From Bryoerythrophyllum caledonicum (lineage: Eukaryota > Streptophyta > Bryopsida > Pottiales > Pottiaceae): DNA of 64,000 bases. This document shows, one piece after another, positions 1 to 64,000 of this stretch. The position numbers were made by a program, and so were the translations under genes. Below the pieces are notes generated by a model. That model saw only the letters and a list, made by a program, of their open reading frames with translations. It did not search any database and was not told the origin of the DNA. Position 1 is the first letter of the stretch. Every line of letters begins with the position of its first letter. The stretch is from assembly GCA_963971425.1 (NCBI GenBank), contig OZ020517.1:27670668-27734667 (forward strand), written 5' to 3'.

Positions 1-975
1 AGCTGCGCTGCAAATTAATGACTCAAGTGAGGCGACTGCTGATGCTGCAGACAGACTGACTGCCACTGCAAATGCAGTCTCGCTCTCTCTCTCACACACA
101 CACATACACACACGCACACACACAAAACATACACACTTTCCACTTCTTCGCTCCAAGCCTGTTTAGTTCCTGAATCTACGATTCGGCTGCATTTAGGTGG
201 TGAGGATCTAGGAACGGGGAACATGTTTAATTAGGAAGACTAAGCGCGTTTAAGCCTTCGGATAAACAAAGGCGGAGATGATTAAGAAACTACTCTTTTT
301 CTAGAATTCCGCCGAGGAAATGTTCAAACGACGGTTTTAGGACGTGGTCACGGTTCTCGGTACCTAAGATTATTTCCCAATGTAAAACGAAGGTTAAAGT
401 CTCCGAATACAGAAAGGCGTCACTGAAGACGGATTTTTGTAGATTTTCTCGTTGGTAATCTGCGATGTGAGTAGATGATGGCGGATTTAGGCCGAGTGAC
501 GGATTTAGGGGCCTGTGACGGACTTGGGGACATTCGATGAGTCTAGGATTTTTGTATATATTTGAGGTAGATGTACGCCGAGAGAAAGATATAGGCTACG
601 CTGTGGGTTGAGATCTAGTTTTTTCATTAGTTATTTGGGGATAACGACGGGTTTGGGTATTGGGTGAAAGCTACTAGTGAGTTGAATGGACAGCTTCCAC
701 ATGAAGTGTGGGGGTTTCAATGCCGTGGGGCTGCAGTAATAATGACAATGATGAGGTGCTCTTATTATAATTTTATTGACGCTTTGGAAAGAGGAGTGTT
801 GCTATTATGATGATCTAGTGGGTTGTTTTTTCAATGAGTTATGTTGGTTATTATTTAATAGGTGTTTTATATTCCGTGACGTGACATGATTGGGAATCGA
901 ATTCGTGAAATTCTCTTAGATTAGAGTTTTATGATTCTAGTGGTTTTTTCTTTATTGGATTATGTTGGTTTTTTT
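1..975. other. Unannotated sequence with a CA/CT microsatellite
   Basis: Apart from a dinucleotide tract at about 82-130 (CT repeats followed by interrupted CA repeats) I recognise nothing in this stretch. The short open frames have no recognisable domains and coincide with the simple repeat. Confidence 0.4.
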
Positions 976-1284
976 GACCCTTTAAGGCCTACAAGGCCCT
1001 AGCAGGTCGAGTTTGGTGTTTTTGCTCTTCTGATTCTTTCCACAATTGGCCGTTGTCTCTCACGTCTTCTTAATGCATTTCAAGCTCCTCGTTATCTTTT
1101 CAACTGATCTCTCCAATCTCCAATCCATGCAGGTATTACAATAAAGTGGAGTTAAACTACAATGATTCCTGTGAAGTGGGGTCGTGGTGAAATGTATCAA
1201 CTATGTAGATGATGTTCTTCCTAAAATATCAGGCTTGTAGATTCTCTTAGGCTCTTATGGTCCACTTTGACGTTAAAGGGTTAA
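976..1284. repeat. MITE-like element, family A copy 1
   Basis: The ends are inverted: ACCCTTTAAGGCC at the left and a TTAAAGGGTTAA-type end at the right. Length is about 310 bp. Related copies with the same ends lie at 4583-4875 and 5377-5692, and a looser relative at 3655-4031. No coding capacity is seen, so it is probably a non-autonomous DNA element. Confidence 0.5.
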
Positions 1285-2257
1285 TAGGTGTAATAGTTCG
1301 ATGTTTGGTGATATTCTTGAGGGATCAATTTTTCCTGGATGTCATTAAAGTCTTTAAGAAAGTTGACAAAGAAGGGAGAGAGTGGGTGAGATATAAACTC
1401 TAAGCATATGTAGAGCATGAAAGATTATGTGCTTTCTTTTTCTTGCACCAATGAAATGCATGAGTAGTAATTTGCAATCATAGTTCTTGGGCCGTACTAA
1501 ATGCAAGCTAAAGCTCCCCCATTGTACTCCAAGTTCATGAGGAGTTGAGTGGTCCTTCCCCAATACCTTTTCCAAGCCACGTCATCCTCTCCTTGTGGCC
1601 CTTGTTACTAGATAAAATTGTTGAGTAGAGGTGACATACAGGAAAATTTCACCTCCTCTCATTCTAAGAACAATTTCATTATGTGATTTTTTTGGAGATA
1701 TTAGAACTAATTGACAAGGTCTATTTATATGTTGTCGGTTTTTTCCCTTTACCTCTTTATTTCATGAATTATAAAAAAAAATTACAAAAAATTATGGTCT
1801 CTCACTTAGGGTCATTGTTGATTATGTATGAAAGCTTGGTGGTCTCTTAACTTCACGTGCAAGTTCAACTCAAATTAAAGATGAACATTCATGTACATTT
1901 ACCGCTCAAGTTCAACCAGCATGAGTCTCTAGCTTTACATAATCAGGCAAAGTGATTAATAGTGGATTTGACTTCGAAGTTCAATAGGCTCAAGGGGAGC
2001 TTATTTCATGTTGAAAACAGTCTTCATGATATGCACTTCACATACCATACTTGACGGTTAGGTTAAATTGGAGAACCTTGATGCTAAAACCTTGTGACTA
2101 GGTAGAAATTACGAATTTAATGGCTTGATGACATGGCGCCATGTTTGATACAGTCCAGAACATTAGAACTCCATTTGTATTAAGAGAAGTATTAACATAT
2201 ATTATTAATTTTTTTTTGCATATTCATCATAATGAATATATTCTGTTTTTGAAAAAA
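1285..2257. other. No recognised feature
   Basis: AT-rich sequence without a convincing coding frame, RNA gene or repeat that I can identify. Confidence 0.4.
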
Positions 2258-2372
2258 ATGTATAGTGTCTACTTTCAAGAGGGGGAAGTGGTTCCATGTT
2301 ATTGATCCTTTGTCCAGTGGACATCGACTTAGTGGTGAAACAAACAAACACTTTAATCATGTCTGCTTCATT
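2258..2372 (+). mobile_element. Degenerate copy of the LINE/SINE 3' module
   Basis: This matches the 3' untranslated module of the large retrotransposon at 12364-25180 (its minus-strand sense). It shares the order tagtgtctac, agagggggaag, the gtccagtggacat-like block and the cttagtggtg block. The terminal hairpin and TTC tail are eroded. It is the only copy seen in plus orientation. Confidence 0.6.
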
Positions 2373-2810
2373 GGAGATCACACTTGGATAACTAAATTTC
2401 AAACAACCATTTAATATGAATGTGATCTTGACAATTTGTAGACGAAACTTGTTGTAATGAAATGAAATGTGGTGATTTGATATTGAGCGTTATTAGAATT
2501 AGATACTAAAAAGTTGTAGTTCACTACATCAACCAAAAAGCAAGGTATAGGAAAAGAGCAAAAAGTTTACATACACATAGAAATGTTTTTTCCCAAAATT
2601 GAAAGTCTTTTCAAGCTCCGGTCGATGAATTTGTCAACAAGATCTCATTTTTTTTCTATTGTATTTTTCATCTTCTTAAAGTTGATAAAGCTGTATGGGA
2701 TGGAACTTACTATTGCTAAGATGATACAAGACAACCAACAAGTGTACTAAACAACATGTAGCTTGGGTATTAATTGCCATAATTTGGTATTCTTCATGTT
2801 CAGCTCATAC

Positions 2811-2861
2811 CAACCATGATATGATAGTAATTAAAATGTCATTACTGTCATATCATGGTTG
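2811..2861. repeat. Perfect-type short hairpin
   Basis: A 21-bp stem (caaccatgatatgatagtaa paired with its complement at 2841-2861) has one T/C difference and a 9-nt loop. It could be a tiny MITE remnant or fold as a small-RNA precursor. Nothing else supports a function. Confidence 0.5.
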
Positions 2862-3014
2862 TTCCTTGAAATCCAAGATTAGCATGTATTAAAACAAAAA
2901 TTGATAATGTTTACAAGAGAGGTGGTAAAAGGACTACCGTACGCAATGGTCACTTTAGGCACCTCCCTACCAAACAAATTCTTTTTTCTTGGATGCAGCG
3001 GTTTGGACATGACC

Positions 3015-3117
3015 AATGGGTATCACCTATGTACTACATGGATATAACCTAGATATGATATGGGTATCACCTAGGCATCACATGGTTATCACCTTGGCAG
3101 TACATGGGTATCACCTA
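3015..3117. repeat. Degenerate tandem repeat with atgggtatcacct motif
   Basis: Three to four imperfect copies of a roughly 28-bp unit containing gggtatcacct or a close variant lie in direct orientation. Confidence 0.45.
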
Positions 3118-3654
3118 GACAAATCTCTTGAATTTTCCAAAAATTTGGACACACTCTCCATTTTCAATGATTTGTGTACGAAAGGGACCACTGCATCGGG
3201 TACATCATTTTGACAATATTTTGTTACAAGTGCAGGGTTGCAATGACAAGCCCATTCACCGAAAGTTTCAAGTGGCACCAAACATGTTATCATTGTGGCG
3301 TGCATGTACAAGTGCACATTTTCTTATGCACAAGAATGGAGGTTGGAGTTGACGGCCTTTCTGACATGGAAACACATTGTCCTTTCATGACACATGAACA
3401 CGCATATTTCAAAGTGCAACCTGAATGACTAGATTGTGCTCTCTCTTAAGTAGCACAACTCCCAATAGACTCTTTATAGGTGCTTTTCATTGTCATTTCA
3501 GGTGTAAAGGCACAGGACACCTTTTCTATTCGTTTCAGATGCAATGTACTTGTAATACGGTAATGATATCCTTCAAATAAAAAATATCCATACTTAGAAT
3601 CTTTAGTAGTGCAAAAATTTGACACCGAGAGATGTCACATTATTTTGATTCCAC

Positions 3655-4031
3655 AACCCTTTAAGGACCACAACGTATTGGTCTCTACGCTGCTTTGTTT
3701 GAAAGTGTATGAAGGTCCGATGTAGGATCCTTCCAATGTGCCGTGAAAGCTTGTCCACACACATTGCATGTGGATGGCCCACCTGCCAAAGTCAACAACG
3801 ACAATTTGGGAGCGTGTTTTATACGTGGAAATATAGTTTGGCCTGCACCAATTTTTTTTTTTGGTGAATCCGTCAAATTGTGGCTCAGTGTCTCACTTCA
3901 TTTGTTGGAAGCACACAAACCCATGCAAGTTAATGCAGTTTGCGGATCAGGTTGCAATGAATTATCGGTACAACTATTTGCAGATTACTTCAAAAGTGAC
4001 CACCTATGGGCCTATTGTCCTTAAAGGGGTT
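3655..4031. repeat. MITE-like element related to family A
   Basis: The left end AACCCTTTAAGGACCA and the right end TGTCCTTAAAGGGGTT are inverted. About 377 bp, with no coding sequence recognised. Confidence 0.45.
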
Positions 4032-4582
4032 CAAGTTTGGATTTTTTGTAATTGATTTTTTTTTTTTAAATATAAAAATCCTTAACTTCAAACACAATTT
4101 TATTTTCATTATGTAAGTCACAACTTAGAAAAATTTGTGAGTGCGTGGTTTTAGTAGTATAGAATATGATCTTACAATTAGATATGAAAAATAAAACTTT
4201 ATATTCTTTTTCCACTCTTTGCATTAGAATGGGCAATTTTGAAATGTTTCTTTTGTAAGTAATAGACAAGAACATTTAGAGTTCAATGTGGAAAAAAATG
4301 AAAAGGTTCCTATACCATGTTAATCAATGAACATAGTGAATATCACAATTCCTTTATCACTTAACCTTTGAATAAACTATTTTTGAATATCAAACATTTA
4401 AATTATATTTTGGAAATCCCACTCATACACAAATTAAACATAAAAAGAGTAATAAACTACAAACAAAAAAGTGGTAAAGGTAGTGTAATATGTTTTTTTG
4501 GTGCAGACAATAAATAAACAAACTCAAAAGAAGGTGGAAGAGTACTTTTGGAAGATAAAGTGTTGCTTTAACATGGGCATCA

Positions 4583-4875
4583 AACCCTTTAAGGCCTAAT
4601 GTCCATTTTTGGGTCATTTAGATACGATAATCTTGATAGCAAACGCTACAAACCACCTCCATGAAAAATTGAAATGAGGACACAAAGGTGGAGAAAGATG
4701 GGCATCTATTGAGACCATTGCCACAAAAATCAGTATAAGCGTCAGCAAGCTACAATGATTTTCATGAAGGGGGTTGTGATGAAATGTATAATTTGCATAG
4801 ATGTTGTTATGCATGATCTGAAATGCTCATAGATTCTCGCAGGCCAAAAAAGCTCATTCGCCTCAAAGGGTTAAT
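4583..4875. repeat. MITE-like element, family A copy 2
   Basis: AAACCCTTTAAGGCC at the left, CAAAGGGTTAA at the right, about 293 bp. Its internal block (gatgggcatctattgagacc) recurs inverted at about 5552-5571 inside copy 3, showing both belong to one family. Confidence 0.6.
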
Positions 4876-5376
4876 TGGTGCGGTTAGGTGAAATTTGTTT
4901 CGCCAATCATCCCGTATCCAACATGTTTAGACAGAAGAATGTGTAGTTCTTTTAAAACGAGGTAACTTAGTCAAATCATCAAACCCAATATCTTGAATTA
5001 CGTACGGTTTGGTGGGAATGCTACCACTGATTCAATACAAATTTGAAATGATACAGAGAAACGTGCCGAAAATTGTCAAAGCCAGTACTTGGGCAGAGGT
5101 GTTGTCTGTTGGAAATATCATACAATAAATTTGATCATGATGATTGATGGACCTAATTTATGCGCTTAAACATTTAAAAGTGTACAGTACGGCAGTTGTT
5201 GAATGCAGGCCGTTAGCAAAAAGTTTAGGGGGCTTAGAGTAGTGCAAATTGTTATGAGGCTATCAAAAATACACAGTGGTAAATTCATGGAAAAATGTGT
5301 TACAACTTCTTGAATTCTAGAAGGAGAACTTCACATGAGCTACACAAGCGTTTGACTAGTGGCCACTACCTCCTTT

Positions 5377-5692
5377 TTAACCCTTTACCCTTTTACCAAT
5401 GAGCTATTACAGCCTATGAGGATCTACGAGTGTTCTAGATCATGCAAAATTACATTATTGCATTGGATACATATCCATTCAGCACAAAAATCTATGAACT
5501 CATTTCACGGAAATCGTTGTAGCTCTGCCGATGCTTGCACCGATTGTGGTGGCAATGGTCTCAATAGATGCCCATCTTCTTCCACCTCAAAGTCATGGTC
5601 TATTTTTTCCTTTGAGGTTGCCTGTAGCACTTTCTGTAGAGGTTCTTCTTCCAAAACGACTAGTATATGGTTGATCGGCCTTAAAGGGATAA
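5377..5692. repeat. MITE-like element, family A copy 3 (opposite orientation)
   Basis: The ends TTAACCCTTTACC and GGCCTTAAAGGGATAA are inverted. The internal block caatggtctcaatagatgcc is the reverse complement of the block in copy 2. Open frames here are on both strands and carry no domain, so I do not call a gene. Confidence 0.55.
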
Positions 5693-5837
5693 GGACAAGC
5701 AACCATGTGAGGAAAGTGAAACGTATCCTTTGCCCTCACAAGGTTATGCAAAATCTCACTTTTGTCTAGTGGATGGTGTGAAGTGCTAGTGGGGCTTAAT
5801 GTGACACTGTCATTGGTTGTACATCCACAAACACCTA

Positions 5838-7517
5838 ATTAACCTCCAAATTCTCAAGAGTCCCCTCTGGAGACTTTTGAAGCTTCGGGCAAGTTCCTAT
5901 GGTGTCAAATTATTATATTCTTTGTTAAGATTATTGTAGATAGACATTACTAAAAGCTTTGTGTGAGTACAATTTTCTTCCTAAATCTGGCATTTAATGA
6001 AAATGTTATGCCATCTTAAAGAGAAATGTCCCAAAAACAAGCACGTTGGGCAACTCCAAATTTTTTTTGCTAGAACATTCTATTGAATGTGAGATTTTAA
6101 TACTAGCAAGTAATATCACTTCCTTCAATATTGTCAAATAATTATTGTCTTTTGTGAAAAACAACATTTCAACCCGAATGAAACATTTTCACACATTGTC
6201 ACACACTTTTGGGCAAGGTACCAAAAAACTTCTTCGTTTCCGGATAAAATTTAGAGATCTTCTTATTTTTTACATTTTATTTTTTTTACTACAAGATGTG
6301 GCGTAAACCTACTTGTTGGTTGTTTTGGATTCTCATTCCAAAACATATTAGTTCACACAGAAAATAAAACCTGAACTCGTAATTTTTGAACCTTCTCTCA
6401 TTGCACAATTGTTTAAGATATGCTATACCACTTTTCTACCTATAAAACTTGGTGAACAAGGAATAACATCATGCTTAACATGGTGGTAATGAAGTTAGAC
6501 CTTGTGTAGTGCAAAATTTTTACACCAAGTAAAGTCAAAGTCTGTTGATCCACTCAACGCATGGAAGAAAATAAATTGTTTTCTCTGTTTCACACACTAC
6601 TATCTTTCAACAGCATGGTTAAAGTTTATGAAATTTTGTGAGTATGTTACTTAACCCCTAAGGTACCGTGACAATTTCACTCCAAAAACACTTCACAATT
6701 GTTGGATTCTAGTGCGATGAATAAAGAAGGAAACAAAAACTTATGTTTCAAGTTTTGGCCATAGGAACTCAAATACGACTTGATAAGCAACATACTCACA
6801 AAATTTCATAAACTTTGACTGCACGGATTGAAAGATAATAGTGTTTAAAGTTAAACAAATGCTTCATTTCCTTCCTTGCGTTCAATGGATCAACAGAATT
6901 TAACTTCACTTGGCGTCAACTTTTTGTGCTACACAAGGTCTAATTCCATTACCATTGTGTTGAGCATGATGTTAGTTCCTTATACCCCAAATTTTAGAGG
7001 TAGAGGAGGGGTGTAGCATATTCAAAACAACCGTGCAAGGAGCCAAGGTTTAAGATTGCCAATTTGCGTTTTAGATTTTTGTGAAATTAATTTGGTTTAG
7101 ATTAATAATCTGAATGGTCAATAAGAAGATTTACACTACATACTATTGTGGGAAAAGAAGAAGTTTTTTTGGTACCTTGCCCGACAATGTGTCACAATGT
7201 GTGAAAATATTTGACTTGGGATAATATGCTATTTTAAACTAAAGACAAGAATTTTTTCGACCATGTGAAGGAAAAAATATTAATTGCTAGAATTGAAAAT
7301 CTCACATTCAATAAAGTGTCCTAGTAAAAGTTTTTGGAGGTGCCCAAAGTGCCCGCTCTCCCCCTTTGAAATTCAAAACCCTATAACTTTTTCATTACAT
7401 GTCGGATTTAGAAGAAAAAAATTGTTCTCCCACTGAAGTCTTAGTAATGCCCTTCCACAATAAAATTTCAAAAGTGCCAATTTCCAATTTTTGACACTTG
7501 GTCTTTAGGGGTTAATA
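5838..7517. repeat. Two head-to-head copies of TIR family C forming a large imperfect palindrome
   Basis: 6651-7517 is a full copy with inverted ends TTAACCCCTAAGG and TCTTTAGGGGTTAA. 5838-6656 is another copy in reverse orientation, truncated where they meet. Matching landmarks (cttgcccgacaatgtgt, gtgcccgctctcc, acatactcacaaaatttcata) occur in mirrored order. Arms are about 0.74-0.82 kb. Other copies: 46093-46823, 54032-54985, a split copy at 32033-32418/40294-40775, a diverged one at about 30795-31305, and a short one at 56239-56453. Confidence 0.7.
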
Positions 7518-7963
7518 AATCTTGTTTGAGATCCTATGGTTAAATTTATGATATATGGTTTGAAAAATTTGTTTCCTTCCTTACTCATTGCACTAGAATC
7601 AAACGGTTTTGAGGTGTTTTTAGTGTGAAAATGGCTTTGGACTTTACAGGTTAAATTAACCTCCAACACACAGTAGAGATTACTTACCAGCCGCCCTTCA
7701 CTATTCACCATGATTGTGACACCCAACAAGTTTCCTCACAACAACAATCAATTGCATAAAAAGTGCCATATATTTACTCGCCCATCCACTTTGAAAAAAC
7801 ACAATATAAACCTCACCAAAGAACACTAATTGAACACTAAGAACATCTTGCAAAAACATTACATTCATCAGCTATGTTATAATCAGTGCCGGTAACTTAT
7901 AAACTCTGCAAACTCATAGACTTTGCTGATGTGTAATTTTTAAACTTCTACCACCCTCATCCA

Positions 7964-9397
7964 CTACACTAAATATTGCATTTAGTGTAGTGACTCCAAT
8001 ATTGTACTTACCCTTGTACACTAATTGCAAAGAAGTTGATACATAGTGTAAGTTGTCCATGATATTCATGATACTACCAGATCAACTTTCTTGTGCCAAT
8101 AAAAAAAAATGAACTAAAAAGATACCCCCAATCAACCACCTACCAGGCGTTATGCCTTAATTGAATAATTAAAAATATATTAGATACCCCTAATCAACCA
8201 CCTACCGGCTGCCATGCTTTAATTGAATATTTATATATATATAAAAAATACCCCTAATCAACTGTCTTCCGGCTATGATGCCTTTTCAATCTCTTACTTG
8301 CAAATATATTTTTACTTTGTGAGTTTCAAATTCACATTCTTGAAAATCCAAGGTTACTTTGCAAATATTTTCTTTTTCAAAACGATACTTTTTGATAGGT
8401 TACTTTATCAATTTTACTTTTTCAAAAAGTAACATTTAATAGTTTACTTTTTGAAATGTTTTTTTTTCAAGATGTTACTTCTTCAATTGTTTACTTTTTC
8501 AAATGGTTAGTCTTCAAATATTTACTTTTTGAAATGTTTCCTTTTTAAACACTTTACTTTTTCAGAAATGTTACAATTCCAAAGAGGTTACTTTTTCACA
8601 AAAAATATTTTTCCCAAATATTCCTTTTTGAAGAAATTTTCTTTTTCAAAAAGATTACCTTTTCAAAAATTTACTTCCACAAACTATTACTTTTTCTAAA
8701 TGTTTACATTTTCAAATGCTTACTTTTAGAAAGCTTACTTTTAAAAGTGTGACTTTTTCAAACAATTACTTTTTCAAAAAGTTAATTTCGTAAAGGTTAC
8801 CCTTTCTAAATGTTATTTTTTCACCTGTTTTCTTTTTCAAATATTTCCTTCTTCAAAAGATTACTTTTTCGAATTTTTACTTCTTCAAATGTTTCCAATT
8901 TCAAATGTTTCTTCTCTAAAAGAATTCTCATGCCTTTCAAACCTCAATTATAATTTTCCAATCTCCCTCTTGCATTTGTTTTAAATTTTATTTTGGATTG
9001 TTAATTCACTTTCCTTCCACATCTATGTTCTCTTTTTCTGATTTTTTTCTCTCCGAATTGATGTTTTGTCTCAATTGTTAGTGTTTCTAAATTTTTCTTC
9101 TTATAAAATTATTGATTTTTCTATGATGTTGTTTTTTCCAAATTTTCCTCTGCAAGTCTATACTTTTTCTCTTCTACACTTTTGATACTCCAAATGTAAA
9201 AATAATTCTCTTCTACTTTTGGTACACTAGATGATCACAAATAGATTTTTTTATATTCCAATCTTTACTAGAATTCCCAAATAGTGTAGTAGTTGGAATT
9301 AATGTAGTATTCTACCACTACACTAATTGCGTAGTTTGCAATTAGTGTACATGTTTGTATTTAGTGTTTTCTACACTAAATGCAATATTTAGTGTAG
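7964..9397. mobile_element. 1.43-kb TIR element with internal TACTTTTTCAAA minisatellite
   Basis: The outermost 27 bp (7964-7990 and 9371-9397) are inverted copies of each other and each is itself a hairpin (CTACACTAAAT, 5-nt loop, ATTTAGTGTAG). Similarity continues inward to tgtacactaattgcaaa. The interior at 8280-8930 is a degenerate 15-20-bp repeat around ttactttttcaaa. There is no transposase frame, so this is a non-autonomous DNA element. Confidence 0.65.
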
Positions 9398-9402
9398 CAC
9401 CA

Positions 9403-9504
9403 TACAATTAGCTCCCTCTACAACAACACTATTCCTTAAAACAACATTTGTTGCAAAAGCCCGATTGTAGAACAACGTGTTGTAGAGGGAGCTCATTATA
9501 ATTA
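9403..9504. repeat. Small foldback element
   Basis: aattagctccctctacaaca at the left is matched by tgttgtagagggagct at the right, giving a ~100-bp hairpin element immediately before the GAA array. Ends of the same type (tacaatcagctccct) flank the large LINE at 12251 and 25288, and a further copy of the end is at 41160-41180. Confidence 0.55.
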
Positions 9505-9517
9505 GCTATAACTTATC

Positions 9518-10571
9518 AAGAAGAAGAAGAAGAAGAAGAAGAAGAAGAAGAAGAAGAAGAAGAAGAAGAAGAAGAAGAAGAAGAAGAAGAAGAAGAAGAA
9601 GAAGAAGAAGAAGAAGAAGAAGAAGAAGAAGAAGAAGAAGAAGAAGAAGAAGAAGAAGAAGAAGAAGAAGAAGAAGAAGAAGAAGAAGAAGAAGAAGAAG
9701 AAGAAGAAGAAGAAGAAGAAGAAGAAGAAGAAGAAGAAGAAGAAGAAGAAGAAGAAGAAGAAGAAGAAGAAGAAGAAGAAGAAGAAGAAGAAGAAGAAGA
9801 AGAAGAAGAAGAAGAAGAAGAAGAAGAAGAAGAAGAAGAAGAAGAAGAAGAAGAAGAAGAAGAAGAAGAAGAAGAAGAAGAAGAAGAAGAAGAAGAAGAA
9901 GAAGAAGAAGAAGAAGAAGAAGAAGAAGAAGAAGAAGAAGAAGAAGAAGAAGAAGAAGAAGAAGAAGAAGAAGAAGAAGAAGAAGAAGAAAGAAGAAGAA
10001 GAAGAAGAAGAAGAAGAAGAAGAAGAAGAAGAAGAAGAAGAAGAAGAAGAAGAAGAAGAAGAAGAAGAAGAAGAAGAAGAAGAAGAAGAAGAAGAAGAAG
10101 AAGAAGAAGAAGAAGAAGAAGAAGAAGAAGAAGAAGAAGAAGAAGAAGAAGAAGAAGAAGAAGAAGAAGAAGAAGAAGAAGAAGAAGAAGAAGAAGAAGA
10201 AGAAGAAGAAGAAGAAGAAGAAGAAGAAGAAGAAGAAGAAGAAGAAGAAGAAGAAGAAGAAGAAGAAGAAGAAGAAGAAGAAGAAGAAGAAGAAGAAGAA
10301 GAAGAAGAAGAAGAAGAAGAAGAAGAAGAAGAAGAAGAAGAAGAAGAAGAAGAAGAAGAAGAAGAAGAAGAAGAAGAAGAAGAAGAAGAAGAAGAAGAAG
10401 AAGAAGAAGAAGAAGAAGAAGAAGAAGAAGAAGAAGAAGAAGAAGAAGAAGAAGAAGAAGAAGAAGAAGAAGAAGAAGAAGAAGAAGAAGAAGAAGAAGA
10501 AGAAGAAGAAGAAGAAGAAGAAGAAGAAGAAGAAGAAGAAGAAGAAGAAGAAGAAGAAGAAGAAGAAGAAG

Positions 10572-10601
<30 letters not shown>
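9518..10601. repeat. (GAA)n trinucleotide array, about 360 units
   Basis: An uninterrupted GAA/TTC tract apart from one extra A near 9990, which shifts the phase of the triplet. Polypurine-polypyrimidine GAA arrays of this length can form triplex DNA (known from FXN intron 1 in humans and IIL1 in one Arabidopsis accession). The long reading frames through it are artefacts of the repeat. The exact length may be limited by assembly. Confidence 0.95.
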
Positions 10602-10605
<4 letters not shown>

Positions 10606-10700
10606 TATGAAGAAGTAAGTATGAAGAAGAAGAAGAAGAAGTAAGTATGAAGAAGAAGAAGAAGAAGTAAGTATGAAGAAGAAGAAGAAGAAGTAAGTAT

Positions 10701-10732
<32 letters not shown>

Positions 10733-10913
10733 TATGAAGAAGAAGAAGAAGAAGAAGAAGTAAGTATGAAGAAGAAGAAGAAGAAGAAGAAGTAAGTATG
10801 AAGAAGAAGAAGAAGAAGAAGAAGTAAGTATGAAGAAGAAGAAGAAGAAGAAGAAGAAGAAGAAGCAAGTATGAAGAAGAAGAAGAAGTAAGTATGAAGT
10901 AAGTATGAAGTAT
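10602..10913. repeat. Compound tail of the GAA array with GTAAGTAT interruptions
   Basis: About twelve units of GTAAGTATGAAG followed by a variable number of AAG triplets; one unit reads GCAAGTATG. The interruptions lie only at this side of the array, the usual polarity of array growth. Each GTAAGTAT on the plus strand also resembles a strong 5' splice site. Confidence 0.9.
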
Positions 10914-11241
10914 CTAAAGTACATAATGAATATATAGCAAATAAGAAATCCACCCATGATGCTTTTCCGCAATTTGTATGCATCAAATGGACTATATAAT
11001 GGCACCACATTGATTGTACGTTGTGCTCAGCACAAGTAATTCAGGTGGAAGTCTTTACATGCAATTGTGCAGGATATGTTGCATTGATACCACAAATTCC
11101 TTTGATTATGGAGAGCCTTGGGCTTCTTTCCTTAGTACGCTACTAGCAGTTTCCAATCCAAGCTTTAAAGTTTTCGTCTACGTACATTTGTTTAACTTGA
11201 GATTGCCCTTGGCCCATCAATTACGACGGGGGTTCCACTTG

Positions 11242-11273
<32 letters not shown>

Positions 11274-11570
11274 CTATAACATCATTGCTAAGTAATCGAT
11301 CATCATTGCTGAACCCGCCTAAACAATAAGGTACGCTAACCCAAAACCAACAACCCTATACCACTCCCTTTGACATCCTTCCATGATTTGAGGGAGGAAA
11401 TGTAAACCAAATCTTTACATGATTTATGCATCGCCAAATAACTTCAACGAACATGCTACATTTTCTACAAAGGGTCTACGGTAACCCATGTGGTAACCAA
11501 CCAAAGCCCATGGTAGACATCTATAAAATTGGAATATATCCAACCGACTTCCATCTCATTACCACCCATT
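10914..11570. other. No gene recognised; TA microsatellite at 11241-11270
   Basis: A pure TA tract of about 14 units lies at 11241-11270. The remainder has open frames up to 100 codons without recognisable content. Confidence 0.5.
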
Positions 11571-11718
11571 CAGAAGAAGAAGAACTCCGGTCCTCACTTA
11601 AGGGGGCCGGAGTGAATAAAATGTCTATTTGTTCCACTACTAAATCAATGTCCACTAGACATAGATTTAATACTATGGAACTACTCCCTCCTCTCAAGGG
11701 TAGACACTATGTAACCAG
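11571..11718 (-). mobile_element. 5'-truncated copy of the LINE/SINE 3' module
   Basis: Read on the minus strand it has gttacatagtgtctaccc, the agaggagggag block, the conserved gtctagtggacat-like block, a hairpin (CTCCGGCCCCC / GGACCGGAG) and a TTCTTCTTCT tail. It matches the 3' end of the LINE up to its actatgtaac, then departs. No target duplication could be seen. Confidence 0.7.
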
Positions 11719-12250
11719 AAATATGTGACCAATAACCAGTAACCATGGACCTAGGACCAAATTAGAGCCACTAGGCATATTTTAAGAAGATGATATGTGG
11801 AGAGTTCAGTGTGTGTTTTGGAAGGTTTTAAGAGGTATCATTCAATTTGGGGAGAGGTTGATTATTTTCAATTTTCCGTTTGTGAAGGAGAATGGACATC
11901 GCAGATTGGATAGCAATCGTGTTAATTTTTGTGAATGCCATTTTGATTTGATTGATGGAGATATCAAATGTTTTTTTCTACCACCCATTCAACTCCAAAT
12001 GAAGGTTCCTACTAGTCAGGATCCCTCACTTTTGGAAGGTACCTATGGATGGGCACCACCTAGGTCCTAAACATGGCAACACACGTTTAAAAACGCATAA
12101 CTAATTCACATTTCATAGGAAAAATATGAAACCACTTGGATAGAAATTGTTATCCTATTGGCTATCACTGAAAAATAAATTGGTTGAATTCTTTCCTCTC
12201 TCCATGTATGCACATTGCTTAAGTTCTCGGTTATGGGGGATTATATGTAG

Positions 12251-12363
12251 TACAATCAGCTCCCTTTAGAAAAGCATCTCATATAACAACAACCTCATCA
12301 TAAGTAGAGCCTTGGGGTCAAGATCATTCTTCTTATCATAACAACCATTTGCTATTACAACCT
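12251..12363. repeat. Left half of a small TIR element split by the LINE
   Basis: Begins tacaatcagctccct, whose inverted partner agggagttgactgta (13 of 15 matching) ends the right half at 25288. The half ends with attacaacct (12354-12363), which is repeated at 25181-25190 on the other side of the LINE. Confidence 0.6.
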
Positions 12364-12372
12364 CATTCAGAA

Positions 12373-12510
12373 GAAGAAGAACGCCGGTACCGAAGGGACC
12401 GGCCTGAATAAAGTGTCTATTTGTTCCACTACTAAGACCATGCCCACCGGACAAGGAATTAGTGAGTAGGAACTACTTCCCCCTCTCGAGGGTAGACACT
12501 ATGTAACGGG
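12373..12510 (-). promoter_or_regulatory. LINE 3' module with terminal UUCG-type hairpin and TTC tail
   Basis: On the minus strand the RNA would end with a stem GCCGGTCC / GGTACCGGC closed by a CUUCGG loop (12382-12402) followed by (TTC)4. The ~140 bp before it (tagtgtctac, ctcgagaggggg, gtccggtgggcatggtctta) recur in the SINE at 55408-55775 and in copies at 2258, 11571, 36066 and 41208. In LINE families with stringent template choice, such a shared 3' stem-loop is the site bound by the reverse transcriptase. Confidence 0.7.
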
Positions 12511-12650
12511 TAGCCAGAGACCCGCCAAGCAAACACCCAATCAACTAAACATCCATCAAACCAAACAAGTAGCCAAAAACACAAACAAACAAGCAGGAAG
12601 CCATGAATCCCAAGACCAACCAGTCAAGAAAAATCGAAGCGGGGGAAAAG

Positions 12651-13245
12651 TCAAGGAAGGTCTTGTGTATCGGGAAGGGCTTGATTGTTTTCAATTTTGC
12701 GTTTGTGTGGTAAAATAGACATGGCATATTGAGTAGCGATGGTGTTAATGTTTTTAAAGGTGTTTTTAATTGTATCAATGGGTATTCTGAAGGTATCTTC
12801 TAGAGTCTTTATAGATGGGATAAAGGTGGTGGCACGGGCGCCGGATGTGATTACAATAAGGGGGTCCACATTCCATCCGAGGGCGATGATGTCGTCAATA
12901 AGGGGTTGGTATTTATCTATTTTATTTTGGATTGTTTCCGGGGAAAATCTATCGTTGCAATATGTGAATTCAATGAATTGAATGGTGTAGTCTTGGTTGA
13001 TGTTATCGGGTGGTGGGTCATTGTATGGTAAGCCTTTAACACAGAGGATGTCTGGTTTGAGCCTAGCGTTGCAATGACATCTTTGGGTCATACACGAGCA
13101 TGGGAGTAGCCAAGGGGGGACTGTATTCTCTTGTGGATTATTATTATAAGTACCGGCGTTCATTACTATAAAACATCTTGATTTATTGTAGGAGGTGATT
13201 AGCTTTTGGATTTCCCATACCGCTTTATTATGTCTTTGTCGTACA
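12651..13245 (-). pseudogene. LINE ORF2 C-terminus: restriction-like endonuclease domain (own frame)
   Basis: From the first Met (13163) the frame gives 170 residues. It contains a cysteine cluster CSCMTQRCHC (residues 22-31), KPDIL (36-40), IEFTYCND (64-71) and KYQPL (84-88), followed by a hydrophobic strand LIVITSGAR. This order, (K/R)PD, then an acidic residue in a beta strand, then KY..L, is the signature of the restriction-like endonuclease of R2/NeSL/Dualen LINEs. The frame stays open upstream of the Met to about 13245 and reads RQRHNKAVWEI, also typical just before this domain. It is out of frame with the RNase H part by one base. The usual C-x2-C finger between the two is not visible, suggesting a deletion rather than a simple frameshift. 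Confidence 0.6.
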
Positions 13246-14250
13246 GAATTTGATGAGGTAAGTTATTTGCGAGTCTGAGATGATGGGGTTTTTCCAAAAA
13301 TTTGTAGAGAGTTCATTGTCTATGTCGTTATTGTTAGTCCATTTTTCTATGTTAGGAATATTTTCTGAAATTGTGTCAAGGTTGTTGTAGAGGTCTTGTT
13401 TTTTGAGATATTTGCCTAAAAATCTAATTGGGCCTTTGTCGGGGGTATCTTCCTTGGAAGGCCAATCTTCTTTTTGAAAGTAGTTTCGCGTAGCATGGAC
13501 ATGTTCGTGTGGGTCTTTGGCATTTTTGTGTCTTTTTTCTCGGCCTTCTTTTGCTAGTTTGTCTACTTGTTTGTTGCCATCAATGTTGGCATGTGCTCTC
13601 ACTTTGTGGAGGGTTGTGATTTGTGTACGGTTTTGTAACATTTGGACCATTGATGTTAATATGTTTTGGTCGGGGTGGCTATTGTGAAGGGTAGGGTGTG
13701 TTATTTGAGTGTTAAGTAGGTAGAGTGCATTTATACAATCGGTGAATATATGTACGGGTTCATCATTGTATTTTGTTGTGATGATTTGTAGTGTTTTGTG
13801 GATGGCCATGAGTTCTGCTCTGAGGATATTTTGTAGTCCATGTAGTCTTTTGGCTAGTTTAATTTCTTTGGTAGAATTATATATGCCATAGCCAGCTTTT
13901 TCTCTGCGCCAAGAGCTTGGGCTAATTTGTTCTGGTGGTTTAAAGGAGCCGTCGGTGTAATAACTGTATGTGGGGTTAAATTTTGGTGTGGTATGGGTTT
14001 GGTAGTCTGGAAGAGGGGGAGGTATGGCGGAGTAGTTTAATGTGTTGTTGACATAGTTTAGTTTTGACCAGTTTTTACTTTTTTTAACAGGGGTTTGTAT
14101 GGGTGTTGGTGGGGCCAGTTTTGTGTATAGTCGGTGTATGCTTAGATTGTCTGTTATGGAGGTAAGTTCCGCAAGTTGTTCTAGGGAACCAAAGGTTTTA
14201 TTTTGATGATGGACGCATAGTATTTGTAATGTAGATGGCTCTATTCGGGG
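13228..14250 (-). pseudogene. LINE ORF2 RNase H domain (frame-shifted segment)
   Basis: Continues ORF2 in the next frame after a homopolymer shift at 14251-14257. RNase H type 1 residues are visible: Asp in YYTDGS (about 13951-13953), Glu in LRAELMA, Asp in FTDC, His in VRAHAN and Asp in NKQVDKLAK, that is D-E-D-H-D in order. It would remove the RNA strand of the cDNA hybrid during target-primed reverse transcription. After the domain comes a linker (WPSKEDTP, RFLGKYLKK) and then the frame closes at 13228. Confidence 0.8.
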
Positions 14251-16396
14251 TTTTTTTAAGCTCGGGTGGAATAGTAGGTTCTTCGTATGGTATTGTGTTT
14301 GCTTCAAATAGTGCAATGATATGGGAATCTCGGAATGGGTTTGGATGGTGGTTGTTGTTTTGGTACCAGTTATTGTTCGGTGTGATGATGATTGTTTTTG
14401 TGTTATTTGGATCGTGTTTGGCGGCAAGTCTAGCCCAATGTATGGCTTGTTCCATGTCCTTCTCGTTGTGGGGGTGGGCTATGCCATTACCTGTCCATTT
14501 GTAGTCAAAGGCCTTTCCTAGGGATCCAAATATTTTGTCTCTTTCATAAGGTGAGTAGAATTTTTTTAGTTTGGTAGAACATGTGACCGGGGAAGAAAAA
14601 TATGATTGCTTGATATTAAAGGATGAGATCAGTGAGTCTAAAATGGGAGTGGGTATTGTGTATTGGGCATTTTTGAGGGGGTCAGTTTTTGATATTCGGT
14701 ATTTATACCTTTGGTAGAGCCATATTAGTTCGGTTTCAAAGGGTTGGGTCATTGGTTCGATGTTTGTAGGAGTTTGTAATTTTGTATTATATTGATTCCA
14801 TAGCCATTGGAGTCGGGTAACGGAGATGGTGTGTAAATGTCGGCCGTTCTCTTTGTATAGATGTGCTTGATTGTTATCTAATTGAATTGTGTTTGAGGAT
14901 GTAAGGATATCATTTTTGGGGTTGCATTCTGTTGTGTAGATGTTTAAGAGTGGAATAATTATGGGTGGTGTTACGGATCTTGAGTCCGAGAATTGTTCTT
15001 GTGGATGGTGGGCAAGGATGATATCCAAGTATATTTTGTTTTGGATCTTTTGGTAGTATTGTTTTAATTTTTCGGTGTTATGTGTGGAGGTATTGGTGCC
15101 GTGCCGTGGAAAAAGGTCTCTTTGGGGGAGCCATTTATTGTATGTATTATCATTGTGTTGCCATTGGCATAAATATTTTGTGTAGGTAGTTTGTAAGTTA
15201 TTTGTGTCTGTGTGTTGGATATGTTTATGGTTTACAATATTATTAATGGGGTATGTGGTAGGGTTTTTGGGGATGTATGTTGGGGGGCGGGGGTGGTGTG
15301 TATGTGGGGGGTTAGGGGGATTGGTTGGTGTGGGAATATTTCTTGGAATGATGTTATTGTTGAGGGTGATGAATGGATCTTTAAGTGTATGAGAGTATGG
15401 GTGTGTGTTGCAAGGAGTATGACATATAGTGGGGCATGATGGGTGGCAAAATAGTTGTTTAGCAACATTTAGGGCACTTTTGATTAGTTTAGATGGAGTG
15501 AAGTGGTAGGTTTTGAAGTCTACATTGTTCATGATGTGTGTACCGTTGGGTAAAGTAATTTGGTTTAGTTCAAAAATATTTTTTGAGAGGAGTTTTTGTA
15601 GAAGCTTTTGGGAGAGTTGGGCATTGAGTGTGTTATGATTTAATGTTTCTTGGTGCCATAGTATTTCTAGTGTTGTAGGATTAGTGAGGAAGTTCGGGAG
15701 CGTACTTTTAAGGTGGGTTTTAGCTATATGTTTTAATAAGAAGAATGTTCGTGTTATTGGTGATCTTATGCAGTCACTTTTTTTAATTCTTGGTATGTTT
15801 TCGGCGCCACCATATTGGGCAAGGACATAGTGAGTTAATCCAATATATATTTTCCCAAGCCTTCCTTTATCGTTTAAAGCATTTTGCAGCTGTTTGCCTA
15901 TACATCGGAAGTATGTGTTTTTGAGGGAGAAAGCTTCAAGTCCAAATAGGTTATGTGGTAGTTGAGTTATTGCGTTTGACATACATTTTGGTAATCCACA
16001 TATGGCTTTTTGTATGGCTATTATTTTTTTATCAAGTTTTTTGATAGCTGGCATAGAGTATGGTACACCGTAGAAACTGTATGCCACACCTGGACGTAGT
16101 ACGGTATCAACCATTTTAATTTTTTGTTTCATGGTGGCTCGACATGTTGTTAGTTCTTTGCATTGTTTGATGAGTTTCGTCGTTGTGGTGTGGATTTGGA
16201 TTTTCCATTTTAATGAGGGAACAAGGTTTGTGCCTAAGTATATGTATGGTTGATTTTGGTGTAGTATGGGGATCGGTTGATTGCGGTATTTGATGTTCGA
16301 GGCTTGCATTAGGGCTTTGAAAGTGGTTGGGTTCAATTTGGATTTGTTTGGGCATCCGGTAGCGGCACATTTTGGGACACCTACGTCCATACCGGC
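14251..16396 (-). pseudogene. LINE ORF2 middle: RT thumb and connection region after an in-frame TAG
   Basis: This lies in the same frame as the upstream reverse transcriptase part, from which only the TAG at 16397-16399 separates it. The junction reads YCK-stop-AGMDVGVPKC. Most LINE reverse transcriptases have Trp at this place, so the TAG is most simply a TGG to TAG change. It covers the RT C-terminal motifs (KC.ATGCPNKSK, YLGTNLVPSLKW) and a long basic connection. The frame breaks at the A7 run at 14251-14257 (minus strand), where six A would keep the reading frame into the RNase H segment. Confidence 0.75.
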
Positions 16397-19300
16397 CTAT
16401 TTACAATATCTATCAATTTTATTTAGTTGTATTTGGATTGATTTGATTTTGATAGTTATGGTGGCTAGGTCATCCGCGTATGCAGCAGAGTTTATTATGA
16501 CTTGTGATGTGCCAAAAGTGTACCTGTAATTGCCTCTTTCTAGCCATCTGAGTAGTGGTTCTAGAAATATAATGAATAGGTATGGGCTGAGGGTGTCCCC
16601 TTGTATAGTTCTTCTTTGGATGGGAATAGGTTTTGTTTTCCCAAAGTGTTCACCGGTATAACAAGTAGATGATTTAGAATAGATGTTTCCAACAAGTGTG
16701 GTTGCATCTTTTGGGTAACCTAGGTCCATCATTATTGTTAGAAGTCGGGCATGGTCTATTGAGCCAAAGGCATTTTTGAAGTCCACGTATAGTATGTATA
16801 TATCTTGGTTAGTAAACTTTGCGTCTTCTAGTGCGGCTATTGTAGTTTGTATTTGTCGTGCGGTACTTCTTTCTGCTCTAAATCCTTCTTGACTATCATG
16901 TAGGATTTTGAATTTTTCGCCGTATGAGGATAGTATGGAGGTGAGTGTACCGGTAAAGAGTTTGTATATTGTGTTAGCTAGTGCAATTGGTCTGTGGTTG
17001 GGTAGTATGGACGGATCGCCTTTTTTGTATAGTAAAATTGTTGTACTCAATTTCCATGAGTTTGGTATCTGTTTTTGTTTATAGCAGTGGGAGAAGAATA
17101 GAAATAATAGCTTATGAAATCTTGGAGGCATGTTTTTGAGTATTGAGTTTGATATGCGGTGTGGGCCTGGAGCTTTATTATTTCCAAGATTTTGCAGGCA
17201 TGTGTCGTATGTGGCTCTGCTGAGGTATTTATGTAGTGGAATTTCTGGTTCACCCCGTTTGTCAAGGGTATATCCGTCCAGGTCGTGCCATGGGTATTGG
17301 TGTACTGCACATGTGCATTCTATTGTATGTTGTGGTTGGTAATTACATGTTGGTATTGTTGGTCTATTGGTTTTTGTTTGTTGGTTAAATATTTCATTCG
17401 CAATATCTTCGGGGCTAGTTAGAATATTATTATATTGATCTGTGATACAATCCATTGGTGGGGATTCAAGGTTTTTAAAGACTTTTTTGTTAATTTTTTT
17501 GGGGCTGATTTCGTATAGTTGTCTATATTTTGAGATGGCTTTTTTAATGTTTTCTTTGGTATATTTTGTGATTATTTTCCGCGCTTGTATGTTGGAATTT
17601 TTTGCAATTAGCGCGATATCTTTTATCCATGTATCCTGGGGAAGGTCCGGAGGTGGCGGGGTAGGGATTTGGATGTATTGTAGAGTTAATAGTTCATTGT
17701 TTATGGGGTGGTTTCGCCACTGAGGGTTGTTTTTTACAATTCTAATGGTTTTGCGTATGGTATGGTATGTGATAAGGTGATGTTTCCAAGTTTTAGAAAG
17801 TTTGCGGGGTAGGTATCCGCCTTGTTGAGAAGTTCTATTTGTCATTTGGGGTATTGGGTGTGCTCTATAGGTTTGTTCTAGTGTATCAGAGATTTTATTG
17901 ATGAGTTTGTCTAGGGTGTGGCATGCTTCTTGCCATTGAGCTTGTGTTAATTGACTATTGTTTTCAAGAGTGTCTATGAGGGAGTCTATTTGTACGGAGT
18001 TTTCTTCGAAGAATTTTGTGTTGAATTTTTCTATGTTGGTTTTTGGGATGGAGTTGAGTATGCGTATAGTGTCTTTGTTTAGGATTATAGTTCTACTAAT
18101 TAGTGTGTTATTTGGGATGTGCAATTGCACGGGTGAATGGTCCGAGTTGAGAATAATATCTTTGTTTGTTGTGGAGGTGTATTGTGTATTGTTGTTTGTA
18201 TTTATATAGAATCCATCTATTAGACTCCAATCGCTATAATTATAGCGACCTTGTCTAGAGAATTGTGTATCGGTATTGATATAAGTGAAGTTTAAGTGTT
18301 CTGTGAAGCGACGCCATTGGTAATCAATGTTTTGAGGGGGGGTGTGATGGTTTCCATTTTGGTGGCCAATTAACGCTATGTCTCTGTTGAAGTCTCCGCA
18401 TAATAGGTATGTATGATTGGGATTATTATTAATTTGGGATGTAATAGTGTTTTGTATATCTAAGAGAAATCTAGTATCATCGGGGTGGGATGTCATATAC
18501 ATGTGAAAGATTAACCACGGTTGTAGTGGGTGGTTAGTGGTTTTAATTATTTGAATGTATGGTGATATGTGCATTGGGATAGGGATTTTGTTGATATTGC
18601 CTGGGAATGTATATTTTTTGTGTATTAATGTGAGTAGGCCACCTTGGCCCGGAGTGTATGGTCTCCGTTGTTGCATACATCTTGTAAGTATATGTGTATT
18701 GTTAAAGATGAGTTTATAGTTTTGAAATATATTTTGTATATATTTTGTGGATTTTGTGGCGGTTAGTTTTGTTTCTTGTATAGCTATGAGGGCCGGCGGT
18801 GTGTCTGTGTTTGTGACTAATGTTTGTAAGCTAGGAAGGGCAGTGTTTAGTGAGGACGCATTCCATGTGATTATGTATGTTTTTTCTTGGTTTGATCTAA
18901 TGTTTTGATATTGAGGAGGGATGTAGGGAAGAGGTGGGGGTGGATGGGTGTATTCTGGTATAGGATCAAGACATTTTAGTGATTCATTTATGAGGTTGTT
19001 AGGGAGGTAAGGGAATTTTAGTTTTATTGTATCATTTGAGGGTGGTATGTCTTGACTATGTAAGAAGTCGTATAATCTTTTATGTATTGAGTTCTCGTGG
19101 TTTATAATATTTTGATTGTCTACTAGGAATTTAGTATAAGGGTGTGGAGTGTAAATGTGTCGTTCTGGTGGGTTTTGTAAGTTTAGTAGAGTTTCTAGAA
19201 GTGTATTGGTCCATGCTATTGTGTGCATATTTTGTGGATTTAATAGATGATTACATTCATCTATGTTTGGATGAGTAGTGATTATTAGTGCATAAAGAAT

Positions 19301-19519
19301 GTGGGGTGGTGGGTGCGTATTTTTTTGTTGTATGTATTGGGCAATGTTTGGGTGTGTAGTGTTATGTGTATGGTGTAATGTATGTGTGTTTTTAAAAAAA
19401 GGTGCAAAGGGTTTTGCAATGTGTCTGTATTCCGGTTGTAGTTTTATGGTATTAGGTATGAAGAATACTTTGGCATTTTTCTTATGTGATGTAGGGTGTC
19501 TTTTTAGTATATTTGGCAT

Positions 19520-19546
19520 GGGTCCGGGGTTGGTTTCTATGTCTCC
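19520..19546 (-). other. 2A-like motif 3, canonical
   Basis: Encodes GDIETNPGP followed directly by MPN, after a leucine-rich stretch (KLLLLLD). This fits the consensus D-(V/I)-E-x-N-P-G-P of 2A/StopGo peptides, at which the ribosome skips the Gly-Pro bond. Known in several LINE ORFs of trypanosomes and animals. The residues after it (MPNILKRHPTSHKK) nearly repeat those after motif 1. Confidence 0.8.
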
Positions 19547-19924
19547 GTCTAAGAGTAGTAGTAGTTTGTGATATGTATGTTTAGTGTTGTATTTTAGAGT
19601 TTTTATTTTTTGTATAGTAAATATTTGGGGTATTGTTATGTTATTGAAGATTTGTTTGTTTGAGGGGGAGTGGGTGTTGATATTTTGTATGTGGATAATG
19701 TGTTTTATTTTTATAGTGGATGTATTTGTATTTGTCCTTATCATTTTTTGTGTCCATGTGTTTATTTGCGTATTTATTTTTGTTTTATTAATGTTGTATA
19801 GGTGTGTGTATGTTTGTTTGTATATTTTTTTGGTAGTGTATGTGCGTGTATGTGTGTTTGGTTTTATGTTGGTGTTCATACTTAGTATTATTGTTTTGTG
19901 GTAGATGGATTTTTCGTTGGGCAT

Positions 19925-19951
19925 GGGTCCCGAGTTGGTTTCTACATCTCC
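19925..19951 (-). other. 2A-like motif 2, one substitution
   Basis: Encodes GDVETNSGP then MPN, preceded by NLLMLS. The essential NPGP is NSGP here (Pro to Ser, a C-to-T type change), which would be expected to abolish skipping. Confidence 0.7.
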
Positions 19952-20194
19952 GCTTAACATTAATAAGTTTTTATAGTGTAAGGGTTTGTAGTGTTGATTT
20001 TGTGTTGTTGATTTGTGTGTGTATTGGTGTTTGTCAATAAGTTGTTGATGTGATATGAGTGTGATTTTAAGAAGAGGGGCAAATTTTTGGGTGGTGTGTT
20101 CGTATTCGGGTTGTAGTTTTACGGTATTTGGTATGGAATGTGTTTTGGCCTTCTTTTTGTGCAAAGTGGGGTGTCTTTTTAATACGTTTGGCAT

Positions 20195-20221
20195 TGGTCC
20201 CAGGTTAGTCTCTATGTCCCC
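20195..20221 (-). other. 2A-like motif 1, one substitution, upstream of the first Met
   Basis: Encodes GDIETNLGP then MPNVLKRHPT. NPGP is NLGP (Pro to Leu, again a C-to-T type change). No in-frame Met precedes it before the stop at 20366-20368. A 2A motif only makes sense if translation comes from upstream, so ORF2 probably once began further 5'. Confidence 0.65.
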
Positions 20222-20313
20222 TCCAAATCTTATTTTGTAGTAGGTGGGTTTTTTGTTTTGTTTCGGAATTTTTTGTTTTTGTATGTGGTTTTGGTATTGA
20301 ATTTTTTGTTTAA

Positions 20314-21224
20314 TTGGTTGTATGTATTTGCCTTTGTATGTGTGTGTGTGTATGTGAGTATTTCTTTAATGGCGTATGGTTATCTTTGTATATGTGTGTG
20401 TTTGTGCAACTTTTTTTTGATTTTGTATGTTCTTTTATTTTGGTTTTTGTATCTATATTCGTGTCAATATTTGTGATATTATGTTTATCAATATTTGTAC
20501 TATTGTTCTTATTAGTATTTATATCGGTTTTTTTATTTATGTTTGTATTAGTATTGGTATAAGTATTCGTTTTAGTATGCTTGTCTGTGTACGTACCAAT
20601 ATATATACCAATATATATAGGTATACGTATCAGTATACATAATAGTATATGTATCACTATACATACTAGTATAAGTATCAGTATACGTATTGAGGTACGT
20701 ATCAATATATGTGCCAACATACGTGCCAGTATACGTACTAGTGTATTTATTAGTATATGTATTAGTGTTTGTAATAGTATTTGAACCAGTAGAAATACTA
20801 GTATATGTGGCAGCGTATGTACCAGTATTTGTACTAGTATGTGTGTTATATTTTGTACTAAATGTTGTATAGTATAGCGATAATTTAAGTTTTGTGTATA
20901 TTTTACAATGTATCCTTTTGTATATATAGTAATTATTTGTATAGTCTTGAGAGTAGTCTTTGAGGTGTTCGGTATAGTATTTGTATTGAATGTAGTATTG
21001 AATACAATATATATTTTTTGTACGGTACCCTATGTGGTATAGTCTACGTATTCTAGTGATGTGTATGTTTTGTGTATAGTTTTTAGTATGGTGTATTTGT
21101 TTTGTATTTATGTACTTGTATGCTAGTATGTATTTAATTATATTTCTAAATAAATACACTACTCCGTATCGTATTTTGTAGTATGCTATAGAAGAGATGT
21201 GTTTTACTATGTAGTCCTTGGAGC
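20314..21224 (-). repeat. LINE inter-ORF spacer with degenerate TATAC-type repeats
   Basis: About 20570-20870 is a run of imperfect 6-12-bp units around GTATACGT/ACTAGTATA, and 20310-20560 a related TTTGTATT/ATATTTGT tract. Overlapping minus-strand frames stay open through it (about 21228-20572, 20720-20310, then the ORF2 frame), each one frame apart in the same sense. The predicted product is Thr/Tyr/Asn-rich and of low complexity. I read it as a possible ORF2 N-terminal extension in which repeat slippage has shifted the frame, not as a separate gene. Confidence 0.5.
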
Positions 21225-22868
21225 TCACATGTTTGGCTGATTTTCTTCAATTCTTGGATTGTTGATTCTTCCCGTGAATGCTCTCATACTTTGGAGGGTG
21301 GCTAACATTGATTCTTGGATGCCTTCCATTTGAGTCTTCAATTCGTTGTGTAGTTTGTCGGTGTACTCCTTGCTCTCTTGTCTTAGTTTCTTGTTGTTCT
21401 CTTCCAATAACTCCACCATGTCCTTCTTGGTGATGTGCTCATTCTTCTCTTGCATGTTGAACGTGGTGATGGTGTTGACAATTGCGGTGTTGATGTCTTC
21501 AAACCCAAACTCCTTCACTTGTTCGGCGGTGGGAAGGTCTACCCCCTCTAAGCTTCTTCTATGTGGTGCGAAATCCACTAAGTTCCCCCCTATTTCGTGA
21601 GTCTTCTTCACAAAAGTCCTATACACTATTGGGTTAGCACAAAGGACGTTTGCTCTACCATTGTGGTGAGTGCCATTGTCCCTATGAAACCAAATAGAGC
21701 GCACATTAGTACCTCCCATGACTTTGTATATTTCATGGGTAGTGTTTGCGAGGTCCAAACGAATAGGAAGGGGAGATAAGGTGAGTGTTAAAGCATCCTT
21801 TCAGGCTTTGGTTTCGAAAATACCTTTTGGTCCTTTGGTGTCAAGGACTTGTCTTGCTTCCAAGACTTCACTTCGCATGGTGATGTGGTGTGCTAATATT
21901 TTCTTCACTTGTTGGGGGGTAGTGGCAATGACAAAGGCATGTGAGTCTCCAATCATTTTTTGGACGCCCGAGATCTCAAACTTGTAGCCACGATGGAAGC
22001 TATTGCCAAGTATCTCCTTAAACACTACTTGAGCAGAAACTCCTATCAAAGTGTCACACTTGATCTTCACGGAGAGGTTAGATCCTTTGGCAATGCCATG
22101 ATAGGACTTGCAGACTTTTCCAACTACATATTCATCATCAATGGTTAGAATAAAAGGCCTAAGGCCTTTGAGTAGCATTAGCCCATCAATCTCCGGTTTG
22201 AGGAAATGCAACTTAATGTTACCGGCCCAAACCCCTTTAGTTTTCCCATTCTTAATGCTTAAGCATTGGATAGCAATTGGATCGATAAGGTCTTCCCCTA
22301 AGGCTATGTTCATTTTCTTTAGTCTTTCTACAACCATTTTTTTAACTACATCATGCATGAGTGGGTTTTTAGGTGTTTCGAAGAAGATGGCAATGTGAAA
22401 GTCAAGGGAGAGGCCAGAATTCTCACTAGTTTTGATGTCAACCGGGACTTGGGTGATGTTGAAATGCTGGCCCATTCCATCGCTTGTTACCATGGAGTAA
22501 AGTAGTTGTGGAATTCGGGGGAAGGCCACTCTTGCGTTGCATACCTCCATAGCTTCCTCCGCCTTCATTCCACGTGTGACCATGTCCTCTATGGATTCAC
22601 CGCTGTACAATTCTTCGGCACCGTCCTCCAATGCCAAGGTCTCTATGTCCTGGAAACCCAACCAAAATTTGAACTTTGGTGAGTCTGTTTTGTGTAGTGA
22701 CTTACCTTTTTGCGTGATCGAGACTTTGCTCTTCTTGTGGCTGTTGGCTTCCGTTGTACCCTTTGATGGTGCTTTGATGGGACTTTCCTCCAGGCCTTCC
22801 ATGTCGACGCTGCTGCAGCTAGTCCTTCTGGAGCTCCTTGCCATGCTGGCTGGGTAGCCGTTTGCCAC
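21225..22868 (-). pseudogene. LINE ORF1, interrupted by one in-frame TGA
   Basis: The frame is open for 355 codons, stops at TGA (21801-21803), and continues in the same frame for about 190 more codons to 21225. Codon use and content run straight through the TGA, and TGA is what a methylated CGA (Arg) becomes by deamination. First possible ATG is 22844 (MARSSRR...); the frame is open further upstream. No zinc knuckle is seen. The middle (WAGNIKLHFLKP, RSIWFHRDNG) could hold RRM-like strands, and the last ~60 residues (EENNKKLRQESKEYTDKLHN) look like a coiled coil, as in many LINE ORF1 RNA-binding proteins. Function is inferred from position. Confidence 0.6.
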
Positions 22869-23628
22869 TGGGGCGTCCCGTATGGTTCTGTCCTCCGCCT
22901 CTCCTACAGTTCGTTCGGCCCAATTCAGGTGGAGCCCCGCTCTCGCCGAGCAGGGGAGGCCCGTATAAATCTTGTTCGCGCATTCTGCTCTCGCCCGGGG
23001 CTGTGGCTTCGGGGGGTCGCTCCTCGTAATCGCCCGGGGTTGTGGCTTCGGGGGTTCGCTCCTCTACTCTCGCCCGGGGCTGTGGCTGCGGGGAAATGCT
23101 CCTGCTGACGTCCACTTGGTCTCGCTGCCTCCCATTAGCCGCCTCGCGATTCCTGATCTTGTTGTGTATGTTTCGCGTTCTTGGTCTTGGTGCACTTGGT
23201 TCTTCGTTTCGCGTACTCGCTCTTGACCTCGCTGCTCCTGATTGTTTGTTTTCGGTCTTTGCTTTTTCAGACTTCTTTTTCTTGGTCTTGTTGCTGCTCG
23301 TTCCTGATCTTGATGTGTCTTGGTCTTGTTGTGCTGGGTTCTCTCGCTTGGGCTTGTTGCTGCAGCCTCTTTCTCGCGCTCTCTTGCTTCCTGCCTCTGT
23401 TTGTGGTCTCGCGGCTCGTCGTCGACTTTGTCTTGGTTTCGGTCTTCTTGGATGGCCTCTGCGGTTCTTCGGCTTTGTCTTACTTGTGCAGAGTCTCTTA
23501 TTTCCTTGACAGCTACTTCTTGCTTGGTTTCGTCCTCTAGCTCTTTCCTCTATTGGTCCTCTTTGGTGTTTACGTAGTCTTGATTCGTGTTGGTCGTGTC
23601 GGTGTCTTCGTCTTTGGGCTGGCGGCAA
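22819..23628 (-). CDS. Basic, disordered reading frame at the 5' side of ORF1
   Basis: 269 codons, GC-rich, rich in Arg/Lys/Glu/Pro (RRRHRHDQHESR, KKKKSEKAKTENK), no fold expected. Three direct repeats of about 35 bp at 22990-23085 encode PEATxPGD/GE units. It overlaps the start of ORF1 in another frame, so it is either an upstream ORF, the frame-shifted N-terminus of ORF1, or non-coding leader that happens to be open. Confidence 0.3.
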   Translation of the reverse strand: MPPAQRRRHRHDQHESRLRKHQRGPIEERARGRNQARSSCQGNKRLCTSKTKPKNRRGHPRRPKPRQSRRRAARPQTEAGSKRARERGCSNKPKRENPAQQDQDTSRSGTSSNKTKKKKSEKAKTENKQSGAARSRASTRNEEPSAPRPRTRNIHNKIRNREAANGRQRDQVDVSRSISPQPQPRARVEERTPEATTPGDYEERPPEATAPGESRMREQDLYGPPLLGESGAPPELGRTNCRRGGGQNHTGRPSGKRLPSQHGKELQKD

Positions 23629-25180
23629 TGTTTGCTGATTTTCTTCACTCCCCGTGCAGGTTGGCTACGGCACCACTGTCCCAGGCGCTTTTGGGTCGAA
23701 TCTCCTTGGTACTGGCTGCAGCTTAGGATCCAGACAAGATTGTTTCGAAGCACAGGTACGTACTGCCTTACTTTGTCTACTGGCTGTTTACGCTGTTTTA
23801 TTTTTTGTTTTACTAGGGTTTTGTTAGGGTTTTTACTTTTAGTGTAGGTATACATCTACTTCTTGTGTTTCTGATGTTATGAACTGCTGCTATGGATGCT
23901 ATGGATTCAGTTCTATTAATCTCGTGGTTATGATGTACGTTATGTTTCTTCTCAGCATGAATATATGAACAACGGTAATTGAGGGTGTTAGAAAACTTAC
24001 CTAGATTTGTTGTTGTGGAGTGTGTGCATTCGGGGTTAGGCGAGATGCTTCCATCTGGCGTGTGTTGGTGCTGGTCTTTATTTTGCTTCGGTCTGCTTTG
24101 TAGGTGCGGTTGAGGTCTTGTACTGATGTACTTCGTTGCCTTGTAGGGTTTTGTCTTGCTCGCGGCCCTCAACAGATTGCGTGTTTGCCCTCTGATCGTG
24201 GACTTCAAATCCGCAGAGTCGGGGTCTCTGCTGCGACGCAGCGGTACGGCACACAATCATGTATTGCTGCAGAGTCCGTTCACTTGTGGAGATACTGAAT
24301 CTCCTGTTAGAGGTCTAGACAATGTGCCTATGTCGGTGTAAGCTAGGTGGATGGTGCTTAGCCTATATGACTTCTTATTGATATTGCGTTGGACAGATTG
24401 GCATTTCCTTACTTGAGCGCTAACGTTGTGTTTGCGAGCAAATTTTTTGTGTGTGAGAGTGCTGTGTTCTTCATGGTCAGGTGTGTGCACTAGTGAGTAT
24501 ACTGTTGGTGTTGATGTGAGTTTAAAGTGTACTAAGAAGCTGCAAGCAAAACACACTAATACTAAGATGAGAAAAAATGAAAAGAAGGTGTGTAGGTAAG
24601 AAATAGCTTGATATGATGCGCGATAGCTCCTGGACCCAAGTTTGCTGGTTCTTCCTCCAATGTTATATGTTGTGGCGCTGGCTCGGAGGGTGTGGGGCTT
24701 GTGGGCGGCTTGCAGATCCGGAACCTCTCACAGATTAGGGCGGTCAGGTATGTTGGTACTTTGAAGAGTAGATCTATGTCCAACACGAGTCCCCAAGCTT
24801 TCAGATCTAAAACTCTCCACAAAATCCTACTCCAAAGTACCTCGATCTCCTCACTAAAACCTCAGATCTGGAGCTTGTGAGCCTTTCCAGCACAGCCTGC
24901 TTCCTAGGCCTAACCCTATAATCAAATCAGATGCAAAATAGGGGCTCTCAACAAGGTCCAGCACTCCTTGTGGCCTATGTTGTTTGATTTGACACTAAGT
25001 CCCGCACTCCCCCTCACCAGAAAATACGGAGCTCACTCAGCCTTCATCGCACGGTATCAAACCCCCAACCTCATTCATAATCAAATCCCTTTCCGAAGCC
25101 ATGCTTTTTGTGCACTTCCAAGTCGTCATCACTCCCACCAAACTAAAAAAAAGCCATCACCATTCATCCAATATTCCGAC
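23629..25180 (-). other. LINE 5' leader (inferred)
   Basis: It lies between the first long frame and the candidate 5' end at 25180. No domain is recognised and short frames are present on both strands. Its assignment to the element rests on the target duplication at 25181-25190. If that duplication is chance, this would be flanking DNA. Confidence 0.4.
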
Positions 25181-25288
25181 ATTACAACCTTCACCCCCCC
25201 CTTTCCAATATAACAACGGCCCATTATAGCAGCTTCTATACATAACAGGCATAACCAATGAGGCTGTTATAATAGGGAGTTGACTGTA
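25181..25288. repeat. Right half of the small TIR element split by the LINE
   Basis: Starts with the duplicated attacaacct and ends agggagttgactgta, inverted to the left end at 12251. Joined to the left half it would make an element of about 210 bp. Confidence 0.55.
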
Positions 25289-25384
25289 TTGGGTCGCTGA
25301 TCGGTTTTGGGTCCTCCTCTCATGATCCACACTTGGAAGAGCCGTCGACGTCATCTACAACCGTCATAGATTCCTCTCACCGTA

Positions 25385-25515
25385 CGTACTCTGAATGCAC
25401 GCTGAACGGACGCTGAATGTACGCTATATATTCTCCATACATACTATACATGTACGCTATATGTACGCTACATGTACGCTGCAATACGTGCATTCAGCAA
25501 TACATGTACGCTGTA
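25385..25515. repeat. Short degenerate tandem repeat of TGTACGCT
   Basis: Eight or so copies of a TGTACGCT/TGCACGCT/GGACGCT motif at irregular 8-15-bp spacing, just upstream of the TFIIF-beta remnant. Confidence 0.45.
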
Positions 25516-25865
25516 ATACGTTATAGAAATTTCTGATATGTATGGAAGCTACCTCATATTGTAGGGCAATCTCTCCTTTTCCTCCATGAGCATACAATTT
25601 AGCCCCTCCCTAGAAGCTTCTAGTGATTCATTGGAGACTTGATGAGCTATGGTAATGGACACTTTTTTTTGTCCTCTGAGGTTAAATCATTGTGTTGCTG
25701 TAATATGAAGAGGGAATAGCAACATGAGAACTCATGTTTTGGTGTTTGCAGTTCACGTTGACGCTGCCAGAGAAGGATCTAGTGGCGCCGCATAAGTCTT
25801 ATAGCTTGAACGTCACCAAAGACCTGGTTCCCATGCACATCTTCTCCGAGTCGGCTCAAGGTACT

Positions 25866-26074
25866 TAACCCTTAAACGTTAGTCGGGAGTCACATATTTT
25901 ACTCTGTGGAATACAACTTTTTTATTAAAGTTTAGCAAGCACCTTACACCTTTGGATTGAAGATTCTTCAACTAACATCTTTCATTTGGAGGTCATTTCA
26001 GTATCTCAACCCTACGACACCGTACATGTAGAATACTGTGGCCACCAGTGACACCTTTTGTTGCTTAAAGGTTA
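25866..26074. repeat. TIR family E copy 1
   Basis: Begins TTAACCCTTAAACGTTAGTC and ends near TTGCTTAAAGGTTA, about 210 bp. The internal block acatgtagaatactgtggcc is shared with copies 2-4. It lies inside the TFIIF-beta remnant between blocks 1 and 2. Confidence 0.6.
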
Positions 26075-26197
26075 CGAGCTTCATCTCCTTCCACTGGGGG
26101 GCTGGGGTTCTTAAAAAGAAGACGAGGTATAATAAGTTTCTAGGTTTGTGGCACAAGTTTATTGATGTGGTTAAGATTAACTTTGATTATTGATGTA

Positions 26198-26430
26198 CTA
26201 AAAACGTTAGTCAGGAATCGTATATATAGGCATATATTTTTCTCTGTAGGACACAAAAATGTACTAAAGTTCATCAAGACTTACACCGTGACGGATTGAA
26301 GATTCTTCACCTAACATGTTTCATTTGGAGGTCATTTGATACAGTCTGAACCTTATCATGTTCAAATACGACACCATACATGTAGAATACTGCGGCCACT
26401 AGTGGCACCTTCTGACGTTCAAGGGATAAT
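26198..26430. repeat. TIR family E copy 2
   Basis: Begins AAAAACGTTAGTCAGG and ends TTCTGACGTTCAAGGGATAA. It has the same internal block (catgtagaatactgcggcc) and lies in the same TFIIF-beta interval as copy 1. Confidence 0.6.
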
Positions 26431-26962
26431 CGGATACGGTCTTCTACCGTTCGACATTATTTTCTGGAGTAGCATCTGGATATGTTTGCAAAGGCCGAAA
26501 TGTGGGTCTTGTTTTTGACAGGACAACAAGAAGAAGATGCTAGTAACCAACACCGTGGAACTACCTGAGGGGAAAAGAATTCGAAGAGACAGAGCAGAGT
26601 TGGAGGCTATTGTGTTTAAGCTTTTTGAGCGGCGTCCCAATTGGGCTTTGAAGCAGCTAGTGGAAGAAACAGATCAGCCTGCGGTAAGTGTCATATCGGG
26701 GTTGATGGTGTCAAAAGCGCAAAATATATCTGGATCTCTATGCAAAGTATCTTACTGGTTGCAATTGGTTTTTTTTTTTGGGTTAGAATTTCAGCTCTAG
26801 AGATATGACTTTGTATCCATGCTTTGTGTACAGGCTTTTTAAAAAGAGGTTCTCAATGACCTCTGTATTTACAACAAAAGAGGTGCCAATCAAGGTACCT
26901 ATGAGCTGAAACCGGAGTACCGGCGGAATGAGAAGGAGGAGGATGTCAAACCAGCAACGTGA

Positions 26963-27907
26963 CGGTTTCTTCGCTTCTGTCAAATGGCTGTGCAGTTATG
27001 TGTTGTAATTACTCTGTTTTCACGTTCTCGTTGTACTTAGCAAGAGCAGAAAGCTTCTCCACGCCCTGCATATTCAGGTGACAAGGAAGCAGTGTATATT
27101 TGCAGAGTTGTCTGTGATGACGCATTTACGATGGAACATTCACGTGAGGTTTTGTTGGCTTATTTTATTACTAAATAGGTTTCTCATCTTGTAGGGTCAC
27201 AGAAAGTAGGAGCAGAGTGCATCAAGTTTTGCTTTTTGTGCTCTCAGTGTGTTTAACTTTGGGTTTCAGTGCCCTCACACTCAATTTGTGAAGCAATATG
27301 GTGCGTGTTTGGCAAGGAGTTTTCTCATGGTCATGTATATTCTGTATATTCTGTATATTCTTATATTCTTAGATAGTTTGCACATGGTCATGTATATTCT
27401 GTATATTCTTAGATGTATATTCTAAATTGTTTGTAGAATTTGTGCAATTCATAGAAGTGGTTCAAATTTTTTATTGAATTTGATCATCGTTTTCTCAAGG
27501 TATGTACTCTGGTGCATGGAATTTCCCTTTAGTTCTCTCGTGTGAGATTCTGCTCGTGGTTGGGACCTTTTTCTTAACTTCTGTTCGAGATAATGGTTAT
27601 AATTCTGACAAAGTATGACGTTTTCTGTGAGTGAAGCAGGAGAGAATCTGAACTTGCACCACCGGACCAAAACCAAACATCCAGACACGACCTCCAATCA
27701 CCAGACAAAGCTCGTACAGAAATATGCATCATTTTATATACTACGGAGGAGGTACAAAAAGATCCAACCCATCCGGTGACATCGAACGTCGGCTTGCTAC
27801 ACACCGACAATGTACACAAACAACGTCATAACTACACACGACCAGCCGTATCCACAAAACGAAGCTGATTCCTCGTCCTCTCCGACAGAAACTCCGTCAT
27901 ATCACGA
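26963..27907. other. Intergenic/3' sequence between the TFIIF-beta remnant and the dehydrin-like gene
   Basis: A tattctgtat repeat lies at 27334-27420. Otherwise no gene is recognised. The right part would be the 3' region of the minus-strand dehydrin-like gene. Confidence 0.4.
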
Positions 27908-28506
27908 TCAACCAAAGAAGCCGTGCTTCTTCTCGCCAGTGCCGTGCGTGGGGACGCCAGTGCCGTGCGTGGGGACGCCAGTGGTGCCACCAGTGGTGGT
28001 GGCATCAGTGGCGGTGCCCGTTCGGACACCACCCGCCTTCCGCTGCGCACGCTTCTCGCGGCGGATGTGGTTCCTCTCGCGCGCGCCTTCGCGCTCCTCG
28101 TCGGAGCTGGAGCTCGAGCTCGATCCGCCGTCCTGCAAACCGGCAAAAAATCAGTACAAATCCCCACGTCGTAACAGCACCGACAGCAAATCCAGCAAAC
28201 ACCGGCAAGAACCTCACCTTGAGCACATCGACGCAACTACAGCAACGAAAGAATACAACGCTTCACAAGTCACTGCATGACCCTGACCACATCACGAAAA
28301 CGAAGCACATCCATCACTAGCACCTTCTTCTTGTGGCCACCGAGACCCCCGAAGAGCCCGTGCTTCTTCTCGCCAGTTCCGTGCTCATGAGTGGTCGGCT
28401 CGCCGTAGCCAGGAGCGGTGCCAGCGGTAGTGGTGTGAGTAGTGGTGGCGGTGTGGTCGCCCTCCTTCTTGTGGCCTCCGTGCACCATATCCTTGATCTT
28501 GTCCAT
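27908..28506 (-). CDS. Dehydrin-like LEA protein (two exons)
   Basis: Exon 1 is 28506-28324 (61 codons) and exon 2 is 28132-27908 (74 codons plus TGA), joined in phase 0 over a GT...GCAG intron (gtgcta at 28323, tttgcag before 28132), giving 135 residues. It starts MDKIKDMVHGG, like the dehydrin K-segment core (MDKIKEKLPG), and has two GTGEKKHG(L/F)FG motifs, a Thr/Gly/His-rich spacer and DGGSSSSSSSDEE, which resembles the phosphorylated S-segment, then a basic stretch. Strongly hydrophilic and disordered. Dehydrins protect membranes and proteins during desiccation or cold in cytosol and nucleus. K-segments are divergent, so a different small LEA-type protein is possible. A 21-bp duplication at 27941-27982 encodes the repeated PTHGTGV. 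Confidence 0.65.
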
Positions 28507-28597
28507 GACTGCAGAAACTGGAAGAAAGCTAGACAAATACTACACTCGGGGTTGAGAGAAGGAGATTGCTGTGATGGAGGTGATGGAGGTGGTGTAG

Positions 28598-28602
28598 TTA
28601 TA
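28598..28602 (-). promoter_or_regulatory. Probable TATA box of the dehydrin-like gene
   Basis: Minus-strand TGTATAACTAC lies 92 bp before the ATG at 28506, in CT/CA-rich leader sequence. No clear ABRE or DRE core was found nearby. Confidence 0.4.
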
Positions 28603-28699
28603 CATGGGCTGTGGATGTGACGACACTGCCGCTGATGTGGCGGATCAGGATCGCGGCGCCAAGTGGCACTCCTGAAATCGATACAGCTTTTGAACGAAA

Positions 28700-29000
28700 A
28701 AGGTATACCCTCATGACCGCGGATCTCCCTATGTACCAAGCCTCAGCCTTGGGTGGTCCATTTTTCTGGCCTTTTAACTTTCGGGGCTCTAGAGGTTTTT
28801 TTTTGGATTTTCTGGGGCCAAATTAGGGGCTTGTGGCCACATTTAACCACGGGGAAGTCCCCTCCAACATGAAAATAGGGGCCGGTTTTGTCCCTACCCT
28901 CCCCCAGCCTTCCATGAGGCGTAGTGCAATGCTCAACCGGGGTATTTTGGCAAATCCCATGACCGCCACCTTCCTATCACTAGGTATACGCACATGACGA
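28700..29000 (-). repeat. Repeat family F copy 1 (minus)
   Basis: On the minus strand it reads cggcccctattttcatgttg, gtggccacaagcccc, aatccaaaaaaaaacct, the same order as in copies at 31774-32031 and 62566-62800. It lies directly upstream of the dehydrin-like promoter. Confidence 0.55.
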
Positions 29001-29066
29001 CCAAATGGGGCTTCATCTCCCACCTATGGTCCCTAAAAGTCCGAGTTGGGCTCCTCATGCTCATGG

Positions 29067-29826
29067 TAAAATCTAGTATGGTTCCTAACCAAACCATTTG
29101 GTTACCCTCTTCTCATTTACTTTTTTAACCATATCATTACCACAACGTTCCTATTGCGTTCTTCATGAGTTCCCATGTTGTTCCCCAGAGTTCCCCACGT
29201 GTTCCCAAGTGTGTTCTCCAACGTTCCCCCCCTTCCTGAAGAGTTCCCAACGTGTTTACGCTAGGAATTAATTTACACTTTTAAAATTACATCCATTTTT
29301 ATCTTTTGTTTAGTGGGGCCCACCAACAATCGTTCGGGCCCCAATGCAAGCTCATCCGCACACATGTATGTGAGCTTACTATGTAGACGTACATGCAATC
29401 AAACGGAGTTCCCATCGGGACCCCAACATTAAATGGTGGGCCCCACTTGACGTGAATTATGCATTTAGTAATTTTAGAGTTACACCTTAGGAACACTTGG
29501 GAACGATCTTGATCACTTGAAAATGCACTTGGGAAAATTGAGGAACACTGAGAACGATGTGGGAACTAAGTGGGAACGGAATGAGAACTTTTTGGGAGCT
29601 TTTGAGGAATACATCACAAACTCCGTGGAAACACGTTGGGAACTCCATGTGAACGTATTGAAAAATCTTTGTGAACGTAGTGGGAACAAGATAGGAACTT
29701 TGTGTGAACCCATTGGAAATTCAATGTGAACGATGGCTTATGGATAAGTTACAAATATGATTTAAAAAAATGTAAAGTTGAAGGAGGGTAAACAAATGGT
29801 TTGGTTCATAACCAAACTAGATTTTA
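29067..29826. mobile_element. 0.76-kb TIR element with many GTGGGAAC subterminal motifs
   Basis: About 40-bp ends are inverted (TAAAATCTAGTATGG ... AACCAAACCATTTG, and the complement at the right). Inside the left end are about six copies of a GTTCCCA motif and inside the right end about a dozen GTGGGAAC/GTGAACG motifs in the opposite sense. A central block (29312-29458) is another inverted repeat around GTGGGGCCCACC. Subterminal repeats of this kind bind transposase in hAT and CACTA elements. No coding sequence. Confidence 0.6.
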
Positions 29827-30348
29827 ACCTCAGTCTGATATGGGCATCAGGCACCAAACCTGGCCCTTAGCAGCCGAATTTGATCCCAAATTGGGTCGTT
29901 GGGTACTCATGTGCATTTGCATACTGCCAATCTATATTTGGTCCCAATTCTATCCTGTATTTGTCCCATTTCCACCCATCCACTCTTTGTTAGCTCCAAA
30001 TTAAGGCTTACTATTGGTCAAGACCTCTAACTTTTGGTCAATGCTAATGCGGGGTACCTAGTGGCAGAAATAGGCTAATCATGGCTGACCACTTTGAAAA
30101 TTCATAACTAATTCACATCTCATTGGGAAAATATGAAATCACTTGGGTTGAGATTGTAATTCTATTGGCTATCACTGAGAAACAAAGGTATTATTATTTA
30201 GATTCTCCTCGAATGCACATTGCTTAAACTGTCAATCATGGAGGTTATACCCTAGCCCATACTTCTCTTTATTTGTCTTTTTTCCATCTAAGTTGGTACA
30301 ACCACTCAATCATATCAGTGTTTGCTACAAGTCCATGTAGATTAATCC

Positions 30349-30799
30349 TTAACCTTTAAGCGTTGGTCCGAAACTATATACATATACATATTTTACTATG
30401 GGTTACATAAAGTGTATAGAAGTTTAGCAAGACTTACACCTTTGGATTGAAGATTCTTCAACCAACATCTGTCCTTTGGAGGTTATTTCAATATCTCAAC
30501 TTTATCATGTTCAAATTTGACACCATACATGTAGAATATTGTAACCTTCTGACGTTTAAGGGCTAAATGTCAGAAGGTGCGGCTGGTGGCCACAATATTG
30601 AATATTCTACATGTATGGTGTCGTATTTCAACATGATAAGGTTCACATATTCAAATGACCTCGAAACGACAGATGTTGGTTGAAGAATTTTCAATCCAAA
30701 GGTGTAAGTCTTGCTAAACTTTAACACATTGTTTGTAATCTACAGAGTAAAATATGTGCCTTTCTATAGGTTCCAAATTGACGTTTTAAAGCATTAACC
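30349..30799. repeat. TIR family E copies 3 and 4, head to head
   Basis: Copy 3 (30349-30566) and copy 4 (30564-30799) are inverted to one another and together make a ~450-bp palindrome. Shared landmarks are acatgtagaatattg, tttggattgaagattcttca and their complements. Confidence 0.65.
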
Positions 30800-31305
30800 C
30801 CTCAAGACCAAAAGTCCCAATGTGGGCTTTTGCAAATCTTGGGCACGTTCTCATGCTTGCAATTTATATTTCTATTTCTTCAAATTTAGTATGAAGATGC
30901 AAGAAGATAAGAACTATGCATGAATATAATTTTTATTTGCATTAGACCTATAGAAAAAAAATGATGCCATCAAGTTTACAAAAATTGTCAAGGTAGGCTT
31001 GCCGGCAACTTCATTTTTTTTTGGCTATCATATGCTATTGAATGTGAGATTTTTATTACAAATGGGTAACATTATTTCACTTAAGATTGCTTGAAATTAA
31101 CATTTTCATTTGTAGAACTTTCACCCCAAGACATGTCAAAGTTTTTCTCACCTTTTTTGGCAAGGTGTTTATTTCCTCATAAAAATCAAACATCTTTATT
31201 TTTTCTTATTCAATTTTTCTTCAAAACAAAGTATGAACTTTTGTTTTGACCATTTGGATTTTCAATGTCTCAAGACATGGGTTTATAAAAAAATCAAAAT
31301 CATAT
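30800..31305. repeat. Diverged partial copy of TIR family C
   Basis: Starts AACCCCTCAAGACC and keeps landmarks of the family (gctattgaatgtgagatttt, tttttggcaaggtg, ttgaccatttggattttca) in the same order as the reverse copies, but with many changes. Confidence 0.45.
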
Positions 31306-31773
31306 AGATAGCCACGTGTTTTGGCTATATCTTTAAAAGCTTAATTTGCAACATGGATTTGTCCATATGATAAATAGTGTGTTGTTAGTGCCTTGCAACC
31401 TACTTTCTAGTGCAAAGAGATTGAGAAACTATGGCCCATTCACACCACAAGGTCCTAACCTATTGGAATTGGTGGTATTACAAACATTGATGTTTACACC
31501 AACAAGCTTTGAGAGAGAGATCATCCATGAATTTATTTTTTGCTAGCACTACAAGTAAAGGCGAGGTAGAGGTTTGTATTTCATAATTCTCCTTGACAGG
31601 TAGATTTCAGATGTGTAGGAGGTGAGGTTTGAAATCATGCACAAGGACCTCTCTTACGTTACTTAATACTTGGGGAAGATTTGTCTATCCAATGAAAATA
31701 GCTTGACGCTTGTGTGCAACAAGTCTAGGTTGATACCACCATGTGTGAATGGGGCCTCAAGTTTCAACGTTGA

Positions 31774-32031
31774 TAACGGTACGTAGAGAAGATGGGAACA
31801 TGTAGACAGATGGTACAGGAAGGGGGTGTGGACAAAGTCTCGCCCCTATTCTTATGTTGGAGGGGGTTCTATTTAGACCAAGGTGGGGCCTCCAAAGCTA
31901 GTTTGGAGCCGCATACTCCAAATTTTGCCCAAAAAAATCCAAAAAAAAACTTTTGGACCACTGAAAAGAAAAAAATCCTAAAAAAAGAGGCCTACCCTAG
32001 CTCGCCCTCTGTGACATCCGTCTATGTGGAT
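31774..32031 (+). repeat. Repeat family F copy 2
   Basis: Starts near acatgtagacagatgg and ends ccgtctatgtgg, which are imperfect inverted ends. Internal ctattcttatgttggag, aaatccaaaaaaaaact and gaggcctaccct match copies 1 and 3. Confidence 0.55.
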
Positions 32032-32032
32032 T

Positions 32033-32418
32033 AACCCCGAAATCTCCAAGAGTCTCCTTGGGGGACTCTAGAAGGTTTGGGCAAGTTTCTACGATGTCAA
32101 ATTAGAACATTATTTTTTGAAACTTTTAGAGTAGATGGACATCACCAACACCTTTCTGTTTGTATAATGTTTTCCTAAATTGGACATTCAATGCAAAAGT
32201 TATGCCATCTTGAAGCAAAACTTTGCAAGAGCGGGCACATCGGGCAACTCCAAATTTTTTTGCTAGGACACTCTATTGGATGTGAGATTTTCAGTACTGG
32301 AAAATAATATTATTTCCTTCCATATTGTTGAAAAAAACTTCTTATCTTTTGTGAAAAGTAGCATGCTAATCCAAGTCAAAAAATTTCAAAAATTGTCACA
32401 CATTGTTGGGCGGGGAAA
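32033..32418. repeat. Left part of a TIR family C copy, split by the 7.9-kb element
   Basis: Begins ATTAACCCCGAAATC and follows the family order to cacattgttgggcggg, then stops at the TIR of the element at 32419. The remainder of the family sequence resumes at 40294 after about 75 bp is missing. Confidence 0.65.
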
Positions 32419-33765
32419 GCTATTTTGCGAGCGTAGAGTTGCGAGCGGAGAGCGGCGAGCCTTGGTTCGCGAGCCCAGAGCGCAAAAAGTAGAGAGTTTA
32501 AGGAAAAAAAGGTAAAGTTTATGGAAATTTAAAGTTAAAGTTAAAGGAAAAGTAAAAGTGAACATTTAGGGTAGGGTCCTATAGCCGTGAAAATTGGACT
32601 AGATCTAAGATTGAAGTGCTATTAAGATGTACTAAATTGCCACTAGAAGTGAAATTAGAGCAGGGACTAACCGATGAAATGGGTATTACTACCCTATGAC
32701 CGTGGATGAATTGTGTTTTGATGGAAACAATTCTTTGCATAAATAGAGGAGAGAAAAGTTGGATTCCAAATACAATTTCAACTAGTCATTCATCAAGACT
32801 TATAAAAATCCAACGAGTAAGTGAGATTAAAAGAGGGAGACCCTGAATTTGAATTAAGTGGAAATTTTGATTGTGATTTCAGTCGACTGAGGAACTCCAA
32901 CCATGTATGTGGAACTAATACTGGTATTTAAATAATTTTTCTAAGAAGAACTCAAGAAACAATATATCTTCAATGGACGTAGTGAGGGACCACATACTGG
33001 ACTGCTATAGCAGATTTCCATATGAACTAATGTAGAGTGATTTTAAAGGTTGCTTGGTGGGGAAGAGCGTGTTTAGTAGTAGGAGAGTATTGGTAATATT
33101 TTCCATAGTGGATATTCTATCCGTTGTAGAGTTTGAATAGGATGAAGAGAAGAGCTTGAAATCAACGACTCTGAAACATTGCAGTGATGCAATGTAATCA
33201 AAACGACGACATCAAGTAAAAGCTACAGTGGCAATCTAAAGTCATCACTTCCTTCAATCAATGTCAATTTTGGCACTCTCTTTACTGAGGTGCTGATGGG
33301 CAATGCAACACCTTTGTGGGACCAATGAGAATGTGGCCACACTCTCCAGAGAGGTATTTTGTTCATTGGCAACAACGACATGGATTTCAGGAACGAAGAC
33401 AAAAGAATGAGTAAATTAACATAAGTGCAAAGAGTGGGAAAATAAATTGAATTCGAAAGACAAAGTTGTTCAGATTCGGTACACAAACTTGAATACCAAA
33501 CAATACTTCCATTATCTTCTTGATACTCGTAGGCTCAACAAAGATTGAAGCAGGATGTGACAAAATGAAGCGGGAAGCACATCTACTTTCTACTTCAATT
33601 CCATGTTATGAAAGAGAGAGGACTTTATCCATCATCTTTTAACGGTAGTCGGCCAGAGTAATGGCTCTAAGCAGTAACCACAATAGTTAGGATAATGTGG
33701 ACTAGATCAATGATATATGTGTCGACACCTAAATCATCTATCGCGAGGGTCTCATTATGAGCCGC

Positions 33766-33987
33766 CTACTTTGTTGTCATCTCAGCAATAGCAACCTCAG
33801 CAAAGAGCTTCATGCTTGCTTCGGCCTTGGTAACCACAACCTTCAAATTCATAAAACCTTCAGCCTCCGTGGTTGTTTTTTCCTCCACCGCTGCTTTCTC
33901 TTTCTTTGCCTTCTCAGCTTCAGATCCCTTCTTCTGCGTTCCTCTTGTCCGCTTTGTAGGCGCCGCAACATCTAGCGGTTTAACCAT
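33766..33987 (-). CDS. Lys/Glu/Ala-rich open frame inside the 7.9-kb element
   Basis: 73 codons with KKGSEAEKAKKEKAAVEE-type helical, highly charged content. It could be a captured host exon fragment, as the frame is short and has no clear splice partners. No function can be assigned. Confidence 0.2.
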   Translation of the reverse strand: MVKPLDVAAPTKRTRGTQKKGSEAEKAKKEKAAVEEKTTTEAEGFMNLKVVVTKAEASMKLFAEVAIAEMTTK

Positions 33988-35329
33988 AATCTCAGTGCCA
34001 ATTTAATCGGGCTAGATGCCGTTTCTGAGTTTGATGTCAAGGATAGGGGCTTGGTCATTAGGGAGTCGAAGTATCACCCGCATTTATGCTAGTGCAGATG
34101 GGCCCACTTTTTGGGATGTTTTCAGCTAGAATACACTTGTTGCCATCACGATCTAGATAACTTTCAAAGTATGCACGCATCTTTAACGCCGCCTTCCTTG
34201 TATACAAGATGTAGAAAAGTATTTGTATAAGACCTAGGTCATGGCCTATGAAAGTCCGACGCCCAACTCTACAATGCGGTTCTTATGCACACCCTTCACA
34301 TCCAACTTGTCCACAACCACCAAATTCCATAGCTAAATGTGCATCTACTCTACGTGATCCTGAATCAATAGAATGAGACACTCTCTAAAAGCCTGAATGA
34401 TGAAAGTCAATCGCCTCTCTAAGTTTAAATAATGTAGAATCAAATAAGACCACCACCTCAATTGAAAGCTGCAGAAGCATCTCTAGTGAGATCATATGAA
34501 CTAGTTTAGAATCAAGATTATTCAAGGTATTGAAACAAACATGTGCTTACCTTTTTTACTTCATCAGCTATCTAAGAAAAGAATGGTCTGCAAGTTTTTC
34601 CATTGGAAATTTCAGTAGAACACGCAAAGAAGCTAGTTTATTCTCGCACTCCAGCCACTTCAGCTTTCTAGCAGCGTCCATTGCAGAGGTTGAGGGATAA
34701 ATCAAAAAAATTTAAGACATATTTGGATAATCTTTCAGACTGTGATTATGTAGCCTGATTTGTTCAAGGGACTGTGGAGTATAGTTAGGGTCCGCAATGG
34801 GCAGCAGCTTCTTCAACATAGATGTCATTTTTTTTTCACTTTCATCACAACTTTGCTGACTACATTGTGGAGTTTCTCCGTTGTCCACTCAATTGACTTA
34901 TCTAGAAAATTGCTCTTGAAACATCCGAGTTGCAATGGAACGACATTATCAAACTGTTTCTGAATTAAAAAAATACGATTGCATGAGCAAAGAATGCAAT
35001 GAAGGATAGGTGAGAGTGCACTAATGTTCTAAACTACGATAATAGCACGTCACGATATGGAGGCAATCAATATCGGTAGACCCCAGATAGAGACTTGGAA
35101 CATGCCTTACGGTCTCCGCTTGACGGCAACCGCTTAGCTACGAGAATCTCTTAGACTGTAGTTTACTTAAACTAGTAATTGGTAATATCAGCTACTTACA
35201 AAAGGAAGGTTGAATTTGAATGTCCGCTTGGAAGTTTGCTACTTCAGCAACCCATGGAGACAATCATATCTTTCTAAAGAGCCCTCTTATTTTTATTAGA
35301 GAACTTTAAAGAAGATGTCAACATCTACA

Positions 35330-37440
35330 CCTATGTAGATGCCAGTTCTAAGGTTTTAAAAAGGAACCTCTGAAGGAGCTGCCAACATTGGCACCCTTCT
35401 AGATGGCCTCTTCAATTTTCATTAAAGTAACCTCTAAAAGTAGAGCCGACATTGGTGCCTCTTAAGAGGTCCCTTTATATGTATATTAGAGGAACCTCCA
35501 AAAGGGCAGCCAACATTGGCGCCTTCATAAAAGACCCCTTAAATGTATATTCAGGAACCTTTAAAAGGATCGCCGACATCTTCCCTCTCCAAGAGGACCC
35601 CCTAAATGTATATCAAGTGAACATTCAACATGGCAGCCGACATCGGCGCCCCTCATGAGAATCCCATCAATATAAATTAACGGAACCTCCAAAAGAGCAG
35701 TTGATATTAGCGCTCTTTTAAAGAGCCCCGTAAATGTATATTAAGGGAACCTCCAAAATGGCTGTTGATATTAGCATTTTTCTAAAGGACCCCGTAAATG
35801 TATATTAAGGGAACCAAAAAAAGGGTAGCCGACATCGGCGCCCCTCTAGAAGACCCTTTAAATTTATGTTAAGGGAACCTCTGAAAAGGCAACCGACATT
35901 GGCGATCCTCTAGAGGACCTCTTCAATGAATACTAAGGAAATCTCTAAAAGAACAGCCGACATCGGCTGCCTCTAGAAGACCTGTTAAATATATACCAAG
36001 GAAATTTCTAATAGGGCAGCCGACATCGGCTGCCTCTAGAAGACCTCTTAAATATATATCAAGGATGATGATAAAGAACACCGGTCTCGGAAGGACCGGC
36101 ATGAATAAAGTGTCTATTCGCACCACCACTAAGACCATGCCCACCAGGCAAGGAATTAATATACCAAGGAAATCTCTAAGAGGGCAGCCGACATCGGAAG
36201 CCTCTAGAGGACCTCTTAAATGTATACCATGGAAATCTCTAAAAAGGCAGCCGACATCGGCTGCCTCTAGAGGACCTCTTAAATGTATACCAAGGAAATC
36301 TCTAAAAGGGCAGCCGACATCGGCTGCCTCTAGAATGTGCAACACGCTCTGGAAAATTTGAAGATATTTCCAAAATGGTATTACAATTTATTATTGGACA
36401 TTGTACGGATGAGTTATCAATGGATGAAGTTTTGAATCTCATAACTTCATCCGCAAATAACTCATTCGTACAATGTCCAATAATAAAGTGTAGTACCATT
36501 TTGGAAATATCTTCAAATTTTCAAGAGCGTGTTGCACATTCTAGAGGCAGCCGATGTCGGCTGCCCTTTTGGAGGTTCCCTTATTATTCATTGAAGGGGT
36601 CTTGTAGAAGGGTGCCAATGTCGGCTACCCTTTTGGAGGTTTCCATAATATACATTTAAGGGGTCCTCTAAGAAGTCGCCGATGTTGGTTGCCCTATTGG
36701 AGATTCCCTTCATATACATTTTAAAGGTCCTCTTTGTGGGCGCCGCTGTCGGCTGCTCTTTTAGAGGTTTCCTTGATATACATTTAAGGGGGTCTTTTGA
36801 AGGGCACCAATGATGTCTGCCTTATTGGAGGTTTGTTTGATAAAAACTGGACGGGCTCTCTAAAGGGATGCCATTGTTGATAGCTTTTTGCGAGGATTGC
36901 TCCAAATATTTGGACGGGGGGCTTTTGGAGGAATGCCAATGTTGGCATCTCTTGTGGAGGTTCCCTTAATAAATATTTGAAGGGCCTTGCAGTATAGTTT
37001 TGTTGTTGGTACCATTTTTAAAGATGTTTTTTTAAACATTGGAGGAAGATTTCTTTTTAGAGGTACCGATGTTGGCATCTATTTTGAAGATTCTCTTTCT
37101 AAACGTTGAAGGGGTCACCTAAAGAGGTATTAATGTCGAGATTCATTTCATTAATAAACATTAAAAATCATGTAATGGGATTTTGATATTAGCGCCTCTT
37201 GTAGAGGTTCCGCTTTTAATATTGGACAAGTGCTCTGGAGCAGTATCGATGTCGGCACCTTTTATGTAGGTTTCTTTTTTAAATAGTGTAAGGCCCTTTT
37301 TAGGATTGTCCATGTGGCCATCCGCTTTGAAGGTTTCATTTTTAAACATTGAAAGGGCTCCTTAGAGGAATGTTCATGTTAGTACCCTTTAGAAAGTTCA
37401 TTTTTCAAATATATGAAGGGCCTTCAAGAAAAGTATCAAT
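35330..37440. repeat. Giant palindrome of ~64-bp tandem repeats, each unit containing a palindrome
   Basis: Left arm to about 36335: around 14 direct units (for example starting at 36187, 36251 and 36315) with GGCAGCCGACATCGGCTGCC, itself self-complementary, then CTCTAGAGGACCTC and aaatgtataccaaggaa. Right arm from about 36542: the same units reverse-complemented. The centre (36336-36541) is a unique inverted repeat (tgtgcaacacgctct ... agagcgtgttgcaca; ggacattgtacg ... cgtacaatgtcc) with its turn at about 36440. Outer units are more diverged than inner ones. Confidence 0.8.
36066..36159 (-). mobile_element. 5'-truncated LINE/SINE 3' module inserted in the tandem array
   Basis: Minus-strand sense: gcctggtgggcatggtctta, hairpin CCGGTCCTTCCGAGACCGG, short tail. 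Flanked by an 11-bp duplication, tatatcaagga (36055-36065) and tataccaagga (36160-36170), the hallmark of target-primed insertion. Confidence 0.75.
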
Positions 37441-40209
37441 ATTAGAGACTTCTTCTAGAGATTCCTTCTACAATTAAAGAAGTCTATCTTCTAATAACAT
37501 CAAAATGTTGTGCTCGTCAACATCGATAATGCAATCTATTCTTTTAATGATTTTTCCTTTTTGTTCTACGATGACGCACTGCCAACATCGGTAGCGCATT
37601 TTTTAATTATATTTTTCTGTTTTTTTCCATGATTTTTTGGAAGTTTTTATTTCGTTGAATTTTTCCCTATCCTGATTATAAGCCGCCGATATCGGCTGCC
37701 TCTTCATAGTGTCACTACAAATGTCTTTTGCTTTGCCAATTGAACGTTCGCGGCATCGGCAACGTTCTTGCTTGTAGTGTCCACTCTATCAATTGCCAAT
37801 ATCAATGCTTTCAAAAAATATTCCTTAGCATTTATTGGGTAGTATAATATTTCCATGGAAGCTTGTTGTGATGCCGACGTCGACTGCGTTTACGAGCCTG
37901 GCAGGATATATCATATAACATTCATCGTTGATGGCAACAAATGGTTTTGTTTGGTTCCAATTCTTAAGTATGGCCGACATTAGTCACGTTCTACGACGTC
38001 TTCCCCTATACTTATGTAGTAACTTTCAGTCTTTGTTTGCACTTCCAACTTCACCTGCCAAGTCATTGCTAATAAAACTTCTTCATGGCAAGTTCTGTTT
38101 GATATTAAGGTGGCGGAAATGTTGTCATGTAATTTGACATAGACGGTTCACAACAAATGAGTGCAATAGTCCGGCAAAAAAAGAGACGATTTGTATGTCG
38201 CCATTGTAGATGACACGGTGTGCATTCATGCAGGTTATTGTCTATTATCAATTTATCAAGAGTGGGAAGCTGAGAGCTGGTCTTGACAAAAAAGAACTGC
38301 GACTTTGTAGTCTCTATCGTACCGTTCAGCACATTAGAAATGCGAAGGTTCTTTGTGCCGCTCTTGCTACAATGCCTAGTGCCGACAAATCCTGCATATG
38401 AGATCCTTACTTGGAAAGTAAAGAAGAATCTGTCTCGTTGAATCGAAAAGCAAAACTTCCTCTGTGTTCTCAATTTGACTTCCATTGCTTAGATAAGATC
38501 TGTTTCTTTCATCCACAACTTAGAAGATGACATAATGATATGAAATTTATTGATCTTATAGTTGATGACTTTGAAATGCCCTTCGAATGCAGACATCTAC
38601 CAATCGAGTTTGATTTGTCCTATGCAATACGTTAAATCTATTTAAGAGATTGATTGTGACAAGGAGCAAGGGCACATCGCAAGACTTTCCAAGACCTAAG
38701 AAAAAGCTTGCATTGCCATGTAGGGCAAGAAGTATTGTGTAGCAAAGATTGTGTAGAATAGGCTACCTACAGCTGCTCTAACTTATATTGACCTCATGGA
38801 AATTTATAAGAAGAGCAGACTGGAGAAGATGCAATTTTTCTTCTACAAAGACAATAATTATCGATGTGTCCACAATCCTCAACGACCGTGAGTGGTTACA
38901 AAACCCCATGTCCCAGACGTCTGGCCAGTGAAGATGAGCACTAACCTTAGCAGGTCCAAAATACTTCCTCTCGAGTGCGGTGGCTTGAGACTTGCCAAGT
39001 TTGTAGAGATTTATCCTCAAAAGCTATTCGACAAAAAGGCATTTCAGTGAATCTCGCGTACTATCCTCCTCATTCCAATCCTTCGGACCACTCTACCAAG
39101 AAATTTGGAAAGAACATCCGCATGAATCCTAAAGCTCCGACTACTAAACACCATAACAATTTTGCCTTTGCACTATCAATAGCTGCGAAGATCTACAATA
39201 TCCTTATCGTACCGCTTGCAACTCTTGGTTGCATTATTACTTTACAATCCAATAGCATTTCAAAGGTTTCACGCTATGTGTTGACAATGGGCCAATTCTT
39301 GTCTATAATTTACAGATATGTCAAAAAAGTCACTTGGCAAGCGCGGTGTGTGGACCTACTTCAAGCACCTCTACTACATCTTTACCATAGTATATGGATT
39401 TGACTAGGACCTAGATGTCTTCATGCATACTCCTAGTTTCACATGGAATGAGATTAAATGATTCCTTTAGATTTTGCTTCTAAAACACTACAGTGCTTAA
39501 AATATAGGGTACTATTTTCTTTCAATTCTACAAAAATTGCGGTAAGACAAAAAATGCCACTTCAATATTTCATTCATGAGAAATTTCTTGTATACCACAT
39601 GAGAATGACGAGATGGATGTTTATTGCACATGTGTTCTACACTTGTAGAATTTTTTTGGTCTCCCTACACCTCTATGCATTCCTTTGATCCTAGTTGTCC
39701 CTTTCACAAACATCATATCCTAACTTGATCTCCATCAAAATTCCCCTAAATCGTATTTCTATCCTAAACTAACATTTTCCATCTCTAAACCGTTACTTTC
39801 TCACTCTCCTTGTTTATCACCATTTTCCCATATGAACTCCCTTATCGATACGACTAATAGTCCCTCCATAACAATTCTTTTCACCATCATTTTTTTTTAT
39901 CCACCTCAGGTGTGTTCGTGCTACCAACTTTCTATTTGCTCTCTCACTATTCGCCCATTTATTGTTACTTCTCTCTTATCTTTCTAACCTCCAAAAGCAT
40001 ATATTTTCATCATTTGATAAAATTATCACCACGGTCATAGGCCTTCTTCATGATGACTTGCAATTTTTTCCTCTTGAAGTCTTTTTATTGTCAAAAACTA
40101 TTTTGGCTTGCCCAATGTTTCAGCCACCTACTCAACGGTAATAGGGCCAGTGATATAATTAATTTAGTGTTTTTTTCCCAAAATAATCTAGTAAACTTTT
40201 ACTTTTTCT
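37441..40209. other. Right interior of the 7.9-kb element, no gene recognised
   Basis: Short frames up to about 140 codons on both strands without known motifs. A further GCCGATATCGGC-like palindrome lies at 37682-37701. It could contain degraded captured gene fragments. Confidence 0.35.
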
Positions 40210-40293
40210 TCAAAATTCTCTACTTTTTGTGTTTTAGGCTCGCGAACCAAGGCTCGCCGCTCTCCGCTCGCATGTCTACGCTCGCAAAATAGC

Positions 40294-40775
40294 CTCGTCC
40301 TTATGAGATGTGGTATAATCCTTTGTATTAACCATTTGGATTCTCAATTTAAACATATTGAGCTCACAAAAAAATAAAACATGAATTGGCAATTTTAAGC
40401 CTCCTCTCCTTGCACAATTGTTTTGAATATGCTACACACCTTTTCTACTTCTAAAAATTGGTGTACAACGAATTGATACCATGCTTAACATGATGGTATA
40501 AGATTTAGCCCTTTTGTAGTGCACAACTTTGATACCAAGTGAAGTCCAAGTCTGTTGATCCACTAGGAAGAAAATGAACCGTTTTCTCTACTTCAAAGAC
40601 TGTAATCTTTCAATCCATGCGGTCAAAGTGTATGAAATTTTGTGAGTATGTCACTTAATAAGTTTTAATTGAGATCCTACTGTTTGAACTAAAAGTAATT
40701 TTTTTGTTTGATTCTTTACTCATTGCACTAGAATCAGCATTTTTGAAGTGTTTTTGGAAATTTGTTTTAGAAATT
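40294..40775. repeat. Right part of the split TIR family C copy
   Basis: Resumes with gagatgtggtataatcc and continues through tgttgatccact, tttgtgagtatgtcactta and tttttgaagtgtttttgg in the order of the other reverse copies. The terminal TTAACCCC end is lost. Confidence 0.6.
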
Positions 40776-41207
40776 TAGAGGTTGAAGAGGTCCGAGAAGA
40801 TGGTATTCCCATTGAATGTGTGCCATCTAATCATGAGAATGCTCGTGCCTCATTTGCACTAGGAGGTAGGCTCCACGGCACTAACAACGCACTAACTACC
40901 ATGTGTTCAAATAATTAGGTTGGTACTCACACAACCATGTTGCATATTAAGTTTTTAAAAAGTATGAAGTTAAGTATCTACATTGGCATGGATGAGAATA
41001 TTCATCTCAATCATACATACCCAACAATCATTTAATAGTGGAGCAGTTTAGCTTCTCTATATTTCTACCACTACCTACCTTGTTCTACTATTCATGGCAT
41101 GCAACAAAGTTATGGAGTGTGCCTTTAGGAACACTTTATAACCTCTTTATCATTGTAGATACAATCAACTCCCTCTACAAAAGCGTTGTTTGTCTTACCC
41201 AAATTTA

Positions 41208-41288
41208 AGAAGAAGAAAAACGCCGGTCCCCGAAGGGGCCGGCGTGAATGAAGTGTTTGTTCGTTCCACCACTAAGACCATGCCCACC
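41208..41288 (-). mobile_element. 5'-truncated LINE/SINE 3' module with exact target duplication
   Basis: Minus-strand sense: gtgggcatggtcttagtggt, aacactTcattcacg, a perfect hairpin CGCCGGCCCC-UUCG-GGGACCGGCG and a (TTC)n tail. Bounded by an identical 11-bp duplication ACCCAAATTTA at 41197-41207 and 41289-41299. The cleanest example of the 3' hairpin and of the insertion mechanism in the window. Confidence 0.85.
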
Positions 41289-41644
41289 ACCCAAATTTAC
41301 CATCATTTGGCAAGTCCACCCCTCGTGTTTGCCACAAGAACAAATACTTGTTGCCCTGTCCAATTATTATAATAAATTGGATGTTGTAACATATGCTTAT
41401 GTAAAGGGAGCTACATGTAACTCACTTGCCAAGGTTTTGTGGTTACCACCTTTCTAGTGCAAATTCTCATTTTTGAGCTACCATCCTAGCTTTACAACAT
41501 GTTCCTACCTACTTCCTAGTGTGAATGGGAAATAAAAACATGACCAACGGCTTGCAGTCTCGTTGGCCACTGACCTAGGTAATATTGCAATTGGATTAGT
41601 GCCTGGCCAACACAACCGCCACCCATCCGCAATCGTGTTCTTTA

Positions 41645-42015
41645 AGAGCATCTCCACCTTTGACGGGGAAATTTTCCTTGCAAACCAGGATATCCCCGTC
41701 AAAGGTGGAGATGGTTGGTACGCGACGTTGAATAGAGCGCACCGGGCCGGGAAGTAAAACGGTGTATGAACAGCCAACAGTAATACTCGGAAGATGCTGT
41801 GAACTGTTGCCACGTGGCGTTGTATGATAGGACAATGAGGACGGGGAATTTTACTGTCCCCCTTTAATTTTGTAGTTTTTCCTGTTTCCATGAGCTAGCG
41901 CCGCCAGCCTGGTGGACCGGGACGCCAGCCTGGGCCCCGCGGTGTGGGATATCCCATGTTTTAGGCAACACAACGGCATTTCTCCCAGAGCCATGTGCCC
42001 CGGTGGAGATGCTCT
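41645..42015. repeat. MITE with AGAGCATCTCCACC ends
   Basis: AGAGCATCTCCACC at the left and its complement GGTGGAGATGCTCT at the right, 371 bp. An internal hairpin (ctttgacgggga / tccccgtcaaag) lies at 41657-41706. Ends of this kind are common in plant MITEs. Confidence 0.65.
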
Positions 42016-42250
42016 AAGAGCGTTGCGGTCCACCAACATTGAAAGTTGTCATTTGATTTTCTGAAGAAATTTGCCCGTGGGCACAGACCAGGCGACTAAT
42101 CTCGGCCCACTGGCTTCCTCCCCTCCCAGGCAGCAAAGTGCACTAAGGGTGTGTTGAGCCCCGCTAGTGGCCTTGCTTAGGCGTTTTCATAGCATGTGGG
42201 CCTTCACTTTCCATCTGCCGCCACGCCATCTATCGAGTCTGTGAGGTAAT

Positions 42251-43190
42251 TATAGTCATCCCTCCCATAAGTTATACCTCTCACAAGTTATAATGCCGTG
42301 ACTAACTTATAATCTCAGCTAACTACAATGTCGACTAATTTTTAACCATGCTCACTGACAACCACTTCTTACGTGTCTCAACATCAGTACTCCATTATGA
42401 GCTTCAGGATGCAAGGAATGTTTCCTCATGCCACAATTCCGTGAAGGTGATGTCTATTGGCTGTGAGTGATTTTCTGAAGTCTGATGTATGATGTCACAA
42501 TTCCGTCACTAGCACAAGAGTGGAAAAAAAACCCACACTCATTTTCACGTTGCGGTTCTTTCGACCACGTTGCCAGAATTTTGTTACATTGTTCGTGGTT
42601 TTGGCTGCCACAATTTTTTGCTCATAAATTCTTCACGTCCTAAAATTCTTGAGCATGTAATATACTGTTGAGAGCGTATTTTCAAGCCCTTTCCAATGGT
42701 ATATTACACGCCCAAAAGTTTCAAAAGTTGAAGAAGTTAATAGCAAAAAACTGCGGCAGCCCAAACCATGAACAATACAACAAATTCTGGTTGCGTGGTT
42801 GAAAGAACCGCAACATGGAAATGAGTGCGGTTTTTTTTCCCACTTTTGTACCAGTACGTGAAGGTGGTGTCTGATGGCTGTGTCTGATTCCGTGAAGTTT
42901 AATGTCTGATGTCACAATTCCGTGAAGTGCTCTATTTTAGTGTGAGACCATTAGCTCATTTGGCATATGGCCCTATGGAGTAGGGTGGTGCTTTGTGCAG
43001 TGGTAGCAGGTAATGTGGCCCTATTAGTGCAGCGCCAATGCGTAGAGTGGCACTTTTGGAGCAATAAACTTGGGCTAAAGTAACCAAATCTCTACTAAAT
43101 CCATCACTAACTTTGAGCCTCTAGTAAATTGTTACCACCTCTATCCACTGGTGCTATATTTGGCTATAACTTGTGGGAGGGTTGACTATA
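42251..43190. repeat. 0.94-kb TIR element with an internal foldback
   Basis: Ends TATAGTCATCCCTCCCATAA and complement at the right (ttgtgggagggttgactata). Inside, 42519-42640 and about 42720-42848 are inverted copies (gtggaaaaaaaaccc, gttgcggttctttc, gaattttgtt), with the repeated cacaattccgtgaag outside them. This may be a second foldback element nested in the first. Confidence 0.6.
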
Positions 43191-43221
43191 TACAGGGTGT
43201 GGTTGAGAGGATGGTGATATA

Positions 43222-44765
43222 TAGTGACCTTCAAAATTGTCCCAATGTTTATCGTTTGAAATTTTGGTGAATCAACAAACAATGGTTGCATGTTGAAGTG
43301 ACATAGAAACTTTGTAATTACTTCCTATTATCAGTAAGGTAATTGAGGTACAAGTCTTGCCACTTGTCTCTACATGCATGTGCATGGATTGAAGCTTCAG
43401 ATATTTCTTCTTCATTGGGACAGTTTTGAAGGTCCATGTCAATAAATCATATGAGCATAGCAATTGAAGAGTAGATGCATTGTAAGTTGTTTGGTTTGTG
43501 TTTTGTTGCATGTACTGTACATATACATCTATTCGTTGTTCTTGTGTTTTTCTTCAAAGGAGAAAATGGTGAGAACATTGTTGCAAGGGAAGCAACAAAA
43601 TGTGCTCTCTTTACTTTAGAAAGGCTATAGTGTGAGAGAGATGGCAAAGTCTTTGCATGTTGGAAAGTCAAGTGTACAGAGGCTTTGTAAGAAGTATTTG
43701 CCAGATGCAAATCTTCTAGGTGGAGGTAGACCACACAAATTGAAAAGTCAAATGGAGTGGTCTTGTGTAAGTAGTTTAACTAGAGGAAAGGTGTTGAGTT
43801 CAAGAGAAGCTACTAAACAAGTGAAAGAAGTCTTTGAAGTACAAGTGAGTGAAGTTACTGTATGTTGTGCACTTTGTAGAACAGGTTTGCAATCACATGT
43901 GAAAGTGAAGAAACCCCATTTGTCAAGTAAAAATATTAGGTCTTGTTTAGAATTTGCCAAGAAGTATGAACATAGGACCATTGATGACTGGAGTCACGTG
44001 ATATTTTCATATGAGAGTAAGGTTACCAAATTTTCTTCAGATGGAACAATTTGGTGTTGGATTTGTGATCCACTAGAACTATCAGAGCGGACTGTTATTC
44101 TGACAGTTAAACATGGAGGTGGTTCTGTGATGATATGTGTATACATGGACCTGGCATGATACATAGAATTGAAGGTCGCCTCAATCAACATGGTTCTCAA
44201 AACATATTGGAGGAACATCTACATGATACAATTAATAAATATTTTTTAGATGCATCAGAAGTCATATTTCAACAGGATAATGCACCCATAAATAGTAGTA
44301 CTAGCATGAAACAATGATTTTCTAAGCTGTAATTTAGTGTCTTATCTTGGCCTCGTCAATCACCAGATTTGAATCCTATAGGAAACCTGTGGGCCATTTT
44401 GAAAAGGAAATTAAATCGATATGATTTACCTCCAAAGGGAATACTTGAATTATGGTCTCGTATAGAAGAAACCTTCTCTTCTATCACTATTGATGATTGC
44501 AATATTGAAGGCCAAAGGAAAATGGACAAATTGGTGAAGAATTTGCATGTTGGACCTTCAAAATTGTCCCAATATATAGAATAGCTTTAGAATTTTTTCT
44601 CTTTTAAAGGAGTGCTTAGATTTTGTTGGAATTTTTTTAAGAAACAAGTACACTGTATGTACTATTTCAATAAATTTACTACTTTCCATTCCATGATTTT
44701 TTCTTTCCTACAATATTTCCTGAATAGGACAAATATAAACATTGGGACAGTTTTGAAGGTCACTG
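43222..44765. mobile_element. Tc1-like transposon, 1544 bp, inactive
   Basis: The 30-bp TIRs (43222-43251 and 44736-44765) start TAGTGACCTTC / CAGTGACCTTC and differ at two positions, both C/T. TA flanks both ends (43220-43221, 44766-44767). The core gaccttcaaaattgtcccaat recurs internally in opposite orientation at 43414-43434 and 44553-44573; centre-to-centre spacing from the outer copy is 188 bp at both ends. Confidence 0.85.
43566..44584 (+). pseudogene. Tc1-like transposase remnant
   Basis: Starts MVRTLLQGKQQ with a TAG after 17 codons, then GYSVREMAKSLHVGKSSVQR (helix-turn-helix) to SYESKVTKFSSDG, where the first catalytic Asp (usual SDESK) is Tyr. A frameshift near 44128-44140 leads into HGPGMIHRIEG and FQQDNAPIN (second catalytic Asp kept). 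Two stops follow, then NPIGNLWAILKRKL, where the usual Glu of NPIENLW is Gly. The C-terminus LHVGPSKLSQYIE is encoded by the right internal repeat. Clearly non-functional. Confidence 0.85.
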
Positions 44766-45310
44766 TAGTAAACATCTTTTTCACCGGTATTTTCTATTGC
44801 TCATACACATGATCCAAGTTACACACACTGTTGAAAACAGATGTGTGAATCTTTGGAGCTTCTTCAACTATCGTCTAAAGAAATTTCACATGCATGTAGA
44901 TTTCACCATGTAAAACAACTACACGTACGTGTTTGACATGCAATGATTACTTCACACCAGAAGTTTCACTTGAAATAGAGACCCATTAAAATAGATTGGG
45001 AAGCATAAGTGCATTGTAGAAGACTTGCGTAATGGATTGGGATACTTCTACCTTTCCCGAAAGCATCGCATTTTCCAATGACCAGTCACCTAAAATCATG
45101 GTATCATCTATAAAGGTGTAAAAGGGATCACAACTTCTGTCTATTCCTTCTCTATAAAATGACTTGCCATCTCAATTTGCTGACATTATATTTTACTGGT
45201 GTACACCAGCCATGCTGATTGACATGTATGACATGGAAATCTCATCAACTAAATCTTCAACAGCACTTTGTACGTCCCCCCATCATACCCCATACTATCC
45301 TGGGCCCATC

Positions 45311-45841
45311 TAAGGTAGAGGCACCCAATTCCGATCAGTAGAGTATGCATGGCATGGTCCATGGAAATGGCAAATGTATGAAATGGTGCATGAAGTGACC
45401 CAAAACCGATAACTCAAATTCTAAAAACACTAGTCATTATCTGCATTGGGTCATAAAGTGTGCAATTTTGGGTTCCTCCACCTCAATTGAGCTCTCATTG
45501 GTGGCATTGCCTCGAAAGTCGAACAAGGCCGATCGGCATTGGGTACCCTCCATGAGTTGGTTATCCATGGCATGTCTTCTCTCTTTTACTCACTCTCACT
45601 TACTGGCATTGGGCAAAGGAGGGCACCAAATCTCACCTATTCTAGAGTTTGATTATGGGCTCCAGTGGTTTTTGGGCTTTAAAATTCTATATCAATTCCA
45701 AATCTTTGTGAATAAATTTGAAAAAATATTTGTTGAGTTTCATTCCTAATTCCGCATCTTTCTACATAATTTTTTTTGACATACAATGTCATTTGAGTTC
45801 TGAATTGGCTTAAGTGATTGGAATTGGGTGCCTCTACCTTA
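45311..45841. repeat. MITE with TAAGGTAGAGGCACCCAATTCC ends
   Basis: About 27-bp inverted ends differ at one or two positions (ccgatca versus ccaatca). 531 bp with no coding sequence recognised. Confidence 0.65.
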
Positions 45842-46092
45842 AGTATTGAATCTGAAAACATAGTCAAAAGACTCTGCTGGAGTAAGAAATATCTTTTAAG
45901 CAAGTAGAAAGCTAATACATGATACTAACCCAAATACCTCTTGAAGAACACTACAAGGCACAAAGAATATGTAGACCTGAAAACAGTCCAACTCTTTTAC
46001 TTTATTTTTGCGTGTCACTGAAAATGTTTACTTTATATACCCGTCGTATACCTGGGTATCAACGTTCCGGCCGGACTTCCAGAGACCATGCA

Positions 46093-46823
46093 CTTAACCC
46101 CTAAAGGACCGTGATAAATTCACACCAAAAACACTTCAAAATTCTTGATTCTATTGCAATGAGTAAGGAAGGAAACAAAAAAAATTATTTCTAGTTCGAC
46201 TATAGGATCTCAATTAAGACTTCTTAAGTAACATACTCACAAAATTCATAAACTTTGACTGCACAGATTGAAAGATTATTGTGTTTGATTATGTCCCAAC
46301 ATTTGAGTGGATCAGCAGAGTTTGACTACACTTGATGTCAAATTTTTGCACTACCCCAAGGTTTGAATCCATTATCATTATGTCAAGCATGATGTAAGTT
46401 CACTATACACCAATTTTTAGAGGTAGAAAAGGGATGTAACATATTTAAAACAATTGTGCAAATAGTGGAGGTTCAAAAATTGCCAATTCTTGTTTTAATT
46501 TTTTGTGAACTTGTTATGTTTTAGAATGATAATCTGAATAGTCAATTAGAATTTTTTCACCATATAATGCGGTGGGAAAAACAAAAAGTAGAAAAAAAAT
46601 ATATATCTATAAGTTTTATGTGGAAAGGAAGAAGGTTTTTTGGTACCTTGCCCGAAAATGTGTGACAATATGTGAAAATGTTGACTTGGGTTAATATGCT
46701 ATTTTTTCTAGACATTAGGAAAGAAATTTGTGAAAGAAGAATGTTGTAAATTGACACCATAAGAACTTGACCAAACTTTCAAAAAGCCCATTTTTGACAC
46801 AGTCTTGGTCTTTTAGGGGTTAA
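46093..46823. repeat. TIR family C, full copy
   Basis: Ends CTTAACCCCTAAAGGACC and its complement GGTCTTTTAGGGGTTAAG. The internal order matches 6651-7517, shortened near the right end. Confidence 0.75.
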
Positions 46824-49800
46824 GCAACAAAGTCATTGTTGTTCAAAATATCTTTGTCCCAATTCCAATATCCGGCGCGGTGCAATAATTGGATAAGCTA
46901 GATAAATTATTAGACATATATAATTATAAATTAAAATGATTATTTTTCTCTTAAATTACCCATCTATATCTATTGAGTGATAGCCGGTGAAGCCAAATTT
47001 AATAGTGATAGTGATGTGACATTAATAAGATAGTTAGACTAAATATACAAAAAGTAAGTAATTAACGTCAAGTGGACATATTATGATTGCACTTTCTTAC
47101 AAGTGCTTTAAAAATATAAATCCTTAAACTTGAACCTTCTTTTCTTCTACTCTACTCATAGGCCTTTTGAAAGCTTAAAAGTGTTAGTTTATTGTTTAAG
47201 AGGAAATTCCTAGAGCTCACGGAAATAGGCTGAAGCAAGAATCCCGTGCCATACGCATAAACATTGAACGTGAAGGAGACATTGTTGCATCATGTGAAAA
47301 GATGAAAGTGGAACGTCCGATTGAGAATCAATGGATGGATCTGGAAAGTAATAACCGTGCTCCTATCGCACAATGTGCTATTATCCAAATTTCAAAAGAA
47401 TAATCGCTAGGTCTTGGATCTTTTCTTAGCACGTTGTGTCGTTGATGGTATAGTTGGCAGCATTTGATATGTCCTTCAACAAATGAATATTCATAGCGGC
47501 GGTTGTCGCGCTTTGTACATACTAGGGAAGTGCATTAGCAGAATAGGCTCAACAAAGGCCAATATACTCTTTACTATGTATTGTGATCATGGAAAATATG
47601 AGCTATCACTACAACAACGCTTCTTAAGTTGCTGCAAGGCTTGCTGCAAAAAGGCACACAAGACAAATAGAACTTCCAAGAATCCATCCTAGTGTACAAC
47701 AACGCTTTGGTATTGACATATCTAGGAGTCAATATTGATCAACGCTTTATTCAAAGCAAAAACTACACCTTTTGTGTTCAAGACATGTTGTATTATAGAA
47801 TAGACAATCTTTTGCCAACACAAAGAGAAAACTGCAAATTTGCTCCAATATATATTACGGATAACCATGCTGCTTTGAATGTTTAAATAACAATGTTGGG
47901 AAACCTCGACCGTAATACAATGGACTTGTTCCAGAACATGTTACAGGAGAACAACCCTTATGCACAACTTTTAAAAGCATTTATCAACGATTAATGAATC
48001 AACTAGCGGTGGACTTAGAATTCCATTTGTTAGCTTTGTTATCACAAGATTGGCAAAGATACTATACACCCACAACAGATGAGGTTGGCGCGATTATGGT
48101 CGGCAACATTCATGATGGTAGTACGTCAAACCAAATTATTGTTGTCAAGATGGAGACTAGGTCTCTTAAACAAATCTCAACTTTGTAGTTTGCATATTCA
48201 CTACTGCATTACATGTTTTTTTTTCTTGACTAACGGCAAGGATGATCTCCAAACATTCCATTGAGAGGCTTTGAATTCAAAGGTTTGGAATTTGCAGAAG
48301 TAGATCCAACTTCTGTCTAAAGAAAGGGCAGATCAATGAGAGTGGGGCATATGCAATTTTATGCGTACATGCTTCACCAACGTAATCGCAACAACTTCAT
48401 ATTTTATATGATGGTTGCTTTTCACAAGAGTACATGGTGGACCCATGAACGTGTGTTGAACAGGACCGGTGAAGTTCATCAAGGGGTAATAAAAAGGGCT
48501 TGAAATGCAAACTTTATAGTAGAGTGGTAGATGTCCAAAATGCAAGCAACTATGATCTAGCACAAATCAACCAGAGGTTCATCTTGGCGTCATCTTTTCT
48601 ACTCCTATAAGATGCCATGGCCAATGTGTGCACATTTGGACAAACATATCTTTTGTGATATTCACATATAATCCAAAATGGCATGAGATAATAATAGAAT
48701 TGGAACCCGAGTAGACAACACAATACAACCTAGATTTAGTTGCACATAAATTTGGTTTAAATTCCAAGAGGTAATGGCAGATTTTAGATACTGCATATTG
48801 TTTGGCTAATTGTTGCGACAAACTTTGGATGATTGAATTTTGGAAGAGAGGCCTACCCCATGTACAATGGGGTGACACCCAAATTAGCGCCTTGTGCAAT
48901 TCCAGGGATAGTGTCCACACTATTGCCAACTTTGACACCCTTTCTAGGACTCAAAAATTGTTGTTTTACTATGAAATTTTAGGCACTAAATCACCTTTAT
49001 GTTGAAAACATGTGTACCAAATCCAAAGGCCAGGAAATTTATACAAAAAATATATTCAAGATTTACCAACAAGGGGTAGCTGTAAGAAAAGTTTCATAGC
49101 TGCCAACTTTGACACCCTCCCAAGGATTGAAGAATTTTTTTTTCCATGGAATTTTTGGAGTGGAAACATCTTCATGTTAATTACACGTGTGAAAAATTTC
49201 AAGTCCAAAAGACCCACCAAAAGAATGATATTCCAAATCTACCAATAGGTGTAGATGTGAAATATAAAGGGGAAAATCGTTTCACAACTTCCAACTTTGG
49301 CAGCCTTCCTAGGGCTGAGAATTTGTTATTTTGACATGGAATTTTTGTCACAGGATCATTGTGATGTTGATAACATGTGAAAAAAAATTCAAGGCCAAAA
49401 AATACACACAAAAATAGTTATTCAAAATCTACCAACGTGTGTAACTACAATAATCAGTTCAAGGACATGGTGAAAATGTTGAAATATCTTTGACACCTCA
49501 TGCTTCCTCATAGAACTTATCCATGTGACATAACGCCTAATCATAAATGCATCTAAAAAAATCAATATCATCCAAATGTAGAAGTGTGGAGTTGCCACAT
49601 CAAGAAGAAATCACTTGCATCATACACGCATGATGAAGTTTTCCCCTCTAAATTTCTATTGAGCACTATTGTGTAAATTTAAGGGAATGTTTTGTGTAAC
49701 TTGTGATCATTGAATGTTGAAGTAATGGTGAGAGTAGAGAGAAAGAGTGTGTTGTGTGTGAGACATGAAGTGATGTGTTGCATGAGTGATGTGATGCATG

Positions 49801-49989
49801 AGTAATTTAGTCATGCATGCTTATGCCTGCTAAGTGCTGTGTATGTGGTTATGCCTATTGAACTGAGTGATGTGATTAAGTGGTTGTTGTTGAGTGACTA
49901 GTTTTGTATGAAATTGTTATTGTTGTTAATCAAAGTTTAAGGTTTTGATAGCCTAGTAAAAGAAAGTCCAACATATTCTAGATGACAAT

Positions 49990-52810
49990 TTCAGATGAAA
50001 TTTGTGGACGTATTTTAGGAATGAGTGAGGGAGGGAGTACTCAAGTCTAAATTGCACTTTTGGGGTTTTGTTAGAACAATTCAGAGGTTGGTAAATTTTT
50101 TTTTAGAGAAGATGAAACTTACTAGCGCGAACCTTGTGGTGGAAGCCACACTACAAGACTTAGTGATAGAAATGTGTGTAGAGTTTTACGTTACTCAAAA
50201 AATAATTGTCGCGCGTTCGTATTAGAGATTGCTAATATATGCCCTACTCCAGTGTCTAGATGTATCATTCAAAGGCTCTTACGTAGAAGTCGCATATACA
50301 GTCGAATTGCAATCAAAAATCTTTTTTAACACCTCGTCACATGTATCAAAAGCTGGATTTTTCTCAGAAGTACCATGGATGGAGCGCAGAAGATTGGGAG
50401 CGTATCGTTTGGATAGATGAATCTATCTTTGAAACATGAATGCTAGAATGTGAGTAGTGAGTAGTGAGCAGTGAGCAGTGAGCAGTGAGCCGTGAGCCGT
50501 GAGCAGTGAGTAGTAAGCAATCTATTTTTTTCAGTTGGGCACCCTCTAACCACAGATTTGGGGTGATTTACAAGAAACAATTTTACATTGTAACATATTT
50601 TTGTGGTATGAAAAAAGTTCAAAATGGAAGAAAATTGGATTAAAAAACCCGGAAATAAACTGTTTGGAGGATATTTGGATGAATGTAGATAGATGGATGA
50701 ATATAGATAGATGAATGTAGATGAATGATTGCTCAACTTATAGTTTAAAAAATATAGCAACTTCTAAAATATTAGTAAAAAAAGAAGAAAAAAAAAAAAA
50801 AAACCAGCGGAGGGGCTCCTTGGTACCAAGGAGGGCCATGAGGGAGAAACCACAAAAAAAACAAAAAAACAAAAAAACCAGCTGAGGGGCTCCTCAGTAT
50901 CGAGGAGGGCCATGAGGGCGAAACCAAAAAAAACAGCTGAGGGGCTCCCCGGTACCGAGGAGTGCCCTGAGGGCGAAACCAAGGGAAACAAAAAAAAAAT
51001 ACAAAAATACGAAAAAAATTAAAAATTAAAAATTATCGCCCATTAAGAAAAATTCTCCTTAAGGGGTTATCCAAAATTGCCCATTTGGTACTTCAAACTT
51101 CTCCGTATATTTGAATACAAAAATTCTTGTTTCCACTACAATTTTACATAATTTTACAATTCTTACTTCCACTACAATTTGAGTGAGGGGAAAAATGGCA
51201 CCTTGGTACCAAAGTGCCCATTTGGTACTCCAAAATTTTATGTAATTTTGAACACTAAAATTCTTGCTTCCACTATAATCTTCATCGCAGTGGAGCATTA
51301 GACCAACGCAAAGCGTGGGTGAATTGCAAACACTTGTATTTTGTATACAAATTCTTGTGTAAGGCAAACTTGGAAGATGATAAGTAAATACATGCACCAA
51401 GTCTTAGTTTCAATGAAGTACAACTCCTACTCCGCAATAGTAATCTCTAAGTTTTTCTTGTTTTGGTCATAGTAGTTATGGCAAGTTATTGCCTCTTTTA
51501 TAGTTTAACTTAGAAACTACACAAAACTTTGGAGGGCCGAAATGGCTCCTTGGTACCAAGGAACCCTTTTGGGCTTCACAAAAAACTTGTGAAGTTCAAC
51601 GATTTTCAGTTGTAGAAATAGTAGAATTTGTTGAGGAAAAAAAAATTGAAACATGTTTTACCCGTTGTTGGAAGCGGGAAAAAAATCAAAAAAATCAGAC
51701 AAAAAAATAAAATAAAAAATGGGCCTAGCAGGCTCTTTGGTACAGAAGAACCTCTTTTGACTTCTTTAAAATCTTGTAGTTCAGTGATTCATCTTCACTC
51801 TTGAAAGGTATTTTTTTATGTGGCATGAATTATGAAGCATTGTAAACTAACATAGTTTTTGTTTCCCATTAAATTTCATGTCATTCATAGAGAAATTTTC
51901 GTAAAACTGGATGAGATTTTGAATGGATGCCCTAACTTCATTCATCCATAAACTCTGTCCATCCATGAAATATATCATCCAAACTTATTCATCCATTTAA
52001 TGACAAGAAATAGTCAACTCCATATTAAAGTTTGGTTAGGTTTGTCCCTAAAATTCAACATTTATTTTCATGTGAAGCAATTTCATAGCCCATTTGTAAG
52101 TGAAAAATCACAAAAGACATTTGTAAACCACGATAATAGGTTGCAAAATTTTATTATTTCTAGAAAATTCCAAATATCATTTATAGAAAATTACTATAAT
52201 TAGAATATTCATGTCCATTTTTATCCTCACTGCTCGCATTCTAGCGTCGTTGCCTTTGAAATTGGAAAAAATTCGAGACAAATTCATGTTTGGAGAACTG
52301 CATATGATCGTTATTTATTAAATTATGTTGTTCCTACTTTTAAAAGTGAACAGACTTTCTTGATGATTTGGGGCGCATTTGTTGGAGGGCAAAAGTCAGA
52401 ACTTATTTTTATGCTTTAAAATTGACGGTCTGCAAAGGATTTCATGGAAGTGGTTTACAAAGGGAAATTATCTCATTTCATGGGTATGGTTCCACATGTA
52501 GTGCTCATCAAAGATGGGGCATCTGTCCACTGCACCAAAATGTGAAGAATGGAGACAAACTCGCCTTCTGGAGAAACTCAATTGGCCTGCAAACTCTCCC
52601 AATCTCAATCCAATTGTGAACCTGTAGAAGATTCTAAAAGATGTAGTACAACGTGACAGGGCATGTCTTAGAAACATAAATGCTTTAAAGGTAGTTCTTG
52701 AAAGAGAGTGGAAGTCAGTTAGTGATACAAAGTTCCTTTAATTATGTCATTCTATGCCCTCTAGGTTACAAGCAGTGATTGACACTATTAGAGGACATAC
52801 ACGTTGGTAG
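49990..52810 (+). pseudogene. Tc1/mariner-type transposase, split by an 1818-bp insertion
   Basis: N-terminal part: ISDEICGRILGMSEGGSTQ, then helix-turn-helix-like sequence with frameshifts, then AEDWERIVWIDESIFE (first catalytic Asp of WIDES). After the insert it resumes at IGKNSRQIHVWRTAYDRYLL, LMIWGAFVGGQKSE, a degraded second Asp region, LNWPANSPNLNPIVNLWKIL (third acidic residue replaced by Val in NPIENLW) and ends RGHTRW-stop at 52810. Several stops and frameshifts. Removing the insert and one copy of its target repeat restores continuous homology. Confidence 0.8.
50435..52252. mobile_element. 1818-bp non-autonomous DNA element with 9-bp target duplication
   Basis: Flanked by TCTTTGAAA (50426-50434) and CCTTTGAAA (52253-52261). 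Imperfect ~27-bp TIRs share GCTAGAATGYGAGYAGTGAG. Ten tandem GTGAGYA heptamers follow the left TIR (50450-50519). The interior has a (A)n tract, three ~65-bp repeats (50803-50985) and six copies of a CTCCTTGGTACCAAGGAG-type palindrome. No transposase. An 8-9-bp duplication fits hAT or Mutator-like elements. Confidence 0.75.
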
Positions 52811-54031
52811 ATTTTGAATAACTATTTTTGTGTGTATTTTTTGGCCTTGAATTTTTTTTCACATCTTATCAACATAACAATGATCCTGTGTCAAAAATTC
52901 CATGTCAAAATAACAAATTCTCAGCCCTAGGAAGGCTGCCAAAGTTGGAAGTTGTGAAACGATTTTCCCCTTTGTTTCTCACAACTACACCTGTTGATAG
53001 ATTTGGAATATCATTCTTTTGGTGGGTCTTTTGGATTTGAATTTTTTCACACGTGTAATTAACATGAAGATGTTTTCACTCCAAAAATTCCATGGAAAAA
53101 AAAATTCTTCAATCCTTGGAAGGGTATCAAAGTTGGCAGCTGTGAAACTTTTCTTACAGCTACACCTTGTTGGTAAATCTTGAATATCTTTTTTGTATAA
53201 TCTCCTGGCCTTTGAATTTGGTACGTATGTTTTCAACATAAAGGTGATTTAGTGCCTAAAATTTCATAGTAAAACAACATTTTTTGAGTCCTGGAGAGGG
53301 TGTCAAAGTTGACAATAGTGTGGACACTATCCTTGGAATTGCACAAGGCGCCAATTTGGGTGTCACTCCATTGTCCACACCTTATTGATTCTCGACAAGC
53401 AATTGAAATTGAGGACTACAAACGAGATCAATTCAATAGTGACTAGTGAACTTCCAAATCGGGCCACTACTCCAATGCATACAAGACAGTGACACGCTGC
53501 TTGGTGCACGGGCACGTATGATCCAAACATCCTTTGTTTAGAAGATGGAAAATATACAATGCGATAATTTTGCAACTTTGTCAAAGAAACATGTGCGGAT
53601 AGAAAAGACTATCTTGTGTTCAAGGGAGATGGTGGATGCTTCTTTGTTGACAGCCGTTGGATTGTATTGCACAACATGTATTTGGTATCAAGTACCACAC
53701 ATATTAACGTTGAGGTAAGCTTTTTGCACCGCCATTACATTGTAACTTAATTCTTGAACTTAATACATTGAACTTAATACTTTTTTTTGGATCATTTTTG
53801 CCAACACGTATGTTTGTCAATCACCGTTGTAAAGTACCTTTTCGAAATATGTGTGGAAAAGGCCACAATTGTGCAACTATGGTCTTGAAAAGCAGCAACG
53901 AGATTCAACAATGCATTGATGCTCGCTACGTCTCTACGTTTGAGGCAATGTGGAGGCTTTCTGGTTTCCAATGCTTGGTGAGTCTCCAACAATCCAATGT
54001 TTGCAAGTTCATTGACCCAAATAACAACATG

Positions 54032-54985
54032 TAACGTTTAGCCCCCAAATTACTTTGACAATTTCACATCAAAAACACTTCAAAATTGCTCGTTTTAGTG
54101 CAATGAGTATGGAAGTTAACAAAAACATATATTTCTAAATTTTACCATAGAATTTCAATTTAGACTTATTAAGTAACATACTCACAAAATTGCATAAACT
54201 TTGACTGTACGGATTGAAAGATTATAGTGTTTAAAGTAGTGAAAACAATTCATTTTTTTTTCCAGTGTTTAGTGGATCAATAGACTTTGACTTCACTTGG
54301 TGTCCAATTTTTGCACTATCTAAGGTCTAAACTCACTACCACCATTTTAAGTATGGTGTTAGTTCCTTGTACCCCAATTTTTAGAGGTAAAAAAAGGGTG
54401 TAGCATATTCAAAAAAATTGTGCAAGGAGTAGAGGTTCAAAAACTATCAACTCATGTTATTTTTTTGAGAACTGAATATGTTTTAGAATGAGAATCCAAA
54501 TAGTCAATATGAATTTTTACACCAAAAAATAAAGTAGAAAAATTAAAAATTAAAAATATGAATATCTCTAAGTTTTATGTAGAAAAGAATAAGCTTTTTT
54601 GGTAACTTGCTCGACAATGTGTGACAATGTGTGAATATGTTTGACTTGGGTTTATGTGCTACTTTTCACTAAAGACAAGAGATTTTTTTGACAATATGAT
54701 AGGAAATAATATTATTTGCTAGTATTGAAAATCTCACATTCAATAGAGTATCCTAGCAAAAGTTTTTGGAGTTGCCCGTTGTGCCCGCTCTCCCCATTTG
54801 AACTTCCAAACCCTATAACTTTTTCATTATATGTTTAATTTAGGAAAAATTTGGACTCACATAAAGATTTTTGTAATTTCCACCTATAGTAAAAATTTCA
54901 AAAAATAATGTTATAAATTGATACAGTAGGAACCTGCCCGAAGCTTCAAAAGTCCACCAAGGGGACTCTTGGTAATTTAGGGGTT
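54032..54985. repeat. TIR family C copy inside the Helitron remnant
   Basis: Starts AACGTTTAGCCCCCAAATTAC and ends TAATTTAGGGGTT, with internal order as in 6651-7517. Helitron homology stops before it (DPNNNM) and resumes after it (NTNQARKTTLTEWF). Confidence 0.7.
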
Positions 54986-55407
54986 GTTGCTAATAAAAAT
55001 TTGGAGGACAATTCTAACACAAATCAAGCTAGGAAGACAACTTTGACGGAATGGTTTGAGATAATTTGGACAATTCCACTTACCAAGGAGACGTCATATG
55101 TGGACTTTCTTTCCTATTAAAAAAACTCTTGAATAAATTGAAAGAAATCCCTTCACATGGCAGTTGGAGTAGATTTGTGCAATCCAAAAGAAGAGATTTG
55201 CAGTAGGGCATCTATGCTTTGTCAATCCATTGGCCGGCGAGGGATACTTTCTACAAACACTTTTGACCAATGTTTTTATTTATGGCAAGAAATAGCCTAA
55301 TGGCAAAACATTTTTTACTTGTGCAAAAAAGGCTATTTACCTGATTTGGTATTGCTAAGAAGTGATCATGTATATGGTGGCTTATTGCCCACTTTCAGCG
55401 GACTAAC

Positions 55408-55775
55408 AGAGGAAGAAGAACTTTGATCTCCGAAGGAGACTGGCGTGAAGATAGTGTTTGTTCATTGTTCATTCTCTTCTCTTCACTAAGCATGTGGCCA
55501 CGGGACATAGGCTAGTGTAATAGAACTACTCCCCCCACTCGAGGAAAAACACTTTTCTACACTAAGTGCTTCCCTACACTAATTGCCTTAAAGACAACCG
55601 ACATGTCATCTCCTCCAAGGGCTTTGTGGGTCCCCATACAACGAGGCCTAGAGACCCCCCACCATAATTGGGTGGACTATGGTGGTACGCACCACGCCGG
55701 CAATAGGACTCGAACTCACATCCACCTCACCGGTGTGCCATGACCCAAACCACTACACCAAGGCGGTGGTGCCTT
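55408..55775 (-). mobile_element. Full-length tRNA-derived SINE sharing the LINE 3' end
   Basis: The head 55689-55772 is tRNA-like: 7-bp acceptor stem GCACCAC / GTGGTGC, box A TGGTGTAGTGG (55750-55760) and box B GAGTTCGAGTCC (55706-55717), so an internal RNA polymerase III promoter. The body then runs into the shared module (cctcgagtgggggg, catgcttagtg, hairpin CTCC-UUCG-GGAG) and a TTCTTCTTCC tail. Target duplication GCGGACTAAC (55398-55407) and GCAGACTAAC (55776-55785). It is inserted at the edge of the Helitron remnant. The SINE has no protein; it would depend on the LINE at 12364-25180 or a relative for mobility. Confidence 0.8.
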
Positions 55776-56238
55776 GCAGACTAACCGACAAACATATAAG
55801 GAGACAAACACACTCCCCTTTTCCTAGACCACCTATTTTTCATGATGCCTGTTTCACATGAGGCCTATTTCTTCCAACTTAATGTCTTTCATCCTTTTGA
55901 CATGTACGATATCATTACAAACTGAACCAAATTAACAACCAAAAAAGTAACTACTTGGAGGATAGTCATATAACTTCCAATCTTGGTGTAAACATGCATG
56001 CTGAGGCCATCGCCCTAACTTTGTGCTTACCTACTCTATACCTCACGTTGGTGTGAAACAAGACAATATTTTCTTATTTAAGGAACATGTTAGTTGTTGA
56101 AATAGATAGCTAATGTCATGTTCAACTTACATTCTTATAAAATATCACTGTAGAAATGTAACCATTCAATCAACCAATTTCCCTTGGTAATTGGTTCATT
56201 TCCAGCTCAAAACAAAGAAGCTTAGTTTTTCGATGATC

Positions 56239-56453
56239 ATAACCCCTAAAGGACCAAATGCCCGTTTCGGGGATAAAAATTCTCACTTACCTTTCAATCC
56301 ATACGGTCAAAATCCACAAAATCTTAACCCACAACATCTCGTAAGAGCATAGAAGAAAATCCTACGGTTATATTCTCAAAAAGCTCATGTTGGCAAATTC
56401 TGATCCATGGAGTAAAGATTCCTCTAAAATGCCTTGGTCCTTTAGGGGATAAC
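56239..56453. repeat. Short family C-type MITE upstream of the MGST3-like gene
   Basis: TAACCCCTAAAGGACCAA at the left and TTGGTCCTTTAGGGGATAA at the right, about 214 bp. Same ends as the longer family C elements with an unrelated or shortened interior. Confidence 0.65.
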
Positions 56454-56552
56454 TTAGAGCCTAGTCAAGTTTAGAGCGCCTCCACCGCAGGACGCCAGCC
56501 CGCTCTGCCCCGGACAAGGCTGCCAGCGAACATCACATGTAACGTTCTGTGT

Positions 56553-56588
56553 GTATATACTATTTAGGGTCTAGGGTTTAGGGTTTAA
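56553..56588 (+). promoter_or_regulatory. TATA box and telo-box cluster of the MGST3-like gene
   Basis: TATATA at 56553-56558 is followed by TTTAGGGTCTAGGGTTTAGG (56563-56582) and its continuation, interrupted telomere-type repeats of the plant TTTAGGG kind. Telo-boxes next to the start site are typical of plant housekeeping promoters. The ATG follows at 56691. Confidence 0.55.
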
Positions 56589-56690
56589 GGTATGCGAATG
56601 ACGGTTGATCGAGAACTTCTCATGCAGGTGCAACCCTAGAGATTTGTAGCAGCACGGCATCGGAGCTGTTTGGAGGATTTTGCAGCTGCA

Positions 56691-57314
56691 ATGGAGCTGG
56701 AAATCGAGCTCGTGGATGGGTACCGCTGGGTGCTCGCCGCGCTTCTAGCCAACATCTTCCTCATGCAATGGATGGGTCTCCAGGTACAGCAATCCATACA
56801 TTTGATCACACACAGCGTCTCCTGCGAGCTCGCTTTGAACTTGAGATTGCATTTGAATGTGTACTGTCAGTGCTGAAGCTGTGTAAGTAGAGGTGGCTAT
56901 GGTTTTGGGTAGAGCATCGATTTGTCGAGTACTGAGCTGTGGAGTGCATTCTAGTAGGTGGGGAAGGCGCGGAGGAAGTACCGAGTGGTGTACCCGATCA
57001 TGTACGCGGACGAGAGCGAGAACAAGGACGCCAAGACGTTCAACTGCGTGCAGCGGGGCCACCAGAACTGCCTGGAGTTCCTGCCGCAGTTCCTGGCGCT
57101 GCTGCTGCTCGGGGGGTTGCAGTATCCGCGCGTCGCGGCCTTCCTGGGGCTGGCGTACACCGTGTGCCGCCTCCAGTACTTCCGCGGCTACTCCACGGGC
57201 TCCGCCGCGGCTCGGTACCACGCGGGCGGCGGGTTCCACTGGTTCGCCTTCTTCGGGCTGCTCGTTTGCACCATCGCCCTCGTGCTGCACCTCTTCTTCC
57301 CTGCTCTGCTCTGA
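56691..57314 (+). CDS. Microsomal glutathione S-transferase 3-like MAPEG protein
   Basis: Exon 1 56691-56783 (31 codons, donor CAG/gtacag) and exon 2 56958-57314 (acceptor ctagtag, 118 codons plus TGA), phase 0, 149 residues, the normal length for plant MGST3. Joined at LQ-VGKARRKY. Diagnostic residues: VGKARRKY and ESENKDAKTFNCVQRGHQNCLE (read at 57010-57080; FNCVQRGHQN is the MAPEG signature), then RLQYFRGYSTG. Four hydrophobic helices are expected in the ER or outer mitochondrial membrane, where MAPEG proteins use glutathione to conjugate or reduce lipid hydroperoxides. Exon 2 is very GC-rich compared with its surroundings, and long frames on its other strand are by-products. Activity is inferred from the family. 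Confidence 0.9.
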
Positions 57315-57437
57315 TGCCAGCAGGAATTGTAGGTACAGTGCACTGTTCTGTGAAGGAATTCAATCTTCTTTTACAAATAGTGTAGCAAAACTTTAATTCA
57401 ATAGAAATTAGAGTTCTGGTTCAATTCTTAAATTAAA

Positions 57438-57811
57438 TTGTGCATCTAGTGTAGGATTTATTGATACTTCCGTGAATTGCCTGACATATTGGCAGAGTTG
57501 TGATTGCTTTGTCAATGAAAGGACCTGGTTCTTTGCTCCTGCATCTGGATTCATTTTTGAATGTTGGTGATAATGAGTTTCTCAAGTAAATTTGTGAGTT
57601 ACCTGCTCTCATGTTCCTCTCATTATGCATCCAGTTTAGGGTTTATCGATTCTTCAGTGACTTGAATGGCTTCTTTTTTGCTTATGAGTGATGATGGTTC
57701 ATGTGTCATTGAAGGGATCTGGTTCTTTGCTCCTGCATCTGAGGTTTATTTTTGAATATTGGTGATTAATGAGTTTCTTAAGTGAATTTGTGAGTTACCT
57801 GCTCTCATATG
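57438..57811. repeat. Direct duplication of ~180 bp downstream of the MGST3-like gene
   Basis: 57438-57613 and 57624-57811 share ctggttctttgctcctgcat, tttttgaat(g/a)ttggtgat and aatttgtgagttacctgctc in the same order. A third partial start may follow. This lies in the 3' flank or UTR. Confidence 0.65.
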
Positions 57812-58180
57812 TGTTTGTACAGTGAAAGTGTGAGTCAGTTTCCCTGCTTGTGTGTGACGATGGTCCATATAGCATTTTTGTTGCTGGCAAGATTTTTTTT
57901 GTTGGTGATGTGATAACCTGATAATTTGAGAGTTTCAGCATTTTTTATTTGGTTTTCTAACAGAGGAAATGTGTTATTTTGTAGGAACTGAGAGTTGAAA
58001 CTGCAAATGCTTCTGAAGCATGTACCATCATTCACAATACGTCTGGAGAAATTGGATCAGCTAAATCATATTACACACTGACTAAACAGTTTTACAAAAA
58101 ATTGTTCAGATTCACAATTAAGTAAAACTAGCCTTGATGGTTGAACTGAATTTAGCCTCACCGGAGTGAAAGGCGACATC

Positions 58181-60811
58181 TTATCTTAGAAAGCGGAGTG
58201 AGGGGCGACTGTAGCCTTGCAGGAGGTCCTCGCTGCTACATGTATTGAAAATTTCATCAGGCCGAATCGCATCACCAGCTCTAAAATCACAAATATCTCT
58301 TGGTGTACATGTACCATAATACAATTTCAAAAACCCCCGTATCTCTGAAAACTTTGGTCTCTCAGAAGGCGCAAAAGCCCAGCACTTCTTCAGCAGCAAC
58401 TTCAACACACCAGGACAATATGCCGGCAACTCTGGACGCAAGCCTTCCGTAATCTTTGATCGGATTTGAGAAGAAGGATAATCTTTGAACGGTATTTCTC
58501 CGGTGAGAATCTCAAAACATGTCATGCCATAGCTCCAAACGTCGGCAGGATATGAATATCTCTGGCATGTCCCAATCTTGAACACCTCAGGTGCTCTCCA
58601 GAGCGTTGCGCCCACGTTGAGTGTCATGAAATATGGCATGTTGTTTTGCGCTTGCAACTTTGCCATCCCAAAATCAGCAATCTTCACCACGTACCGTTCC
58701 GTGCCATCTTTGTCACCGTGATTGGGATTCACAAGAATGTTCGTAGACTTGAGGTCTCTGTGCAGAACCTCTTGTTCATGAAGATAATCCAGCCCTTCTG
58801 CAATCTGCATCATTATGTTGACTGCTGTTGGAAGGTCAAATGGAGGATTCTTTGAGTCAGATTTCTTGGCATTGATCAGGCTCCGAAGATTACACTCCAT
58901 GATTTCCATGACCAACAGCCCCAGCTTTTCCTTCTGGTCGTAGGAACAACCAATCAGTCTCACAACACGCGGATGCTGTATCCTTGCTAACATTTTGACC
59001 TCCTTCATAAACGCATCCTGAACATCCGCCGCCACGTATTTTACTGCAACCTCCTCACTTATCCCCTCCAACTTGCACCTTTGCACAGATCCAAAGCTTC
59101 CTCGTCCCAAATTTTTCAAGATGACCAACTTCTCATGGTCAATGTACAGCACGTAACCAGATTTGTCGAGCTCCCTCTGAGAAGTAGAGGACGACTGTTC
59201 CGAAGAATCTGCGCTTCGCACTGTGGCATACTTGAGTTTCTCTCCCATGATCAAGGACTGGCCATACTCTCCCCAAAGACTTCGCACCATCCTTGCATCT
59301 TTTAGCGCTCCTGCGACGTCGTTCATGGCGTACTTGGTGAAGCACCTCTCCCGAATCCTTGCAACTGCAATGCTGAATAATCTAGGTTGGAGCTCTTCCG
59401 AATCAACGTCGCCTTTGGTCAAGTCCTGCATTGCTCCTTCATTGTCTCCTAGCATTCGCCTCAAGGAGCCTCGTTGATGAAGAATCCAAGGGTCATTGGG
59501 TGCCATCTCCAGCACAGTATTGTAGTGAACCAAAGCACCTTCATATTCATGACTCAGGCTCTTTGTCATTCCCAATTCCAACAGTGTGAAGAAATCGTTG
59601 CCCTCCAAGCTGTTGGCATAAGACAAATCCTGAAGAGCGTCCACAAGGTTTCCCAGTTCTCTGTATACACTTCCTCTGTGCTTTAGCGTAAAAGCTTGGC
59701 CAGGCTTGATGTAGTTGGCCATGCACAGGTCTTCAAGAGCTCCTTGAAAGTCTCCCAAAACCTTCTTTGTGACTCCACGCTCGGCCAACGTCAAATTATT
59801 AAACGGTTGAAGCACATTGGACATATTCAAATCCTCCAGAGAGCCTTGGTAATCCAACAACTCCCTCCTGGTTATCCCACGACGACGCAACGTGAAGGGA
59901 TCATTAGCTACGATCCCATAGGCTATGTTGAGGTCATCGAGTGCGCCTTCCAGATCCTTCAACTCTCGCCTGACAACGCCTCTCTGTTTGTGGTTGAAGA
60001 AGTCGTTGGGTGTGAGTTCACAGGATCTATTGAGATATTCCAGAGACTCTCCAAAACGCCCCATCTCCCTCATCACCACACCAAGCTGCGTCAGGATAAA
60101 TGCTTGATGTGGACTCTGAGCGTTTGCTTCATGACTGAGGTCCGCCAGAGCTCCTTCGAAGTCCCTCAAGCTTCGCTTCACTACCCCACGCTGCGTCTTG
60201 ACGTAGAAATCATTGTCATCAAGCTCGTTGGCTCTGTCGAGGTCCTTCAATGCATCTTCAAAGCGCAAGAGGTCTTTCAAGACTGCACCTCTTGTAGTAA
60301 GTGTGAACAGGTCGTTGAATTCAATTTCATCAGCGAGATTGAGATCTTTCAACGCTCCTTCAGGTTGGCGAAGGATGCGCTTGATGTCCCCACGATACTT
60401 GAGAGCACGAGCACATTGTGAATCAATCTCGCAGACTGCATCAAAATCCGCCAAAGCTCCTTGGTAGTCACTACTGCCATGCTTTTCAATTCCACTCTTG
60501 AGAAGAAACACCATGTGATCAATATCTGCCTTCTCTGGTTGAACGCCTTTCCTCTTCATGGACTCTTCATCTGATATGGCAGAAGCTTCTCCATGTCCGG
60601 CTTCGGGTGGATGATCCACTATCACCGCATTTCCAGAATCTGGGTCAAACCTCCGTTGAAGTCTTGAAATGGATCTCATCATAATCTTGCAAAGGACCAA
60701 GAAAACGCCTACAAGCAAGAATTCATTGATCAGTCTCAAACTAAACTTTGTACGCCATATAGCTTTGAAAATCCGATTTATGTTTTGTATACAGAATATG
60801 GTTCTGCTCAT
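58181..60811 (-). CDS. TPR-repeat protein kinase
   Basis: Open for 876 codons. Residues about 105-500 are ten or eleven tetratricopeptide-like repeats: an RG/LG pair recurs every 34 residues (140, 174, 208, 243, 277, 311, 345, 379, 413, 447) with EGAL.DL helices between. The kinase domain is about 560-835: GRGSFGSV (569-576), VAVKYV (Lys591), Glu604, HRDLKSTN (685-692), DFG (713-715), APE (740-742), all catalytic residues present, so probably an active Ser/Thr (TKL-like) kinase. TPRs would bind a partner. The start is uncertain: before Met44 (60682) the DNA becomes AT-rich and ends in an acceptor-like ttggtccttgcaag, so residues 1-43, including a hydrophobic stretch, may be intron and the protein may begin MMRSISRLQRR or continue from an unseen exon. 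Convergent with the MGST3-like gene. Confidence 0.85.
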   Translation of the reverse strand: MSRTIFCIQNINRIFKAIWRTKFSLRLINEFLLVGVFLVLCKIMMRSISRLQRRFDPDSGNAVIVDHPPEAGHGEASAISDEESMKRKGVQPEKADIDHMVFLLKSGIEKHGSSDYQGALADFDAVCEIDSQCARALKYRGDIKRILRQPEGALKDLNLADEIEFNDLFTLTTRGAVLKDLLRFEDALKDLDRANELDDNDFYVKTQRGVVKRSLRDFEGALADLSHEANAQSPHQAFILTQLGVVMREMGRFGESLEYLNRSCELTPNDFFNHKQRGVVRRELKDLEGALDDLNIAYGIVANDPFTLRRRGITRRELLDYQGSLEDLNMSNVLQPFNNLTLAERGVTKKVLGDFQGALEDLCMANYIKPGQAFTLKHRGSVYRELGNLVDALQDLSYANSLEGNDFFTLLELGMTKSLSHEYEGALVHYNTVLEMAPNDPWILHQRGSLRRMLGDNEGAMQDLTKGDVDSEELQPRLFSIAVARIRERCFTKYAMNDVAGALKDARMVRSLWGEYGQSLIMGEKLKYATVRSADSSEQSSSTSQRELDKSGYVLYIDHEKLVILKNLGRGSFGSVQRCKLEGISEEVAVKYVAADVQDAFMKEVKMLARIQHPRVVRLIGCSYDQKEKLGLLVMEIMECNLRSLINAKKSDSKNPPFDLPTAVNIMMQIAEGLDYLHEQEVLHRDLKSTNILVNPNHGDKDGTERYVVKIADFGMAKLQAQNNMPYFMTLNVGATLWRAPEVFKIGTCQRYSYPADVWSYGMTCFEILTGEIPFKDYPSSQIRSKITEGLRPELPAYCPGVLKLLLKKCWAFAPSERPKFSEIRGFLKLYYGTCTPRDICDFRAGDAIRPDEIFNTCSSEDLLQGYSRPSLRFLR

Positions 60812-62565
60812 AACATTATAAATTTTTCATTGAGGATTCGTGATGTAAAATCGTCACATAGCAGTTTACAAAACCAAGCAAGTCGAATGTTAATATCACA
60901 AAAGTGCTTGATGAATACTTACCAAACCAAATCAAAGACTCGCCCCACCAGATGTTTGAACGTTGATATGGAATCATGTCAACAAAAAAGTGATACGGAA
61001 TGGTAAAATTACTCATTGAAAGCTTAGAAATAGCAATATCTTGTATTGGATTACTAATGGCACCTGTAGCAGACTGATTGATAATGGCAGATGGTATGTG
61101 AGAACATGGACGTGAAAAAACCACGTCTAAGTAGGTGAGATGTCGAGATACTTAGCAATGTGTTGTTGAAGTCTGTCCTTCAACCACCGAGCATGCGCAG
61201 TGAGTGCTTCAGGCAAATGATAGAATTTCTGCCAGTCTCTACAAACCTGAGGTCAAAGACCTCGTAAGGATGCAAGCTCTCGGAAAGACACCGGATTGCA
61301 TTCCCATATGCTTCCAGAACATTCAGCTGCCCATGCCTGTACAAACATAACTTGTAAGATCTTCATCGTTCTCGACACGCGATTCCTTCACTGGAGCTGC
61401 AAAATGACTCGTCTGAAAAGAAACAGAAGGCAAGAAAACCTACCAGAAGGTCGCTCGCACAACGTTTACCCGCAAATGAACGGAAGGCGTGGAAGGGTGA
61501 GATAACCTGAAGGCGAAGACTTCGCGGAGAGAACCTAGTGCATGACAAATCAAGTGAGACCAACAACCTTAGCCCACCCTGTTTATCGCCAACCAAATTT
61601 TCCAACCGATATACATATTATGCAGCTTCATCAAGATCACTACTTGAAGCCACAGTTCCTAAAACTTACTTAAAGATTTGTGAGACCGGATATAGACTCC
61701 GGAACTTGAGGTAGCTTGTTGCCTACCTACGCAAGCATCCACAGGTTTCCTTAGGCTCAGAGAAGTGACTTACCAGTGTAAAACTATCGAGTCAGTGCGG
61801 ATTGTGTACAACCTCGACTAAGATCAATTTCAGTGAAGGATTCAAACCAGTTTTGCGTCTATTGAATCACCCCAAAGGTAGGCCACTGCACCGCGCTTCC
61901 CAAACAGACGCACATGGGAAGCTAGCCGTATGGCTGGATTTCGGAATGGGTACCGGATGACCAGATGGGTTCAGCCCCACGAACTGAAGGGGTCCAGGTC
62001 CAGGGCCGTGGTGACCTGCAAACTGTCTGTAGGAGAAACGACATTGGACCGTGATAAACTGAGGCGAAAGCGACGCTGAGGCTAAGTTTTATGGTCATCC
62101 ACATGGCCTGCAAAAGTGGTCACAGTGGAGTCGGACAACCGTTCGCGAAAAGAACTTGGTGGACACTTTCAAGATTCCAGAGAGTTTTTGTAAACATTGC
62201 ACCGAAATCTTGGGCTTGTCGGTAGCTGAAATAAATGTAGAGGTCAAATTAAAAAACCAATAAGGAGGATCAATGCTTATCGGTAGTACATTCATCAGTG
62301 TCATCCCTGCAGAAGGTGACGCACAGCATTCACCGAATCCGCCATATAGCATCACGTTTGAGCACAAAGATTCACGCAAAGACAAAGTATTACAGTAGTA
62401 CTGTAGACTTGTAGACTTGTAGAAAAGCATGACTCCGGGCTAAACAGTCAAGGCTTATGAATCCATGGCCATCAGACAGGCGTATAAGATTAAATGCCTA
62501 ATCGACTGGTCTGGAGGATGTCTGTACCGATCAACTGTACATGATGCTTTGGATCTCTTTAAACC
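60812..62565. other. Upstream region of the TPR-kinase gene, nothing further recognised
   Basis: It probably holds the promoter and possibly a 5' exon of the kinase gene. Short frames on the minus strand (for example 62095-62430 and 61922-62113) have no recognisable domain. Confidence 0.35.
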
Positions 62566-62800
62566 ATGTAGACGGATGGTAAGGGAAGGAGAGTGTGGAC
62601 AGAACCTGGCCCCTATTTTTATGTTGGAAGGGGGCCCTATTTAAACCAAGGTGGGCCAATCAAGGATAAATTGGGGACGCAGGCCCCAAATTTGACCAAA
62701 AATTCCAAAAAAAAACTCCTGGACCCCAAATTAAAAAATCCAAGAGGCCCACCCTGCTTTGCCCTCCTGCACACGCTTCCTGTCCACTGGGACCATGGGA
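62566..62800 (+). repeat. Repeat family F copy 3
   Basis: Starts ccatgtagacggatgg and keeps cctatttttatgttggaag, aaattccaaaaaaaaact and aagaggcccaccct in family order. The right end is not clear. Confidence 0.55.
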
Positions 62801-63170
62801 CCTTTAAAATCCACAACTCTCTCCATTATCGTCAGGCATTTAGAGACCGGAGCCAGTACTGAGTTGCTTGTATCCCTGATCACTGCTGTCAAAGGACTTC
62901 AGTTGTGCATACGGGGAGTTGTAACTAAGAAAATCACGCTGTAAACAGATCAGGTGATGGCCCCGCTCAAACTCTGCTTTTCTAGGTGACGTTGGGAGAC
63001 ATATTGTTTCTCTTTCAATGACCAGACTCTCTTGTTTTATGCAAGGTTTTCTTTCTGCAATGTTCTAATGCATTATTTTCACACTTGGAACAGATATCGT
63101 GTAACTTGTGACTTGATCGACAACACGCTGTTTGGGACCAGAATTTTAGAAACTACTCCGCACCCTAGCG

Positions 63171-63569
63171 TTGTCAAAGAAAATGGTGGAAGGTGGGAAG
63201 AGGAAGGTGGCGTTCTGTTCCAAGATCAGGGGCAACTTCAAACCAGATTTCTGGCGATACTTTGGGAGGAAGGAAAGGACTTTCTGCGGTGAAGCCTATA
63301 GCTTACATATGAACTTCGGTGAATCAGGTAGCGGTGGTGGAGATCCTCTTGGTCCGGGAGGGCCCTTTGGCGGAGATCCTCTTGGTCCGGGAGGGCCCCC
63401 TGGCGGAGATCCTTTTGGTCCGGGAGGGCCCCCTGGCGGAGATCCTCTTGGTCCGGGAGGGCCCCCTGGCGGAGATCCTCGTGGTCCGGGAAGACCCCGT
63501 GGTGGAGATCCTCGTCGTCTGGGGGGGTCTTGCGGCGGCGGAGGTGGTGCCGACGGTGGAGGACGTTGA
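63171..63569 (+). CDS. Gly/Pro-rich open frame over a 33-bp minisatellite
   Basis: 132 codons. The N-terminal part (KMVEGGKRKVAFCSKIRG, FKPDFWRYFGRKERTF) is basic, followed by about six copies of GGDPLGPGGPP (63337-63530, 33-bp unit GGCGGAGATCCTCTTGGTCC...) and a Gly-rich end. The repeat unit is open in other frames and strands too, so coding is uncertain. If real it would be a collagen-like low-complexity protein or an exon of a larger gene. Confidence 0.3.
   Translation: MSKKMVEGGKRKVAFCSKIRGNFKPDFWRYFGRKERTFCGEAYSLHMNFGESGSGGGDPLGPGGPFGGDPLGPGGPPGGDPFGPGGPPGGDPLGPGGPPGGDPRGPGRPRGGDPRRLGGSCGGGGGADGGGR
63337..63530. repeat. 33-bp minisatellite, about six units
   Basis: Direct units with the core GGAGATCCTCTTGGTCCGGG. 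The two right-hand units are more diverged (cgtggtccgggaaga, cgtcgtctggggg). Confidence 0.85.
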
Positions 63570-64000
63570 AAGACACCACGTCAATCCAGCTCATGCCACC
63601 GCTGGACATGTATGACGTAGAAAACTGCCGTGACATAGATGCAAGAAGTTGTTGCCGATAATATCCAGTCGATAGTAGTTAGAATACAAGGTAATGAGTA
63701 GTTTGTTAGCAAGTTGAGATCCCAACCAAACTCTATATACACGTCCCTTGTATCAATGAAGTAGCTTCTCGGTGGCAAGCTGTGTGTATGACTTACTGTA
63801 CAGTATGTACTTGATCAACATCGAGTTAGCTCTGTGTATTCAATTGAGGAAATAAACCTCCTCCAACCGTCTTTGAACAGGCCCCAAAAATCCGAGATCA
63901 CAGAAACTAATGTTTTCAAGTGCTTAGTTCATATTCACCCGCGGTGGTCATCTTCACGATCCTGGTTTCTTTCTTGTCCTGGCTGTCGATGATACTACCA
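63570..64000. other. No gene recognised at the right edge
   Basis: The minus-strand frame near 63905-64000 (SIIDSQDKKETRIVKMTT) could be the edge of an exon running out of the window, but nothing confirms it. Confidence 0.25.

Follow-up and report, generated by a model that had tools for sequence, protein, structure and literature searches.

Dual-endonuclease LINEs are, to our knowledge, known from algae only, and the reverse transcriptase (RT) of the group in question, Dualen/RandI, is positioned between those of the RLE-type and of the later APE-type groups. According to the available parts of the published sources, Dualen/RandI elements combine an APE with a PD-(D/E)xK-like endonuclease (PMC3636483, PMC4640811), RNase H has been reported for them (PMC4640811), and the position of Dualen was taken as a sign that, in the course of LINE evolution, the restriction-like nuclease gave way to APE (PMC4640811). 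In land plants, only L1 and RTE are named among LINEs in the available part of a 2022 review (PMC9033089). The element described here lies in a window of 64,000 nucleotides, the whole stretch of DNA that was analysed, and we consider it, with a probability of about 0.8, to be a full-length copy, since rendered defective, of a non-LTR family that is young, present in many copies and of Dualen-like architecture.

Extent and domain order of the element

A near-complete LINE of ~12.8 kb had been proposed at 12364..25180 in a preliminary description. The near-complete element was retained, but its 5' end was shifted 115 nt inward, giving a length of 12,696 bp, because a 12-bp duplication is located at 25077-25066 and 12369-12358. 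This sequence, TGAATGAGGTTG, occurs in the window at 25077 and 12369 only, and when it is taken as the duplication, the 5' end matches, on visual comparison, that of a full-length C1 copy, which has a 13-bp duplication of its own. The duplication suggested earlier, AGGTTGTAAT, which goes with an end at 25180, is an exact repeat but ranks behind TGAATGAGGTTG; as a control for it, a chance 10-mer was shared in 47 of 2,000 shuffles. A duplication control with random 3.5-kb stretches of the window (223 and 347 of 4,000) was compromised by the presence of the true sites in those stretches. The features of the window copy are as follows.

12370..25065, minus strand: whole LINE, 12,696 bp (5' end 25065, 3' end 12370), delimited by the duplication and by-eye 5'-end likeness to the C1 copy
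25066..25077, minus strand: 5' target-site duplication TGAATGAGGTTG, 12 bp; two occurrences only in the window, both strands searched
21225..23063, minus strand: ORF1 frame, broken by TGA at 21801-21803
20195..20221, minus strand: 2A-like motif 1, GDIETNLGP (degenerate)
19925..19951, minus strand: 2A-like motif 2, GDVETNSGP (degenerate)
19520..19546, minus strand: 2A-like motif 3, GDIETNPGP (canonical)
18131..18874, minus strand: APE-type endonuclease; 18353-18874 matched by Pfam, the remainder added by eye as far as the SDH motif
15965..17206, minus strand: reverse transcriptase, YADD, broken by TAG at 16397-16399
15110..15241, minus strand: weak chromodomain-like segment, PF00385, below gathering score
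14372..14776, minus strand: PCIF1-like domain, PF12237, above gathering score
14468..14479, minus strand: AHPH, in place of the PCIF1 NPPF motif
13540..13965, minus strand: RNase H, PF00075 E 5.9e-14, frame 13228-14478
13237..13240, minus strand: junction where ~150 bp are deleted (2 nt left, against ~154 nt in other copies); CCHC finger of the other copies lost here
12651..13262, minus strand: putative C-terminal restriction-like endonuclease segment, KPD...E...K...KY, in a 203-residue frame
12383..12403, minus strand: 3' hairpin GCCGG...CCGGC
12370..12381, minus strand: TTC/CTT tail
12358..12369, minus strand: 3' target-site duplication TGAATGAGGTTG, 12 bp, directly after the tail

The APE, YADD RT and RNase H named in the preliminary description were all recovered by Pfam in frames of the window (PF03372, RVT_1 and PF00075, respectively), and these motifs and that of the C-terminal nuclease follow one another along the minus strand as described there. 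ORF1, the 2A motifs and the PCIF1-like domain had gone unmentioned, so that the inventory was incomplete. The "few inactivating lesions" noted at the time proved to be two in-frame stops (TGA in ORF1, TAG in ORF2), a single frameshift separating the PCIF1-like part from RNase H, and the loss of ~150 bp from the stretch that joins RNase H to the C-terminal segment, leaving the window copy full-length but broken.

PF03372 was only just above its cut-off in the frame 16397-20365 (E 1.1e-5, 25.8 bits versus 24.5), although the APE catalytic motifs WNA, QET, GDFN and SDH are readable. Matches to this family above cut-off were confined to the window frame and a fragment of L064, and it was unreported by Pfam in two whole ORF2 proteins, P0002 and P0003. 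NCBIfam gave a weak exonuclease III match and nothing else below E 0.02. RVT_1 matched the same window frame with E 3e-21, and a search of solved structures (PDB) with the RT returned R2 proteins as the top three matches (100.8, 86.1 and 85.6 bits), followed by L1 ORF2p (63.4 to 61.2 bits); chains 8gh6 and 8ibw ("Reverse transcriptase-like protein"), which we take to be R2 of Bombyx, scored below L1 ORF2p (53.8 and 49.6 bits). RNase H was found by PF00075 in P0002 as well (E 1.5e-11); in the whole 3087-aa P0003 it went unreported by Pfam, with the motif present. A PHROGs search matched RNase H and nothing else below E 0.02. The chromo-like PF00385 match (E 0.033 in the whole frame, 0.0024 in a fragment) stayed below cut-off in every search, P0002 and P0003 included. 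No Pfam family exceeded its cut-off in ORF1 (TCTP, E 4.1e-4, was below the TCTP cut-off), and by eye the C1 copy holds a related frame.

P0002 and P0003 come from two further copies in this 437-Mb genome, located outside the window, in which ORF2 is uninterrupted over 2809 and 3087 codons, respectively. In both, the order is 2A/StopGo, APE, RT, weak chromo-like segment, PCIF1_WW, RNase H, CCHC and C-terminal KPD...E...K...KY. The coding sequence of the window copy is spread across several frames, and some fetched copies have fragments of others next to them, as might be expected if two unrelated elements had been nested or fused in the window and had contributed one nuclease each. We give this explanation next to no credence and regard it as refuted, since P0002 and P0003, whose loci are on different contigs from the window, each have every part within a single open frame, and further frames of 2809 and 3087 codons were present among the matches scored. 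A predicted Dualen-like architecture, with APE, C-terminal restriction-like nuclease and RNase H in one frame, is thus well supported.

The window copy, P0002 and P0003 have one canonical 2A motif each, in agreement with the StopGo/2A pattern (D/G/C/N)(V/I)ExNPGP given in the available part of PMC12846837, and StopGo activity is predicted.

Copies, 3' ends and target sites

When the genome was searched with the C-terminal segment, all 150 of the matches scored (from 8,133 first-look candidates, which are not to be read as copies) were at least 90% identical, the window's own included, and 15 were in frames of exactly 2809 codons. For PCIF1_WW, all 150 scored (from 2,614 first-look candidates, again not copies) were above cut-off, 33 of them in 3087-codon frames. 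A further search produced 1,933 first-look candidates, of which 40 were scored, with 41 matches listed. Pieces of other copies adjoin some of the fetched copies.

Four shorter copies are present in the window.

11573..11978, minus strand: 5'-truncated copy of a related element, ~400 bp from the window element, duplication TGAATGGGTGGTA
36074..36158, minus strand: 85-nt 3'-end copy within a 63-bp tandem array
41205..41288, minus strand: 3'-end copy, duplication TAAATTTGGGT (by eye)
2262..2359, plus strand: diverged 3'-end copy

The truncated related copy and the three 3'-end copies back the position of the 3' end. The 3' hairpin was represented by 12 distinct stems (22 regex matches, counted without a shuffle control) with two-sided changes at pairs 2, 6, 8 and 9; pair 6 was unpaired in four of the 12. 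A hairpin count over five sequences showed no clear excess over shuffles (52 of 500 as good), and folding z-scores of single hairpins were -1.20, -1.92, -1.43 and -0.70. Tails and flanks varied among copies.

A shared TGAATGrGG at two neighbouring insertions was considered as a sign of target-site specificity and rejected, because visual comparison of the 27 readable loci among the 30 inspected (L013-L042; L020, L032 and L039 were missed by the pattern) showed differing 3' flanks.

Selection, the C-terminal segment and the PCIF1-like domain

Between P0002 and P0003, dN/dS was 0.084 for APE, 0.056 for RT, 0.144 for the PCIF1-like domain, 0.147 for RNase H and 0.077 for CCHC-REL. Against a more diverged copy, the values were 0.057 for RT, 0.093 for PCIF1-like, 0.116 for RNase H and 0.084 for CCHC-REL, in a comparison partly saturated, with dS > 0.8 for every domain. 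The chromo-like segment gave 0.87 against the more diverged copy and 0.017 (over 56 codons) between P0002 and P0003. The low ratios in APE and CCHC-REL suggest that both nucleases are used, and, together with uninterrupted P0002 and P0003 and the many near-identical copies, bear out the recent activity suggested earlier for the family.

In R2-type elements, a CCHC finger is followed by KPD...E...K motifs. The same order was seen in P0002 and P0003, where CCHC precedes KPD, E and K...KY, and E163, K179, K182 and Y183 were invariant in all seven members of A4, the alignment of C-terminal copies. A loose regex for the KPD...E...K...KY order, built on R2-type motifs and composed after the segment was seen, matched four of 20,000 shuffled versions of it. 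When A2 and A4 were run as profiles against the PDB, however, they returned no R2 match and no other supporting sequence match for the segment, and its AlphaFold model was too low in confidence to be used, with a strand-strand-helix-strand arrangement around the conserved residues that was not taken as proof. These negative results, and the variation at the KPD aspartate (PN instead of PD in two of the seven A4 copies, both decayed), would fit a LINE with APE as its sole endonuclease and a C-terminal segment that binds nucleic acid and only looks like a restriction-like nuclease. We judge this quite unlikely, given the R2-type order, the four residues conserved in 7/7, the rarity of the pattern in shuffles and the dN/dS of 0.077. 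The segment is accordingly described as a putative PD-(D/E)xK nuclease on its motif order, CCHC position and conservation. Of the dual-endonuclease claim made initially, the presence of APE, RNase H and the C-terminal segment in one frame has stood, while the PD-(D/E)xK fold is not proven.

The PCIF1-like domain scored above the PF12237 cut-off in the window frame (E 5.8e-12; 1.3e-12 in a fragment) and in P0002 and P0003, and the corresponding profile, A3, matched zebrafish (E 0.0013) and human (E 0.058) PCIF1. NPPF is the catalytic motif of PCIF1 methyltransferases; the element has the PCIF1_WW region and lacks NPPF. In the 23 of 43 loci where the motif regex matched, AHPH was found 22 times, AHPY once and NPPF never, and a second set of 12 loci, sharing one locus with the first, had ten AHPH, one ADPH, one APPH and again no NPPF. 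Judging by dN/dS, the domain without NPPF is kept under selection. These low ratios, and conservation extending beyond the motif, would also fit a domain that still methylates adenine in RNA despite its changed motif, which we regard as unlikely in view of NPPF in 0/23 and 0/12 loci and AHPH in 22 and 10. We propose tentatively, at somewhat less than even odds, that an amplifying dual-endonuclease LINE took up the PCIF1 fold and rebuilt its active site from NPPF to a conserved HPH, the former methyltransferase now being a reader of the element's own capped RNA or a new enzyme.

Proposed life cycle and comparison with known systems

Domain order, uninterrupted frames, low dN/dS, copies and duplications are seen directly in the sequences; what the enzymes do, how the two nucleases share the work and what the PCIF1-like domain is for we infer as follows. 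The transcript would give rise to an ORF1 protein, presumed to bind RNA, and an ORF2 polyprotein, whose low-complexity leader would be freed from the enzyme part at the 2A/StopGo site. The RT may recognise the 3' hairpin and CTT-repeat tail and copy by target-primed reverse transcription, at a target opened by one or both of the APE and the C-terminal restriction-like nuclease behind the CCHC finger; such opening would leave 11-13-bp duplications with no evident sequence specificity. RNase H would remove the template, and the PCIF1-derived domain would bind the capped 5' end or element RNA instead of methylating.

The element resembles Dualen/RandI in its APE upstream of RT and its RNase H, has a putative nuclease as its C-terminal segment, and differs in the PCIF1-like domain, the weak chromo-like segment and the 2A site. 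Dualen was reportedly described by Kojima and Fujiwara in 2005 with a cysteine protease domain, for which this element has no Pfam match; no peptidase family was found in P0002 or P0003 (Pfam, E 1). As the protease may or may not define the whole clade, we call the element Dualen-like, and not a proven Dualen. In the available part of the literature Dualen is reported from Chlamydomonas relatives, whereas this element is in a plant-like genome. With the R2 group (R2, NeSL, CRE, Hero) it shares the best RT matches, to R2, and the CCHC and KPD...E...K order, but those elements have a single RLE and no APE, while here an APE is present and no strict target site was seen. Plant L1 LINEs also have APE, RT and RNase H; we know of none with a C-terminal restriction-like nuclease. 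With many near-identical copies and low dN/dS in both nuclease regions, the family makes it directly testable how two endonucleases share the work in one LINE.

In viral contigs, no relatives were found with any of three queries, namely the RT, the PCIF1-like domain and the C-terminal segment. Among the titles and abstract openings of open-access papers listed in literature searches with PCIF1 terms, none concerned a PCIF1-like domain in a retrotransposon. DIRS1-class retroposons, which carry an inactive adenine methylase, are tyrosine-recombinase elements and not LINEs, and the methylase is not called PCIF1-like in the available text. The likeness to the cap-adenosine methyltransferase PCIF1/CAPAM lies in PF12237 above cut-off and the A3 match to the zebrafish and human proteins; unlike them, the domain is inside a retrotransposon polyprotein, with H-P-H-N for NPPF, and it connects the replication of retrotransposons with a family of enzymes acting on the RNA cap.

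Layout and ends of the element

From 12.4 to 25 kb, the frames on the minus strand make up a single full-length LINE, and the preliminary description of one minus-strand LINE with APE, RT and RNase H was borne out by Pfam matches to all three in the element's frames.

21225–23063, minus strand: ORF1, upstream, with one in-frame TGA
Frame 16397–20365, minus strand: APE-type nuclease and RT (Pfam)
Between RT and RNase H, minus strand: PCIF1_WW (Pfam, E = 5.8e-12), which was unexpected
Frame 13228–14478, minus strand: RNase H (Pfam)

The ORF2 of this copy is interrupted by one in-frame TAG and starts with three 2A-like motifs, of which the third alone is canonical. A 2A-bearing stretch (19323–20221, minus strand) is repeated here; P0002 and P0003, ORF2 proteins from uninterrupted copies elsewhere in the same genome, each have a single canonical 2A, which would probably release the enzyme polyprotein from the leader. 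A ~150-bp deletion in the window copy falls at the site of CCHC in other copies.

The 12-mer TGAATGAGGTTG was found in the window solely at 25077 and 12369, abutting the element's tail, which places the element at 25065–12370. A 10-bp duplication proposed earlier (25190 and 12363) likewise has just two occurrences, but six bases separate it from the tail, and the 5′ end proposed earlier lies 115 nt outside the start suggested, by eye, by a 12,627-bp copy on contig C1 with a 13-bp duplication. A related 5′-truncated copy lies ~400 bp from the element, and three more 3′-end copies are present in the window. Four of the five 3′ ends keep a CCGG...CCGG hairpin (the exception being a diverged copy near 2 kb), and three (the element and the copies near 11.5 and 41 kb) terminate in TTC repeats. 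Duplications of 11–13 bp were seen in five copies, some by eye and with a mismatch in that of the copy near 36 kb. Across 12 distinct hairpin stems, both-side changes occurred at four pairs, while pair 6 was unpaired in four stems, which amounts to moderate evidence for a conserved 3′ hairpin, earlier tests having been weak. Collectively, 3′-anchored copies, 5′ truncation, the duplications and the hairpin suggest that the family inserts by target-primed reverse transcription; 3′ flanks differed among 27 readable loci, so no strict target is evident.

Other features of the window were as follows.

9518–10888: 1.37-kb AAG/CTT microsatellite (450 units), separated by ~1.5 kb from the 3′ end of the element, whose tail shares its repeat unit
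25954–26428: short repeat (TACATGTAGAATACTGTGGCCAC...) near the element, perhaps a MITE family; it also flanks the C1 insertion (3′ flank of locus L042)
26519–26800, plus strand: probably an exon from a gene for the TFIIF beta subunit (PF02270, E = 2e-6)
35360–36834: 63–64-bp tandem arrays, one broken by an 85-nt LINE 3′-end copy with an imperfect 12-bp duplication (by eye)
43620–44159, plus strand: Tc1-like transposase fragment (PF01498, E = 1.7e-7)
58181–60826, minus strand: 881-codon TPR and protein kinase frame, likely a host gene

Genomic copies and selection

Relatives were surveyed in the genome holding the window (437 Mb, 894 contigs). All 150 scored matches to the C-terminal segment, the window's own included, were at least 90% identical, and 15 lay inside open frames of exactly 2809 codons (stop to stop, as for all frame lengths). 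With PF12237, all 150 scored matches passed the cut-off, and 33 lay inside open frames that were each exactly 3087 codons long; none of 14 control genomes matched, a weak control given that these carried no names for this search. Contigs C5 and C13 were missing among the matches listed for family copies, and may simply be small.

For each of the two lengths, a single copy was examined: P0002 (2809 codons, motifs read directly) and P0003 (3087 codons, motifs by script), with domains by Pfam in both. Each combines in one frame 2A, APE motifs, RT, a chromo-like segment, the PCIF1-like domain, the RNase H motif, CCHC (CPIC...H...C), KPDIL, IEFTYC and NK..KY. Pfam reported APE in neither whole protein, and RNase H was not reported in whole P0003, where its motif is present; APE was reported in a fragment from locus L064.

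The two proteins share 2290 of 2775 aligned residues. Their dN/dS (here and below, point values from simple NG86 counts with Jukes-Cantor correction) was 0.084 for APE, 0.056 for RT, 0.144 for PCIF1-like, 0.147 for RNase H, 0.077 for CCHC-REL (REL being the putative C-terminal restriction-like nuclease), 0.325 for the N-terminal leader and 0.017 for chromo-like (56 codons). In a second comparison, with a copy on C2 that is more diverged, covering regions other than APE and with dS >0.8 throughout, values were 0.057 (RT), 0.093 (PCIF1-like), 0.116 (RNase H), 0.084 (CCHC-REL) and 0.87 (chromo-like, where the alignment looks poor).

The putative C-terminal nuclease and RT affinity

In a ready alignment of P0002 with six copies 65–93% identical to it, E163, K179, K182 and Y183 were invariant in 7/7 sequences; the KPD aspartate varied, reading PN in two decayed copies (L011 and L059). 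PDB searches with the segment and its profiles matched no R2 chain, the lone chain listed in one profile search being an unrelated PTS protein (E = 0.42), and a single-sequence AlphaFold model had a mean pLDDT of 36.5. We therefore infer a restriction-like fold from motif order, context and conservation. The dual-endonuclease reading of this LINE is considered probable (roughly 0.8).

Against solved structures, the RT matched three R2 proteins best (100.8, 86.1 and 85.6 bits), followed by human L1 ORF2p (63.4 to 61.2 bits) and, below it, two chains that carry the label 'Reverse transcriptase-like protein' (53.8 and 49.6 bits), which we take to be R2 of Bombyx. This order, within solved structures, appears to fit neither the R2 nor the L1 group cleanly.

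The PCIF1-like domain and known systems

The most surprising part of the element is its PCIF1-derived domain. A profile of eight copies retrieved PCIF1 of zebrafish (E = 0.0013) and of human (E = 0.058), the latter aligning NPPF opposite HPHN of the element. NPPF was found in 0/23 readable copies and AHPH in 22/23; across 12 loci including subfamilies 56–61% identical, the counts were 0 and 10. That the domain persists at such divergence despite losing the catalytic motif suggests that its role has changed.

In published passages, Dualen/RandI is described as the group combining both nucleases (PMC3636483, PMC4640811) and is reported from relatives of Chlamydomonas (PMC8226300). L1 and RTE are the only LINEs that passages of PMC9033089 name for land plants. 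The host of the present element is probably plant-like, judging from the TPR-kinase frame, the TFIIF-beta exon and the preliminary description of the sequence. Among the matching papers listed, titles and abstract openings mentioned no retrotransposon with a PCIF1 domain. The nearest precedent found is an inactive adenine methylase described in DIRS1 retroposons (PMC3537659).
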